64,000 nt of DNA from Methylobacter sp. (lineage in GTDB: Bacteria; Pseudomonadota; Gammaproteobacteria; Methylococcales; Methylomonadaceae), in assembly GCA_030653175.1 (NCBI GenBank), contig JAURZV010000052.1, positions 1 through 64,000 of the forward strand. Direction: 5' to 3'. The translations under genes were made by a program, and so were the position numbers. Under the pieces are notes generated by a model, which worked only from the letters and a program-made list of their open reading frames with translations, made no database searches and was not told the DNA's origin. Positions 1-64,000 of the stretch are shown in pieces (position 1 is the stretch's first letter; every line of letters begins with the position of its first letter).

Positions 1-207
1 GTCGGATTTAGAAATTACATTAACCTAATATATTGATTTTAAATGATATTAATTTCTTATTGTTTTTCATTAGAAAAATAATTATTAAATTATTTCAATG
101 GCTTACTAATTTTTGTAAGCTATAATCCGACAGCCTCCTAGCTGCGAAATCGGCTTACAGTATTTAGTGTAGCTATTTGCCATGAAGATATGTGCTCACA
201 TTATGGC

Positions 208-915
208 TTAGTGATGAATCAAAATAAAATAATCTTTTTTCTGTTTATCTGTAAGTGAGGAGTTGTAAACGTCAACAATATATGAGGGCGAAATGTTATC
301 GTATATTGAGCCAAATGAAGATGGTTTTGGGCTTAATGCTGCATTCAGATAATCAGCAATAGCATGAAACTTAAGTGACCCTTCTTCCGTCATGAGAATT
401 TCATGAAAAGATCTGTTGTCACCCCCACCAAATTTATCGCTGAATGTTGTTGCGTTTATATGATTACTGTTTAATATTTTGGTATAAGCATCCTTTGCTT
501 TTAAAGCACCGAATACTTTATTAGTACCACATAATTCAGATAGTGCAGTATTTTCTTTAAATATTCCAGAAACGCAGTTAGGATGAAGTACATTAATCGT
601 AAATGGACTGCAACCAGCCGCTAACCATTGATCAAGAGAGCCATCACCGGAGTTGCCTGGGGTTTTCCATGCTCCAGGAGAAAACCCAGTATGACAATTA
701 TCTCCTCCGCCGATTCGGCTAGATTGATTGCCAGAGTGCATCCCGCTCACAGTGCAGTGGTATGGGGACTCTCCCAAAACTGTTTTACTGGTCAAAGTCA
801 TAATAACCGGGGCAACTATCCCTGCTTTGGCAAACGATCGCCGTGATTTATCAATCGTTTGATTTATATTTTTATTTTTGTCTGGCTTAACAATTTCGTT
901 GCTTTTCGCGTTCAT
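208..915 (-). CDS. Hypothetical exported protein with twin-arginine-like N-terminus
   Basis: ORF of 235 aa; N-terminus contains SRRSFAKAGIVAPVIMTLTSKTVLG, close to the Tat S-R-R-x-F-x-K motif followed by a hydrophobic stretch. No family recognised. Confidence 0.6.
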   Translation of the reverse strand: MNAKSNEIVKPDKNKNINQTIDKSRRSFAKAGIVAPVIMTLTSKTVLGESPYHCTVSGMHSGNQSSRIGGGDNCHTGFSPGAWKTPGNSGDGSLDQWLAAGCSPFTINVLHPNCVSGIFKENTALSELCGTNKVFGALKAKDAYTKILNSNHINATTFSDKFGGGDNRSFHEILMTEEGSLKFHAIADYLNAALSPKPSSFGSIYDNISPSYIVDVYNSSLTDKQKKDYFILIHH

Positions 916-1076
916 AATTTAATACCTGTATAAGTAAGTTAGGCCGCGTTCTAAGATTAACAAAAACTCCTTTTTTTGTCTACTTCAATTCTCAGTTTCA
1001 TTGCAATGGAAAATGAGTTTGAAGACGAGATTATTCCTAATAGAAAAGGCTGATAAATGGCATAATCTTCTTGATT

Positions 1077-1196
1077 TACTCCCATCTTACTCAGAAAACG
1101 TTCAACTTATGGTACGTAAAAACTGATTAAGCTAATGAATAACAATAACTTTATCTGCTTTTAAAAAGTAGATGTTTTTTTGCTCAGATGGGAGTA
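1077..1196 (+). repeat. TIR element copy A (MITE-like, subfamily 1, 120 bp)
   Basis: Starts TACTCCCATCTTACTCAGAAAACGTTCAACTT, ends AAAAGTAGATGTTTTTTTGCTCAGATGGGAGTA; near-identical in reverse complement to the copy at 18945-19064. Confidence 0.85.
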
Positions 1197-1345
1197 GGAG
1201 TGAGCCGATCTTCAAACATACGCGACCTGAATATCGCGCAAGCTTAAGCCAATTTTTAGCGGTCATTGTTCTCGCCAAATGTCCGACGCCCATTTTTAAC
1301 TACTATGTTAGAATTTTACTTGGCTTTTTTCACATTGATGTAAGT

Positions 1346-2878
1346 ATGGCTAGAGAATTATTAATGAAATCATCTGATTACTGGGTAAAAACAGCGTGGG
1401 GATTGTTTCTAATTACACTCTTATCAATATCCATTTTTTTTGATACATGGAGCTCTATTGTTGAGACTTGGTATCGTTCCAGTACCTATAATCACGGCTT
1501 TGTCATTGCTCCAATCAGTTTATGGTTATGCTGGTCGCGAAGAAGCACCTATCTGACTTTATGTCCGACAATCAGTTGGATAGCGTTAACTGCCGTAATT
1601 GCAAACGGTTTTCTTTGGCTTGTTGCGGACTTGGTTAATATTCAGGTTGTTAAACAATTTGCTGTTGTTGGGATGTTAATAAGCGGATTTTGGGTAATAT
1701 TAGGCGATCGTGTCACTTCAAGTATATTGTTTCCACTGGGTTACCTATTTTTTATGGTTCCTGTCGGGAGTGATCTTATCGCACCATTGATGGAATTTAC
1801 AGCTACATTTTCAGTGTATTTGATCCGTCTCACAGGAATTCCAGTTTTTAGGGAAGGACTTAACCTCAGCTTAACTTCCGGCAACTGGACAGTTGCTGAG
1901 GCTTGTAGTGGCATCAATTATCTAATTGCATCGATATCGCTCGGATTTGTATACGCTTACATTACTTTTTCCAGTTATTGGAAAAGGGCATTGTTTGTGT
2001 TGCTGGCTATTATTGTGCCTGTCTTGGCCAATGGTATTCGCGCCTTTTTAATTGTAATGCTAGGGCACTTTAGTAATATGACATTGGCCGTGGGTGTTGA
2101 TCATATCATTTACGGCGCATTATTTTTTGGCTTGGTAATGATGCTATTGTTTTATCTGAGCTCTTTTTGGAAAGATCCACCAATATGCCAAACACAAGAT
2201 TTATCAAGATCTAAGCAAGGAACGATAACAACGTTTGCTAATCAAGCGTTTTTTTCGGCATTATTTTTAGTTGGTTTTTTAAATTTGATCTGGCCTGTAG
2301 GTTCTGTTTGGTTATCTAAGGCGCAACAAGTACCTGAAAATAATGGATTGGGTCAGAAGATCGCTTTCAGTGGAAAGGGTTGGGAGTCTGTGCAAGATCC
2401 ACAATGGGGATGGTCGCCTCATTTTAATGGGGTTAGTGCGGATTCGATGATGTATTTTTCCAATGGTCAGGCTATTTTCGGTATCTATAGAGCCAGCTTT
2501 GGGCGGGAATCACAAGAAGAGGCGGAACTCGTCAATTCACAGAATGTGCTGGTGACATCGGTGCAGCATAACGCATGGAAAACAGTTCAAACCAGCACTG
2601 TTCAGTTGATGGAGTATGATGGTAAACCGCTGTTGGTTGAGCAGGCGGTACTTGGCGGAAGCGAAAGAAATTTAGTTGTTTTGCGCTGGTATCAAATTGG
2701 TGCACACAATACAGCTGATCCTTATCGAGCTAAATGGCTGCAATTAATTAAACGTTTATCGAAAGATTCATCATCTGAATTACAGATTATTTTGTTGGTT
2801 GAAGCCCCGCGTGATGACTATCAGCAAGCGCAATTATTTTTAAAAAAGATTGCACAAAGCTGGCTTGCTGTTAAGTAG
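1346..2878 (+). CDS. xrtA: Exosortase (XrtA/EpsH-like) with C-terminal EpsI-like domain
   Basis: Multi-TM N-terminal region with exosortase signature segments AEACSGINYLIASISLGF (Cys), PVLANGIRAFLIVMLGH (Arg), VGVDHIIYGALFFG (His); C-terminal soluble region EpsI-like. ORF track starts at 1172, but that ATG lies inside a repeat element; ATG 1346 or 1364 is more likely. Confidence 0.9.
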   Translation: MARELLMKSSDYWVKTAWGLFLITLLSISIFFDTWSSIVETWYRSSTYNHGFVIAPISLWLCWSRRSTYLTLCPTISWIALTAVIANGFLWLVADLVNIQVVKQFAVVGMLISGFWVILGDRVTSSILFPLGYLFFMVPVGSDLIAPLMEFTATFSVYLIRLTGIPVFREGLNLSLTSGNWTVAEACSGINYLIASISLGFVYAYITFSSYWKRALFVLLAIIVPVLANGIRAFLIVMLGHFSNMTLAVGVDHIIYGALFFGLVMMLLFYLSSFWKDPPICQTQDLSRSKQGTITTFANQAFFSALFLVGFLNLIWPVGSVWLSKAQQVPENNGLGQKIAFSGKGWESVQDPQWGWSPHFNGVSADSMMYFSNGQAIFGIYRASFGRESQEEAELVNSQNVLVTSVQHNAWKTVQTSTVQLMEYDGKPLLVEQAVLGGSERNLVVLRWYQIGAHNTADPYRAKWLQLIKRLSKDSSSELQIILLVEAPRDDYQQAQLFLKKIAQSWLAVK

Positions 2879-2966
2879 GCATGCTTTATATTTCCTGATT
2901 AGCAAGATGTTTCAGCCGGGTGTGATTAAAAGTGCTGGGAATTCATAGCAACATGATGCAGCCGAG

Positions 2967-3071
2967 TAGGGCGTGCCGCGCGCGCCGCGCGCGCCTTCTT
3001 CGCAGCCAGGAATTAAATCGAGTAGAGACGCAATATTGCGAACTCCCTTCTGGCGCGCGCAGCACGCCCTA
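2967..3071. repeat. Near-perfect 20-bp inverted repeat with 65-nt loop
   Basis: TAGGGCGTGCCGCGCGCGCC (2967-2986) versus GGCGCGCGCAGCACGCCCTA (3052-3071), one mismatch; loop contains palindrome CGCAATATTGCG. Confidence 0.85.
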
Positions 3072-3720
3072 GTGTGCCCAGCATGGGCTAAAACTTGTTA
3101 TCTGAAAGGAGATAACCGGAAGTAGTAACGACAACCGTAGTGAAACTGCAAGGGGGAAACCGCGAGGTCAGCCTGAAAGAAGCGGATAGCAAAAGCACGA
3201 CCGTAGGAACACGAACAAGCAGAGAGGCAGGGTGTGGGCGATGAGCATGCTAGGAAATGCGAAATCCAACCGTTACCGAAAGACACATCAAGTAGAGCTT
3301 GGCGGCACGGGCAGAAAGTTTTAGCACCTTACCTGGGGAGATCTCCGGTATGAGAGTATTGGAGAAGTCAGCAGAGGCCGTAGTAGCGAGGAAGTCCCCG
3401 GTAATGGGGATGGAGCAAAGGGCCGAAGGAACAGAAATGCGACTAAACAGCTTTCAATGGGGAGCGCGTAGTCATCTGAAACCGAAAGGAGCGGCAACTG
3501 CGGCAGCTTCCTGACGGGTAGTTATTGGAAACGCCTGGTGGATACGGGGCGAAGCCGAAACTATAGATGGCAAGCTCAACATTAAGGGCTCTAAAGTAAG
3601 ATGCGTTGACAGAGAGGAAAACTCTGGGCGGTGAAAACCGTTGGTTCCAACCGCCGGATGCGAAAAACCGCATGTCCGGTGGTGTGGGAGAGGTAACGGG
3701 CGCAATCCCGTTACCCCGAC
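3072..3720 (+). mobile_element. ORF-less group II intron (possibly class C)
   Basis: 5' end GTGTGCCC (GUGYG-type); domain V-like hairpin ACCGCCGGATGCGAAAAACCGCATGTCCGGTGGT; domain VI-like hairpin GGTAACGGGCGCAATCCCGTTACC; 3' end CCCCGAC (AY). Interior resembles group II intron ribozyme sequence; no RT ORF. Confidence 0.75.
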
Positions 3721-3954
3721 CCGATCGTTAAATATTGCCATCCATGCAGGTATGACGGTGTTGACTGAGGTTCCTTGCTAATCAGGTTATATTTTATGCG
3801 TCCCTAATAAAAGCCCGTGCTATTTTATTAAGTGATACTGGACTTAAATAGCCGTTCAAAAGTTATTTAACATTTTCAGGTAGATTTTAGTTCAGGCAAA
3901 ATAGCACACGAACATTTTTAAGGTCTTGAAAAGATCCATAGGAAAAGCGAAACA

Positions 3955-4347
3955 TTACCGCTCACAAGGAACAAGCTCATATTGTCGCCGGTCGCCAACA
4001 CGTTGATCAATAATGTCTTGGGGGGCATCGTGAGAAGCTTTTCTTGGATCGTTTTGTTCAGATCTGATGTGGTATTCTCTAACAGTTATACGTCTACCAT
4101 TTACAGCTTTTCTATCAAGCTGTTTAATGACCAGAGATGCAACGTCATCGGGCATTATTGTAACTACGCCATGAGCATTGAGCATGTTTTTTTCCTTGTC
4201 TAATAAATTGAGCAGCGTTATATCAACAATAGTTCCTGGAAGATGAAAAAATCGATAAAAAGGACTGCACTTAATAGCAGGTTTAATGACCTCAACCAAA
4301 TCTGATTTTTGGGTGGTCGGTGGAATATTTTTAAAAAAAACAAGCAT
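3955..4347 (-). CDS. RRM-like RNA-binding protein
   Basis: N-terminal LVFFKNIPPTTQKSDLVEVIKP resembles RNP2; HGVVTIMPDDVASLVIKQLDRKAVNGRRITVREYHIR resembles the end of an RRM fold. Confidence 0.5.
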   Translation of the reverse strand: MLVFFKNIPPTTQKSDLVEVIKPAIKCSPFYRFFHLPGTIVDITLLNLLDKEKNMLNAHGVVTIMPDDVASLVIKQLDRKAVNGRRITVREYHIRSEQNDPRKASHDAPQDIIDQRVGDRRQYELVPCER

Positions 4348-4546
4348 ATATAAAAGCCTTATAATATAAAGTGAACCATATGTTTAAAATAATGGTTCTT
4401 TACTTGCTTTCCTTTGGTAGAAAGAACATCAAGTTTTTGAAAGCCAACAACCTTTTTATTATTCATTTTTACTCCCTTTGTTTTTATTGTTTGCGTGGGA
4501 CAATATTCATATAATTTGAAATGCAAATATTTAAGAGGATAGGTGC

Positions 4547-4655
4547 TACTCCCATCTTACTTTGAAAACGTACAACTTTAAAAACAACGAAGCATCATGT
4601 GAATCAATGGATGCGACCTTTAAAAGGTATACGATTTTTCACTCAGACGGGAGTA
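4547..4655 (+). repeat. TIR element copy B (MITE-like, subfamily 2, 109 bp)
   Basis: TACTCCCATCTTACTTTGAAAACGTACAACTTT...TATACGATTTTTCACTCAGACGGGAGTA; interior differs from subfamily 1 but matches the 27763 copy (ATACGATTTTTCACTCAGA). Confidence 0.75.
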
Positions 4656-4686
4656 ATAGCGTTATTAGTGTTTGTGGTAAGTTTTC

Positions 4687-4702
4687 AGCATTATTTGAAC
4701 CA
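4687..4702 (-). promoter_or_regulatory. Candidate sigma-54 promoter
   Basis: Minus strand TGGTTCAAATAATGCT: GG-N10-GC spacing with partial match to TGGCACRNNNNTTGCW; exactly 75 bp from the 17-nt box at 4777. Confidence 0.4.
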
Positions 4703-4776
4703 AAAAATAATTTATATTAATTTACAAGGTATTGTGATGATATGGCATGTATTTGATCGCTAAAAGTATTTAATTG

Positions 4777-4793
4777 TGTAAAAAAAGCTGACA
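4777..4793 (+). promoter_or_regulatory. 17-nt box 1 (candidate PrsR-type enhancer site)
   Basis: TGTAAAAAAAGCTGACA; 16/17 identical to the box at 11706. Confidence 0.5.
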
Positions 4794-5108
4794 ATTTGTG
4801 CGAATGTAATGTTTTTTATTAGTGCCCTCATTACTGAGATTTTCTCCGCAGAGATTCAAGCGAATTAAAACGGGGCTTGGAAACAGGGTATTAATTACTG
4901 TTATTTTGGATATTTACGAGAACTAAATGAACAGTCTTATAGACTACTTTTCACCCCCTTTGAATATCTCTATGTTTGAACGTAAGAAATTACATAGTGT
5001 CTGAAAGGTAATCCATATTAATTTTTTCTCACAGATTATTTATCATGTTGAGCTATGCTATACCATTAAAACTGCTTCAATTTTCCAGTTGATGCTAACA
5101 ATTAAAGT

Positions 5109-6086
5109 TTGACTAACAGGTTTATCACAAGCAGGATTGTATTAATGTATTTTCGTAAGCTTAGCGCTCTTCAGTTAATTATTTTTCTTAGTCTAAATAT
5201 TGTTGTCGATTTGACAAGTTTTGCCTCGACAGAGCAAGTTACGGAGACGAAGCCGAATGGTTCAAAAATGCCCGGCGATCAGCTTATGGGTGTGGGCGCT
5301 CTAGGACGGATCGAGCCTCGTAGCCGGGTTATTCGCGTCTCTCATAATGCAGGTGCTGAAGGGGCTAATTTACAGAAACTTTTTTTTCAGGAAGGTGATC
5401 TGGTCAAAAATGAAGACGCGCTAGGTTTATTGGCCGATCATAATAAAAGGCAAGCGGATATTGAAGTCGCAAAAGCTAATGTGAAGGTGCTTGAGGCAAA
5501 ACTAGCCGTTGAAAAAATTACCCATGCCTATGACGAGAAAGAGCATGCCCGTTATCAATCGCTTATTAAAACAGCTACAGCCAGTGTTTCAATGGCCGAT
5601 CAAAAACGTCTGGCTTTCCAACGATCGCAAGCAATAATAATTCAATTGCAAGCGGAAATCGCAAGCGCTAAGGCCGACCAACAGGTAGCGGAAGAAAATC
5701 TAGCTAAAACCGTCATCAAAGCGCCTATTGCCGGCACTATTATCAAAATACAGGCCCGGCCGGGTGAAAGAATTACAGACAAGGGATTATTGGAAATGGC
5801 TGATTTGACTCAGCTTGATGTCGTGGCGGAAGTCTATGAAGTAGATTTGCCTAAAGTCCACGTCGGTCAAACAGCGGAAATTCAATTGGTGGGTTATCCA
5901 GTCCCTTATAAGGCTCAAGTGCGGGAACTTGGCTTTCAGGTCAGAAAAAATGACCTAAACGATACCGATCCGCTGGCTGACAAAGACAACAGGATTATCG
6001 AAGTACGACTGACCCTGGAAGATAAAGCAGTTACCGATTTACAACACCAGATTTACCGGCAGGTCCAGACACGGATACTGCCATGA
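5109..6086 (+). CDS. HlyD/DevB-like periplasmic adaptor of ABC exporter
   Basis: Biotinyl-lipoyl-like segment (VIKAPIAGTIIKIQARPGERIT) and coiled coil; followed by DevC-like and DevA-like genes. ATG at 5145 is an alternative to the TTG start. Confidence 0.8.
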   Translation: MTNRFITSRIVLMYFRKLSALQLIIFLSLNIVVDLTSFASTEQVTETKPNGSKMPGDQLMGVGALGRIEPRSRVIRVSHNAGAEGANLQKLFFQEGDLVKNEDALGLLADHNKRQADIEVAKANVKVLEAKLAVEKITHAYDEKEHARYQSLIKTATASVSMADQKRLAFQRSQAIIIQLQAEIASAKADQQVAEENLAKTVIKAPIAGTIIKIQARPGERITDKGLLEMADLTQLDVVAEVYEVDLPKVHVGQTAEIQLVGYPVPYKAQVRELGFQVRKNDLNDTDPLADKDNRIIEVRLTLEDKAVTDLQHQIYRQVQTRILP

Positions 6087-7252
6087 GTCTGATTACCGCG
6101 TTTTCGTTTCCTGCGCGTCTGGCTTGGCGACAGTTGCTTCATGATCGCACCAAACTCATTGCGGCGATATGCGGAGTATTGTTTGCTACAGTGTTAGTAT
6201 TCATGCAGCTGGGTTTTAAAGATGCACTTTATGCCGGTGCCTCTTACGCACCAATGAAACTGGACGGTGATTTATTCATTATGCACAAACAAACCGAAGC
6301 CATGTGGCGTTCGGTGCTATTTGACCGTAGCGAACTGATGCGTGCTCTCGGTCATCCTGAAGTAGTTTCCGCCTATCCTATGTATATAGGATTGACTCCA
6401 TTCAAGGTTACAGACACGCGAATTAAAAGAACCTTGATGGTCTACGGATATGATCCGGATGCTAATCTTATGGATATCAAGGAAATCCAGGCTAAGCACG
6501 AACTGCTTCGTCAACAAGACACGATAATGTTTGATGAGTCCTCCCGGCCTGAATTCGGTCCTATGCGACAATTAATGTCCGAGGGCAAAGACCTCAACGA
6601 AATTAATGATCATAAGGTTAAAACAGTAGGGCTTTTTCGCTTGGGCATATCTTTTTCGGCTGACGCTAATGTGGTCACCAGTGATTTGAATTTTTTACGG
6701 ATTTTCCGTGGCCGTAGTCCTGACCAAATCGACATGGGCATTATAAAGCTGTTACCGGGCGCCAATGCAGAGAAAGTCAAAGCAGAGCTTATTGCCAAGC
6801 TTAATGAAAATATCGTTTTGTTTACCGCTGACCAATTAATCGAATTTGAAAAAGTTTATTGGCAAATTAAAACGCCTATCGGCTTTGTCTTCGGTTTTGG
6901 GATGATTATGGGATTGATAGTGGGTATGGTCATCGTTTACCAGATTCTCTTTACCGACATCACCAATCATCTGAATGAGTTTGCCACTTTAAAAGCCATG
7001 GGTTACAAGAACAGCTATTTTGTCAAAGTCGTTTTTGCATCCGCATTTCTTTTGGCTATTTTAGGCTTTATACCGGGTTTTATCTTGTCATTGGGCCTTT
7101 ATCGTCTGGCTGAGGGACAAATTTTTATGCCGATGCCTATGACCTTAAATAAAATTATTACCATTTTTTTATTTATTTTAACCATGTGTGCAACAGCCGG
7201 ACTGCTTGCCATGCGTAAACTTAAAGCGGCCAATCCGGCAGATATGTTCTGA
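6083..7252 (+). CDS. DevC-like ABC transporter permease (FtsX-type)
   Basis: N-terminal TM followed by large periplasmic domain and C-terminal TMs (FGMIMGLIVGMVIVYQILFTDITNHLNEFATLKAMGY). Confidence 0.85.
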   Translation: MSLITAFSFPARLAWRQLLHDRTKLIAAICGVLFATVLVFMQLGFKDALYAGASYAPMKLDGDLFIMHKQTEAMWRSVLFDRSELMRALGHPEVVSAYPMYIGLTPFKVTDTRIKRTLMVYGYDPDANLMDIKEIQAKHELLRQQDTIMFDESSRPEFGPMRQLMSEGKDLNEINDHKVKTVGLFRLGISFSADANVVTSDLNFLRIFRGRSPDQIDMGIIKLLPGANAEKVKAELIAKLNENIVLFTADQLIEFEKVYWQIKTPIGFVFGFGMIMGLIVGMVIVYQILFTDITNHLNEFATLKAMGYKNSYFVKVVFASAFLLAILGFIPGFILSLGLYRLAEGQIFMPMPMTLNKIITIFLFILTMCATAGLLAMRKLKAANPADMF

Positions 7253-7926
7253 TGGCAGCTATGATTAATGTACAGAATCTGGATTTCAGTTACGGCAGCG
7301 GGGAGTTGAAAAATCAGGTATTAAAAAAGGTAAGCCTCACTATAGATGCAGGTGAGGTCGTTATTATGACCGGGCCTTCGGGTTCGGGGAAAACCACCTT
7401 GCTGACCATCATTGGCGGATTGCGCCAGGCTGAAGTAGGCAGTGTCTCAGTATTAGACAAGCAACTTGTCGACAGTATAGAGCGCATCAAAGTGCAGGTA
7501 CGCCAGCAAATAGGCTATATTTTCCAGCAACATAACCTGCTTAAATCCTTAACTGCGGTGCAAAATGTCAGCATGACGCTTGAAATGCATAACGGCCTAA
7601 ATGAACAAGAACGGCTTAAGCGTTCGGCCGAGATGCTTTCCGCTGTGGGCTTGGCAGACCGGCTGCATTATAAACCTGAGCAGCTTTCAGGCGGACAGCG
7701 CCAACGCGTATCGATTGCGCGCGCTTTGGTAGGTAACCCAAAAATCATACTTGCGGACGAACCTACCGCATCGCTGGATAAGCAAAGCGGCCATGATGCT
7801 GTGAGCATCCTAAAAAAGCTGGCCAGGGAATCAAGCACGACCATATTGCTGGTGACTCATGACTACCGAATTCTCGATGTCGCCGATCGCATAGTAGAGC
7901 TGGAAGATGGCATTATCAAAAACTGA
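7252..7926 (+). CDS. DevA-like ABC transporter ATP-binding protein
   Basis: Walker A GPSGSGKTT, signature LSGGQRQRVSIARAL, Walker B ILADEPTASLD. Confidence 0.93.
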   Translation: MAAMINVQNLDFSYGSGELKNQVLKKVSLTIDAGEVVIMTGPSGSGKTTLLTIIGGLRQAEVGSVSVLDKQLVDSIERIKVQVRQQIGYIFQQHNLLKSLTAVQNVSMTLEMHNGLNEQERLKRSAEMLSAVGLADRLHYKPEQLSGGQRQRVSIARALVGNPKIILADEPTASLDKQSGHDAVSILKKLARESSTTILLVTHDYRILDVADRIVELEDGIIKN

Positions 7927-8033
7927 AGATTTTAACAGCCTGATTGTGATGTTTAAGGTGATATCCATTAATAAATATTCCATCGGTAAAACTGATAACA
8001 CACAAGTCCTAATCTCATACACGAGTATGCTTT

Positions 8034-9323
8034 ATGTTAATGAATAGAAATCGCCTGATTACCGGCTTGATAAGCGTTTTAACGGTATTTACTGCTACGG
8101 AAGCTTTTGCAGAGACGCTGGAAGATGCCTGGAACAGCGCCATTAATAACAACCATCAGATCAAATCGGCGAAAGCCGATACCAGCGCCTCCGAACAGCA
8201 GTTGCATTCAGCGCAGGGGCAGCGGTTGCCCGATCTTAATGTAAGCAGCGGGTACACTCAGTTTAGTGAAACCCCGGCGGCAAAGACTCGGATAGAGGGC
8301 CAAACGGCTCAGTTTAACACCGCTCAGGCCGGAAGCGTGAAAGCCCAGGCGATAGCTTCGGTGCCGATTTTCACCAGCGGACGTATCAGTCATAACATTG
8401 ATGCCGCCGAAGCCACCTTGCAAGCTGTTCAATCCAATGAAATCACCTCGGTATTGAATATCAAAATGCAGGTGGCGGAAGCCTATATCGCGGTATTGCG
8501 CATGGATAGCGCCTTGCAGGTCGCGCAAAGCCATGTTGATGCTCTAGAGCTGCACATGAAGGATGTGAATAACCTGTTCGACCAAGGCATAGTCGCGCGC
8601 AATGACGTACTGGCGGCCAATGTGGAACTGGCCAATGCCCAGCAGCTGGTCGTACAGGCGAATAATCAACTGGACATTGCCCGGGCGCGCTATAACCAGT
8701 TACTGGATCGAAATCTTGCCGATGAGGTTAAACTGGCTCATCAGTTCCCTGAAGCCCCACAAGGAACATTAAACGATCTGAGCGGCAATGCGTTAAAACA
8801 ACGGCCCGAATTGGTCACACTGGCGCAGCAAATAGAGTCGCTAGGCCAACAGGCGCAGAGTGTAAAAGCCGGGCTGTTGCCGCAGGTCGCCGTCAATGGC
8901 GGCTATCAATATCAGGAAAACCGCTATCAGGCCTTTGAAGGCATGTGGATGGCCAATGTCGGCATGGATTGGAAAATATTTGACGGCAGTTCCGGTCATC
9001 GCAGCGATGCGCTTACCCGACAAGCTATTTCCTTAAAAGAGCAACGCGACAACTTATCCAGTGTGATCGGATTGCAGGTACGCCAAGCCTGGCTGGATAT
9101 TCAAGAAACGCAAAAACGCATCGCAATGACAAAGCAAGCCATCGCTCAAGCCGATGAAAACTTAAAAGTCACCACTGACCGCTACCGTCAGGGCTTATCC
9201 ATCAATACCGAGGTGCTTAAGGCAGAAGACTTGCGCACTGTTACTCTGGGCAATTTCAACAATGCCACGCTGGATGCCGCATTGGCTGTCCTTCATTTGC
9301 GCCGTGCAGTAGGTATTTTGTAA
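8034..9323 (+). CDS. TolC-family outer membrane efflux protein
   Basis: Signal peptide, TolC-like repeats (ALQVAQSHVDALELHMKDVNNLFDQGIVARNDVLAANVELANAQ). Confidence 0.9.
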   Translation: MLMNRNRLITGLISVLTVFTATEAFAETLEDAWNSAINNNHQIKSAKADTSASEQQLHSAQGQRLPDLNVSSGYTQFSETPAAKTRIEGQTAQFNTAQAGSVKAQAIASVPIFTSGRISHNIDAAEATLQAVQSNEITSVLNIKMQVAEAYIAVLRMDSALQVAQSHVDALELHMKDVNNLFDQGIVARNDVLAANVELANAQQLVVQANNQLDIARARYNQLLDRNLADEVKLAHQFPEAPQGTLNDLSGNALKQRPELVTLAQQIESLGQQAQSVKAGLLPQVAVNGGYQYQENRYQAFEGMWMANVGMDWKIFDGSSGHRSDALTRQAISLKEQRDNLSSVIGLQVRQAWLDIQETQKRIAMTKQAIAQADENLKVTTDRYRQGLSINTEVLKAEDLRTVTLGNFNNATLDAALAVLHLRRAVGIL

Positions 9324-9337
9324 AGACCGAGTGAAGT

Positions 9338-9360
9338 AAACGGATATAGTATATCGGTTT
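9338..9360. terminator. Candidate bidirectional terminator between convergent genes
   Basis: AAACGGATATA-G-TATATCGGTTT hairpin with one mismatch. Confidence 0.4.
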
Positions 9361-9364
9361 AGAC

Positions 9365-10498
9365 TTAACCTGCTCTGAGATCAGTTGTTTCCACGCCTCC
9401 AACAACTCGTGAACATAATTCACGGCAAATATTTACCAAAATCTTATTCGCAATCTCATTGTCAAACTTTAACAAGCGGGACATTGATGCTTCATCAAGA
9501 CTCAATAAACTGACATCATCAGATGCAGCAACAAGGGTAGCCGTACGAGGTACATGTAGAAAAAAAGCAATTTCCCCGATAATATCACCTGGAGAAATGA
9601 TTGCCTGCAATTGCCCGTCTCGTAGGACATGTACGAAGCCGGAAAGTAATATGAACATTGTTGTTGCGGCATTATCTTTCTCAATAATATGAGTGCCTTC
9701 CTTGCATACTATAATATGGCTCCTTTCTATCACCCGCTCAATCTCGTCCTTACTGAATGAATCAAATATTCTTGGGTTTTTATTTGGTAGTTTATTGAAA
9801 TCAATATGGATTTGCTTTAAAAAATCTGTTTTATCTGTTGTCGATTGACTTACAATGTTTAAATGGCAGCCAATTATATCTTGCAATTCATTAACATAGC
9901 GACAATGGCTGAGATCTTCTTCCCTGGTTAATACCGCAAATGGAGAGCCTGATCGTATTAAATGTTCATAATCACCCGTAATCAGAGCCATCGGGATCAC
10001 AAGCCCAATTCCAGGATAAGAGTAGGGATTGGTAAATGGACGAAAGCCGAGTTTCAAATAAGAATTCAGATGATGTGGTTCACAATCCAGCAACACGGCT
10101 TCTATTTTGTTATCCAGTACAAAATGCATAACTTCCTTATACATACGCAAGGTAACACTGGAGCCGCGATGTTGCTCATTGACCATTAACCGTTCGACGA
10201 TACAAATTTGTTGTTGTTCAAGTTTTTCCAGAAATGGTGACAGATGGTAGGCTTCGGTTAGGGTTTGAGTAAAAGGCTTATCTTCGCCCCAAAATAGCCT
10301 GAGGGTGCCGATAGTCTCGCCATTTTTAACGGCAATCACTGCCCTGGCATGGTCATCATATTCATCCCTTAGTTCTTTAAGCTCATGATTGCTCTGATCC
10401 TTTAGCCTGCCCATGCACTCGACATAAACCCTGTAACGCAGCTGATAGGACGCTTTTAATTCTTCTTCAGTTGTCGCAAACCTGACGCCGTCTTGCAT
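9365..10498 (-). CDS. GNAT/N-acyl-amino-acid-synthase-like acyltransferase fused to C-terminal cyclic nucleotide-binding domain
   Basis: N-terminal LRYRVYVECMGR...VERLMVNEQHRGSSVTLRMYKEVM resembles exosortase-associated acyltransferases; C-terminal IIEKDNAATTMFILLSGFVHVLRDGQLQAIISPGDIIGEIAFFLHVPRTATLVAASDDVSLLSLD is a cNMP-binding domain. Confidence 0.8.
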   Translation of the reverse strand: MQDGVRFATTEEELKASYQLRYRVYVECMGRLKDQSNHELKELRDEYDDHARAVIAVKNGETIGTLRLFWGEDKPFTQTLTEAYHLSPFLEKLEQQQICIVERLMVNEQHRGSSVTLRMYKEVMHFVLDNKIEAVLLDCEPHHLNSYLKLGFRPFTNPYSYPGIGLVIPMALITGDYEHLIRSGSPFAVLTREEDLSHCRYVNELQDIIGCHLNIVSQSTTDKTDFLKQIHIDFNKLPNKNPRIFDSFSKDEIERVIERSHIIVCKEGTHIIEKDNAATTMFILLSGFVHVLRDGQLQAIISPGDIIGEIAFFLHVPRTATLVAASDDVSLLSLDEASMSRLLKFDNEIANKILVNICRELCSRVVGGVETTDLRAG

Positions 10499-10661
10499 AT
10501 ATCACCCAGTCTAAATAAGGAGAGAAATCTCCGGTTTCGTTTTTACAACAAAGATCGAACATCTCAATAAAGGGTGAGTTTATCAAAAATGCAAGCTTCG
10601 CAGAAGCTAAATGCCCATGTTTAACCAAATTCACCAAGAAAAACGTGTGCATCCAAAACAA

Positions 10662-10695
10662 AAAAGCCCTGATGCCTATAGGCATCAGGGCTTTT
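10662..10695 (-). terminator. Rho-independent terminator-like perfect hairpin downstream of PEP-CTERM gene
   Basis: AAAAGCCCTGATGCC-TATA-GGCATCAGGGCTTTT. Confidence 0.85.
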
Positions 10696-10722
10696 ACTTA
10701 GCAAATAGATTATAGAGTCAAA

Positions 10723-11556
10723 TTAAGCTTGGTTACGACGACGGAATCCAAAGCCTATCAAACCCATACCCAAAAGTGCGATGGTTGTTGGTTCTGGCAC
10801 AGCAGTACCAAAGACAACGTCCATAGAGCCATTGATGTTTTGGGTGCCTGTAACCTGGAAGTTGTTGAACTGTCCGGATTCAAAAGCTAAATTATAAAAC
10901 GGAGTAGGGGATACAAAATAAGTTTTACCAAAGTCAGTAAGCGCAAAAGAAGTTGTTGAGCCAAAACTTCCGCAATTTATACCGCTACCACCGCCGGCAG
11001 AGCAAGTACTTAACCCCGGATTTAGCTGTCCTCCGCCCGCAACTGCCGCACCTGTTCCTATGAGGACGTCATCGTCAAACAACGATCTGCCCCAAGCAGA
11101 AGCTCCATTCGCAGCAGCAGTAAATTTGGTATTTGCCGAAGGATCAAGGAAGAGGTTTAAAGATCCTCCTGGAGTAAAAGTAAAGGTCGAAACCCCTGCT
11201 ACAGTAGTAAAAGTACCTGATGCTTGAAACAAAGCATACATGCCATAGCCGGCTGCGCCAAAACTGCCAAGTTGTGTTGTCAGTGGGTTAGCTCCGTCAT
11301 CGGCTACATACTGTCCTGCATTCCATTTTAGTGAAACGTCAAATGTGCCGGCCCCGAAGGTAACTATTTCATTATAGTTACCCGTAATTTTATCTGCAGT
11401 AAAAAGATTAGAAACAGTTCCTCCCGGCACTACGCCTTCCTGTACGTTAAAATCAGGAAAAATGTTTGCCGCCATTGCATTTGAGCTCGATATAACCAGC
11501 CCAGTTGTTAGTGCTGCGGCAAGTAGGGTTTTATTTAGAGTATTTAGCTTTTTCAT
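10723..11556 (-). CDS. PEP-CTERM sorting domain protein
   Basis: C-terminus VPEPTTIALLGMGLIGFGFRRRNQA; N-terminal signal peptide MKKLNTLNKTLLAAALTTGLVISSSNAMA. Start refined from 11589 to 11556. Confidence 0.93.
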   Translation of the reverse strand: MKKLNTLNKTLLAAALTTGLVISSSNAMAANIFPDFNVQEGVVPGGTVSNLFTADKITGNYNEIVTFGAGTFDVSLKWNAGQYVADDGANPLTTQLGSFGAAGYGMYALFQASGTFTTVAGVSTFTFTPGGSLNLFLDPSANTKFTAAANGASAWGRSLFDDDVLIGTGAAVAGGGQLNPGLSTCSAGGGSGINCGSFGSTTSFALTDFGKTYFVSPTPFYNLAFESGQFNNFQVTGTQNINGSMDVVFGTAVPEPTTIALLGMGLIGFGFRRRNQA

Positions 11557-11615
11557 TGTATGTCTCCAGTAAAAATTATGATCTAACAAGTAGACGCGTT
11601 GTCTGCAATAAGTAA

Positions 11616-11631
11616 TGCAGGTGTCGCGCCA
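11616..11631 (-). promoter_or_regulatory. Sigma-54-like promoter of PEP-CTERM gene
   Basis: Minus strand TGGCGCGACACCTGCA versus TGGCACRNNNNTTGCW: GG-N10-GC spacing with two mismatches; about 60 nt upstream of the gene start. Confidence 0.7.
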
Positions 11632-11705
11632 TCTATTAATTATTTATTATATATCAGTAACATATAAATAATTAACTCTCTAAAAAATCCAAGTAAATCA
11701 TAAAA

Positions 11706-11722
11706 TGTAAAAAAACCTGACA
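11706..11722 (+). promoter_or_regulatory. 17-nt box 2 (candidate PrsR-type enhancer site)
   Basis: TGTAAAAAAACCTGACA, 75 bp upstream of the sigma-54-like element. Confidence 0.6.
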
Positions 11723-12127
11723 GTTTTCCCCTTGGGTTTTCTATTTTTAAGGTTTTCTTTGTGTATACAGGTGAGGTTTAAATGCCTATGCGCATTAACT
11801 TTTATTTTACACCGCATGGCTGCTGGCTTTTAGGTTGTTTTCGTTAGAAACCACACAAAGATTCACCAGATAAAGTTGTAAAAAATACCGATACTCTAAT
11901 ATCAATAAAGCCGATTATGACCACCGCATTGCTTTTTAGCATAATGAAAAAACAGAGAGCAAAGGCCGCCAAGGTGAACAAATAGTTTGACGGCGTTTTT
12001 TGACCGATGGCTGGAAGCAGTTCAGCGGGTAATGAATGAAATGATCGCCGCCACTAAATTGTTACCTTAATATGGCGCATCCAAATAATATGTTAAACGA
12101 ATAAGGACGAGTTGCGACCCTGAAACG

Positions 12128-12985
12128 TCAAATGCCTAATAGTCTCCGTGCAACCATAAACTTAAGCTTTTGCAACGGATTGCGATTACCCATCCATAAA
12201 TAACCCTTTTTTAATCGATTTAACCGGGCATCATAACAAGTGTAATGTGGCAAGGGCTTAAGCTCGTTGGGGTGTAAAATTGCCAGTAGAGTTTGCGTGA
12301 TAACCATGCCTGTCGCCAGTTTGCAACCACTAGCAATACTGGGCGCCTTGCGTTTGGCCAGATCTACCGATGAGGGATCGACATATTTAAGGTGAAATCC
12401 CGCTGGTGCGCAGCCTAAGGACATTTTTAGAACTTGTTGTTCTAATGGCGCGTTGTAATCGATGTCAAAATATTCATCAAAAGCCATGCCCTCAGGCGTG
12501 TAAATCAGCATGCCCACGCCAAAGCCCAGTGGCACGCCAAACACGGCAGGTATTCCTCGCTTCATACACGCATTAATGATCAGACGGTGCGCCTCGATTT
12601 CAAAAAACTCAACGGCATCAACAAATACATCAACGCCGGTTAAAAAATCATCAACATTATTTTCATTGATGCCTGCGCCATAGATTTTTATATTTGCTTC
12701 TGGATTAACATCCAACGCTAATTCAGCCATCACATCCATTTTTTGCCGACCAATGGCTGACATAGTTGCACCATACTGACGATTGAAATTGGCCAATTCA
12801 AAATCGTCAAAATCGGATATTTTGAAATTACCTATCCCCATTCTTAACAGCGTGATTAGATAATCGCCGCCCACTCCGCCCATGCCGGCAACGGCAACTG
12901 TGGCATTTTTCAAACGGAGCTGCTCCTCATCACTGGTAATGCCCTGGTTCCTGGAAAAAGCCAGATCATAATTAAATTGGGGCAT
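12128..12985 (-). CDS. ThiF/MoeB/HesA-family E1-like adenylyltransferase
   Basis: Nucleotide-binding motif VAVAGMGGVGGDYLITLLRMGIGNFKISDFDDFELANFNRQ. Confidence 0.88.
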   Translation of the reverse strand: MPQFNYDLAFSRNQGITSDEEQLRLKNATVAVAGMGGVGGDYLITLLRMGIGNFKISDFDDFELANFNRQYGATMSAIGRQKMDVMAELALDVNPEANIKIYGAGINENNVDDFLTGVDVFVDAVEFFEIEAHRLIINACMKRGIPAVFGVPLGFGVGMLIYTPEGMAFDEYFDIDYNAPLEQQVLKMSLGCAPAGFHLKYVDPSSVDLAKRKAPSIASGCKLATGMVITQTLLAILHPNELKPLPHYTCYDARLNRLKKGYLWMGNRNPLQKLKFMVARRLLGI

Positions 12986-13247
12986 GTTACTTCCCTTTAT
13001 GTTTGTTGAAAAATTTTTGATTAAAATGCTGAAGCATGGTGATTTTAACAGGTATATGGAGTATTCCCTGGAATCCCTTCAAGTTTTCAATTGACCTCAT
13101 TCGAGTTTCATAGCCTGGTGAAGCTGGATATTTATCCGGTCACATGCGGAAGTTCGAGAGGTTTTAGTATTCATGCTAGTGGATGACTCAAGCACCCCGC
13201 TTCGCCCCTTGGCAACATGCAATGGCTCTCAGGTGATTTTGAAGTGA

Positions 13248-13940
13248 CTAAAGTTTTCGGGCAATTACATGGTAGGTATTCCCCTTGATGTAACTGTCAA
13301 TGATACTAAAGTCGTTTGCTTCAAATTGCGCTTTGGTAGTTTCAGGATCACAGGTTCGAGCTAGAATTCCTTTTTTAAAGCAAAAATTGTTAACGCGGGT
13401 GGCTATGGCTTTTCTAATGGATCCGCCTCGTGGTGCAAGTAAAACGTCAACATAAAGCTCTGCTTTGGGTTTCATTACCCTATGCAACTCTTTAAGCACT
13501 TTGTCGGGATCAGGAAATGCGTGGAAGGAATGCGCAATATTCGCGGAATCAAAATACGCATCAGGATAATTTATGTTAGAAAGATCGGCCTGAATCAATT
13601 GGATTTTTTTGTTGTTCCGAAATAATCTTTTTGCACCATTGAGCATCCGTTCTGCATAGTCAATACCAATGATTTCCTCAGGCATTTTCCCGCCTTTTAT
13701 TTTTTGGGTTAACAGTGTTAATGCCATAAATGTCCCAGAACCTATAGCAGCTTCAAGATGTCGATTTCCTAAGTTTCTGGCAAAAAATGCCAGATGAGTC
13801 CATATCATGACTTGATATGTGCCCATTAAAATAAAAAAACCTCTAACGTCATACCACCATGATGGATCACGGTAGGCATCAGCACCTTTCGATTCGGTTG
13901 CCAGTTGAGGGTCATCCGATTCAGGTTGCTCAGTAGTCAT
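13248..13940 (-). CDS. SAM-dependent methyltransferase
   Basis: LEAAIGSGTFMAL, IGIDYAERMLNGAKRLF, ANIAHSFHAFPDPDKVLKELHRVMKPKAELYVDV. Confidence 0.85.
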   Translation of the reverse strand: MTTEQPESDDPQLATESKGADAYRDPSWWYDVRGFFILMGTYQVMIWTHLAFFARNLGNRHLEAAIGSGTFMALTLLTQKIKGGKMPEEIIGIDYAERMLNGAKRLFRNNKKIQLIQADLSNINYPDAYFDSANIAHSFHAFPDPDKVLKELHRVMKPKAELYVDVLLAPRGGSIRKAIATRVNNFCFKKGILARTCDPETTKAQFEANDFSIIDSYIKGNTYHVIARKL

Positions 13941-14437
13941 TGTTATTCCTCATTATGTTATACGAATTCTAAAGATCGGTAGGTTAAATAGATATCAGAT
14001 GTTGCCATCTGTAACTATAGAGAAACAATAGGAAAATCAACCTCACAAGTCAAGTTTTTTTGGTTTTAGCTCTGTTTATAGTAATTATATATTGACGAAT
14101 GGCTGAAACTTTTAATTTCAATATCGGGAGCCTTTCGTGATACGACCGGTGGATTTAGCAATAAAGCTCGACCTTAAAGACTTTGAGCTAAGGATTCAGG
14201 TGTGTATCGATTAAGTTTGATGCGCGTATAGAGGGAGAATTGATGCTTGTAAAATAGATGTTGGACGATATCATTGCTGCGGAGGCTATGCCTTGGCTTT
14301 CCAAACTATTTACATAACGCTGAATAAAATGAGCTGCTCTCGGGGTAAACCTTGAGGCGTTTTTTACGCATATTGAAATGGTTGTTATTATGATGCAATG
14401 TTATGTTTTAGTTTTTGCCAATCACAATCTGAAGCAC

Positions 14438-14454
14438 TGTATAAAATCCTGACA
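14438..14454 (+). promoter_or_regulatory. 17-nt box 3 (orphan copy)
   Basis: TGTATAAAATCCTGACA; no sigma-54 element at the conserved 75-bp distance. Confidence 0.35.
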
Positions 14455-14689
14455 CTTTATATTTTTGGTCATATTGAGTTAGCGGCTTAATCCTACACTT
14501 ACGCAGTTTTAATATGAGCGCCAATGGCATTTACAAGATCTTAATAAATGGGGGGGGGTGAAAAATCCCGCCATGCGAACCAAAAGGCAATCACGCTAAA
14601 TTGGCTCCTTCCCAAAGATCAGTTCAAGTCTGTAATCATTGTTGATAGCGGTTCACATCTTGCGAAGGCGCAAGCTATGCTTTGATGCC

Positions 14690-15290
14690 CCATTGTGTCG
14701 AATGAGACATTCAGGATTATGCGCCTGACTATCTTTCAGTGCTAGCACATAATCGGCTTCTGCCTGGATGATCTTTTCAATAATGGCTTTCTGACAGCCC
14801 ATGGCGCCGATAGTGACCACTAAATAAATCTTGGTAGCTTATCTCTGGGATAACGGTAATTTCGTTGGACTTGCCGTCCGCTGTCGCCTGCGTCAAAAAC
14901 CAATAGTACCTTGGCGGCATAAGCACTTAGCCGATGTAGGGCTTTGCCGTTCAAGCGACTGTCCCGCAAAGTTGTGCCATCCAGGCAAATTTGTTCATCG
15001 GCAAGACTGGGCAAAACGGATAGCGCCTAAGCGCAAAAAGGCTTCGACAAAAACGCCAGAGTGTAAGCGTCCGATCACACCGCTTAATGTATTATAAGTA
15101 AGGAATGCCATTAGGTAATTCTAGGAAGTCTTGGAACCAATTTTCTTTTTCTTCTGCGAAAGTTTCTATGCCTACTCAGTCTTCAATTTTGCTTAATACG
15201 GTGCAGAAGACGATCATCATGATGATGTCGGTCAGTTTGCGCAGTTTACTTTTGGTCTCCCTCCGCAGATCGATTAACTCGGCAAAGTAA
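14690..15290 (-). pseudogene. ISAs1-family transposase remnant
   Basis: Minus-strand fragments in several frames: FAELIDLRRETKSKLRKLTDIIMMIVFCTVLSKIED*VGIETFAEEKENWFQDFLELPNGIP; ICLDGTTLRDSRLNGKALHRLSAYAAKVLL; VVTIGAMGCQKAIIEKIIQAEADYVLALKDSQ. Confidence 0.8.
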
Positions 15291-15343
15291 GAGGGTGGGT
15301 CAGGTAGCATAAGGCATTTGTCAAAAAATATTTTAACAAATGC

Positions 15344-15462
15344 TACTTCCATCTGAGCGAAAAAACGCCTACTTTTTAAAAGCGGATAAAGTTATTGTTA
15401 TTCATTGGCTTAATCAGTTTTGACGTGCCATAAGTTGAACGTTTTCTGAGTAAGATGGGATA
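15344..15462 (-). repeat. TIR element copy C (MITE-like, subfamily 1, 119 bp)
   Basis: TACTTCCATCTGAGCGAAAAAACGCCTACTTTTTAAAAGCGGATAAAGTTATTGTTATTCATTGGCTTAATCAGTTTTGACGTGCCATAAGTTGAACGTTTTCTGAGTAAGATGGGATA; reverse orientation to copy A. Confidence 0.85.
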
Positions 15463-15810
15463 GGAATCAAAGCATGATAGTGCAATTGCCGTTTGATTAG
15501 CGAGGAGATAATGCGTACAACTTGATTTGCGGTATCAATCGAGTTATTTATGGCTTGCATTATAACACGCTCTAAAGCACAATAATTTTAATGGGTAATT
15601 ATTTCTGCGGAACTGGCATTCATAAAAAATAATTACATAATTTTGCATTGAGGCTAAATAATTTACATTCGAATTAAATCGTTAACAGGCTGGCTTAATC
15701 ATCCCGGCTTCCCTTTAATAATCATCCGGCGTATTCGCGCACAACGCTAGTGACGTTCAATTATTAAAAAAATCATTCCAGCTAAATCAATAATTTCAAC
15801 AGGCGATCTA

Positions 15811-17511
15811 ATGAAAAATAAAAAAACAATGACTGAAAATGGGCTTGCAGTTTTAGCTATAGGTCTTTTAACTTCCAGTTCTTTGGCAATGTCGGCAACC
15901 TATGACCCATTAAAACTCCAACAAAACAATTTTAATGCTATAGATCAAATTGCACCATCCAACAATGAATCTGGAAGTGCATCATCAATGCTGGATTCAT
16001 TGCAGCAAGCAGAAATAAATAATAAAAAATCGAATTATCTCGAAGCGCTGAGTCTTTTAAAACAAAATAAACTTAAAGAGGCCAGAGATAAAATTTCTGC
16101 ATTATTAAAGCAAGCTCCAGCAGAACCAGAGTTCTATAATTTACAAGCTTTATTGGAAACGCTGGAAAAAAATACCTTTGCTGCGGAACAAAGTTATCAA
16201 AAAGCGCTACAAATTAATCCAATAAATATTTTAGCGCATCTTGGTTTGGCAAAGCTGACTTTAGAAGCAGGAGAACTGGATAAAGCTAAGGATTACGCTA
16301 ATAAGGCATTATCTATTAATGAGAAAACTGTTAGTGCTTATTTTTTGTTAGCGGACATTGCGTATAAACAGAAAAATAACTCCGAAGTGGAAACTGTTTT
16401 ATTAAAAGCGCATGAAAAAGTAAAAGGTAATATCTCCGCAGAAATAGAAGTAATTAAAAATTTAGGGAAGTTTTATGCTCTACAAAATAAACCGGAAAAG
16501 ATACTCTTCTTAAGTGAAGATTTAGTTAAACGTTATCCTGATAATAGTCAAGCGCTGTCCGTTCTTGCCGGTGCTCAAATTGTCAATGATAAAAAAATAT
16601 TGGCAGAACAGACGTTGCGCCAGCTAATTAATCAAGAAAAACAAGATATTAATCATCGTTTGTTATTAGCTAAATTGCTGAGTGAACAGCCCGGTAAAGA
16701 AAAAGAAGCACTGAAATTAATGGATGAAGCGTCAGTAATTGAACCCAATAATCCACAAGCACTTGCCTTTAAGACGGCTTATTTAATTAAACTGCAACGT
16801 TATCCGGAAGCGTCAGAGCTCGCCAGTAAAATCGATAACCTGTTTCCAAAATTAGTATTAGGTAAGCTGTTAAAGGGTGATGTTTTTCTGGGAGAAAAAA
16901 AGTTGGACAAAGCTCTTGCTATCTATCAGCAAGCTTATAAATTGCAGCCCAATGATAAGGTATTATTTACTATTGTCGATTTAATGAGCGCACAGAAAAA
17001 GTTGCCAGAGGCCGTAAAATTTCTCGATCAGGCATTAGAAAAAAACCCAAAAAACAGCGCTATTCATTTCAAGCTAGCAACTGTTTACCAACAGCTGAAT
17101 AACAATTCACAAGCCGAAAATCATTACAAAGCAATATTGGCTGAACAACCCGAGAATGTTCTGGCGCTGAATAATTTAGCATGGCTTTATTCGCAACAAA
17201 ACAATCCGCAAGCTATAGAATTAGCAAAAAAAGCTTACACTAATTCGCCTGAGTCGGGCGCAATTGCAGATACTTATGGCTATATCCTAGTTAAACAGGG
17301 CCAGCCGGCAGAAGGTTTAACTGTGCTTGAAAAGGCTGTCAGCTTGGCGCCCGCCGCAAATGATATTCAGTTTCATCTGGCGGAGGCTTATGCTGCTAAT
17401 AATAACAGGAATAAAGCCCTTGAAATACTCGAAACTCTTGCTAAAGCTGGACAAGACTTTTCGGAAAAAAAGGCCGCCCTTAGTTTATTAGACAAATTAA
17501 AGGCTAATTAA
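15811..17511 (+). CDS. TPR-repeat exported protein
   Basis: Signal peptide and many TPR units (AEQSYQKALQINPINILAHLGLAKLTLEAGELDKAKDYANKALSIN). Confidence 0.85.
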   Translation: MKNKKTMTENGLAVLAIGLLTSSSLAMSATYDPLKLQQNNFNAIDQIAPSNNESGSASSMLDSLQQAEINNKKSNYLEALSLLKQNKLKEARDKISALLKQAPAEPEFYNLQALLETLEKNTFAAEQSYQKALQINPINILAHLGLAKLTLEAGELDKAKDYANKALSINEKTVSAYFLLADIAYKQKNNSEVETVLLKAHEKVKGNISAEIEVIKNLGKFYALQNKPEKILFLSEDLVKRYPDNSQALSVLAGAQIVNDKKILAEQTLRQLINQEKQDINHRLLLAKLLSEQPGKEKEALKLMDEASVIEPNNPQALAFKTAYLIKLQRYPEASELASKIDNLFPKLVLGKLLKGDVFLGEKKLDKALAIYQQAYKLQPNDKVLFTIVDLMSAQKKLPEAVKFLDQALEKNPKNSAIHFKLATVYQQLNNNSQAENHYKAILAEQPENVLALNNLAWLYSQQNNPQAIELAKKAYTNSPESGAIADTYGYILVKQGQPAEGLTVLEKAVSLAPAANDIQFHLAEAYAANNNRNKALEILETLAKAGQDFSEKKAALSLLDKLKAN

Positions 17512-17598
17512 ATATATTCAAGAATGAGTCGTTAATATTATTATGTTGCTCATCTCTCACTCTCGGGCAGTCCACTGACTAAAATTGCTACTTTAAAA

Positions 17599-18957
17599 AT
17601 GAATGATAAAAAAGTATTGCTCGTTGTCGAAGATGATATAGGCTTACAAAAACAATTAAAATGGAGTTTTGATGCGTATCAAACGGTTATTGCCGGCAAT
17701 AGAAATGACGCAGTTGCCGCTTTAAAGCGATATATGCCAAGCGTGGTAACGCTTGATTTGGGCTTGCCGCCGGATGCCGCAAATGCCAGCGAAGGACTAT
17801 CGACACTCAAGGAAATTCTGGAGCTGGCTCCTGCTACAAAAGTCATCGTGGTTACAGGCAATGATGATCGAGAAAACGCCATCAAAGCAGTGGCAATGGG
17901 AGCTTACGATTTCTATCAAAAACCAGTCGATATTGATATTCTCAATATGATTATTAAACGGGCCTTTCAACTGGATGAACTGGAAAAAGAATATTCAACG
18001 CTACGACAAAAGACGCCGGAACCCTTGGCGGGTATTATCGCCTCTTGTAAAAAAATGCATGAACTTTCGCGCATGGTTGAAAAAGTCGCCCCTACTAATG
18101 TCACTACTTTATTATTAGGTGAAAGCGGTACCGGTAAAGAGGTGTTGGCTAAAGCAATTCATAGCCTAAGTGATCGATCTAATAAACCTTTCGTTGCGGT
18201 GAACTGTGCTGCTATTCCGGAAAATTTACTGGAAAGCGAATTATTTGGTTATGAAAAAGGGGCCTTTACCGGAGCCGCACAACAAACCAAAGGTAAAATT
18301 GAATATGCTCATAATGGTACTTTCTTTTTGGATGAAATAGGCGATCTTCCGTTTGCATTACAAGCTAAGTTATTACGTTTTATGCAGGAAAGAACCATAG
18401 AACGGATTGGAGGAAGACAAGAAATTCCGGTTGATGTGCGCATTATTTGCGCAACCCATCAGAATCTGCAAGCATTAATTGATAATGGTCAATTTAGAAG
18501 TGATTTGTATTATCGAATTAATGAAGTGACTATAAATATTCCACCTTTAAGAGAAAGAGAGGGGGATGCAATTGTAATTGCCACTACACTACTAAGACGC
18601 TTCTGTGAAATAAATAATAAGAAAATTAAAGGCTTCAGTAAAGAGGCGACAACAGCTATTGAAACTTATCCATGGCCTGGAAATATTCGAGAACTTGAAA
18701 ATAGGATCAAGAGAGCGGTCATTATGACTGACGAAGTTAATATCACTATTGATGATTTGGAGCTAGCACAAAGTACGGATACTTCAGTACCATTTAATTT
18801 GAAGGAGATTAGAGATGTTGCTGAAACAATTGCCATAAAAAGAGCGCTAATATATTCTGATAATAATATATCAAATGCAGCAAAGCTTTTAGGCGTGACG
18901 CGTCCAACGCTTTATACGCTGCTTGATAAATATGGAATTCAAACTGCTCCCCTCTGA
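17599..18957 (+). CDS. prsR: PrsR-like sigma-54-dependent response regulator of PEP-CTERM systems
   Basis: Receiver domain (VVEDDIGLQKQLKW, VTLDLGLPP), AAA+ with GESGTGKE and ELFGYEKGAFTGA, Fis-type C-terminus (NISNAAKLLGVTRPTLYTLLDKYGI). Confidence 0.9.
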   Translation: MNDKKVLLVVEDDIGLQKQLKWSFDAYQTVIAGNRNDAVAALKRYMPSVVTLDLGLPPDAANASEGLSTLKEILELAPATKVIVVTGNDDRENAIKAVAMGAYDFYQKPVDIDILNMIIKRAFQLDELEKEYSTLRQKTPEPLAGIIASCKKMHELSRMVEKVAPTNVTTLLLGESGTGKEVLAKAIHSLSDRSNKPFVAVNCAAIPENLLESELFGYEKGAFTGAAQQTKGKIEYAHNGTFFLDEIGDLPFALQAKLLRFMQERTIERIGGRQEIPVDVRIICATHQNLQALIDNGQFRSDLYYRINEVTINIPPLREREGDAIVIATTLLRRFCEINNKKIKGFSKEATTAIETYPWPGNIRELENRIKRAVIMTDEVNITIDDLELAQSTDTSVPFNLKEIRDVAETIAIKRALIYSDNNISNAAKLLGVTRPTLYTLLDKYGIQTAPL

Positions 18958-19064
18958 GCGAAAAAACATCTACTTTTTAAAAGCAGATAAAGTTATTGTT
19001 ATTCATTAGCTTAATCAGTTTTGACGTGCTATAAGTTAAATATTTTCTGAGTAAGATGGGAGTA
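18945..19064 (-). repeat. TIR element copy D (MITE-like, subfamily 1, 120 bp)
   Basis: TGCTCCCCTCTGAGCGAAAAAACATCTACTTTTTAAAAGCAGATAAAG...TTTTCTGAGTAAGATGGGAGTA; overlaps the last codons and stop of prsR. Confidence 0.85.
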
Positions 19065-19193
19065 ATAAAGCTGTAAACATTCATCTCCTTCTTTGAAAAT
19101 GTAGGATTATTTGAAAAGTCTCTTCTAACACCTACTTGGAAAGTAGGAGAACTGAATAGTTACCTATTCAATGAATTTTATAGGACTTATATA

Positions 19194-19970
19194 ATGCTCA
19201 GATTGATTTTTTCAATAGTATTATTCCTGGTTTTTGAAATACCAATTATTTCTAATGCTGCTGGTATCTATGATAATAGTTTGAAGAATGTTGATAAGAA
19301 AAAAAATGAAAAATTGGAAAACATCAACGCTAATGAAATAAATCTTTTGAATGATAACAGGGACAAAATTGCGTCTGAGTATGATATTGAGTTGCTTTCG
19401 ATATTGAAAAAAAATACAATGATACAAAAAATACAAAATAAGCCATTGAGTTATCAGCAATATTATTTAACGGGTGCAGGCAGAAGTGGCTATACTCAGT
19501 TTATAAGTAACAATGGAATTGATGTGCTGACATTATTGGAAACTGAGATGGGTTGGAAGGAAATAAAAGCGGATTTAAATTATTCTATTATTATTTTTAA
19601 TAGAATTGATATATGGGCAAAAAATTTTCTTGATGAACGTATAGATACAAATTATGTGTTGAGTACTGATGTTAATAGTATTAGGCAGCCAAAGAGAAAA
19701 CGAAATTTGTATGAAAACCAGAACATATTTTCTAGTATGATCTATCAAAATGATACACATTATAAACACCAAGATGGCTATAAAATATCATCAAGCTATA
19801 ATGATAAGCTAAATAGTGTGTATGAAGACGATAATGGTGATGAGCAAAATAGATTAAGTCTTATTTATTTATGGGAAAAGTATTCAGATGTTATAGCTGG
19901 AGTGCTGGTCATTGCAATATTATGGCTAGTTATAGCAAATCTAATAAAAATTCTAACGTCAATTGGCTGA
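19194..19970 (+). CDS. Hypothetical protein, signal peptide plus C-terminal TM
   Basis: N-terminal MLRLIFSIVLFLVFEIPIISNAAG and C-terminal DVIAGVLVIAILWLVIANLIKIL; no family recognised. Confidence 0.65.
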   Translation: MLRLIFSIVLFLVFEIPIISNAAGIYDNSLKNVDKKKNEKLENINANEINLLNDNRDKIASEYDIELLSILKKNTMIQKIQNKPLSYQQYYLTGAGRSGYTQFISNNGIDVLTLLETEMGWKEIKADLNYSIIIFNRIDIWAKNFLDERIDTNYVLSTDVNSIRQPKRKRNLYENQNIFSSMIYQNDTHYKHQDGYKISSSYNDKLNSVYEDDNGDEQNRLSLIYLWEKYSDVIAGVLVIAILWLVIANLIKILTSIG

Positions 19971-19988
19971 GGAAGATGTTGAAAAGTT

Positions 19989-22064
19989 ATGGAAAGCTAT
20001 AGTTTCTACGGTTATTTAACAGCTAGCATTGCTTATTTTCTTTTGTTGCCGCTGTCTTTTGTAGGTATAAAAAAAAATCCGCTAGCAATTCAATTTATTA
20101 TAGCAATTGGTTTTTCATTGCTTTGGGCCGGTTTTGCTGCTTACACACTACAAAGCACCGATTTATTCATTTCAGAAATCCTGCCCCTTGAAACATTACG
20201 TAATGCGGCTTGGTTTTTTTTATTGGGCACATTGCTGTCCCGTCAACAGTTTAATTGTAACTATACTTTAGTGCTTAAGTCCAGAGTGGCTTATGTGGTA
20301 ATTTTGTTAACGGTATTTGTTTTGGTGCTGGAAGTTTTCGCAGACTTTCGATATTTCATTCAGCAATTCATTGGACAAGATCCGCGTCTTGTTGCGCATG
20401 CTATTTTTTCGATTATAGGCTTAATTTTAGTCGAGCAAGCATACCGTAATGCCGGTGTTGAGCAGCGCTGGGTAATTAAATTTTCATGTTTGAGTTTGGG
20501 CGCATTATTTATTACTGATTTTATTGTTTACAGTAAGTCGTTATTGTTTGTAAAGCTTGACGATACGCTTTGGAATTCGCGAGGATTTATTAATGTTCTT
20601 ATAATACCCTTATTAGCTGTTTCAATCCGTCGATTCCAGACCGATGCCGCTAGAATAAATTTTTCAAGGAAGTTGGTGTTTCATACAGCGGTACTGTTTA
20701 GTATTGGGTTGTATTTAATTTTGATGTCGTTCACTGGCTTTTATATCAGGAATTATGGTGGCAGTTGGGGAAAGCTCGCACAATTGATCTTTATTTTTCT
20801 AGCAATCCTGTTGCTTTCAATCGCTTTTATTTCGGGAAAGGTCAAGGCGCTAGCTAAAGTTTATTTCAGTAAACATTTTTTTCACCTCCGTTATGACTAT
20901 CGTGATGAGTGGATTAAGCTCTGCAAATCGCTAGCCATGTTAGACTCTCTCAGCGAATTATCTGGATTTATTATTAAAACTATGGCTGAGCTGGTCGATA
21001 GTTCAGGGGGAGGCTTATGGTTAAAAAATGAGCAGGGTGATTTTTATCTGACTGAAGAAAATAATCTTGGTTTCCAGTCTTTGCAATTGATTAACGCTAA
21101 CCAGTCTTTGGTGCAATTTCTTATTGCCAAACGTTGGGTTATTGACTTTATTGAGCTTATAAATGACCCTGAAGTTTACGATGAAGTGGATTTATCACAA
21201 TGGTGTTCAAAAGAGAAAAATGTCTGGTTAATTATTCCATTGTTTCGGCAAAATGAGATGGAAGCTTTTGTAGTATTGACTCAGGCTAGAGCTATAAGAA
21301 GACTTAATTGGGAAGATCATGACTTATTAAAAACAGCTGGTATGCAATTAGCCAATGCATTGGCACTCAGTCGAGCTAGTGAAGCATTGGCTAAATCGCG
21401 TCAGTTTGAGGCTTATAATCGGTTTTCTGCTTATCTTGTACATGACTTGAAAAATCTAGTAGCACAAATCTCCCTTATTGTAAGAAATGCGGAAGGGCAT
21501 AAACATAATCCAGAATTTATTGATGATTCTATAGCGACTCTTGAAAATGTAGTTAATAAAATTGATCATCTTCTTGGCCAACTAAAAAAAGGTGTTAAAA
21601 ATAATGGGGATAGGGTAATAATCAATCTAGCGGATATCGTATCTGATGTTGCTATTCTACAAGCTGGAAACAGACCGGTTCTGCAACTAGCTGTAAGCCA
21701 AGATAATATTTGTATTTTAGGCGAAAAAGAAAAAATAACTGCTATTTTGGGCCACCTGGTGCAAAATGCACAGGACGCAACTGATGATAAAGGCTTGGTT
21801 AGATTGGAGTTAAGTAGAGATGAGCAGCAGGCAATCATTAAAATCATTGATAATGGCTCTGGTATGGATAACAAGTTTATTGCAGAGCGTCTATTCAAGC
21901 CATTTGACACAACTAAAGGTAATGCAGGAATGGGAATTGGTGTTTATGAAGCTCGTGATTATATATTAAAACATTCTGGTCAGATTACTGTTGATAGTAC
22001 GCCGGACGAAGGAAGTATATTTACTATTAAACTGCCTCTAGTTAATGGTTTATTGGACGCATAA
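19989..22064 (+). CDS. prsK: PrsK-like sensor histidine kinase
   Basis: Multi-TM N-terminus, GAF-like middle, H-box FSAYLVHDLKNLVAQISLIVRNAE, ATPase DNGSGMDNKFIAERLFKPFDTTKGNAGMGIGVYEARDYILKHSG. Confidence 0.9.
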   Translation: MESYSFYGYLTASIAYFLLLPLSFVGIKKNPLAIQFIIAIGFSLLWAGFAAYTLQSTDLFISEILPLETLRNAAWFFLLGTLLSRQQFNCNYTLVLKSRVAYVVILLTVFVLVLEVFADFRYFIQQFIGQDPRLVAHAIFSIIGLILVEQAYRNAGVEQRWVIKFSCLSLGALFITDFIVYSKSLLFVKLDDTLWNSRGFINVLIIPLLAVSIRRFQTDAARINFSRKLVFHTAVLFSIGLYLILMSFTGFYIRNYGGSWGKLAQLIFIFLAILLLSIAFISGKVKALAKVYFSKHFFHLRYDYRDEWIKLCKSLAMLDSLSELSGFIIKTMAELVDSSGGGLWLKNEQGDFYLTEENNLGFQSLQLINANQSLVQFLIAKRWVIDFIELINDPEVYDEVDLSQWCSKEKNVWLIIPLFRQNEMEAFVVLTQARAIRRLNWEDHDLLKTAGMQLANALALSRASEALAKSRQFEAYNRFSAYLVHDLKNLVAQISLIVRNAEGHKHNPEFIDDSIATLENVVNKIDHLLGQLKKGVKNNGDRVIINLADIVSDVAILQAGNRPVLQLAVSQDNICILGEKEKITAILGHLVQNAQDATDDKGLVRLELSRDEQQAIIKIIDNGSGMDNKFIAERLFKPFDTTKGNAGMGIGVYEARDYILKHSGQITVDSTPDEGSIFTIKLPLVNGLLDA

Positions 22065-22190
22065 TGTAATGTGTTTTTTGCAATATGCCTGTAGTTTAAA
22101 GTTGTATGCGTTGAATTTAAAGATATGAGATGGAATAAACATAGCTAGTTGATAGTTCTAAATCCGAGATTTTTATAGAGTGAAGTTAAC

Positions 22191-24626
22191 ATGATTAGAC
22201 CTAAGTGTCGTGGCAATAGAAAGTTAATAATTTTAATTTTTTCAACGTTATTATTGGGAAGCTGCAATAAAGAAGACCCCAAAGAGCATTTGCAAAAAGG
22301 CGTTGAATATTTTAATAAGGGGGAGTATGAAAAAGCTGTGCTTGAATTAAAAACAGCGAGCCAGTCCGATAAAAATACTGCTGAAACCTATTATTATCTC
22401 GCTTTGCTGGATGAAAAGAATAGGCAATATAAAGCGATGATTGAAAACTTGAAAAAAACTATTGAGTTATCTCCTTCGCATACAGGAGCCAGATTAAAGC
22501 TTGGTAAGGTTCAGCTTCTGTTAGGCCAACCCGATGCAGCGCTTGAGCAAGCCGAATTCATTTTAAAGGGGGAAAGCCAGAATTTGGACGCATTATTGTT
22601 AAAAGCATCGGTTTTCACCAAACAAAAAAAATATACAGAAGCGCTAGCAATTGTAAATGGTGTTTTAACAACGAATCCAGGCTTTTCTGATGCCTTGATG
22701 TTGAATGCATTAATTTATATGGAAACAGAAAGATTTAATGATGCTTTGACTTTAATAAATACTGCAATAAAGCTAGATACCAGTAATGTTGCGTTACGGC
22801 TTTTTAAAATTCAATTAGATGCAAAGACCCGGAATAGTGATGCTGTTGTTGCTGATTATCATGAATTAGTTTCTTTATATCCTGACAACCAAGAATTTAA
22901 AATTATATTGGCTAAAATCTACGCTCAAACAGGTAAAAAAGCAGAGGCTGAAGAATTATTGAAAGGATTGATTGCTGCAAAACCTGATGATATCAATTTG
23001 AAATTATTGTTACTTGATTTTTTAGCCGCTTCAAATCCAGAAAGAGTGCAAGAACAATTTCGGCAATTTACGGAGCAATATAAGGACAAATCAAAAACAT
23101 TACTCGCTTTTGCTACATGGTCGATTGCTCAAAAAAACTTTGATGAAGCAAAAAAGGTACTTAATCGGCTTATAGATCTGGATGAGGATATTGAGCAAGT
23201 GCTCTCAGCAAAAATGATACTTGCAAAAATTGCATTTGATGTTAAAGATTTTGAAACATCAGAAAAAATTGTTGCGGAAGTTTTAGCCGCTAATTCAAAT
23301 TATATTGATGCTAAAGTTTTTCAGGCGAGATTGTTACTTACAAAAAAACAGTATGATGACGCAATCGATTTATTATCTAAAGTACTTTGGGAAAAACCAG
23401 GTTCTGAGGAAACGCTTATTTTACTAGCTCAGTCATTTACCATTAAAGGAGATCAAAAACAGGCAGAAAAACAATTCTTAAGGGTTTTGGAAGTCAATCC
23501 TACGAATTCCCAAGCGCTAAAATATATTTATGACAAAGCTTTAGCAGTTAAAGATGTTAATTATGCACAGGAAATAATTGAAAAAGCATTAAGGGTTGAG
23601 CCGGAAAATTTAGTGCTGCTTGAGAGATTAGTCAAGCTAAATTTATTGGCAAGTAAGTGGGATAATGCAAAAGGATTGATACAAAGAATTTTAAATAGTA
23701 ATAATCCACAAGCGAAAAATTTGGCAAAATATCTACAGGGCCAAATTTTTCAAGAGCAAGGTGATTATGTTAAAGCAATTGAGCTATATAAAGAATTAGT
23801 AGTAGATATCCCTGGAAATTATGAAGTTTTAGTTAATATGGTTCGTTGCTACGAGGGCCTAAATAAAAAAGATGACATGATTGTCTTCTTAAATAATCTA
23901 TTGGCTAAGGATCATCAGAATATTTCGGCAAGTATTATTTTAAGCAATCTATTGGTAAAAGATAAACAGTTTGATAAGTCATCATTACTATTGACAAATT
24001 TAATTGAGAAAAATAAGAAATTATCAGAGTTGTATGCTTCACTAGCACAAATTAAGTTAGCACAAGGTGACAATAAGGCAGCTATCGCAATTTATCAAGA
24101 TGGACTTCAACAGAATCCAGGGGATGTGAAATTATTACTATCTTTAGCGACTTTATATGAAATACAGGGTGATTATGATTCCGCAATTTCAACCTATGAG
24201 ACATTGTTAACAAGCGATCCTAATTTAGATCTTGCGATCAACAACTTAGCAGCTATACTTACGGATCGATATACAAGTGAAGAAAAATTAGAAAAGGCTG
24301 TCCAGCTGACTGAAAAATTTAAAGACTCAATACAGCCTTATTACAAGGATACCTATGCTTGGGCAATGATTAAACAAGGTGATTCAAGGAAGGGTTTGAG
24401 CTTGTTAAATCAAATAATTACTTCGGCACCTGATGTTCCGATATTTAGATATCATTTAGGTGTTGCTTATTATAAAAATGGAAATAATAGCGCGGCCATT
24501 GCCGAACTCAGGCAGGCTCTTGAATTGGCGGCGAAGAAGGGAGGGTTTCCTGATGAAAAAGCAGCTGAGTTATTATTGAATGAAATCATGGCTAAAACGA
24601 AACGCACAAAAGATAATCTTTTATAA
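22191..24626 (+). CDS. prsT: PrsT-like TPR lipoprotein
   Basis: Lipobox LLLGSCNKEDPKEHLQKGVEYFNKGEYEKAVLELK and about 800 aa of TPRs; follows prsK. Confidence 0.88.
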   Translation: MIRPKCRGNRKLIILIFSTLLLGSCNKEDPKEHLQKGVEYFNKGEYEKAVLELKTASQSDKNTAETYYYLALLDEKNRQYKAMIENLKKTIELSPSHTGARLKLGKVQLLLGQPDAALEQAEFILKGESQNLDALLLKASVFTKQKKYTEALAIVNGVLTTNPGFSDALMLNALIYMETERFNDALTLINTAIKLDTSNVALRLFKIQLDAKTRNSDAVVADYHELVSLYPDNQEFKIILAKIYAQTGKKAEAEELLKGLIAAKPDDINLKLLLLDFLAASNPERVQEQFRQFTEQYKDKSKTLLAFATWSIAQKNFDEAKKVLNRLIDLDEDIEQVLSAKMILAKIAFDVKDFETSEKIVAEVLAANSNYIDAKVFQARLLLTKKQYDDAIDLLSKVLWEKPGSEETLILLAQSFTIKGDQKQAEKQFLRVLEVNPTNSQALKYIYDKALAVKDVNYAQEIIEKALRVEPENLVLLERLVKLNLLASKWDNAKGLIQRILNSNNPQAKNLAKYLQGQIFQEQGDYVKAIELYKELVVDIPGNYEVLVNMVRCYEGLNKKDDMIVFLNNLLAKDHQNISASIILSNLLVKDKQFDKSSLLLTNLIEKNKKLSELYASLAQIKLAQGDNKAAIAIYQDGLQQNPGDVKLLLSLATLYEIQGDYDSAISTYETLLTSDPNLDLAINNLAAILTDRYTSEEKLEKAVQLTEKFKDSIQPYYKDTYAWAMIKQGDSRKGLSLLNQIITSAPDVPIFRYHLGVAYYKNGNNSAAIAELRQALELAAKKGGFPDEKAAELLLNEIMAKTKRTKDNLL

Positions 24627-24663
24627 AGTATTTTCATTTTAACAGCATTCATAGGGGGAAATT

Positions 24664-25674
24664 TTGAAGATATTGGTAACAGGAGCAGCAGGATTTATAG
24701 GTTCAACCCTTAGTTTAAGATTACTAGACCGTGGAGATGAAGTTGTTGGCATAGACAATCTTAACGATTATTACGATGTTAATTTAAAGCTGGCGCGATT
24801 AGAACGGTTGCAAGATTATGACGACTTTAAATTTATTAAGCTTGAAATTGCCGATAGGGCTGCAGTAGAAGAGCTTTTTGCCCGTGAGCAGTTTCAAAGA
24901 GTCGTGCATCTGGCGGCTCAAGCAGGCGTGCGGTATTCGATAACCCATCCTCGTGCCTATATCGATTCGAATATAGTCGGCTTCATCAATATATTGGAAG
25001 GGTGTAGGCGTCATGCCGTCGAGCATTTAGCCTACGCTTCATCCAGTTCGGTTTATGGGGCGAACACCAAAATGCCTTTTTCTGTCCATGACAATGTCGA
25101 TCATCCTGTTTCGCTTTATGCTGCAAGTAAAAAAGCCAATGAATTAATGGCCCATACTTATAGCCATCTTTATAACCTGCCGACCACCGGTTTGCGGTTT
25201 TTTACCGTTTACGGTCCTTGGGGCCGGCCGGATATGTCGTTGTTCATGTTCACCCGTAATATCCTTGAAGGTAAAGCGATAGATGTGTTTAATTATGGTA
25301 ACCATCGTCGTGATTTTACTTATATAGATGATATTGTTGAGGGGGTTGTCAGGGTTATTGATAAACCGGCACAAGTTAATGCTGACTGGGAAAGTGGAAA
25401 TCCTGATCCGGCAACCAGCTTTGCTCCTTACCGTATCTATAACATAGGTAACAATAATCCAGTACATTTGCTAACTTTTATTGAAACGCTGGAAAAATGT
25501 TTGGGTAAAGAGGCAATAAAGAACTTGTTACCTTTGCAGCCGGGAGATGTGCCGGATACCTATGCAGATGTTTCAGATTTGGTGAATGATTTGGGGTATA
25601 AGCCAGCCATGTTGCTGGAAGACGGGATTAAGAGTTTTGTTCAATGGTATAAAAACTTTTACAGGATAACTTGA
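24664..25674 (+). CDS. NAD-dependent epimerase (UDP-glucuronate 4-epimerase-like)
   Basis: [40 protein letters not shown]. Confidence 0.85.
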
Positions 25675-26966
25675 TGAATAATCATAATAGGAAAATTTCG
25701 GTTGTTGGTTTGGGCTATGTTGGTTTGCCTGTAGCGGTAGAGTTTGGGAAAACTCGACAAGTGATTGGATTTGATATTAATTCAATACGAATCGATGAAT
25801 TAAAGCAAGGTGTAGAGCGAACAAACGAGGTTGAGGCATCTGATTTGGTTGCAACAGATATTTTATATACTTGTGATGCTAATGATTTGAAAAAAGCGGA
25901 TTTTCATATTATTGCAGTTCCCACTCCTGTCAATAATGCTAAACAGCCAGATTTATCGCCTGTCATTAATGCTTCAAGAACAGTTGGTAAGCAACTTAAA
26001 AAAGGGGATATTGTTGTTTATGAATCAACAGTTTATCCGGGAGCAACTGAGGAAGATTGTATTCCTATTTTGGAACAGGAATCGGGGTTAAAATGGCGCC
26101 TTGATTTTAATGTCGGATACTCGCCAGAACGCATTAATCCAGGTGATAAAGTTCATACTTTTAAAACAATTACCAAAATCGTATCTGGGGATACGCCGGA
26201 GACATTAGAGATTGTAGCTGCTGTTTATGAATCAGTAGTGAAAGCCGGGGTGCATAGAGCTCCAACAATCAAAGTAGCAGAAGCTGCGAAAGTAATTGAA
26301 AATACTCAAAGGGATTTAAATATTTCCTTAATGAATGAATTATCGTTGATTTTCAATAAAATGGAAATTGATACTAGGGATGTATTGGCGGCGGCATCGT
26401 CAAAATGGAATTTTTTACCTTTTGATCCAGGCTTAGTTGGCGGCCATTGTATAGGTGTGGATCCTTATTATTTAACCTACAAAGCGTCAATATTAGGCTA
26501 TACTCCTCAGGTCATTTTGTCAGGACGCGGTATCAATGACAGCATGGGTAGTTTTATCGCAACCCAGATAGTAAAAGAGCTCATCAAGGATGGAATATGT
26601 GTTAAAGGAAGCGTAGTCACTGTTTTAGGCTTTACCTTTAAAGAAAACGTTCCTGATATAAGAAATACGCGAGTCATTGATATAGTCAGAGAGTTATTGG
26701 ATTATGGCATAAACGTACAGGTGTTTGATCCAATGGCTGATATTCATGAAATAAAGGAAGAGTATGACATTGAGTTATTGGCGAATGAAGATAAATTGAA
26801 ATCTGCCCATGCTATATTGTTCGCAGTGCCGCATCAATATTTTATGGAGAAAGATTGGTCTTATATGGCAGGTTTATTGGAAAATAGAACCGGTATAGTT
26901 CTTGATATTAAAGCTAAACTAGACAGAAATAAGGTTCCGAAAGGAATTAGACTTTGGAGGCTTTAA
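25671..26966 (+). CDS. Nucleotide-sugar dehydrogenase (TviB/WbpA-like)
   Basis: [54 protein letters not shown]. Confidence 0.9.
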
Positions 26967-27031
26967 TAAATTAGTAGTTAAGTTGTGCTGAAAGATATCG
27001 CGCTGAATTTATGTAATATTCAAATGCTGAG

Positions 27032-27730
27032 GTGAATGTGGTGAGATTTTTAAAGACAATAAAATTAGCGTTTCCTTTGCTTATTTTGTTAATACCAGGG
27101 TGCGGCTATCCACCGCTGGGCGAAGATATGGCAGTTCCTTCAGACTATACTTACATTATTGGTCCTGGTGATCAAGTGCAGATCTTTGTGTGGGGAAACC
27201 CTGATATCTCGACGACAGCAATAGTAAGGCCTGATGGGAAAATTACTATACCCTTAGCCGAGGATCTATTGGCGAGTGGCAAAACACCGTCCGAATTAGC
27301 TAGAGTGATGGAGAAACAGCTGGAGAAATATGTCAGAGATCCGCAAGTTGTTATCATGGTGGCTGGGTTTCAGGGCGTTTTTACTCAGCAGGTTAGAATT
27401 GTTGGTCAGCTGAGTGGCGGCGGGAGCTCAGGCGGAGGTGGCGGCACTAGCGGCACTAGCGGCGGAGTTGGTACTAGTGGGGGAGGAGCTGGTTTTTCTG
27501 CTAAGGCATTTCCGTATAAGAAAGATATGACATTGCTTGATTTGATGATCCAAGTCGGTGGGTTGGGACAATATGCGGATGGCAATAGAGCGAGTATTGT
27601 CCGCATTATCAATGGTGAGAATCAACAGTTTGGTATTAAAATTAATGATTTGATTAACAAAGGCAATCTTGCGGCGAATGTAAAAATTCTGCCCGGAGAT
27701 ATTGTGATTATTCCCGAAGCATTTTTTTAG
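27032..27730 (+). CDS. Polysaccharide export lipoprotein (Wza-like, XrtA-associated)
   Basis: Lipobox LIPGCG, DYTYIIGPGDQVQIFVWGNPDIS, RPDGKITIPLAEDLLASGKTPSEL; Gly/Ser-rich insertion. Confidence 0.9.
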   Translation: MNVVRFLKTIKLAFPLLILLIPGCGYPPLGEDMAVPSDYTYIIGPGDQVQIFVWGNPDISTTAIVRPDGKITIPLAEDLLASGKTPSELARVMEKQLEKYVRDPQVVIMVAGFQGVFTQQVRIVGQLSGGGSSGGGGGTSGTSGGVGTSGGGAGFSAKAFPYKKDMTLLDLMIQVGGLGQYADGNRASIVRIINGENQQFGIKINDLINKGNLAANVKILPGDIVIIPEAFF

Positions 27731-27762
27731 TATTAAATATATCTATACGTCCGTGTTAATAC

Positions 27763-27867
27763 TACTCCCCTATTCTGAGAGCATTCAACTTCGTAAATAA
27801 CGGAAAGTCATGAACATCAATAGGTAAAGTTTTACAAAAGATACGATTTTTCACTCAGATTGGAGTG
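27763..27867 (+). repeat. TIR element copy E (MITE-like, subfamily 2, about 105 bp)
   Basis: TACTCCCCTATTCTGAGAGCATTCAACTTCG...GATACGATTTTTCACTCAGATTGGAGTG; diverged ends. Confidence 0.65.
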
Positions 27868-27939
27868 GTGAGTAGAATAGTCATTTTCAATGAAAAGTGC
27901 ATCAGTGTATTTATATTAAATTAAGGTAATTAAAGTAAT

Positions 27940-29514
27940 ATGCAAGATCAGTTAGCACAACTTTTTTATTATGCAAAGGGCGCATTAAGATACAAATGGT
28001 TAGCCTTGATTGTTGCTTGGCTAGTTTGTTTAGGCGGCTGGTTATTTGTATTTGCTATGCCTAATAAATATGCTTCTGAAGCCAAGGTTCATGTTGAAAC
28101 AAAAACCATGTTACAGCCCTTGCTGCGTGGAATGACTATTCAATCTGATACTGCTGGATTGCTGCGTATTATGCAGGTATTGATGTTTACACGGAACAAT
28201 ATTGAACAAATTATTAAGATGTCGGATTTAAATAAACAATCCGATACGATCGATCAATCAGCCCTTATTGAAAAGTTGAAAAAGGACATTAAAATTGAAG
28301 GAGGGCGAGATGATATATTTACTATAAAATATGAAGCAACATCCGCCACTTTGGCCAAAAATGTTGTTCAAGCGGTATTAACTGTTTTTTCGGAACAAAC
28401 GCATCAATCTACCCTGGCCGGTACAGATGTTGCCAAAAAATTTATAGACGATCAAATTCAAGAATATGAAACTCGATTAAGAAATGCAGAACAAGCCAAA
28501 GAAAATTTTAAGCGCGCTAATTTAGGATTATTGCCTGGAGAAGGAGGGGGGCATGTTACTCAAGCTCAAAGCGCAGCAAGTCTTCTTGACGATGCTAAAT
28601 TGCAGCTAAGCGAGGCGCTGTCTCGACAAAAAGCACTCACAGAGCAATTAAATGGTATAAAGGATTCTGATGAAGACTGGGCTGTTGCGGATTTTGGTGG
28701 TGATTTAACAGAAGAAGATAGCAGAATAGAAGCGCTTAATTTAAGGAAAAAGGAGCTTTTAGTTAGATTTACTGAAAATCATCCTGAGATTGTATCGATT
28801 AATAATACAATTAAAGGGTTGGAAGAGGTCAAACAAAAAACGGAAAAGAAGGGTGCGATTGATGACATGTTTGTTAAACCTAATGTAATGGCCAATCCCT
28901 ATGTTCAAACAGTGAAAGTTGCTCTAAATGAGGCGGATGCAGCCGTGGCATCTGCTAAGGCGCGTGTTGATGAATTAAAGATATGCGTTGAAAAAATTGG
29001 AGAAGAGATGCAATCCAGGTTGGCTGTTGAAACAGGGTTGCAAAACCTAAATAGAGATTATGATTCTATAAAAAAGAATTATGAGCAGTTACTTGAAAGC
29101 AGGGAACAAGCGAGCATGTCTGAGAAAGTTGATGATCAGGCTGAGGCGCTAAAATTTAAAATTGCAGATGCTCCAAATGTTCCGTTAAAGCCCTCATCTC
29201 CTAAGCGGATGTATTTTTATTCCGGATTGCTTGTAGTCGGCTTTATTTTTGGGTTTAGTCTATCATTATTATTATATATGACCAAACCAACTATTATGTC
29301 AGCCTCGCAACTCGGACAGATAACTGGACTTCCAGTTCTAGGTGGGGTTTCTATAAAAAATAACTCTATCGAATTATCGAAAAATAAAAATGAAATTGTT
29401 CGATATTATTGTGCAGTGCTGGGGCTTGTGTTGATTTATCTTGGATTTATGACTGTTGAGGCTTTGGAGATAAATTTTACTAGTATTGCTGGCTTATTGC
29501 ATCGGATTACTTAA
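27940..29514 (+). CDS. XrtA-associated polysaccharide chain-length determinant (Wzz-like)
   Basis: N-terminal TM WLALIVAWLVCLGGWLFVFAMPNKYASEAKVHVET, coiled coils, PxxP near C-terminal TM (PNVPLKPSSPKRMYFYSGLL). Confidence 0.88.
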   Translation: MQDQLAQLFYYAKGALRYKWLALIVAWLVCLGGWLFVFAMPNKYASEAKVHVETKTMLQPLLRGMTIQSDTAGLLRIMQVLMFTRNNIEQIIKMSDLNKQSDTIDQSALIEKLKKDIKIEGGRDDIFTIKYEATSATLAKNVVQAVLTVFSEQTHQSTLAGTDVAKKFIDDQIQEYETRLRNAEQAKENFKRANLGLLPGEGGGHVTQAQSAASLLDDAKLQLSEALSRQKALTEQLNGIKDSDEDWAVADFGGDLTEEDSRIEALNLRKKELLVRFTENHPEIVSINNTIKGLEEVKQKTEKKGAIDDMFVKPNVMANPYVQTVKVALNEADAAVASAKARVDELKICVEKIGEEMQSRLAVETGLQNLNRDYDSIKKNYEQLLESREQASMSEKVDDQAEALKFKIADAPNVPLKPSSPKRMYFYSGLLVVGFIFGFSLSLLLYMTKPTIMSASQLGQITGLPVLGGVSIKNNSIELSKNKNEIVRYYCAVLGLVLIYLGFMTVEALEINFTSIAGLLHRIT

Positions 29515-29536
29515 AAAGTATCATATAGAGGAATAG

Positions 29537-30454
29537 ATGAGCATCATTGAAAGAGCTTTAAATAAAGCCAAAGATGAAAGGCAAAAATCAGGTAATTCGA
29601 CTGATTCTCCCAATGAAATTGAAAATAATTTAAGCAATCAGGATAGTTGTTCGTTAAGTACCTCGGCGTCTACGACTGAATTAATGGGTGCTTCCGGAAA
29701 AGAAGAGCGGTCGAATGGCGCGAAAGAAATTGAATATATTGATTGGGAAGCATTGGCTGAACTAGGATTTGTAACGCCTGCCAGTAATACAAATACGCAA
29801 GCAGTAGAGGAATACAGAAATATCAAAAGACCATTGATTAATAATGCCTTCGGGATTGGGAGTGTTGGCATTAATCGATCTAATCTTATTTTGATAACTA
29901 GCAGTATTCCTGGAGAAGGGAAAACATTTACTGCCATTAATCTTGCTTTAAGTATTGCAAATGAGCGAGATAAAAAAGTTTTATTGATTGATGCCGATGT
30001 CGCGCGCCCATCTGTTTCAAAGACGTTGGGAATTAAGTCATCGCCCGGATTGATAGAGTATCTGGAAGGCCAGAATGTTGAGTTTTCAGATATAGTGTTA
30101 AAGACAAATATGCCAGGGCTTAGTGTAATTCCTGCAGGTAAGCAACACAAACATTCTACTGAGCTATTAACTAGCAATAGAATGATTCTATTGGCACAAG
30201 AGTTAAGCAATAGATACCCTGATAGAATGGTTATATTTGATTCTCCTCCATTGCTAGCGGCCACTCAAGGTGAGGTTCTGGCGGGTTTGGTTGGACAGGT
30301 AATATTGGTTGTAGAGGCTGAAAAAACACCACAAAGTATGATAATGGCCTCAGTTAATAAATTGGTGTTTTGCGATGTCGTTTTAGTATTGCTTAATAAA
30401 ACGCAAAAGAATGTAGACGCAAACCATTATGGATATGGATTGTATGGGTATTGA
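29537..30454 (+). CDS. XrtA-associated tyrosine autokinase (BY-kinase-like)
   Basis: LILITSSIPGEGKTFTAINLALSIANERDKKVLLIDADVARPSVSKTLG; C-terminal Tyr cluster HYGYGLYGY. Confidence 0.88.
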   Translation: MSIIERALNKAKDERQKSGNSTDSPNEIENNLSNQDSCSLSTSASTTELMGASGKEERSNGAKEIEYIDWEALAELGFVTPASNTNTQAVEEYRNIKRPLINNAFGIGSVGINRSNLILITSSIPGEGKTFTAINLALSIANERDKKVLLIDADVARPSVSKTLGIKSSPGLIEYLEGQNVEFSDIVLKTNMPGLSVIPAGKQHKHSTELLTSNRMILLAQELSNRYPDRMVIFDSPPLLAATQGEVLAGLVGQVILVVEAEKTPQSMIMASVNKLVFCDVVLVLLNKTQKNVDANHYGYGLYGY

Positions 30455-32060
30455 TGTTGTTTTTGTAAAAAGGCGAGTATTTAATGCATTCTCCTTGTCT
30501 ATCAGGTATATAGGTATTGTTTATCTGCTTAGTTATCACGAACAGGTATATGCATTTAATGTAACAATGAGACCCTCTGTTTCTACGCAAGAAATTTATT
30601 CTGATAATATTAATCTGTTGCAGTCAGGAAATGAAAAGAGTGCGTTTGTTACTGAAGTGAGTCCTGGCATTTCAATCATAGGTCGATCTGCACGATCGAC
30701 TCTGAATCTAAATTACAGAATGCAGAATTTATATAATGCTGGTGGAAATAATGGTATCAAGATAGCGAATCAATTGCAGTATAATTCTCATAATACCTTT
30801 ATTCCAAATAGATTATTTTTAGATTCACATAGCTCGATTAGCCAGCAAAATATCAATAGTAGCCAAGTCGCTAATGACAATATCTCAGGGTCTGGTAATA
30901 GCACTAATGTGTCTACTTTTGGCGTGTCACCGTATTGGACTCCTCGTTTCGGCAATTATGCTAATGGCAGCCTTAGGCTTAATTTCGATACAGTAACAAC
31001 TGATTCATCTTCAAACAATAATTCTAATTCATCATTGAATGCAATTTCAGACACCGTAAATCTTGCGGAAATAATTCAACTAAACAGTGGCTCTGAATTT
31101 CAGCGTATTAAATGGAATCTATCTCACAATAATACTGAAAATTACAGACTGGGGAGCGATGATGTCAAATTTCAAAATACAGATGCGATAGTGAGAACTT
31201 ATTTAAATCAATATTTCAATGTCTTTGCACGGGGAGGCTATAGTAAAAACAGTTTCCAGTCTACGACCACTACTAACAAAAATGGCTTGTTTTATACTTT
31301 TGGCGGGCAATGGAAACCCAGTCAATATTATAGTATTGAGGCAGGAGCCGGTAACAATAGCTATGTAACTGTCGCTATTTCACCTATGCAGCGGCTAAAC
31401 TGGATTACAACTTTTAGAAACAATTCTATCGGTTTAAATTCAGGAAAAACGTGGCAAACAGCATTAAAATACCGAACAAGACAATCAACTTGGGCATTGA
31501 CCCATGATAATGACACTATCACAGTACAGGAAATTTTATTGCAACAACAGGTTTTTACCGTTCAGGATTCGTTCGGTAATGACATAATAGACCCAGTTAC
31601 GAATCAATCTGTGCAAAGAGCAATAAATCTTCCAACATTAACCAATGAAGTGATCGTTAGAAAAAAATGGGATTTTTCGGTTTCGTTTAATACAGGCAAA
31701 AGTATTATAGGTGCGAATGCTTATAATGAAGATAGGGTGTTTCAGACCAGCGGAAATAACCAGATAGTCAGAGGAGTAAGTGCGACATGGAATTGGCAGT
31801 TTGCAAGCAAAACGAGTGCTTATATACGCCCTTTGTGGCAGCAAACCGATAGAGGTATGGATATAAAAGATGATAGGTATGACATCTTAATCGGGGTAAA
31901 TAGATCAATCACCAGTCACATTAATGGCAAACTGGAATTTCGTCATGTGAATCAATCATCAGACAACAATGCAAATATAAATGCCTTTCAACCGTTAAAT
32001 TTAAATGCAAATAACTATCAAGAAAACCGAGCAACAGCCAGTTTATTTATGAGATATTAA
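30429..32060 (+). CDS. PEP-CTERM-system-associated outer membrane beta-barrel protein
   Basis: VTMRPSVSTQEIYSDNINL and repeated beta-strand composition; position between autokinase and ATPase. Confidence 0.75.
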   Translation: MDMDCMGIDVVFVKRRVFNAFSLSIRYIGIVYLLSYHEQVYAFNVTMRPSVSTQEIYSDNINLLQSGNEKSAFVTEVSPGISIIGRSARSTLNLNYRMQNLYNAGGNNGIKIANQLQYNSHNTFIPNRLFLDSHSSISQQNINSSQVANDNISGSGNSTNVSTFGVSPYWTPRFGNYANGSLRLNFDTVTTDSSSNNNSNSSLNAISDTVNLAEIIQLNSGSEFQRIKWNLSHNNTENYRLGSDDVKFQNTDAIVRTYLNQYFNVFARGGYSKNSFQSTTTTNKNGLFYTFGGQWKPSQYYSIEAGAGNNSYVTVAISPMQRLNWITTFRNNSIGLNSGKTWQTALKYRTRQSTWALTHDNDTITVQEILLQQQVFTVQDSFGNDIIDPVTNQSVQRAINLPTLTNEVIVRKKWDFSVSFNTGKSIIGANAYNEDRVFQTSGNNQIVRGVSATWNWQFASKTSAYIRPLWQQTDRGMDIKDDRYDILIGVNRSITSHINGKLEFRHVNQSSDNNANINAFQPLNLNANNYQENRATASLFMRY

Positions 32061-32062
32061 CT

Positions 32063-33088
32063 ATGTATGATGGTTTCTATAATCTGAATAAAAAACCCTT
32101 TCAACTAAATGCCGATACTGATTTCTTTTTTAATAGCGAGGTACACAGAAGAGCATTAGCCTATATGCATTACGGGTTGAAGCAGGGCGAGGGGTTTGTT
32201 ATCGTCATAGGTAAACCAGGTACCGGCAAAACAATGCTTGTTAAAGAACTGGTTAAAAGTTTAAATGATGACAACATTACTATCGGTATTATGGTTTCCT
32301 CGCAAGTGGGGGCTGACGATCTGTTAAAAATTATATCGGCAACTTTTGGGCTTCCATACGATGGTGAGGATAAATCGACATTATTAACTAGAATCCAACG
32401 CTTTTTTATACAGCAGGCCAGGGACGGTAAAAGGATACTGATGATTGTCGATGAGGCCCAAAATCTTCCAAAAGATTCATTGGAAGAGCTGCGAATGTTG
32501 ACTAATTTTGAATTAGCCGGCAAATCTTTGTTTCAGATATTTCTAATAGGCCAGCCTGAATTGAGTGAAACGCTGTTTTTGCCGGAAATGGAACAACTAA
32601 GGCAGCGCATAGTAGCAACCTATCAACTAAAACCATTAAATGAAGAAGAAACTAAAAGTTATATCTTATTTCGTTTAGAAAAAGCTGGTTGGGCACAGAC
32701 ACCGCAATTTGATGGGGACGTTTTTACTGGTATCAGTAATTATACGCAAGGTATCCCAAGAAGGATAAATACATTATGTGACAGGGTCTTACTATTTGGT
32801 TATCTTGAAGAATTGGCGGTTATTGATTTAAGCGCGATTACTAAAGTGATTGCTGAAATTGAAGAAGAAACATCAATTGTGATTGATGAGTCTCATGATG
32901 TCTTATCAAGTTCGGCCGCTTTAACAATTGATACTAATGGGTCATTAGAGCAACGCATTGTTGCACTGGAAAAGATTGTTTTAAATTTGCAAAATACTTT
33001 GAATAAAGAGCGATCGTTATTACGTAAAGCAATCTTAATCCAGCTGGATATGGATGCTATTTATGACGAAGATTCAGGTCAAGGATAG
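32063..33088 (+). CDS. XrtA-associated ExeA-like AAA ATPase
   Basis: MYDGFYNLNKKPFQLNADTDFFFNSEVHRRALAYMHYGLKQGEGFVIVIGKPGTGKTMLVK; ILMIVDEAQNL. Confidence 0.92.
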   Translation: MYDGFYNLNKKPFQLNADTDFFFNSEVHRRALAYMHYGLKQGEGFVIVIGKPGTGKTMLVKELVKSLNDDNITIGIMVSSQVGADDLLKIISATFGLPYDGEDKSTLLTRIQRFFIQQARDGKRILMIVDEAQNLPKDSLEELRMLTNFELAGKSLFQIFLIGQPELSETLFLPEMEQLRQRIVATYQLKPLNEEETKSYILFRLEKAGWAQTPQFDGDVFTGISNYTQGIPRRINTLCDRVLLFGYLEELAVIDLSAITKVIAEIEEETSIVIDESHDVLSSSAALTIDTNGSLEQRIVALEKIVLNLQNTLNKERSLLRKAILIQLDMDAIYDEDSGQG

Positions 33089-33098
33089 GGAAAATACC

Positions 33099-34217
33099 AT
33101 GAAAAAAAAAACAATTGTTTGTGTGGTAGGCGCAAGGCCCAATTTTATGAAGATGGCGCCTATAATAAAAGAACTGAGGATATTAAAGGACTATGTAAAT
33201 CCTTATTTAGTTCATACTGGTCAGCATTACGATCAAGCAATGAAAGCCTCATTTTTCCAGCAGTTGGGTATCCCTGAGCCTGATATAGACTTAGGTGTTG
33301 GATCAGGTTCACATAGTGAGCAAACCGCCAATATTATGTTACGGTTTGAACCTGTGTTAGATAAAGTTAAGCCTTGCGCAGTGCTGGTTGTTGGCGACGT
33401 GAATTCAACAATTGCATGCAGTTTAGTTGCAGTTAAAAAACAAATTCCCATTCTTCATGTCGAGGCAGGCTTAAGAAGTCGGGACAGGGAAATGCCTGAG
33501 GAAATCAATCGTATTTTGACCGATCAGATTTCGGATAGGCTTTTTACAACAGAGAGAAGTGCAGAAAAAAATCTGATTGATGAAGGTATAGAAAGCGCTC
33601 GAATTCATTTTGTTGGTAATGTCATGATTGATTCATTACTGGCTAACCTGGAACAGGCTATTCCCTTCGCAGAAACGTTAAAAAGCTATCAGAAAATCAA
33701 TAGCATTCAGCAGGGGCATTATGCGCTGCTCACTATGCATAGGCCATCAAATGTGGATGATCCGCATATTTTAAAGGAACTGTTACAGAGCATCTTAGAG
33801 ATTAGCCAAAAGTTGCCTGTTATTTTTCCGATTCATCCCAGGACGCGTAATCGAATTGAGCAGGATGGCTTGTCAGATCTTGTTAATTCGGACAACATTA
33901 TCAGTTTGCCACCTGTTGGTTATTTACAGATGTTGGGGTTGATGAAGTCCGCAAAAATGGTCTTAACTGATTCCGGCGGTTTGCAGGAAGAAACCACATC
34001 ACTGGGCATTCCTTGCGTTACCCTGCGGGAAAATACGGAAAGACCCATAACTGTCGAACAAGGGACAAATACGATAGTGGGCACTGATCCGGAAAAAATT
34101 AAAGCCTGTGTAGATGATATATTGGCAACTGGCGGTAAATTAGGTCGAATTCCAGAGTATTGGGACGGTAAAGCGGCATTGCGAATTGTTGCAGACATTA
34201 AAAGACTCTATTTGTAA
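33099..34217 (+). CDS. wecB: UDP-N-acetylglucosamine 2-epimerase (non-hydrolysing)
   Basis: CVVGARPNFMKMAPIIKEL, HVEAGLRSRDREMPEEINR, DSGGLQEE. Start refined. Confidence 0.9.
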   Translation: MKKKTIVCVVGARPNFMKMAPIIKELRILKDYVNPYLVHTGQHYDQAMKASFFQQLGIPEPDIDLGVGSGSHSEQTANIMLRFEPVLDKVKPCAVLVVGDVNSTIACSLVAVKKQIPILHVEAGLRSRDREMPEEINRILTDQISDRLFTTERSAEKNLIDEGIESARIHFVGNVMIDSLLANLEQAIPFAETLKSYQKINSIQQGHYALLTMHRPSNVDDPHILKELLQSILEISQKLPVIFPIHPRTRNRIEQDGLSDLVNSDNIISLPPVGYLQMLGLMKSAKMVLTDSGGLQEETTSLGIPCVTLRENTERPITVEQGTNTIVGTDPEKIKACVDDILATGGKLGRIPEYWDGKAALRIVADIKRLYL

Positions 34218-34234
34218 TTCAGGTTATATAACTT

Positions 34235-35089
34235 ATGTCTCAATCAAAAATAACCCAAAAAAATGCCATGACTGTTGATGTGGAGGATTATTTTCAAGTG
34301 TCCGCTTTTGAACCCTATATTACAAAATCGCAATGGGACATTCTGCCGCATAGAGTCGAGAGAAATACTCAGCGGATACTGGATATTTTTGAAGCTAGCG
34401 ATATAAAAGCCACTTTTTTCACCTTGGGTTGGGTCGCTGAACGGTATCCTGACTTGGTCATGAGGATTATAAAAGACGGTCACGAATTAGCGTGTCATGG
34501 TTATGAGCATATTAGAGTAACCGAACAGACGCCGGCTCAATTTCGTGAAGATGTTTCCAGAACAAAAAAAATACTGGAAGCATTGAGTGGTAAGGAAGTT
34601 AAAGGGTACCGAGCTGCCAGCTATTCAATAGGTGCAAAAAACTTATGGGCGCTGGATATTTTGCAAGAAGAAGGCTTTAAATACAGTTCCAGTATTTATC
34701 CAGTGAAGCATGACTTATACGGCATGCCGGATGCCCCGAGATTTATTTATGAGCCGATAAATAATCAGGATTTTAAAGAAATTCCAATTACTACAGTGAA
34801 GTTCGGAAGTAAAAATCTACCTTGTGGTGGTGGCGGTTTTTTCAGGTTTTATCCTTATGCCTTTTCGAAATGGGCGTTTGATCGGGTGAACAATAAAGAA
34901 AATCAGGCTGGTATTTTTTATTTTCATCCTTGGGAAATCGATCCGGAACAGCCTCGGCAACCAGGCTTAAGTTTAAAAACGCGAACCAGACACTATCTAA
35001 ATCTGCATCGAATGGAAAATAGAATAAAGAGACTTTTGGCGGATTTTAATTGGGATACTATGGAAAACGTATTTCTGAGTAATTCGTGA
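34235..35089 (+). CDS. XrtA-associated polysaccharide deacetylase
   Basis: MTVDVEDYFQVSAFEP, KATFFTLGWVAERYPDLVMRIIKDGHELACHGYEH; C-terminal region FYFHPWEIDPEQPR. Confidence 0.9.
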   Translation: MSQSKITQKNAMTVDVEDYFQVSAFEPYITKSQWDILPHRVERNTQRILDIFEASDIKATFFTLGWVAERYPDLVMRIIKDGHELACHGYEHIRVTEQTPAQFREDVSRTKKILEALSGKEVKGYRAASYSIGAKNLWALDILQEEGFKYSSSIYPVKHDLYGMPDAPRFIYEPINNQDFKEIPITTVKFGSKNLPCGGGGFFRFYPYAFSKWAFDRVNNKENQAGIFYFHPWEIDPEQPRQPGLSLKTRTRHYLNLHRMENRIKRLLADFNWDTMENVFLSNS

Positions 35090-35161
35090 AATGCAAGCTA
35101 CGCAGCTAAACGTGCTTTGGTAATGGAAGCAAAAAACAAAACAAATAGGTAATTAAGAAGC

Positions 35162-36181
35162 ATGATTAAAACATTGGATAAATCAAATTATGCGCATTGG
35201 GACAGTTTTGTTCAAGCAACTCCAGATGCAACCTTTTTTCACCAATCGGGTTGGAAAGAGGTTATTGAAAGAGCGTTTGGTCATAAAACATATTTTCTTT
35301 ACGTTGAAAATAACGGGGAAATTATGGGGATTTTACCCTTAGTGCATATTAAAAGCTTACTATTTGGCAATACACTAGTTTCAACCGCATTTTGTGTTTA
35401 CGGCGGTATTGTGTCAAACGATGAGCTTACTATTTTAGAATTAGATAAAGAAGCGTGTCGGTTAGCCGAAGAGTTGGGTGTCGATTGCCTGGAAATGAGA
35501 AACAGAGTACAGAAAACGCCCGAACGACCTTATAAAGAACTGTATGTGACCTTTAGAAAAGAGTTGGATGCAGATGTAGAAAAAAACATGCTCGCTATTC
35601 CCAGAAAGCAACGCGCCATGGTGAGAAAAGGTATTGAAGCTGGTTTAACCAGCGCTATTGATGATGATGTCGATAGGTTGCATCAAGCTTATTCCGAAAG
35701 CGTTAGAAATCTTGGAACTCCAGTGTTCTCGAAAAAATATTTTCAGATTCTTAAAGACGTGTTTGCTGATCAATGCGAGGTGTTAACCGTTGAACTTAAC
35801 GGCCAATTGGTCGCCAGTGTGATGAGTTTTTATTATAAGGATGAAGTGCTGCCTTATTATGGCGGCGGAACTGGTTTGGCGCGCAATGTGAAAGGTAATG
35901 ATTTCATGTATTGGGAAGTGATGCGTCGTGCGGTAGAAAAAGGCGTAAAAATATTCGACTACGGACGCAGTAAAATAGGTACTGGCTCCTACAGTTTCAA
36001 AAAGAATTGGGGCTTTACGCCGGAACCGTTATTTTATGAGTTTCATTTGGTTAAAGCCGACTCACTTCCGGATATTAATCCGCTTAATCCTAAGTACAGG
36101 TTATTCATAGCCGCCTGGAAGGTTTTGCCATTATCTATAAGTCAGATGATCGGCCCTTGGTTATCGAAAGATTTGGGATAA
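35162..36181 (+). CDS. FemAB/GNAT-family XrtA-associated protein
   Basis: ATFFHQSGWKEVIERAFGHKTYFLYVE; FDYGRSKIGTGSYSFKKNWGFTPEPLFYEF. Confidence 0.85.
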   Translation: MIKTLDKSNYAHWDSFVQATPDATFFHQSGWKEVIERAFGHKTYFLYVENNGEIMGILPLVHIKSLLFGNTLVSTAFCVYGGIVSNDELTILELDKEACRLAEELGVDCLEMRNRVQKTPERPYKELYVTFRKELDADVEKNMLAIPRKQRAMVRKGIEAGLTSAIDDDVDRLHQAYSESVRNLGTPVFSKKYFQILKDVFADQCEVLTVELNGQLVASVMSFYYKDEVLPYYGGGTGLARNVKGNDFMYWEVMRRAVEKGVKIFDYGRSKIGTGSYSFKKNWGFTPEPLFYEFHLVKADSLPDINPLNPKYRLFIAAWKVLPLSISQMIGPWLSKDLG

Positions 36182-36238
36182 GTGTTTATTATGCCAAATG
36201 GGCCGGTCTGAACAGTCACAAATTACATTCAATTCGTT

Positions 36239-37444
36239 ATGAAAGATCTGCTTTTTCTAGCACATAGAATTCCTTACCCGCCCAATAAAGGCGATAAGAT
36301 ACGTTCTTATCATTTTTTAAAATATTTAGCATCCGAATATAACATTCATTTAGGCACTTTTATTGATGATCCTAAAGACTGGCAATATACCGATAAACTA
36401 GATGCGCTGTGCGTGGAGACTCATTATGTTGGGCTTAATCCGTTTCAAGCTAAAATAAAAAGTCTGCAAGGCTTGCTAACCGGCGAAGCGTTAAGTTTGC
36501 CGTATTACAAAAATCAGGCTATGCAGGATTGGGTTGATAATACGATAAAAAAACACTCGATTAAAAAAGTGTTGATATTTTCCTCGGTTATGGCTCAGTT
36601 TATCGCTCCCATGCTCCAGAATGGGAACAAGCACTGCATCGATATGATTGTCGATTTTGTGGATGTAGATTCGGATAAATGGCGGCAGTATGCGGCTAAA
36701 AAGCAGGGTATAGCGCGTTGGATTTATCAACGCGAATCTAAATGCCTGTTTGATTACGAGAAGAAAATAGCCGTGCAAGCTAAAGCCGGTTTATTTGTTT
36801 CCGAGCAAGAAGCGGCCTTGTTTAAAACGCTTGCACCCACATTAAGTGAAAAAATAGGCCATATTAACAACGGTGTCGATATCGACTATTTTTCGCCCGA
36901 GCAAACATTTTCTTCCCCTTATCGTAATGATGAGGAAGTCATGGTTTTCACCGGAGCCATGGATTATTGGGCCAATGTGGATGCGGTAATATGGTTTGCA
37001 ACAAATGTTTTTTCGCAAATAATAAAAAATTACCCGAATGCAAAGTTTTACATAGTCGGCTCCAAACCAACCAAAGAAGTCGAAGAACTGGCGAGGAATA
37101 ATAATATAGTTGTGACGGGGGCTGTCGATGATGTGAGGCCCTATGTCGCTTATGCGAAACTGGCCGTTGCGCCGTTAAGAATTGCCAGGGGCATTCAAAA
37201 TAAAGTTTTGGAAGCCATGGCTATGGGTAAGCATGTCGTGGCAACTTCAGCGGCAATGGAAGGCATTCCGTACGATGAAGGTCTTTCTGTGTCAGTCGGC
37301 GACGAAGCGGATGTTATGATCAAACAGCTTGACGAGTTGTTACAAAACAACCCCGGCGCTATTACTTCAAATGCCAATCGTGATTTTGTTAAAGCAAAAT
37401 TCAGTTGGGAACAAAATGTAAGTCAGCTTTCGGCCTTGTTATAA
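36239..37444 (+). CDS. Glycosyltransferase (TIGR03087-like, XrtA-associated)
   Basis: LFLAHRIPYPPNKGDKIRSYHFLKYLA; position in XrtA locus. Confidence 0.85.
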   Translation: MKDLLFLAHRIPYPPNKGDKIRSYHFLKYLASEYNIHLGTFIDDPKDWQYTDKLDALCVETHYVGLNPFQAKIKSLQGLLTGEALSLPYYKNQAMQDWVDNTIKKHSIKKVLIFSSVMAQFIAPMLQNGNKHCIDMIVDFVDVDSDKWRQYAAKKQGIARWIYQRESKCLFDYEKKIAVQAKAGLFVSEQEAALFKTLAPTLSEKIGHINNGVDIDYFSPEQTFSSPYRNDEEVMVFTGAMDYWANVDAVIWFATNVFSQIIKNYPNAKFYIVGSKPTKEVEELARNNNIVVTGAVDDVRPYVAYAKLAVAPLRIARGIQNKVLEAMAMGKHVVATSAAMEGIPYDEGLSVSVGDEADVMIKQLDELLQNNPGAITSNANRDFVKAKFSWEQNVSQLSALL

Positions 37445-37454
37445 GAGTGGCGGA

Positions 37455-38606
37455 ATGCACACTGATATAATACAGCCGCCGTTAATCGTTCATATTATTT
37501 ATCGCCTGGGTATAGGGGGTTTAGAGAATGGTCTGGTTAATCTTATCAATCAACTGCCCTGCGATGCATACCGACATGCAATCGTGTGTCTAAAAGACAG
37601 CACTGATTTTAAAGAGCGATTGATCCGAAACGATGTAGACATTTATCAGTTTAATAAAAAAGAAGGTCAGGATTGGGGATCATTTGTAAAGCTATATAAG
37701 CTGTTAAGACAAATCAAGCCGACCATCGTGCATACCCGTAATCTGGCGGCAATAGAATACCAAGTTCCTGCGTGGTTGGCAGGGGTAAAGCATCGAGTGC
37801 ATAGCGAGCATGGCTGGGATGTGTCTGACCCTGATGGAAGCAACATTAAATACCAATGGATACGGCGACTCATAAAGCCGCTAATCCAGCGATTCATTCC
37901 GTTGTCCAAACATCTGGAAAGTTATTTGACGGAGAAAATTCAGGTTTCACCGAAAAAAATAACTAGGATATGTAATGGGGTCGATACCCGTGTTTTTTAT
38001 CCGCCAACAGAAAAAAAAGCCCCGCTACCCGATTGCCCGTTTTCGTTTAGTCAAGATGAAGTCATCATTGGCACGGTAGGTCGCATGCATGGCGTTAAAG
38101 ATCAGTTGACCCTGGTCAAAGCGTTTATCCGCATTTGTGAGAACGATCCTGAACATAAACATAAACTTAAGCTACTTATAGCGGGTGATGGTCCATTAAA
38201 AGCGCTAGCCATAAATTTGTTGGAAGAAAGCCAGTTAACCGATCATGCTTGGCTGCCTGGTGAGCGTAGCGATGTGGCTGAAATTATGCGCCGGTTGGAT
38301 ATTTTTATACTCCCGTCACAGGCTGAAGGCATCTCAAATACTATTCTTGAAGCCATGGCAACCGGATTGACGGTTATCGCAACCGATGTCGGTGGAAATC
38401 CAGAGCTAGTGGTCGATGGAAAAACCGGTAGTCTGATTGCAGCCGCTGACGTTGTGTTGATGGCAGAAAAAATATTGGATTATGTCAATGATGCAAAAAA
38501 AAGACACCAGCATGGCCAAAATGCTCATCAGCGAGTATTGCAGGAATTTTCGCTAACTGCCATGGTTGGACGATATAAAGCAGTTTACGATTCACTTTCA
38601 AGTTAG
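37455..38606 (+). CDS. Glycosyltransferase (TIGR03088-like, XrtA-associated)
   Basis: IVHIIYRLGIGGLENGLVNLINQLP; GT4 C-terminal ILPSQAEGISNTILEAMATGLTVIATDVGGNPELV. Confidence 0.87.
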   Translation: MHTDIIQPPLIVHIIYRLGIGGLENGLVNLINQLPCDAYRHAIVCLKDSTDFKERLIRNDVDIYQFNKKEGQDWGSFVKLYKLLRQIKPTIVHTRNLAAIEYQVPAWLAGVKHRVHSEHGWDVSDPDGSNIKYQWIRRLIKPLIQRFIPLSKHLESYLTEKIQVSPKKITRICNGVDTRVFYPPTEKKAPLPDCPFSFSQDEVIIGTVGRMHGVKDQLTLVKAFIRICENDPEHKHKLKLLIAGDGPLKALAINLLEESQLTDHAWLPGERSDVAEIMRRLDIFILPSQAEGISNTILEAMATGLTVIATDVGGNPELVVDGKTGSLIAAADVVLMAEKILDYVNDAKKRHQHGQNAHQRVLQEFSLTAMVGRYKAVYDSLSS

Positions 38607-38616
38607 GAATAGAGCT

Positions 38617-40512
38617 ATGTGCGGAATTGTCGGTATTTTCGATATAAAAGAAAAACGAGAAATTAATCGTGATTTGCTGTCGCGCATGAACGAAACCCAG
38701 TTTCACCGCGGTCCCGATGAAGGCGGTCTGCATATCGAAGCAGGTTTAGGATTTGGTCATCGTCGATTATCGATTATTGATCTGACCAGTGGCCGGCAGC
38801 CGATGGTTAGTCGTGATAAAAATGCTGTTCTGACCTATAACGGGGAAGTATACAATTTCCCCGAACTTCGAAAAGAATTGGAAGCGCTGGGTTATACTTT
38901 CGATACTCACTGCGATACCGAAGTTATTTTATACGGGTGGCAAGCTTGGGGTGAATCCTGTGTAGATAAATTTCGCGGCATGTTTGCGTTTGCAATCTGG
39001 GATCGAGATCGGCAAACTTTATTTTTAGCTCGTGATCGACTTGGTGTTAAGCCGCTTTACTACGCGGAGCTGCCAAACGGGCAGTTTATTTTCGGTTCAG
39101 AATTAAAGTCCCTTAAAGAGCATCCGGAATTACCTAAAGAGCTGGATCCGACTGCCATTGAAGATTATTTTGGTTTTGGCTATATACCTGATCCAAAAAC
39201 TATCTATAAAAATGTTCATAAATTGGAGCCGGGTTATTGCTTAACCATAAAACGAGGCAGTAGAACCTATCAGCCTCGCCAATATTGGGATGTCGATTTT
39301 ACCGTCAGACCACCGCAAGATGAACAGACAACCGGCGCCGAACTGATCGAACGCTTACGCGAGGCCGTTAAAATCCGCATGGTGGCCGATGTACCATTAG
39401 GTGCATTTTTGTCGGGTGGCGTAGACTCTAGCGCTATAGTTGCGATGATGGCCGAATTGTCCAATGATCCTGTCAATACCTGCTCAATATCTTTTGGTGA
39501 TCCGGCCTTTAATGAATCGCAATTTGCAGCAAAAGTGGCGGAACGCTATCACACCTCGCATCGCTTAAGCCAGGTTGATCCAGATGATTTTAGCCTGATC
39601 GACCAATTGGCCGGTCTTTACGATGAACCTTACGCCGACAGCTCGGCATTGCCGACTTACAGGGTTTGCGAGCTGGCAAAAAAACAGGTAACAGTGGTTC
39701 TGTCAGGCGATGGGGGTGATGAAAACTTGGCTGGTTATCGGCGATATCGCTGGCATAGCTATGAAGAACAGATGCGTTCGTGGCTGCCCGCTAGTATCAG
39801 AAAGCCGGTATTTGATTTGTTGGGACGTGTTTATCCCAAAGCGGACTGGGCGCCGAAAATATTTCGGGCCAAATCAACTCTTGAATCCATTTCCCGTGAC
39901 TCGATGGAAGGTTATTTTCACAGCGTCTCAGTGCTTTCAAATGAATTACGTAACAGCCTGTTTAGCGATCAGTTAAAGCGTGATTTACAAGGCTATCAAG
40001 CGTTAGAGGTGTTCAGAAGGCATGTCGACAAGGCGCCGACAGATAACGCCTTGTCATTGGTGCAATATCTGGATATAAAAACCTATTTACCCGGCGATAT
40101 TCTGACTAAAGTAGACAGAGCCAGTATGGCTCATGCATTAGAAGTACGGGTGCCGTTGTTGGATCACAAACTGGTTGAATGGATGGCCGGACTGCAACCG
40201 GAACTGAAGCTTAAAGGCCGCGAGGGCAAATACATTTTCAAGAAATCCCTGGAGAATTATTTGCCGAATGACATTTTATACCGGCCCAAGATGGGTTTTG
40301 CCGTGCCGTTGAATGCCTGGTTTAAAGGTCCGTTAAAACACAAGGTGCGGGAAGCGCTGCTAGGTGAAACCATGATGCAATGCGGTTTGTTTGATCAGGA
40401 ATTCCTGCGGCAGATGGTCAGTCAGCATGAAAGCGGCTTGCGTGACTATAGTTCGCCGATATGGTCATTGTTTATGTTTGAAGCATTTCTAAAAAATAAC
40501 AATACACAGTAA
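38617..40512 (+). CDS. XrtA-associated asparagine synthase-like amidotransferase
   Basis: MCGIVGIFDI (nucleophile Cys), FLSGGVDSSAIVAMM. Start refined from 38566. Confidence 0.92.
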   Translation: MCGIVGIFDIKEKREINRDLLSRMNETQFHRGPDEGGLHIEAGLGFGHRRLSIIDLTSGRQPMVSRDKNAVLTYNGEVYNFPELRKELEALGYTFDTHCDTEVILYGWQAWGESCVDKFRGMFAFAIWDRDRQTLFLARDRLGVKPLYYAELPNGQFIFGSELKSLKEHPELPKELDPTAIEDYFGFGYIPDPKTIYKNVHKLEPGYCLTIKRGSRTYQPRQYWDVDFTVRPPQDEQTTGAELIERLREAVKIRMVADVPLGAFLSGGVDSSAIVAMMAELSNDPVNTCSISFGDPAFNESQFAAKVAERYHTSHRLSQVDPDDFSLIDQLAGLYDEPYADSSALPTYRVCELAKKQVTVVLSGDGGDENLAGYRRYRWHSYEEQMRSWLPASIRKPVFDLLGRVYPKADWAPKIFRAKSTLESISRDSMEGYFHSVSVLSNELRNSLFSDQLKRDLQGYQALEVFRRHVDKAPTDNALSLVQYLDIKTYLPGDILTKVDRASMAHALEVRVPLLDHKLVEWMAGLQPELKLKGREGKYIFKKSLENYLPNDILYRPKMGFAVPLNAWFKGPLKHKVREALLGETMMQCGLFDQEFLRQMVSQHESGLRDYSSPIWSLFMFEAFLKNNNTQ

Positions 40513-40680
40513 TACAAAAAAATCAGGTAGAACGATGTTTTTTCTGCACGCCGTAAATGGGAAAAATTGTGATCAAAACAGCGCTGCTCACCCTATCCGG
40601 GCAATTGAATAGCATATAATCAAAATTATGTACTAGTGGGGTATATTTCATAACACCTGTTAGGGTTTTTACTTTATGTT

Positions 40681-41586
40681 ATGCATAATAAGGATACGGT
40701 AGTGACAAAAGATAAAAATATGAGAATTATTGCAATATTCGCACATAACGAAGCAAATAAGATAATTGCGTGCTTAGAGAGCGTTAAAAAGGCCATTAGG
40801 GTTGGAGACGAATGCATTGTCCTAAATAATGGCAGTACAGATAACACGGGTTCGCTTGTTGAGGAATTTTTAAAAACAAACAGTTTTTGTCGACTTGTCA
40901 CAATTGATGTCGGGGATAAAGCGAATGCCTGGAATGTTTTTATGCACGAGCTAGGAATAGAGGCGGACTTATTTTATTTTTTGGATGGTGATTGTGAAAT
41001 TGCGCAAAACTCACTTGATGCCCTAGAAAAATGCTTTGTAATTACCCCTATTGCTAACGCTGCGGCTGCACTCCCTTCAGATAGAGTCTCACTAAGAAAT
41101 AGAGAAGAAATGATAAGGGTAGGGGGACTGGCAGGGAATCTATATGCACTTCCCAAACAATTTGTTGAAAGATTACGAAAAAACAAGGTATACCTCCCAT
41201 TCGGTCTTATAGGTGATGATTCTCTTGTTGGTGCACTGGCATATTGGGATTTGAATCCAAAACTGGATTGGGACAAGACAAGAATCGTCATTTGCAAAGA
41301 TGCTGAGTTTTCATATGTTCCTCTGTCTCCTTTCTCACTGAGAGACATTCGTCTGTATTACAAGAGAAAAATTAGGTACAGCTTGCGATATTTTCAAACT
41401 AGACTAATGAAAAGACCGCTAAAAGACCACGGATTGGCTGCAATACCTAAAAATATTGAGGATTTGTATATAAGCTATTCCTCTGAAGTAAAAATAACAT
41501 GGAGAGGAATTGATACTTTTTTTGATTATTTGGCAGCTAAAAGGATCAGGAGGTGCATAATAGAACGATCTAATGCTTGCTTATGA
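40681..41586 (+). CDS. Glycosyltransferase family 2
   Basis: IIAIFAHNEANKIIACLESVKKAIRVGDECIVLNNGSTDNT; DLFYFLDGDCEI. Confidence 0.75.
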   Translation: MHNKDTVVTKDKNMRIIAIFAHNEANKIIACLESVKKAIRVGDECIVLNNGSTDNTGSLVEEFLKTNSFCRLVTIDVGDKANAWNVFMHELGIEADLFYFLDGDCEIAQNSLDALEKCFVITPIANAAAALPSDRVSLRNREEMIRVGGLAGNLYALPKQFVERLRKNKVYLPFGLIGDDSLVGALAYWDLNPKLDWDKTRIVICKDAEFSYVPLSPFSLRDIRLYYKRKIRYSLRYFQTRLMKRPLKDHGLAAIPKNIEDLYISYSSEVKITWRGIDTFFDYLAAKRIRRCIIERSNACL

Positions 41587-41932
41587 CTTCTCGCTGCTGA
41601 ACTTTACGTTGTGCAACAATGGTTGTGCTTCTCAATAAATTCAGAACCAATTAAATCAATCAACCAAATTAGTAATGAATCAGAATATTTTAATGTCAAT
41701 CGCACTAAAGGCTGTCTACCTAGTCAGGTAAGGTGAGCGCATGCTTTTAGTATCCACACGAAATGGAGTGTCACTTTCTACGATGAATGCACAAAACACC
41801 GAAAATACGGAAAAATGGCGTGCAAAACAGCTGCCCGCAAGGACTCAACAAAAGAAGGACAAAAATTATATGGCTTTGAAGCTAAATCGTCAAAGAGCCC
41901 CGTTAAGAGGTATTGCTTATGAGATGTGAGAA

Positions 41933-42943
41933 TTGATCCTGGTCACCGGCGGTGCCGGATATATAGGTAGTCATACTTGTGTGGCTTTGTTACAGGCTGG
42001 CTATGAAGTGCTGGTGCTGGATAACTTTTGTAATAGCAAGGCAGAGTCTTTGCATCGGGTAGCCTCTATCACCGGTAAGGCGGTGCCGCTGGTGCAGGGT
42101 GATGTACGTGACCGTGATCTGCTGCGGGAGGTCTTCGGTACGCATGCGATTGACGGGGTGATCCATTTCGCCGGTTTAAAGGCTGTGGGCGAGTCGGTGG
42201 AAAAACCCCTGACCTACTATGATACCAATGTGTCAGGTAGTGTGGTTCTGACCGAAGTGATGGCGGAGTTTGGCATACAGATGTTGGTATTTAGCTCGTC
42301 TGCTACGGTATACGGCGATCCAGTCAACCTGCCGATTCGTGAGGATTTCCCGGTGGGTGCGACTAACCCATATGGACGTTCCAAGCTGATGGTGGAGCAG
42401 ATTTATACCGATGTAGCGAATTCTGATAAGGCATGGCGTATTGCTCTGCTGCGCTATTTCAATCCTGTTGGGGCGCACGTTAGTGGCGCCATGGGCGAGG
42501 ATCCCAACGGTATTCCCAGTAATCTAATGCCTTATATCAGTCAAGTAGCGGTAGGGCGGCGCGAGCAGTTAACCGTGTTCGGCAATGATTATCCCACAGT
42601 GGATGGTACCGGTGTGCGCGATTACATTCACGTAATGGATCTGGCAGAGGGACATGTACGGGCATTGGCCTGGCTGAAGAACCAAACAGGCGCTCATGTG
42701 TTTAACTTAGGTACCGGGCGCGGCTATAGCGTGTTGGAGATGGTGAGAGCCTTCGAACTTGTTTCTGGTCGTCCTGTACCTTACCTTATTTCGCCTCGGC
42801 GTGCCGGAGATGTAGCAGAGGTGTATGCCGATTCCTCTAAAGCGGAGCGGGAACTGGACTGGAAGGCGACTCGTGACATTGAGGTTATGTGTCGAGATAC
42901 ATGGAATTGGCAGAAACAAAACCCCCAGGGTTACCCGGATTGA
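41933..42943 (+). CDS. galE: UDP-glucose 4-epimerase
   Basis: ILVTGGAGYIGSHTCVALLQAGYEVLVLDNFCNS; YFNPVGAHVSGAMGEDPNGIPSNLMPYI. TTG start. Confidence 0.93.
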   Translation: MILVTGGAGYIGSHTCVALLQAGYEVLVLDNFCNSKAESLHRVASITGKAVPLVQGDVRDRDLLREVFGTHAIDGVIHFAGLKAVGESVEKPLTYYDTNVSGSVVLTEVMAEFGIQMLVFSSSATVYGDPVNLPIREDFPVGATNPYGRSKLMVEQIYTDVANSDKAWRIALLRYFNPVGAHVSGAMGEDPNGIPSNLMPYISQVAVGRREQLTVFGNDYPTVDGTGVRDYIHVMDLAEGHVRALAWLKNQTGAHVFNLGTGRGYSVLEMVRAFELVSGRPVPYLISPRRAGDVAEVYADSSKAERELDWKATRDIEVMCRDTWNWQKQNPQGYPD

Positions 42944-43129
42944 ACGACTGTAAAATTTCCGTTTTTGGCCGTGATACTCATCAAGGCAGAATTATATATA
43001 ATGCGCAATTTTGAGCATGAGGATTATGTAATCAATCCTCAAATGAACGAGTTTTTTGTAGCGGCCTAATAGTTAAGAGTCATCGCAATAACGTTTTTTC
43101 TCAATTAATTAAAAATTTAGGACGTAATA

Positions 43130-44458
43130 ATGAAAGTAACGGTGTTTGGTTCTGGCTATGTAGGTTTAGTAACAGGCGTTTGTTTGGCCGAGGTTGGTAA
43201 TGATGTTGTTTGCATTGATGTTGATCAAGAAAAAATCGACAACTTAACAAAAGGCATTATCCCAATTTATGAACCCGGCTTAGAAGCTCTGGTTATTGAG
43301 AATCAGCAAGCAGGTCGGATAAAATTTACGACTAATATACAAGAAGCCGTTAGTCATGGCACTTTCCAATTTATAGCTGTTGGTACACCCCCAGATGAAG
43401 ATGGTGCGGCGGATTTGCAATATGTTGTAGCCGTCGCTAAGTCGATCGCTGAAAACATGAATGAATACCGTATTGTCGTTGATAAATCCACGGTGCCGGT
43501 GGGCACAGCCGATAAAGTCAAGGAGGTCATGCTCGAAGTTTTGAAAGAGCGTGGTGTGGAGATTGATTTTGATGTGGTTTCAAATCCCGAGTTTCTAAAA
43601 GAAGGCGCCGCTATTACCGACTTCATGAAGCCCGATAGAATTGTAGTGGGAACGGATAATCCAAGAACGGCGGAGTTATTAAAAGCGCTCTATGCGCCAT
43701 TCAATCGCAGCCATGACAGAGTCATCATCATGGATATTCGTTCGGCCGAATTAACCAAGTATGCGGCTAATGCCATGTTAGCAACAAAAATCAGTTTTAT
43801 GAATGAATTGGCTAATCTTGCTGAATTATTAGGCGCGGATATCGAGCATGTCAGAAACGGCATAGGCTCTGATTCCCGTATAGGTTATTCTTTTATTTAT
43901 CCCGGCTGTGGTTATGGTGGCTCTTGTTTTCCTAAGGATGTCAAAGCGCTGGAGCGGACTGCACAACAGGTTGGATATAATGCAGAATTACTCAATGCCG
44001 TCGAAAATGTAAATGACCGTCAAAAGCAAGTTATTGTTAATAAAGTTCTTCAGCACTATAGCGGCGATGTCAAAGGAAAAGTTTTTGCGCTTTGGGGTCT
44101 GGCATTTAAACCTAAAACAGATGACATGCGGGAGGCGCCAAGTCGAGTTATATTGGAAGCATTAATCAAAGCAGGTGCGAGTATTCGAGCCTTTGATCCG
44201 GAAGCAATGGACGAAGCAAAAAGAATTTATGGCAACAAGCAAGGTTTAACTTTAGTCAAAACTGCAGAAGATGCCTTGCAAGGCGCAAATGCATTAATCG
44301 TTGTGACAGAATGGAAAAATTTTTGGAGTCCTGATTTTGATCATATAAGAAATACCTTAAAAGATGCTGTAATCTTTGATGGTAGAAATTTATACCAGCC
44401 TGAACTGCTTAAAAAACAAGGAATTATTTACTACGGGATAGGACGGACGAACAGTTAA
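43130..44458 (+). CDS. ugd: UDP-glucose 6-dehydrogenase
   Basis: [52 protein letters not shown]. Confidence 0.94.
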
Positions 44459-44619
44459 GTTTTCTGTGGCAATCCGATGTAATTTTGGGAGTATGTAGTC
44501 CTGTCAGCATATTGCAAAAATTCCAATTCATAGTATGCAAATTAAATGTCATTAATTGACAATTAAGGATTTCAATTTTACAGGATATTTAAAAAGCTAT
44601 ATCTGGCTAAAAAAACACC

Positions 44620-45798
44620 ATGAAGATTCTTACATTTACAACACTATATCCAAATAATATAAAAAATAGTCATGGCGTTTTTGTAGAGCAGCGCTTGAGA
44701 AATTTGTTAAAGATTGAAGGAATTAAAGCCAAAGTAATCGCTCCGGTTCCATGGTTTCCGTTTGTATCCGATAAATTTGGACAATACGCACAATTTGCAA
44801 AGATATTAAAAACAGAAGAGCGTTATGGTATTTATATTAGCCACCCAAGATACCTTTCAATACCTAAGATCGGCATGACATTAGCGCCGATCTTAATGGT
44901 GCTGGCGCTCTATCCAATACTGAAAAAAATGCTAAAAAATAATGAGGATTTTGACTTAATAGATGCGCATTATTTCTATCCCGATGGCGTGGCTGCGGCA
45001 ATACTCGGTAAAATACTGAACAAGCCAGTGGTTGTTACTGCTAGAGGAACAGATATTAACTTAATCCCAAATTTTTATTGGCCTAGAAAGATGATTGTTT
45101 GGGCGGCAAAACACGCAGATTCAATTATTACAGTTTGTCAGGCACTCAAGGAAGAGCTCATCGTTTTGGGAGTCGATCCTACAAAAATTCATGCACTTAG
45201 AAATGGTGTGGATTTAGAGTTATTTTTTCCTGAAGAAAGAGCTCAGGCCAAGCAAAAGCTCAAACTTAATCGTTCAACTATCTTGTCAGTTGGCCATTTA
45301 ATAGAGCGAAAAGGTCATCATTTAGTAATTGAGGCCATGCCAGGCTTGCCCGAATATGAGTTACTTATTGCCGGTGATGGTGTGGAAATGCCAAGGTTAA
45401 AAAAGTTAGCTGATGACTTGAATGTCTCAGACCGAGTTACTTTTCTGGGTGCGGTATCCCATCATCAACTAGTCACCATTTACAGCGCAGTAGATATATT
45501 GGTTCTTGCATCAAGCCGAGAAGGCTGGGCCAATGTACTGCTGGAAGCGATGGCCTGTGGAACGCCGGTAATAGCAACGAATGTTTGGGGGACCGCCGAG
45601 GTAGTTACTGCACCTGAAGCAGGAATGCTAATCGAAGAACGTTCCTCTAAGGAGATCGCTAAGGCTGTTAGAACCATAGAAACAAACATGCCATCACGAA
45701 AAGACACACGAGAATATGCAGAAAAATTTTCATGGGATGAGACAGTGCATCGCTTGTATAACTTATTTGAAAAAATTATTAAAAATCAATTGCCGTGA
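44620..45798 (+). CDS. Glycosyltransferase family 4
   Basis: FTTLYPNNIKNSHGVFVEQRL; LASSREGWANVLLEAMACGTPVIATNVWGTAEV. Confidence 0.88.
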   Translation: MKILTFTTLYPNNIKNSHGVFVEQRLRNLLKIEGIKAKVIAPVPWFPFVSDKFGQYAQFAKILKTEERYGIYISHPRYLSIPKIGMTLAPILMVLALYPILKKMLKNNEDFDLIDAHYFYPDGVAAAILGKILNKPVVVTARGTDINLIPNFYWPRKMIVWAAKHADSIITVCQALKEELIVLGVDPTKIHALRNGVDLELFFPEERAQAKQKLKLNRSTILSVGHLIERKGHHLVIEAMPGLPEYELLIAGDGVEMPRLKKLADDLNVSDRVTFLGAVSHHQLVTIYSAVDILVLASSREGWANVLLEAMACGTPVIATNVWGTAEVVTAPEAGMLIEERSSKEIAKAVRTIETNMPSRKDTREYAEKFSWDETVHRLYNLFEKIIKNQLP

Positions 45799-45814
45799 TC
45801 TGTCAGGATAGCCA

Positions 45815-46972
45815 ATGAAAATTTTATATCATCATCGTATAGCCTCGAAAGACGGACAATATGTGCACATTGAAGAATTAATTACAGCATTAAAAAACTT
45901 AGGGCATGAAATTATAATGGCTGAACCAAAAGCTATAGGCCAGAAAAGCTTTGGAAAAAGTTCAAATACTGTGCAAACAATACGTAGAATATTACCCGGG
46001 TTTCTACATGAAATTATCGAATTCTTCTATACATTTCTTGATTTTATAAAAATTTCAATGCTTATTGTAAAACATAAGCCTGATTGCATTTATGAACGTT
46101 ACAATCTATTTTTCCCATCGGGAATATGGGCAAAAAAGCTCTTTAAATTGCCATTATTATTAGAAGTTAACTCACCATTATATGAAGAAAGAAAAAAGAA
46201 TGAGGGCATAAAGCTAAATTTTCTAGCAGAATGGTCGGAGAGATTTACATGGAGAAATGCAGATTATGTTTTACCGGTTACCTTTGTATTAGCCGAAAAA
46301 ATAAAGCAAAAAAAGGTTGCTGATGACCATATTGTTGTTATACCCAATGGTATTAACCGTGCACGTTTTAGCAACGCTATTAAAAGTGAAGATATAGTTG
46401 ATCAGTTTAACTTGAATAATAAACTTGTTCTTGGTTTTGTAGGCTTTGTCAGAGAATGGCATAGACTAGATCGTGTGCTTGATGCTATAGCTAATAACAA
46501 AGATAAAAATTGGCATTTATTATTAGTAGGTGATGGTCCAGCTAGAGATACCATAGAGCAACAAGCTAGACAAGATGGCATTGAAGATAGAATAACTATA
46601 ACTGGAATTATTGATCGAGATGAGATTTCACGTTATATAACAGTATTTGATATTGCATTGCAACCCGATGTTGTAGCGTATGCATCTCCTCTTAAATTAT
46701 TTGAATATATGGCTTTAAGTAAGGCTATTTTAGCACCTGACCGAGATAATATACGGGAAATTTTAACCCATAAAGAAAATGCGCTCTTATTTGATTCGGA
46801 TGACGATCAATCCTTTATGAAACATCTTTTGGACTTGTGTCTGAATAAAGAGTTAAGGGGACGCGTTGGACTTGCAGCAGCAAAAACCGTTGAAGATAAA
46901 AAATTATATTGGGAAGAGAATGCACGGCGTATAGAAACATTATTCAATCAATTAAATAATGCTTCTATATAA
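45815..46972 (+). CDS. Glycosyltransferase family 4
   Basis: GFVREWHRLDRVLDAI, LLLVGDGPARDTIEQQA, PLKLFEYMALSKAILAPD. Confidence 0.85.
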   Translation: MKILYHHRIASKDGQYVHIEELITALKNLGHEIIMAEPKAIGQKSFGKSSNTVQTIRRILPGFLHEIIEFFYTFLDFIKISMLIVKHKPDCIYERYNLFFPSGIWAKKLFKLPLLLEVNSPLYEERKKNEGIKLNFLAEWSERFTWRNADYVLPVTFVLAEKIKQKKVADDHIVVIPNGINRARFSNAIKSEDIVDQFNLNNKLVLGFVGFVREWHRLDRVLDAIANNKDKNWHLLLVGDGPARDTIEQQARQDGIEDRITITGIIDRDEISRYITVFDIALQPDVVAYASPLKLFEYMALSKAILAPDRDNIREILTHKENALLFDSDDDQSFMKHLLDLCLNKELRGRVGLAAAKTVEDKKLYWEENARRIETLFNQLNNASI

Positions 46973-47148
46973 CAAAAAGTAGAAGGTAAGTTATATAAAA
47001 AACATTAGAAAGATCCGGTTATATATTTAACTATAATTAAAATTTAATAGTAAAAATATAGAAAAATGAGCATATTTTTAATATGCAGCCCGATAGCGTT
47101 GCCGATATGGTTTTTAACCCACACCTAAAATAAACACAAACTTTAAAA

Positions 47149-48981
47149 ATGACATTCATAACAGGCTGGATAAACTCATCCCTTAATGAAGATGAGACAA
47201 ATAACTTAATTAATAAAATAAAAAATAATGTAGTACCATTGCATATTAAAGAGAAGCTCCAAGTCGAAACCAGTAGTTTTTTTACTTGTCTAGCATTGAA
47301 TAACAATATCGAAAAAAAAGAAAACTATTTAATATCAGTTATAGGGACAAACTTGCATGGTGATTCTTCTTTAAGCAGTGCAAAAAAATATAAATTATCC
47401 CTGATTAAAAAATACGAAGAAAATAGTGAGCAGTTTCTATCGCAAATTAGCGGTGGATTCTCTCTGGCATTAGTTGATCAGGAAAAGCAGAAAATAATCT
47501 TGGCAATTGATCCTATTGGACAAAAAAGTCTTTATTATGCTCAAACTAAAAATGGACTGATTTTTGGGTCAACAGCAGATAGCATTATTCAGCACCCTGA
47601 CGTGAGTAATGAAATAGCATTGCAGTCAATTTATGACTACGTGTACTTTCACCAATGCCCCAGTCCCAACACCATCTACAGCAAGGTAAACAAGCTTGAA
47701 GGGGGGCAGATGCTCATTTATCAAGCTGGCAAAATAACGTTGAAGCAATATTGGATGCCTGAATTCAGAGAAAAATTATCTGGGACGATGCAACAAGCAT
47801 ATAAAGAATTGCAAGAAAGATTAATTCAAGTTGTAAAGAAAGAAGTATTAACAGAACAGAGCACTGGTGCTTTTTTAAGTGGTGGATTAGATAGTTCCAG
47901 TGTAACAGGTGCGCTTTCTAAGGTTTATCCCGGTAAAGCGAATACATTTACCATAGGCTTTCCTGTAGAAGGATATGATGAAATCAAATATGCACGTATC
48001 GCTTCCAATCATTTTAAAACCAAGCCTCATGAATATTATTTAACGCCTGAAGATACTGTTGCCGCAATCCCTAAAATAGCTGAACATTATGACGAACCTT
48101 TTGGAAATTCATCGGCTTTACCGACCTATTACTGTGCGAAATTTGCTAGAGAAAATGGAGTAACTCGATTACTGGCGGGTGACGGGGGAGATGAGATATT
48201 TGCCGGCAATGAGAGATACGCAAAGCAATTACTTTTCGAAGCCTATCTGAAAGTTCCTGAATTGATGAGAACCGGCTTTGAGTCGATATTTAACCATCTT
48301 CCGCAATCTCTGCTCAAACAAAAGCTATTCTATAAGGGGAAAAGATACTTGGAACAGGCTAATGTCCCTTTACCTGATCGACTGCAAGACTATAATTTCT
48401 TGCACAGACACAACGCAAATGAGATTTTTACAGGTGAATTCGTAGAAATAGTAAATACGGCAGCTCCCTTGCAATCGCTTAGAGATAGTTACCACAGACC
48501 GCAAGAAGCAACAGCATTAAATCGAATGCTTTATATGGATTGGAAAACAACGCTACATGATAATGACCTGGTAAAGGTCAATAAAATGTGCGAAATGGCG
48601 GGTGTTGAAGTAGTCTATCCCATGCTGGATATGAGTATAATTGATTTTTCTTGTCAAATACCTTCTACTGAAAAACTAAAAAATAGACAGTTACGCTGGT
48701 TTTATAAAAAAGCGATGAATGACTTTTTGCCGCAAGAGATTATAAATAAATCCAAGCATGGTTTTGGCTTGCCGTTTGGAATCTGGCTGAAACAGTACCA
48801 GCCATTGAAAGAGTTGGCTTATGACAGCTTGCATGATCTTAAGAAAAGACCCTATTTCCGTGTAGAGTTTATTGATAATGCAATAAAAATGCATCAAAGT
48901 ATTCATGCTTCTTACTATGGTGAGCTGATTTGGATACTCATGATGTTGGAACAATGGTTACAGGCAAAAGAAAGGAAGTGA
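47149..48981 (+). CDS. Asparagine synthase-like protein lacking N-terminal Cys nucleophile
   Basis: FLSGGLDSSSVTGALSKVYPG and YDEPFGNSSALPTYYCAKFARENGVTRLLAGDGGDEIFAGN; N-terminus MTFITGWINS instead of MCGI. Confidence 0.85.
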   Translation: MTFITGWINSSLNEDETNNLINKIKNNVVPLHIKEKLQVETSSFFTCLALNNNIEKKENYLISVIGTNLHGDSSLSSAKKYKLSLIKKYEENSEQFLSQISGGFSLALVDQEKQKIILAIDPIGQKSLYYAQTKNGLIFGSTADSIIQHPDVSNEIALQSIYDYVYFHQCPSPNTIYSKVNKLEGGQMLIYQAGKITLKQYWMPEFREKLSGTMQQAYKELQERLIQVVKKEVLTEQSTGAFLSGGLDSSSVTGALSKVYPGKANTFTIGFPVEGYDEIKYARIASNHFKTKPHEYYLTPEDTVAAIPKIAEHYDEPFGNSSALPTYYCAKFARENGVTRLLAGDGGDEIFAGNERYAKQLLFEAYLKVPELMRTGFESIFNHLPQSLLKQKLFYKGKRYLEQANVPLPDRLQDYNFLHRHNANEIFTGEFVEIVNTAAPLQSLRDSYHRPQEATALNRMLYMDWKTTLHDNDLVKVNKMCEMAGVEVVYPMLDMSIIDFSCQIPSTEKLKNRQLRWFYKKAMNDFLPQEIINKSKHGFGLPFGIWLKQYQPLKELAYDSLHDLKKRPYFRVEFIDNAIKMHQSIHASYYGELIWILMMLEQWLQAKERK

Positions 48982-49037
48982 AACCTGATATTACTGTTTT
49001 CAATTGAAAATGTTTAAAACCAAAACCCGACAGCGCA

Positions 49038-50009
49038 ATGAATAAATCAATTCCCTTCAAAATCCTAAAAACTCTTGCAACTATTGCTTCCGGCACCGGC
49101 AAAAGAAAAAAGCTTTTTATCCTGATTTATCATCGTGTCTTAGACAAACCTGATTTTATGCGTCCCGGCGAGGTTGATAATGCGGCATTTACTTGGCAAA
49201 TGGAATTACTAGCCAAATATTTCAACGTCTTGCCTTTGCATGATGCTCTGCAAAAAATGCAGATCCACACCTTACCTTCACGTGCAGTATGCATAACTTT
49301 TGATGATGGTTATGCCGATAATTACACCAATGCGTTGCCGATTCTTAAACAGTTCAATTTATCGGCGACTTTTTTTATTGCCAACGGTTTTTTAAATGGC
49401 GGCCGGATGTGGAATGATACGGTTATTGAAGCTGTGCGCAATTTCCCTCTGCCGGAGTTGGATTTAGCCGCCATAGACTTGGGTCGGTTTGATGTCTCGG
49501 ACCAAAGCAAAAAACGTCAAACAGCCGAGCAGATCATCGGGCAAATCAAGCATCTGCCAGCTGTGCAGCGCGATCAACTTGCAGCCCATGTCGGCATGCA
49601 ATCCCAGAACCTGCCGGGCAATTTAATGATGACCACCGAGCAGCTCAAACAACTTTATCAAAGCGGCATGGAAATCGGAGGGCATACCGTAAATCATCCG
49701 ATATTGGCCAAACTGGACAACCAAATTGCAGAGCAGGAAGTTACAGTAAACAAAATCTTCCTCGAAAATATTTTAAATACCTCCCTGCGATTTTTCGCCT
49801 ACCCCAACGGCAAACCTGATCAGGATTATAACCAACAACAAATACCTCTGATCAAAAATGCCGGTTATCAGGCAGCGCTCTCGACCCAATGGGGGGTAGC
49901 GCAGCAGATAAGTGATATTTGGCAGCTACCTCGCTTTACCCCATGGGACAAAAGCCCCATAAAATTTATGTTACGCATGATTACCCTGTATCATAAAGGC
50001 AACGTATAA
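49038..50009 (+). CDS. Polysaccharide deacetylase
   Basis: ILIYHRVLDKPDFM, AVCITFDDGYADNYTNALPILKQFNLSATFFIANGFL. Confidence 0.9.
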   Translation: MNKSIPFKILKTLATIASGTGKRKKLFILIYHRVLDKPDFMRPGEVDNAAFTWQMELLAKYFNVLPLHDALQKMQIHTLPSRAVCITFDDGYADNYTNALPILKQFNLSATFFIANGFLNGGRMWNDTVIEAVRNFPLPELDLAAIDLGRFDVSDQSKKRQTAEQIIGQIKHLPAVQRDQLAAHVGMQSQNLPGNLMMTTEQLKQLYQSGMEIGGHTVNHPILAKLDNQIAEQEVTVNKIFLENILNTSLRFFAYPNGKPDQDYNQQQIPLIKNAGYQAALSTQWGVAQQISDIWQLPRFTPWDKSPIKFMLRMITLYHKGNV

Positions 50010-50038
50010 CACCAATTAATATTACCTAGCACTCATCC

Positions 50039-51331
50039 ATGCGTGACATAGCTATCACCCTTATTGTTGTTATCGGTTGCTTGTATACCTTAAAAAGGCC
50101 CTACATTGGAATACTACTCTGGTCTTGGCTCAGCTATATGAATCCCCACCGGCTAGCATATGGTTTTGCCTACAACATGCCGTTTGCCTATGTTACTGCG
50201 CTTGTGTTGATGGGGGCGATGGTGTTTTCCAAGGAAACCCAAAAACTACCCATCAATGCAATAACCATCCTCTGGATTTTATTTATTGCCTTCATGGGTA
50301 TAACCACTCTGTTTGCTTATTTTCCAGATGATGCAAATAGTTACTACATCCGGGTGCTAAAAATTCAGCTGATTGCATTTATCACTATGATGTTGATAAC
50401 CGATCTAACCAAACTGAATCATTTAGTGTGGGTTATCGCGTTATCCATAGGCTATTACTCTATAAAAGGTGGCGTTTTTACATTATTATCCGGCGGCGGG
50501 GCAATTGTTTGGGGGCCTGCAGACAGCTTTATAGAAGGCAATAATGAACTGGCTGTTGCAACCTTGATGACTGTACCGTTAATGGCTTACCTGTATCAAA
50601 TAAGTAGCCGTAAATGGGTGAAAAAAGGTCTGCTGGTCGCGATGGCCTTGAGTTTTATCGCAGCGATGGGTAGTCAATCGCGTGGCGCTCTACTGGCTTT
50701 TGCTGCCGTGGCAGCCTTTCTTTGGATAAAAAATGATAAAAAAGTTATTGTCGGTATCTGCATGATGATATTAATCATGGGGATTCTGGCGTTTATGCCC
50801 GTATCTTGGTTTAACCGCATGGACACCATTCAAACCTACGAAAAAGATTCCTCGGCAATGGGACGGCTAAATGCATGGGAATATGCCATCAATGCTGCCA
50901 AGGATAATCTTTTGGGGGTTGGCTTTGAATCCTGGAGTCCGATTACTTTTGCTCAATACGCCCCTGATCCAAACGATGTCCATGCTGCGCACAGCATTTA
51001 TTTCATGGTGCTTGCTGATCACGGTTGGATAGGTTTATTGATGTTTTTGCTAATTTTTTATCTAGCCTGGGGAAAATTAAAATACATAATTAAAAATACC
51101 GATAAAAAGCCGGAACTGAAAGAACTCAATTTCCTGGCGAGAATGATACAGGTGAGTTTAATTGCTTATTTGGTTGGAGGGGCTTTTTTAAGTCTTTCAT
51201 ACTTCGACCTGCCTTGGCACTTAGTCAGCTTTGTGGTTATTCTCGAAACAATTCTTGCTAAACAATATTCCGATTATCTCTCTTTGAATAAACAAATGCC
51301 TCATCAAATTAAAAGAAATAAATTCTCGTGA
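50039..51331 (+). CDS. O-antigen ligase/O-glycosylation ligase, exosortase A system-associated
   Basis: Multi-TM; GILLWSWLSYMNPHRLAYGFAYNMPFAYVTAL; Wzy/WaaL-like GVGFESWSPITFAQYAPDPNDVHAAHSIYFMVLADHGWIGL. Confidence 0.88.
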   Translation: MRDIAITLIVVIGCLYTLKRPYIGILLWSWLSYMNPHRLAYGFAYNMPFAYVTALVLMGAMVFSKETQKLPINAITILWILFIAFMGITTLFAYFPDDANSYYIRVLKIQLIAFITMMLITDLTKLNHLVWVIALSIGYYSIKGGVFTLLSGGGAIVWGPADSFIEGNNELAVATLMTVPLMAYLYQISSRKWVKKGLLVAMALSFIAAMGSQSRGALLAFAAVAAFLWIKNDKKVIVGICMMILIMGILAFMPVSWFNRMDTIQTYEKDSSAMGRLNAWEYAINAAKDNLLGVGFESWSPITFAQYAPDPNDVHAAHSIYFMVLADHGWIGLLMFLLIFYLAWGKLKYIIKNTDKKPELKELNFLARMIQVSLIAYLVGGAFLSLSYFDLPWHLVSFVVILETILAKQYSDYLSLNKQMPHQIKRNKFS

Positions 51332-51480
51332 GTATTAGAAAATCGATCCTCATCGCCTTTGCAGAAAAATATGCGACTTTAGCGATTAGTTTTGTCGGTA
51401 TCATGTTAATCGCCAGGCTATTAACTCCCAAAGAAATCGGCATTTATTCAGTGGCATCAGCGGTAGCTGGGATCGCGTAG
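51328..51480 (+). pseudogene. Truncated Wzx-like flippase N-terminal fragment
   Basis: GTG-initiated, 50 codons: VSIRKSILIAFAEKYATLAISFVGIMLIARLLTPKEIGIYSVASAVAGIA*, paralogous to the start of the downstream flippase. Confidence 0.8.
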
Positions 51481-51555
51481 ATGATACCTAATTCGAATTA
51501 TTTTGAATAAAGATAATGACAGATTTTTTACAATTTTTATTAAAAAGGACTGATT

Positions 51556-53073
51556 TTGGCTAGCATTCGCCGTTCTTTAGCAGTTTCTCTACTGGGTCGC
51601 TATATTCAAATTGGCATTCAGTTGGCATCGTACTTTATATTGGCGAGGCTTTTAACCCCGAGTGATATTGGTTTGTTTTCAGTGGCTTCAGCAGCAATTG
51701 GAGTTGCTCAAGTATTTCGTGAATTTGGTGTCGGCACCTATTTAATACAAGAAAAAGAATTAGATGAAAGAAAAATAGCAACGGCTTTCACACTTACCTT
51801 GCTTTTAGCTTTTATATTATTTTTATTGGTATATTTTCTGGCGCCACAGGTTGCTATTTTTTATAAAGATGATCGGCTGATTGATGTTTTTCGATTGCTT
51901 TCATGTAATTTTTTAATTATTCCATTGAATTCTACATCGCTAACTCTATTACGGCGAGACATGCAATTCGGGGCGATATTTTGGATTAATACTATCGCAT
52001 CTTTGGTTGGATTTATGGTGGCGGCAGGCCTTTCATACTATGGTTATGGTTATTTCAGTTTGGTATGGTCATCTTTAAGTAGTACTTTGGCTACTGGAAT
52101 AGCGGTCAGTTATTTTCGTAAAGGCGGTATGTTCCATCGCATTACCTTGTGCGAATGGAAAGCCGTGTTGTCATTTGGTTCGCAAATTACCATAACTAGT
52201 ATTACTAATGAAATTTCCGCTAATGCTAACGATCTAATTCTTGGTCGATTATTAGGCTTTGCGACAACGGGGATTGTTAGCCGAGCCCAGGGTATTATGT
52301 ATCTATTTCACAGAGATATTACCGCAACTATCCGGAGTGTGGCTTTTCCTGCGTTTGCTAATGCACATCGTGAAAAACGCAATCTCGAAGAAGATTTTAT
52401 TAAGGCCGTTACTATATTAACGGTGTTTGCCTGGCCGTTTTATGGTTTTTTTAGTTTATATTCTGTTGAGGCATTGCGCTTACTTTTTGGCCCGCAATGG
52501 GATGAGGCAGGCACTTTAGTGCCCTGGTTTTGCGCGGCAGGCGCAGTGGCTGCAACGGGTTCGTTAATTCCAACCCTATTGCCGGCCTTAGGCGGAGTGC
52601 GGTATTTAGTTAGATTACATCTTTTGGTCGATCCGTTGCGCATAATAACTTTTACTGCCGCGGTTTATGTATTCAGAACTTCAGAAGCCTTTGCCATTAC
52701 TTTTTTGCTGTTTTTTACCTTATCGATGCCATTGCTCTACTATTTTAAAAATAAACTTTTGCCTACCCGTTATAAACAATTGGCTATAGGACTGACAAAA
52801 AGTTTGCTGGTTTCCCTGTGCGCCCTGATTTTGCCGGTTTTTCTGACTGGATGGATTTATCTAGAATCTATTGGGTTTTTAAAGGGTTTTACTCATGAAA
52901 ATTTAGCTTGGATTTACAAAACGGCTGATGCCCTGTATCTGAAAGACTGGATGCTGATTCCCCTTGGCTTGTTAATGATACCTTGCTGGATATTAGGCCT
53001 AATCGCTTTTAGGCATCCATTAGCCGATGAGGCTGCATTTAAAAAAATCGTTTTTTATCGTATCGAGGGCTGA
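51556..53073 (+). CDS. Oligosaccharide flippase (Wzx-like)
   Basis: SIRRSLAVSLLGRYIQIGIQLASYFILARLLTPSDIGLFSVASAAIGVAQVFREFGVGTYLIQEKEL; multi-TM. TTG start. Confidence 0.9.
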   Translation: MASIRRSLAVSLLGRYIQIGIQLASYFILARLLTPSDIGLFSVASAAIGVAQVFREFGVGTYLIQEKELDERKIATAFTLTLLLAFILFLLVYFLAPQVAIFYKDDRLIDVFRLLSCNFLIIPLNSTSLTLLRRDMQFGAIFWINTIASLVGFMVAAGLSYYGYGYFSLVWSSLSSTLATGIAVSYFRKGGMFHRITLCEWKAVLSFGSQITITSITNEISANANDLILGRLLGFATTGIVSRAQGIMYLFHRDITATIRSVAFPAFANAHREKRNLEEDFIKAVTILTVFAWPFYGFFSLYSVEALRLLFGPQWDEAGTLVPWFCAAGAVAATGSLIPTLLPALGGVRYLVRLHLLVDPLRIITFTAAVYVFRTSEAFAITFLLFFTLSMPLLYYFKNKLLPTRYKQLAIGLTKSLLVSLCALILPVFLTGWIYLESIGFLKGFTHENLAWIYKTADALYLKDWMLIPLGLLMIPCWILGLIAFRHPLADEAAFKKIVFYRIEG

Positions 53074-53090
53074 TGTGAAAGATAACAATA

Positions 53091-54313
53091 TGACTAAAGA
53101 AAAGCGTTCTGGCCAGTTAAAGCGGATTTGTTATGTGGTGGTTACTTTTCCGCAAGTCAGTGAAACCTTTATAGTGGTAGAAGCGCAATCGCTCAAAAAT
53201 TTTGGCGTTGACATGAGTTTAATTGCCTTGAACCAAGGCAATTCCAATTTAGTACATCCAAGTGCCAAAGCATTGCTAGAACAAAATCAAGTGAGCTATG
53301 TTACAAATAGTTCGCGATTGCGATCGTTATCGGCTTTGTTGAGTTTAATGCTTAAAATGCCGCTTACCTCACTTCGTACCCTGTTTAAGGCTTTGAGAAT
53401 GACCGGTCAACGCTGGCGGTATTTTCAAGCATTGCCTTATGCTGTTGAGTTAATTAACAGCAAAGCCGACTATATTCATGCACACTTTGCCGATGATAAT
53501 CTGCGTCTTGCTGCGATTTTGTCCGAGTGGACAGATATTCCGTTTGGATTTACAGCGCATCGCTACGATATTTTTGATGACCCTCTTCCAGTTACTGAGT
53601 TTGTCGTTTTAGCCAATCAAGCCAGTGCGATTGTTACGGTCAGCGAATATAACAAACAGTTTATGGTTGAAAAATATTGTTTAAAACCGGAACAAATCTA
53701 TGTCGCGTATAATGGTATTCAGACGGCAATGTTCCAACCAAACCATAAGCCGGCTGGCCACTCAGCACTATGTTTAGTTAGTGTCGGTCGCTTAGTGCCT
53801 ATTAAAGGTCATGATATTTTACTCGAAGCGCTTTATCGTATTCGTGAACAGGGCTTTGAAGTGCAATTACGTTTAATCGGCGACGGTGCATCACGTAGCG
53901 ATCTGGAAGCGCAAGCCCAGCGTCTCAATTTACTCGATTGTGTTGAATTCATGGGCGCGCAAGCCCAAGACATGGTGTGTCAATTTTTGAATGAAGCTGA
54001 TGTATTTGTTATGCCAAGCCGGAGCGAAGGTTTTGCTGTTGCTTGTCTGGAAGCAATGGCGATGGAATTGCCGGTTATTGCAAGTAATGTCACAGGCTTT
54101 CCAGAAGCTATTACAGATTACGTGACCGGTATTCTGGTTCAGTCCGAAAATCCAGAACTTCTTGCCGATGCAATTATTTGGATGATTCAGCATCCAGAGC
54201 AGCGTTTGGAGATGGGTAAAAAAGGTCGAGAAACAGTATTGGCCAAGTTTACGCGTGAAAAAGTAACTCATGGTTTGGTAAATTACTGGCAAAAAGCAAT
54301 TTTTAAAAATTAA
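53091..54313 (+). CDS. Glycosyltransferase family 4
   Basis: ADYIHAHFADDNLRLAAILSEWTDIPFGFTAHRYDIF; VFVMPSRSEGFAVACLEAMAMELPVIASNVTG. ORF track start 53027 overlaps the flippase; ATG 53091 more likely. Confidence 0.88.
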
Positions 54314-54324
54314 GGATTTCCCCT

Positions 54325-55059
54325 ATGCGAAACCAACAGCAGTGGCAACCAAGTAAATTTCGAGACCAAGACGGTGTACTTAAGGCAAGTCGTGACGTTA
54401 AAGAGGTTGCTATTTCGTCTCGACTTGTTGCCGATGCAGTAGCTGAATGTTTTGCACGGTTTATTCCTCAGTATTGCTCTGGATTGTTGCTTGATCTAGG
54501 TTGTGGCAAAGCGCCTTTATACGGTACATATAAAGACTATATCACTGATGTAGTTTGCGTGGATTGGGTCAATAGTTTTCATGATTTATCGTATATAGAC
54601 ATTTCTTGTGATTTATCTAAATCACTGCCATTACCTGATCAACATTTCGATACTATTATACTTTCTGATGTATTGGAGCACATTCCTGAACCTAAAAACC
54701 TTTGGCTGGAAATGGCGAGAGTGATCAAGCCGGGTGGTAAATTGCTCATCAGTGTGCCGTTTTATTACTGGCTACATGAAGAGCCCCATGATTACTACCG
54801 ATATACTGAGCATGCTTTAAAACGATTTGCAACATTATCAGGTTTTGATGTTCTTGTTATGGAGCAATATGGAGGCGCACCTGAAATACTTGCCGACATT
54901 TTAGCTAAAAATATTATTCATTTTCATTGGAGATTAGGGCCTTTATTTGCGGATTACGTTCAACGACTAGCTTCTTGGTATGTGTCACGACGTAAACCGT
55001 TTTACAAAAAGCTGTCTCAATTTCCTTTGGGTTATTTTTTAGTTGTAAAAAAAGTGTAG
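54325..55059 (+). CDS. SAM-dependent methyltransferase
   Basis: LLLDLGCGKAPLYGTYKDYITDVVCVDW; IILSDVLEHIPEPKNLWLEMARVIKPGGKLLISVPF. Confidence 0.87.
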   Translation: MRNQQQWQPSKFRDQDGVLKASRDVKEVAISSRLVADAVAECFARFIPQYCSGLLLDLGCGKAPLYGTYKDYITDVVCVDWVNSFHDLSYIDISCDLSKSLPLPDQHFDTIILSDVLEHIPEPKNLWLEMARVIKPGGKLLISVPFYYWLHEEPHDYYRYTEHALKRFATLSGFDVLVMEQYGGAPEILADILAKNIIHFHWRLGPLFADYVQRLASWYVSRRKPFYKKLSQFPLGYFLVVKKV

Positions 55060-55175
55060 TGCCAGGTATTCGCACACAACCATGTGCAGCCAGTAGCTAT
55101 AAGACTCGATATTTTGGTTGTCACTAAGTCAACTCAACCAATTACAAGCCTATTTGTTTCATCTGGAGATTTGCT

Positions 55176-56093
55176 TTGATAACTGTTCTTTTTGCAACCC
55201 ATAACGGCGAAAAAACTTTGCCAATCATGCTTGATGCTTTTTGTCGCTTAGAAATACCTGAAGATGGGTGGGAAATTATTGTTGTTGATAATGCCAGCTC
55301 TGACCAATCAGCCAATATTATTAAAAGTTATTCAGATAAATTGCCGATCAATTATCTCTATGAGCAAAAACCGGGAAAAAATAACGCTCTCAATTTGGGC
55401 TTATCGTATGCTAAAGGTGATTTAATTGTATTCACCGATGATGACATTATTCCTCAACAGGATTGGCTGGTTCAGTTGGTGAAATGCGCGCACAATCATC
55501 TTGATTATTCTGTTTTTGGAGGAGTGATTAAGCCTTACTGGCCCAGAGAGCCGGAAGACTGGATTCTTAATCATGTGCCTTTAGGCGTTACTTATGCGCT
55601 TACTGAAGACGGGCGGGTCGAAGGTGAAATATTCCCTGGTTTGGTTTGGGGCGCCAATATGTCCATCAGAAGAACGGTTTTTGATTCAGGTTATTATTTT
55701 GACGATACTGTTGGCCCGAATGGTAAAAATTATGTGATGGGCAGCGAAACCGAATTTACTATTCGTTTGGGCAAGGCCGGATATAAATCCTGGTTCTGCA
55801 AAAGTGCAGTAGTTCAACATATTATTAGAGATAATCAGCTTGAGCCAGAGTGGATAGTAAATCGTGCTTATCGGTTTGGGCGAAATATGTATAGACAAGA
55901 ATATAAATATTTTGATTCTAAGATACCTTTTTTATTTGGCATTCCACGTTGGATGTTTGCAAAGCTGTTACAGCAATACAACTGTTATGTAATGGCTTTA
56001 GTGCAAGGAGATGTTACAAAAAAGTGGGTTGCTCTTTGGGAAATTCAATTTATAAAAGGGTATTTTTATGAATCAAGAGTTTTTAATAAATAA
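55176..56093 (+). CDS. Glycosyltransferase family 2
   Basis: ITVLFATHNGEKTLPIMLDAFC; IIVVDNASSDQSANIIKSY; LIVFTDDDIIPQQDWL. Confidence 0.88.
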   Translation: MITVLFATHNGEKTLPIMLDAFCRLEIPEDGWEIIVVDNASSDQSANIIKSYSDKLPINYLYEQKPGKNNALNLGLSYAKGDLIVFTDDDIIPQQDWLVQLVKCAHNHLDYSVFGGVIKPYWPREPEDWILNHVPLGVTYALTEDGRVEGEIFPGLVWGANMSIRRTVFDSGYYFDDTVGPNGKNYVMGSETEFTIRLGKAGYKSWFCKSAVVQHIIRDNQLEPEWIVNRAYRFGRNMYRQEYKYFDSKIPFLFGIPRWMFAKLLQQYNCYVMALVQGDVTKKWVALWEIQFIKGYFYESRVFNK

Positions 56094-56114
56094 AGTCAAG
56101 AGATAACCTGCATC

Positions 56115-57269
56115 GTGAAAAGAATTATTTTAACAAGTTTATCCGGTCAACTAGGAGGCTTGGAATTGCGTTTGAGTGATGAAGCCCGTTTTTTAACGAA
56201 AACGGGCTATACAGCAGAGTTAGCTTTAAACCCTTTTCCAGAAATATATCCTTGGGTCGATAGTTTGCGGCAAGAAGGTATTTTATTCAGCTTTTTTGAT
56301 CCCCCTTCTTTTTTTGAACAATGGCAATGGCATCGTTTTAATAAATTCCGTGCGGATTGGTTTTATAAGCGCTATTTTAAACAAGCTAAGGCTGATTTAG
56401 TTCATGTTGCGATAGCCTGGACAGAAACAGGTGGAACTCGGCTTTGGCTGGCTCATCGCTGCGGTCTGCCAACGGTTATTAGCGTGCATAATGCTTTTCC
56501 CTACCATGAATTTACACTTTGGCACGAAGCCATTCTTTTTGAAGCGTTCCAGTCGGTTAAGGGGATTTATGCCGTTTCGGATTCTGCGCTAGAACACTTT
56601 TTAAAAATATTCAACAAATTCATTTTACCTAATACTTTGTTAAAAGTTATTTATAACCCTGTCGATATCGAACGCTTAATTCCTTCTGAAACTATCAGAA
56701 ATAGTGCTCGTGAGAAATTTGGCATTGAGGAAAGTACTTTACTCTTAGGCGTAATCGGACGTTTGGATAATCAAAAACAACCGGAATTACTCATTAAAGT
56801 TTTTGCTACCTTAAAAAATCGATTTCCATATTTGAAATTAGCATTTATTGGGCAAGGTAAGCTTGAAAAGCAGTGTCGGCAGCAAGTTGCTGAGTTAGAG
56901 CTGAACGATGCGGTTTTGTTTTTAGGATTTCAAAAAGATATTGCTCAAATATTACCAATGCTGGATATTCATGTTTTATTAAGTCAGCGTGAAGGTTTTG
57001 GTATTGCCACGGCCGAAGCAATGGCTTGTGGTGTACCGGTAGTAGCAACCGATGTTTCAGGCTCGCGTGATATTTTAAGTCATAGTAAAGCCGGTATTTT
57101 GGTGCCTAAGGATGATTTTGACGCAATTGTTAGTCGGTTATCTACTTTAATTATTGACGTTGAAGCGCGCAAGGTTATGGCTGAAGCCGGCCCTGGCGAA
57201 GTCCGTCAACGTTTTGCGAAAGAACTGATTGAGCAGCAGCTTAAAGATTTCTATCAAGCGGTACTATGA
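56115..57269 (+). CDS. Glycosyltransferase family 4
   Basis: VIGRLDNQKQPELLIKVFATLKNRFPYLKLAFIGQGKLE; LSQREGFGIATAEAMACGVPVVATDVSGSRDIL. Confidence 0.88.
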   Translation: MKRIILTSLSGQLGGLELRLSDEARFLTKTGYTAELALNPFPEIYPWVDSLRQEGILFSFFDPPSFFEQWQWHRFNKFRADWFYKRYFKQAKADLVHVAIAWTETGGTRLWLAHRCGLPTVISVHNAFPYHEFTLWHEAILFEAFQSVKGIYAVSDSALEHFLKIFNKFILPNTLLKVIYNPVDIERLIPSETIRNSAREKFGIEESTLLLGVIGRLDNQKQPELLIKVFATLKNRFPYLKLAFIGQGKLEKQCRQQVAELELNDAVLFLGFQKDIAQILPMLDIHVLLSQREGFGIATAEAMACGVPVVATDVSGSRDILSHSKAGILVPKDDFDAIVSRLSTLIIDVEARKVMAEAGPGEVRQRFAKELIEQQLKDFYQAVL

Positions 57270-58315
57270 CTATGCGCATCGCCATTTTATCTTACCCCAT
57301 GCTGTTTCAACGCCAAGGCGGGTTGCAAATTCAAATCAAGGAAACTATCGCGGCGCTTAATCAGCTGGATAATATCCAAGCTGAGTTAATTAATCCACTT
57401 CAAGACCAGCTAGACGATTACGACCTTGTGCATGTGTTTTCGGCAATTAACGGTAATTATCGTATTGTGGAGGCAGCTAAGGATGTCGGTAAACCTGTGG
57501 TGATATCGCCGTTGGTTCGGCCTGACTGGACACGTTTCACAGGGATGCGCGAACGGTTTTTAGATCGATTGGTGGGTAAATTGACCGGCTGGCATATACA
57601 AACCACTTATCGAGAAATTGATTACTGTTTGCATGCCAGTGACGGGATTGTCGCATTGGGTGAGATTGAGAAAAATTCGATAACAGAAGCGTTCACAATC
57701 GCGCCGGAAAAAGTCAGCGTGGTCCCTAATGGTATTCCGCGGCGTTTTTTCGAAGCAACACCAGACCTGTTTACTGAGAAATACAGCATTGCACCGGGTT
57801 TTATATTATGTGTGGCGGCAATTAATCGCCATAAAAATCAATTGGCTTTAGCTGAGGCTTTAAAAGATACCGGACTGAAGATGGTATTGATTGGATCCTG
57901 TTTAGAGTCTTCAAAAGACTATTTGGCGCGGTTATTGGCTTATCCGCATGTGGATTATTTGGGTTCATTGGCTTATGACGATCCGTTGTTGGCGTCAGCC
58001 TATGCGGCAGCAGGTGTGTTTTGTTTGCCCAGCTTGAGCGAAGTGATGCCGTTGAGTGTTCTGGAAGCCTTGGCTGCCGGCACGGCGACGGTAATGACGA
58101 AAAATCATTGTATGGATGTCAGCATGATGCAAAGCATCGTGCGCGAGATTGATCCGAATGATCAAGCGGCTATTCGACAAGGTATTTATAGTATCTTGGT
58201 CAATCCAATTGCACCTGAAATATGCCGCGCTAGCGTTGTGGCGTTAAGCTGGGATAGCGTAGCGTCAGATTTGGCGGCTATTTATGGACAGGTATTTTCC
58301 AAACGCCCAACTTGA
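57266..58315 (+). CDS. Glycosyltransferase family 4
   Basis: KVSVVPNGIPRRFFEATP; VFCLPSLSEVMPLSVLEALAAGTATVMTKNHCMDV. Confidence 0.85.
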   Translation: MTMRIAILSYPMLFQRQGGLQIQIKETIAALNQLDNIQAELINPLQDQLDDYDLVHVFSAINGNYRIVEAAKDVGKPVVISPLVRPDWTRFTGMRERFLDRLVGKLTGWHIQTTYREIDYCLHASDGIVALGEIEKNSITEAFTIAPEKVSVVPNGIPRRFFEATPDLFTEKYSIAPGFILCVAAINRHKNQLALAEALKDTGLKMVLIGSCLESSKDYLARLLAYPHVDYLGSLAYDDPLLASAYAAAGVFCLPSLSEVMPLSVLEALAAGTATVMTKNHCMDVSMMQSIVREIDPNDQAAIRQGIYSILVNPIAPEICRASVVALSWDSVASDLAAIYGQVFSKRPT

Positions 58316-58946
58316 TCAATTTGTTTTTCAAGCCTTCCGGCGGTTTTCCATGAGCATAAACCTTTTGGGCATATTCCAGGGCTTTATCGTATTGTTTTAA
58401 ATTGATTAAAAGCAGGCTATAGGAATATTGGATTTTGGCACTATCTGGGCTAATATCCAGTGCTTTTTGGTAATAATCAGCTGCTTTTTCGAGTTGGCCG
58501 ATTTCTTTCAGGTAATAAGCATATAATGAGATGCTCCCGGAATCCATCGGGCTGAAATGGATTGCGCGTTGTAGATAGCATTCTGGAGAAGTTAAAAGTG
58601 GTCTAGGGTCATGTAAGCTTTTCTTGTTTAGTTTGGACTGATAACGAATCATGCTCAGTAAGGCTTTGTGATGATTTGGTACCGCCCGTAAAGTATAATC
58701 GAGATCTCCGGTTATGTAGCTTTCTTGTCCTTTAATATGATTTTCAACTTGAGGGGTAAAGTGGTGATGTTCAACAATTGGAATTTTGGGTCGTTCCCTC
58801 AGTTTGGTATAGTCCCATGGGCCATAACCTTGGCCTTCTCCATTGCAAGGCAGACCTTTTAGATCATTGCCAACCCACGGCGCTTTTTCTGCATAAACAT
58901 GAGTTGAAAATAATAATAGAATTAATGTCAGCGGTTTTTTCATCAA
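58278..58946 (-). CDS. TPR-repeat periplasmic protein
   Basis: Signal peptide MMKKPLTLILLLFSTHVYAEKAPW; QLEKAADYYQKALDISPDSAKIQYSYSLLLINLKQYDKALEYAQKV. 3' end overlaps the convergent GT gene. Confidence 0.75.
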   Translation of the reverse strand: MMKKPLTLILLLFSTHVYAEKAPWVGNDLKGLPCNGEGQGYGPWDYTKLRERPKIPIVEHHHFTPQVENHIKGQESYITGDLDYTLRAVPNHHKALLSMIRYQSKLNKKSLHDPRPLLTSPECYLQRAIHFSPMDSGSISLYAYYLKEIGQLEKAADYYQKALDISPDSAKIQYSYSLLLINLKQYDKALEYAQKVYAHGKPPEGLKNKLIKLGVWKIPVHK

Positions 58947-58982
58947 CTTTATTCCTTTTTAGGATGATCAGGATTTAATATT

Positions 58983-60059
58983 ATGGCAATTGTAAAGTCA
59001 AGCGTTGATAATTTACCGCTTGCAGTGGTTAATAAGCTGGACGACTCTGATAAAGGTTTTTTTTATTCGTTCAAATGGTTTGTAAATTTTATTGAAACTG
59101 TTACCAAACCCATGAACGAAGAGGTCTGTTTCTTTTATGACGATGACATCGAATCGCCGGTTATTTTGCCGGTGATGTTCAAGGTCGAGCATTCGTTAAG
59201 AGTAGTTAAAAGCTTAACTAATTATTATTCGCCGATTTATTCTATATTGTACAATGAAGCGAACCATGATAAACAGCATACAGCTGCTTTTTTCACAGGT
59301 TTAAAAAAGCAATTGCCTGCATGGGATATGATGGAATTACGTCCGTTTGCTTTTGAAGAGAGTGATTTTTTATTAGAACAACTCAAACTTGCAGGCATGC
59401 CCGCAGTGAGCTTTTTTTGTTTTGGTAATTGGTATCTGGACGTTAATGGACGATCGTTTAAGGAGTATTTTGCAAGTCTTTCTTCGCAACTGAAAAATAC
59501 TGTTTCGCGCAAGACCAAAAAATTTGGGCAACTTGATGGCTCGCGCGTTGAAATTATTACCTCTGAGCAAGATTTGGCAGAAGGTATGGCTGCTTATCAG
59601 CAGGTTTATCAGTCCAGCTGGAAAGTTGAAGAACCCTTTCCTGAATTTATGCCGGGATTGATGAAGTTGGCGGTATCTGTTGATGGTTTGCGCTTGGGTG
59701 TTGCATATCTGGGAGATAAACCAATAGCCGCACAGGTTTGGATCGTAGCTGATAAAACAGCCTATATTTTCAAACTGGCTTACGATGAAGAGTATAAACA
59801 ACATTCGGCCGGTACTATCTTAACCACAAAATTGATGGAATATGTGATTGATGTCGATAAAGTCGAGGTGGTTGATTATTTGTGCGGGGACGATGCCTAT
59901 AAAAAGGACTGGATGTCCCGCAGGCGTGAACGCTGGGGAGTTTTGGTGTTTAATACATCGACAGTAAGGGGATGTATTAAATATGCTAAAGAAATGTCAA
60001 AGTTTTACATGAAGCGTTTGCTGGATGTTTTAGTTAAAGCTTCCACAGACAAAAGTTGA
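58983..60059 (+). CDS. FemAB/GNAT-like acyltransferase
   Basis: NWYLDVNGRSFKEYFASLSSQLKNTVSRKTKKF; PIAAQVWIVADKTAYIFKLAYDEEYKQHSAGTILTTKLMEYVID. Confidence 0.8.
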   Translation: MAIVKSSVDNLPLAVVNKLDDSDKGFFYSFKWFVNFIETVTKPMNEEVCFFYDDDIESPVILPVMFKVEHSLRVVKSLTNYYSPIYSILYNEANHDKQHTAAFFTGLKKQLPAWDMMELRPFAFEESDFLLEQLKLAGMPAVSFFCFGNWYLDVNGRSFKEYFASLSSQLKNTVSRKTKKFGQLDGSRVEIITSEQDLAEGMAAYQQVYQSSWKVEEPFPEFMPGLMKLAVSVDGLRLGVAYLGDKPIAAQVWIVADKTAYIFKLAYDEEYKQHSAGTILTTKLMEYVIDVDKVEVVDYLCGDDAYKKDWMSRRRERWGVLVFNTSTVRGCIKYAKEMSKFYMKRLLDVLVKASTDKS

Positions 60060-60077
60060 GTTAAGCGAAGGATAAAA

Positions 60078-60326
60078 ATGTCAGTTATTAAACAGGTACA
60101 AGAAATATTGAGTTCAGTTTTACAGCTTCGAAATGGTGGCGATTATTTGGCGAAGGATACCCCTTTACTTGGTGCCATTCCTGAATTCGATTCGATGGCC
60201 GTAGTTTCAATCATCACTGCACTGGAAGATCGCTTCAGTTTTGTCGTCGACGACGATGAAATCGATGCCGCAGTGTTCGAAACTTTCGGCTCGCTACTTG
60301 CGTTTGTCGAGCAAAAACTGGTGTAA
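60078..60326 (+). CDS. Acyl carrier protein
   Basis: 82 aa; LGAIPEFDSMAVVSIITALEDRFSFVVDDDEID with the phosphopantetheine DSM motif. Confidence 0.9.
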   Translation: MSVIKQVQEILSSVLQLRNGGDYLAKDTPLLGAIPEFDSMAVVSIITALEDRFSFVVDDDEIDAAVFETFGSLLAFVEQKLV

Positions 60327-60339
60327 AATTTACATTCTT

Positions 60340-61158
60340 ATGAAGCCGTTATTCATTCCTACTCAGACGGGACCATTGTTCTCTATTTTTTATTCACCTG
60401 TTAATAAAGCTGTTAGCCGGGCGATCATCCATATTCCCGCTTTTGCAGAAGAGATGAACAAATCACGGCGCATGGTGGCAATACAGGCACAGGCGTTTTC
60501 CAATCGAGGCTACGCTGTGCTGGTTTTGGATTTGTTCGGTACTGGCGACAGTGCCGGCGATTTTGGCGAAGCGACTTGGCAAATCTGGCTGCAAAATATC
60601 GACACCGCAATTGACTGGTTAAAACAGCATGGTGCGCAATCGATTGATTTATGGGGTCTTAGAATCGGCGCATTACTGGCGATGGATTTTGCTAGTCACA
60701 GTCGGCATCGCATTCAACGCCTGATTGCATGCCAGCCGGTTTTAAATGGCGATACCTTCATCACGCAATTTTTACGCTTGCGTGTTGCGGCGGCGATGAT
60801 GGATAACAATTCACCACCGGAAAAAACTTCCGACCTGAAACGGCAATTACTCGAAGGGCAAGCTATCGAAGTCGCCGGGTATTTGTTGAATCCCGATTTA
60901 ATTAATCCGTTAATGGCAATACGCGCGGAGCAATTTAATTGGCAATATGTTAAAGAAATAGCGATTTTTGAAGTGGTGTCCAGCGAGGACAGTCCGGTTG
61001 CCATAGGCAATACCCAATTGCTTGCCATCCTTCAAAAGAAAAACATCAATGCCTCGCTGACAAAAGTGGTCGGCAATGCGTTTTGGGTCAGTCAAGAGAT
61101 CAGCGAGGCAGCTGATTTGATCAAAGTAACCAGCGAAAAAGTTGAACAATGGCTGTAA
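60340..61158 (+). CDS. Exosortase A system-associated hydrolase 2
   Basis: MKPLFIPTQTGPLFSIFYSP...RAIIHIPAFAEEMNKSRRMVAIQAQAFSNRGYAVLVLDLFGTGDSAGDF. Start refined from 60241. Confidence 0.87.
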   Translation: MKPLFIPTQTGPLFSIFYSPVNKAVSRAIIHIPAFAEEMNKSRRMVAIQAQAFSNRGYAVLVLDLFGTGDSAGDFGEATWQIWLQNIDTAIDWLKQHGAQSIDLWGLRIGALLAMDFASHSRHRIQRLIACQPVLNGDTFITQFLRLRVAAAMMDNNSPPEKTSDLKRQLLEGQAIEVAGYLLNPDLINPLMAIRAEQFNWQYVKEIAIFEVVSSEDSPVAIGNTQLLAILQKKNINASLTKVVGNAFWVSQEISEAADLIKVTSEKVEQWL

Positions 61159-61206
61159 ATATTGCAATAAAGCACGAGAGTAGCATGCCAACGCTAATTA
61201 TTACTA

Positions 61207-62103
61207 ATGCACGATAAAAAAAACATACAAGAAATTCCGGTTATTTTTGAATGCCAGGGACAGCAGTTGATCGGTATCATTCATCAAACCGATGTAACGG
61301 CAACCGTCGGCGTGCTAGTGATCGTTGGTGGTCCGCAATACCGGGCCGGCAGTCACCGCCAGTTTGTATTGCTGGCCCGTCATCTGGCCGCTCAAAACAT
61401 CCCGGCAATGCGTTTCGATGTGCGCGGCATGGGCGATTCGGAGGGCCATCCGCGCAGTTTCCAACAGATTGACGACGATATACGAGCGGCTATCGATTAC
61501 TTTCTGGAATCCTGTCCGGCACTAAACCATGTGGTGCTTTGGGGTTTATGTGATGGCGCTTCTGCCGCCTTATTTTATGGTTATCGAGACAGACGGGTTA
61601 AAGGTCTGGTGCTGTTAAACCCGTGGGTATTCACCGAACAAGGTGCTGCCAAGACTTATCTTAAGCATTATTATCTGCAACGTTTATTTAGTAAGGATTT
61701 ATGGCGCAAGGTGTTTTCGTTCAAATTCGATTACACCAATTCGGCGGCTTCATTATTGAACATGTTGAAACAGGCTGTAGGCCACAAAGCGCCACAAACA
61801 TCAGCGACAAGCGCCAGAGTCGATGAAAATATGGTCTTACATATACGGATGCGGGAATGCCTGAGGCAATTTTCTCATCCGGTATTATTGATCTTGAGCG
61901 GCCGAGACTTAACGGCCGACGAATTCAAAGAAATGGTTAAAGGCGATCCAGAATGGCAGTCTTTGTTAAGCGAATCGCGCGTTACTCGCCGCGATTTTGC
62001 CGAAACCGACCACACTTTTTCTTCGGCGGCCTGGAGAGAACAGGTGGTATGCTGGACAAGAGAATGGATCAATACTTTAAATTGCAAGAGCCACTTATCT
62101 TGA
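61207..62103 (+). CDS. Exosortase A system-associated hydrolase 1
   Basis: VGVLVIVGGPQYRAGSHRQFVLLARHLAAQNIPAMRFDVRGMGDSEG; LWGLCDGASAALFYGYRDRRVKGLVLLNPW. Confidence 0.88.
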   Translation: MHDKKNIQEIPVIFECQGQQLIGIIHQTDVTATVGVLVIVGGPQYRAGSHRQFVLLARHLAAQNIPAMRFDVRGMGDSEGHPRSFQQIDDDIRAAIDYFLESCPALNHVVLWGLCDGASAALFYGYRDRRVKGLVLLNPWVFTEQGAAKTYLKHYYLQRLFSKDLWRKVFSFKFDYTNSAASLLNMLKQAVGHKAPQTSATSARVDENMVLHIRMRECLRQFSHPVLLILSGRDLTADEFKEMVKGDPEWQSLLSESRVTRRDFAETDHTFSSAAWREQVVCWTREWINTLNCKSHLS

Positions 62104-62245
62104 TCAAACACTCAAAGCCATGCATGCAAAATTTTTATAACAACTGTGTACGTTTGACTGCAATTCAGACTTTTAGACATAATGTCTGATTTTCCGACGA
62201 TTCACAAGTCTCCAATATCCATATCCAATATTGAGAAATCAAGTC

Positions 62246-62941
62246 ATGCAGAAAGCAGAATTCGATAAGTTCGCCGATGAATATTACGTCCTACATCAGA
62301 AAAACATCCGGCACTCTGGCGAATCTCCTGAATTCTTTGCCGAATATAAGATCAGGGATATTTTCGAACTCCTGATGAATCAAGCGCAAAATCCACGGCG
62401 TATACTGGATTTTGGCGCAGGCATTGGTACCTCAGTACCCCATTTTCTGAGATTTTTTCCCGATGCCTCCTTGACCTGTCTGGATGTTTCAGAAAAAAGT
62501 CTGGAAGTTGGTCGATCTCGTTTTACAGGGCTCGCCGATTTCCAATCTTTTGATGGGATGCGCATTCCTAGTCCTGACAACACCTTCGATCTAATTTTCG
62601 CGGCCTGTGTATTTCATCACATTCCACATTCTGCCCACTCTGGTCTCTTGCAGGAGTGGCTCCGAGTTATAAAGCCTGGCGGAACGGCAGTTATTTTTGA
62701 ACATAATCCACTGAATCCCCTTACCGTACATGCGGTGAACACCTGTCCTTTCGATGAAAATGCCAAATTGATTCGGGGAACGTTGCTCCGGAAAGAAATG
62801 CAAAAAGCAGGATTTCAGAGTGTTGGCTTGCGTTACAGGCTATTCGTACCAGGGGCGCTCCGGTGGCTACGACCTTTAGAACGATGGTTGCATAGGTGCC
62901 CCTTGGGGGCTCAATATTTTGTACACGCAACTAAACAGTAG
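62246..62941 (+). CDS. SAM-dependent methyltransferase
   Basis: RILDFGAGIGTSVPHFLRFFPDASLTCLDVSEKSLEVGRSRF; FHHIPHSAHSGLLQEWLRVIKPGGTAVIFEHNP. Confidence 0.85.
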   Translation: MQKAEFDKFADEYYVLHQKNIRHSGESPEFFAEYKIRDIFELLMNQAQNPRRILDFGAGIGTSVPHFLRFFPDASLTCLDVSEKSLEVGRSRFTGLADFQSFDGMRIPSPDNTFDLIFAACVFHHIPHSAHSGLLQEWLRVIKPGGTAVIFEHNPLNPLTVHAVNTCPFDENAKLIRGTLLRKEMQKAGFQSVGLRYRLFVPGALRWLRPLERWLHRCPLGAQYFVHATKQ

Positions 62942-62951
62942 GCGAGTTGAT

Positions 62952-64000
62952 ATGACCCTTATGAGATTCATACTTGTCGGCATCGCGAATACATTGCTCG
63001 GATTGAGTACCATTTATTTTGCTATGTATTTTTTGCAGCTAGAAATTGTGCATGCAAACGCGTTCGGCTATTCAGTTGGCATTTTGCTAGGCTTCGCTTT
63101 GAACAAGACCTGGACTTTCAGCAGCCGTGACCGCGTTGTTTCTAGTTTCCTCCGTTATTTACTGGTACTCGCTGTAGCCTACGTGGCGAACCTCGCTACA
63201 GTTCTATTTACGAACTCCCATTTCGACTTAAATCCTTATATAGCCCAAGCGCTGGGTATTATTCCCTACACAGTTATAGGCTTTTTAGGTAGCCGTTATT
63301 TCGCTTTCCGTACACAAGGAGGAGGCATAGAAACGGCTAAAAATCATGTATGTGAGGCATCTGTATTTAACAAGAAACCTATGACTTCGAGGATGATTGA
63401 CGTAAGCATTGTTGTGCCTTGCTATAACGAGGAAGCGGTATTGCCAGAAACAACCTGCCAATTGGCAGATTTGTTGTCGCAACTTATCATCGAAAGCAAG
63501 ATTACGCCCAATAGTCGTGTGTACTATGTTGACGACGGAAGTCGTGACCGAACTTGGGAGTTGATAGAGTCTCTAGCTGAAACCCACGAATTCGTCCACG
63601 GAATTAAACTGTCGCGTAACCGCGGACACCAAAATGCTCTATTGGCGGGCCTATTAACGGCAGAAGGAGAAGTGATTATTAGCGTAGATGCAGATCTACA
63701 AGATGATTTGTCTGCTATTAAAAAAATGGTCGAATTCTATGCAGCAGGCTACGATATTGTGTATGGGGTTCGAGATTCCCGCAAGACCGATACCTTTTTT
63801 AAGAGTTTTACCGCCAAAGCCTATTACCATGTTTTAAGCTCCATGGGTGTAGAAATTGTCTACAATCATGCCGACTATCGTTTGATGAGCCGCCAAGTTA
63901 TTGAGGCACTGAGAGAGTTTGGCGAAGTTAATTTGTTTCTTCGGGCAATTATTCCGCAATTAGGATTTTCATATGCGCTTGTATTTTATGATCGTGCCAG
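62952..64000 (+). CDS. GtrA-domain protein fused to GT2 (DPMS/GtrB-like), runs off window end
   Basis: Hand translation from ATG 62952: MTLMRFILVGIANTLLGLSTIYFAMYFL...NAFGYSVGILLGFALNKTWTFSS... then DVSIVVPCYNEEAVLPETT...VYYVDDGSRDRTWELI...GIKLSRNRGHQNALLAGLLTAEGEVIISVDADLQDD with no stop. Not in the ORF track because it is open at the edge. Confidence 0.88.
   Translation, partial: MTLMRFILVGIANTLLGLSTIYFAMYFLQLEIVHANAFGYSVGILLGFALNKTWTFSSRDRVVSSFLRYLLVLAVAYVANLATVLFTNSHFDLNPYIAQALGIIPYTVIGFLGSRYFAFRTQGGGIETAKNHVCEASVFNKKPMTSRMIDVSIVVPCYNEEAVLPETTCQLADLLSQLIIESKITPNSRVYYVDDGSRDRTWELIESLAETHEFVHGIKLSRNRGHQNALLAGLLTAEGEVIISVDADLQDDLSAIKKMVEFYAAGYDIVYGVRDSRKTDTFFKSFTAKAYYHVLSSMGVEIVYNHADYRLMSRQVIEALREFGEVNLFLRAIIPQLGFSYALVFYDRA

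Follow-up and report, generated by a model that had tools for sequence, protein, structure and literature searches.

Two 17-nt boxes in a 64,000-nt stretch of DNA from the methanotroph Methylobacter sp. (the window) are members of the published PEP-CTERM box, and both very likely serve the response regulator PrsR as upstream activating sites, from which sigma-54 RNA polymerase would be contacted across a loop very probably folded by an IHF bend. In Haft et al. (2006; PMC1569441), a 17-nt 'motif 1' that ends in TTTACA precedes a sigma-54 'motif 2' at proteobacterial PEP-CTERM genes, with a 32–92-nt spacer reported only as this range and a mean and SD of 62.8 ± 10.6; the authors proposed PrsR as the motif 1 binder and noted a few non-PEP targets. 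The first-pass annotation had cautioned that the motif might not be wholly new, and it was indeed published there with the same PrsR hypothesis. To this description we add phased spacing, a site matching the IHF consensus, a likely RRM-type target gene, occurrence at 4/4 of the PEP-CTERM genes found in this genome, and near confinement to PrsR-encoding genomes.

Two boxes with sigma-54 elements at equal spacing

The box before pepA (site 2, a putative PrsR site; 11706..11722, minus strand), TGTCAGGTTTTTTTACA, is an imperfect TGTCA-N7-TTACA dyad, and its sigma-54 -24/-12 element, TGGCGCGACACCTGCA (11616..11631, minus strand), scores 19.9 of 20.9. The box assigned to an RRM gene (site 1, also a putative PrsR site; 4777..4793, minus strand), TGTCAGCTTTTTTTACA, is paired with a sigma-54-like element, TGGTTCAAATAATGCT (4687..4702, minus strand; score 14.2), which is weaker, lacking the C of TGGC. 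Both elements have the GG-N10-GC core, with the TGGCAC/TTGC context strong at site 2 and weaker at site 1. The first-pass annotation had placed both boxes and both minus-strand elements (4702-4687 and 11631-11616) correctly. Its 75-bp distance from the T position to the box edge holds at both sites (4777-4702 = 11706-11631), with 74 nt between. The 17-mer TGTCAGSTTTTTTTACA has exactly two exact matches in the 4.0-Mb genome, each with TGG-N10-GC 74 nt downstream; statements about this genome rest on pattern searches plus individually retrieved stretches.

Site 2 lies just upstream of a PEP-CTERM gene, as had been claimed: pepA (10723..11556, minus strand), for a flocculation-associated PEP-CTERM protein, matches NF033554 (E=2e-54) and TIGR02595, begins with an ATG at 11556 preceded by GGAG, and encodes the tail VPEPTTIALLGMGLIGFGFRRRNQA. 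Throughout the genome, box and sigma-54 elements were found at 4/4 PEP-CTERM genes identified. Two tandem PEP-CTERM genes on contig C9 have the box TGTCGAAATTTTTTACA and a sigma-54 element at a gap of 97, and a VPEP-tailed gene on contig C6 has both parts at a gap of 84. We also sought a box upstream of window gene 208-915, because relatives elsewhere (L148, L207) have one, and found none. Like the Haft box, the window sites combine a 17-nt motif ending in TTTACA, a spacer (74 nt) within 32–92 nt, a sigma-54 -24/-12 element, PrsK/PrsR/PrsT in the genome and, at site 2, a downstream PEP-CTERM gene (pepA); site 1 differs in having an RRM gene in that place.

At up to three mismatches, the box has five matches in the window versus 0.92 expected, a count reached in 0/100 shuffles, and 62 in the whole genome versus 37 for the reversed control. 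By themselves, sigma-54-like elements show no enrichment in the window (41 versus 37 expected), and only the combination of box and sigma-54 element is informative. Across 61 genomes (this one plus 60 relatives), the composite TGTCAN6TTTACA-N52-82-GG-N10-GC gave 73 matches versus 4 for the reversed control; since the pattern fixes the TGTCA and TTTACA edges, box composition is uninformative for those columns. Runs of T occur in any A/T-rich genome and GG-N10-GC is common, so a chance origin of the box pair and its equal spacing could be imagined, but composites far exceed the control, site 1 is conserved in both its parts and the motif is present in the literature, and we regard chance as extremely improbable. 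Near-matches at C5:6024, C6:35751, C58:5876, C62:10093 and window position 14438 lack a suitably spaced sigma-54 element and were set aside as chance. C48:4266, which lacks a full box and is directly followed by a long non-PEP-CTERM ORF, was likewise rejected. The enrichment before PEP-CTERM genes that the first-pass annotation had proposed to check is borne out by held-out composites, 51/77 of which are followed by an ORF carrying a PEP-CTERM-like tail.

Box–promoter spacing is helically phased

Spacings fall into classes of about 63–65 and 73–76 nt, one helical turn apart; gaps measured to GG have their maxima at 64–65 and 74–75, with almost none at 67–71. For A/T-core boxes in the 52–82 range, the gap to GG is phased at 10.5 bp (Rayleigh R=0.63, n=120, p about 2e-21), and the signal persists once similar spacers are removed; 80 other matches gave p=0.24, and phasing in the 83–113 range was not significant. 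The gap of 97, shared by the C9 pair and the pepA-like gene of genome G006, misses the phased series by about 2 nt. We therefore rejected 75 bp as a universal constant: the distance stands for the window sites, which represent one of several phased classes about one helical turn apart. As box and promoter are only about 6–7.5 helical turns apart, rotational register would be required.

An IHF-like site is locked to the promoter

The IHF consensus is YAANNNNTTGATW. Each window spacer contains a two-mismatch match to it on the minus strand, TATGTTACTGATA at the pepA promoter (11652..11664), 33 nt upstream of TGG, and CAATACCTTGTAA at site 1 (4722..4734), 32 nt upstream of TGG. The consensus was a prior one, not fitted to these spacers, and matched 26/58 of them versus 6.7±2.4 in dinucleotide shuffles. 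In held-out spacers, matches with at most one mismatch at positions 31–34 numbered 27/77 versus 0.5±0.7 expected, so that the consensus lies between enhancer and promoter across the family; about 40% of held-out spacers have no match within two mismatches at the expected position. Strings with the internal gap altered by one (AANNNNNTTGA, AANNNTTGA) or reversed showed no enrichment.

The match falls 32–33 nt upstream of TGG in both spacing classes and is thus fixed to the promoter, not to the box. This position, together with the many spacers that have only two-mismatch versions, would also suit an extension of the sigma-54 promoter, an A/T tract or binding by a nucleoid protein other than IHF. 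Such an origin is possible, but we think it the less likely one, given that an unfitted IHF consensus is enriched where gap-shifted and reversed strings are not, and that the held-out set confirmed the same position. We favor IHF binding at this element.

Co-occurrence points to PrsR

The window's PrsK/PrsR pair with a sigma-54 activator, noted in the first-pass annotation, scores over both family cut-offs. PrsR (17599..18957, plus strand), the PEP-CTERM-box response regulator, reaches 705.9 bits with TIGR02915 (cut-off 502.6) and has GAFTGA, the loop for sigma-54 activation, at residue 221 as well as a Fis-like C-terminus; the histidine kinase PrsK (19989..22064, plus strand) reaches 679.6 bits with TIGR02916 (cut-off 300). 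The genome's two PrsT-like proteins, at 288.5 and 297.8 bits, fall just below the TIGR02917 cut-off of 312.2; the former is the TPR protein at 15811..17511 (plus strand; E=9e-86). PrsR, PrsK and PrsT are thus represented in the genome, the last just under its threshold. An XrtA/PEP-CTERM-linked exopolysaccharide locus follows (27940..40512, plus strand), with a chain-length determinant, an outer membrane protein and an XrtA-system amidotransferase (TIGR03007, TIGR03016, TIGR03108).

Few strict composites fall outside PrsR genomes: 53/58 are in 18 PrsR-encoding genomes. The remaining 5/58 are spread over G006, G015, G018 and G050; among these bins, G006 alone is near-complete. Genome G004, 99% complete with 13 PEP-CTERM-type matches and no PrsKR, has no strict composite. 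In G006, boxes lie upstream of a pepA-like gene, an RRM gene and a third gene, and we found no PrsK or PrsR in the bin. Contig C75 of this bin begins immediately upstream of its pepA-like gene, at about the place that prsT/prsR/prsK occupy in the window; part of the bin is therefore likely to be missing, though this is unproven.

Another NtrC-family enhancer-binding protein could instead read the box, with PrsR co-occurring indirectly. The Methylobacter genome has at least ten others, and in G006 the conserved boxes persist with no detectable PrsR beside 13 further members of the family at E <= 1e-60. Against this stand the 53/58 distribution, the incompleteness of the other exceptional bins, the joint absence of PrsKR and strict composites in G004, and the same phylogenetic match in Haft et al. 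(PMC1569441), and we consider it quite improbable. Genomic co-occurrence supports the putative assignment of the box to PrsR.

Site 1 precedes an RNA-binding protein gene

Site 1 probably acts on a gene for an RRM-type RNA-binding protein (3955..4347, minus strand), recognized by family alignment and profile: the family profile matches poly(A)-binding-protein RRMs in PDB (best E=2.3e-11), and a single-sequence Pfam search of the product gave no match. The site 1 box is conserved in L099, L100 and L101, where the sigma-54-like element is identical to TGGTTCAAATAATGCT (L099) or reads TGGTTCAAATCATGCT (L100) and TGGCTTAAATTGTGCT (L101). The three closest orthologous RRM loci keep the whole composite, with gaps of 74, 64 and 73. 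Distant RRM homologues (32–42% identity) have no full box upstream, which confines the box–RRM link to a clade of 72–89% identity.

The RRM gene starts 355 nt downstream, past an inverted-repeat (MITE-like) insertion of about 110 bp (4547..4655) that is absent from Methylobacter FW305, and past a 35-codon ORF (4359..4466, minus strand) with its own GGGAG-like ribosome site, only the first codons of which are conserved in FW305. Such a long leader might suggest that transcription from site 1 yields a non-coding RNA or a leader and not the RRM message. In the three closest orthologues, however, which lack the insertion, the box starts about 215–340 nt before the RRM start, and box and gene are conserved together; we therefore judge a leader-only role improbable and infer an effect on the RRM gene itself.

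Discussion

From these sequence patterns we infer the following mechanism. PrsR, encoded 6–13 kb from the boxes, would be phosphorylated by PrsK, and its oligomers would occupy the TGTCA-N7-TTACA dyad. Its GAFTGA loops would then touch sigma-54 RNA polymerase poised at the -24/-12 element and open the promoter, the loop very probably being folded by a sharp bend at the IHF site 32–33 nt upstream of TGG. Site 2 would thereby switch on pepA, for a PEP-CTERM surface/EPS-matrix protein, and site 1 the RRM-type RNA-binding protein, which would give the PrsKR regulon a post-transcriptional branch.

Known systems share parts of this layout. NtrC/NifA-type enhancers working with IHF and sigma-54 likewise have a dyad for a Fis-type domain about 100 bp upstream and DNA looping, as we propose here, and face-of-helix dependence is described for NtrC at nifLA, as cited in PMC7408454; the PEP-CTERM box differs in its TGTCA-N7-TTACA dyad, usually single, its short spacing and its discrete helical classes. 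In Aquincola tertiaricarbonis RN12, a PepA-family gene adjoining prsT also has a predicted enhancer upstream and is RpoN1-dependent with a mapped -24/-12 start, and the authors call for further experiments (PMC9850573); that is another proteobacterium, and the accessible text of the study contains no analysis of enhancer position or an IHF site. The text of Haft et al. is without helical phasing, an IHF-like site or an RNA-binding-protein target (PMC1569441); the first two are seen here and the third is likely.

We lean toward regarding this as an unreported promoter plan for the PEP-CTERM box, joining a phased PrsR dyad, a locked IHF site and a promoter, with a clade regulon that includes the RRM protein. 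The dyad would always face the same side of the helix, its distance changing by whole turns, and the IHF site would sit 32–33 nt before the sigma-54 element. In a Methylobacter-related clade, the RRM protein may link EPS/PEP-CTERM expression with control at the post-transcriptional level.

With phasing and the IHF-like site, what had been a loose 'motif 1 somewhere upstream' becomes a precisely defined architecture open to simple point tests, and helix-phased distances with a likely DNA-bending-protein site between them make the switching mechanism easily testable. The composite is also a far more specific search for the PrsKR regulon, and the conserved RRM-gene target suggests that this regulon extends beyond sorted surface proteins.

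Two box and promoter composites in the window

The first-pass annotation had placed two 17-nt boxes (4777-4793, site 1; 11706-11722, site 2), each with a minus-strand GG-N10-GC element (4702-4687 and 11631-11616), and we confirmed all four positions in the window sequence; on the gene strand, each site reads TGTCAGSTTTTTTTACA, 74 nt, then TGG-N10-GC. Across the 4.0-Mb genome, these two sites are the sole exact copies of the 17-mer, and the window contains five box matches with ≤3 mismatches versus 0.92 expected. Sigma-54-like elements taken alone are at chance level in the window, so the evidence resides in the combination of box and element. A large gap with no obvious gene (13941-15810) contains a 2-mismatch box (14438-14454), near which we found no sigma-54 element.

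The suspicion that the box motif was already known proved correct. Motif 1 (17 nt, 3' end TTTACA), a spacer (62.8 ± 10.6 nt, range 32-92) and motif 2 (17 nt with a sigma-54 pattern) precede 99 of 167 proteobacterial PEP-CTERM genes, and PrsR was proposed as the activator from matching phylogenetic profiles (Haft et al. 2006, PMC1569441); both window sites fall in this class. Site 2 precedes pepA (10723-11556, minus strand; NF033554, E=2e-54), whose Aquincola counterpart depends on RpoN1 and has both a mapped -24/-12 start and a predicted enhancer (PMC9850573). The annotated PrsK/PrsR pair was recovered in the window (PrsR 705.9 bits, PrsK 679.6 bits) and is followed by an XrtA-type exopolysaccharide locus; the closest named relatives of the window are Methylobacter and Methylovulum bins.

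Genes downstream of the composites

Across 61 genomes (our own and 60 relatives), TGTCAN6TTTACA-N52-82-GG-N10-GC gave 73 matches versus 4 for a reversed control. All three TIGR02595 PEP-CTERM genes of our genome carry box and sigma-54 element: pepA in the window (gap 74) and a tandem pair of genes on contig C9 (172-2476, locus L036; box TGTCGAAATTTTTTACA, gap 97), whose nearly identical upstream regions suggest recent duplication of the promoter region. A fourth gene, with a VPEP tail, lies on contig C6 (gap 84). The predicted enrichment of PEP-CTERM genes downstream of the box was borne out in 77 non-redundant composites from genomes outside the discovery set, 51 of which lead to an ORF with a PEP-CTERM-like tail as called by an automatic test.

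Besides PEP-CTERM genes, composites repeatedly precede genes for lytic-transglycosylase-like proteins, DUF3135 proteins and uncharacterised proteins whose amino terminus reads SRRR...APVVLTL, among others. The SLT lytic transglycosylase-like proteins recur in several families of the order (L162, with Sel1 repeats and an SLT domain confirmed by Pfam; L209, L234 and L291, assigned by similar sequence). At another locus, L180 (G055:C1:1871524-1871667), three tandem PrsR boxes in 25-bp steps lie upstream of one sigma-54 element. The window protein encoded at 208-915 (minus strand; N-terminus SRRSFAKAGIVAPVIMTLTSK) is related to those of loci L148 and L207 in other genomes (blastp E ~1e-13), whose genes have a PrsR box upstream; neither a PrsR box upstream of the window gene nor a Pfam family for its protein was found.

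Site 1 precedes a gene (3955-4347, minus strand) for a 130-aa product, whose family alignment matches RRM domains of solved structures (best, poly(A)-binding protein, E=2.3e-11). The three closest orthologues (72-89% identity) all keep the site 1 composite, and more distant homologues lack it. Judged from sequence, the RRM gene is likely a direct PrsR target, not a sorted protein. An inverted-repeat insertion of ~110 bp (4547-4655), absent from the orthologue in Methylobacter FW305, separates promoter and gene; it is one of four window copies of a MITE-like element (~110-125 bp, ends TACTCCCRTCTKAST; also 1077-1196, ~15344-15466 and ~18946-19064). Upstream of the RRM gene, a short minus-strand ORF with a good ribosome site (MNNKKVVGFQKLDVLS..., 4359-4466), conserved in FW305 in its first part alone, may be a leader peptide or what remains of a gene.

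Spacing is helically phased

The annotated "fixed 75 bp" spacing holds for the two window sites, which are alike (74 nt between) and belong to the 74/75 class, but other gaps to GG also peak at 64-65, with a small group at 53-54 and almost none at 67-71. For A/T-core boxes in the range 52-82, gaps are phased at 10.5 bp (R=0.63, n=120, p ~2e-21, relatedness ignored); we found no phasing among the 80 matches without A/T core in that range (p=0.24, relatedness again ignored) or for gaps of 21-51 and 83-113, ranges dominated by background. The pattern was kept after removal of similar spacers (57/60 retained), and at the corresponding site of the RRM orthologue L100 the gap is 64, one turn shorter, in alignable surroundings.

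An IHF-like site in the spacer

In promoter-aligned spacers, positions -31 to -23 relative to TGG form a conserved patch. The textbook IHF consensus on the gene strand is YAANNNNTTGATW, and matches with ≤1 mismatch occur in 26 of 58 spacers versus 6.7 ± 2.4 in shuffles; in this set, no clear enrichment was seen for the consensus with altered internal spacing, as a reversed string or in opposite orientation. The matches lie 32-33 nt upstream of TGG in both spacing classes, indicating that the PrsR box shifts by a turn while IHF-like site and promoter stay together. In held-out spacers, positions 31-34 matched in 27/77 (≤1 mismatch; versus 0.5 ± 0.7) and 46/77 (≤2 mismatches; versus 5.1 ± 2.0); the opposite orientation was somewhat raised at any position (21/77) and not raised at positions 31-34 (2/77). 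The window sites carry CAATACCTTGTAA (site 1, 4734-4722) and TATGTTACTGATA (site 2, 11664-11652), both on the minus strand with 2 mismatches. Full-text searches found no literature uniting PEP-CTERM regulation with IHF; the three papers in which both terms occur deal, by title and abstract, with transcriptomes of Geobacter biofilms and with gut symbionts of fruit flies, and the text of Haft et al. 2006 does not mention IHF (PMC1569441).

Co-occurrence with PrsR and a proposed mechanism

Strict composites (A/T core, phased spacing, sigma-54 score ≥13; n=58) fall in PrsR-encoding genomes in 53 cases, spread over 18 of 23 such genomes, counting G049, whose gene is partial at a contig edge. The remaining five come from genomes in which PrsR was not detected: G015, G018 and G050, which are 70-85% complete, and the near-complete G006, where boxes precede a pepA-like gene, an RRM gene and a third gene and neither PrsK nor PrsR was found. 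For G006 we prefer an assembly or binning gap, because its contig C75 starts 840 nt upstream of the pepA-like gene's box, about where the window carries prsT, prsR and prsK.

The sequences, their conservation, the phasing, the enrichment of the IHF consensus and the co-occurrence with PrsR are observed here; binding by PrsR and IHF, DNA bending and regulation are what we infer. If it acts like known enhancer-binding proteins, PrsR-P would form oligomers on the box dyad, engage sigma-54 through GAFTGA (residue 221) and, by ATP hydrolysis, remodel the closed complex. A DNA loop of <100 bp is stiff, which would explain why box and promoter keep rotational register and why a bend is needed. Together, both sites are real, functional-looking and part of a known class, and, to judge from the searched literature, the details of the three-part architecture and the RRM target had not been described before.
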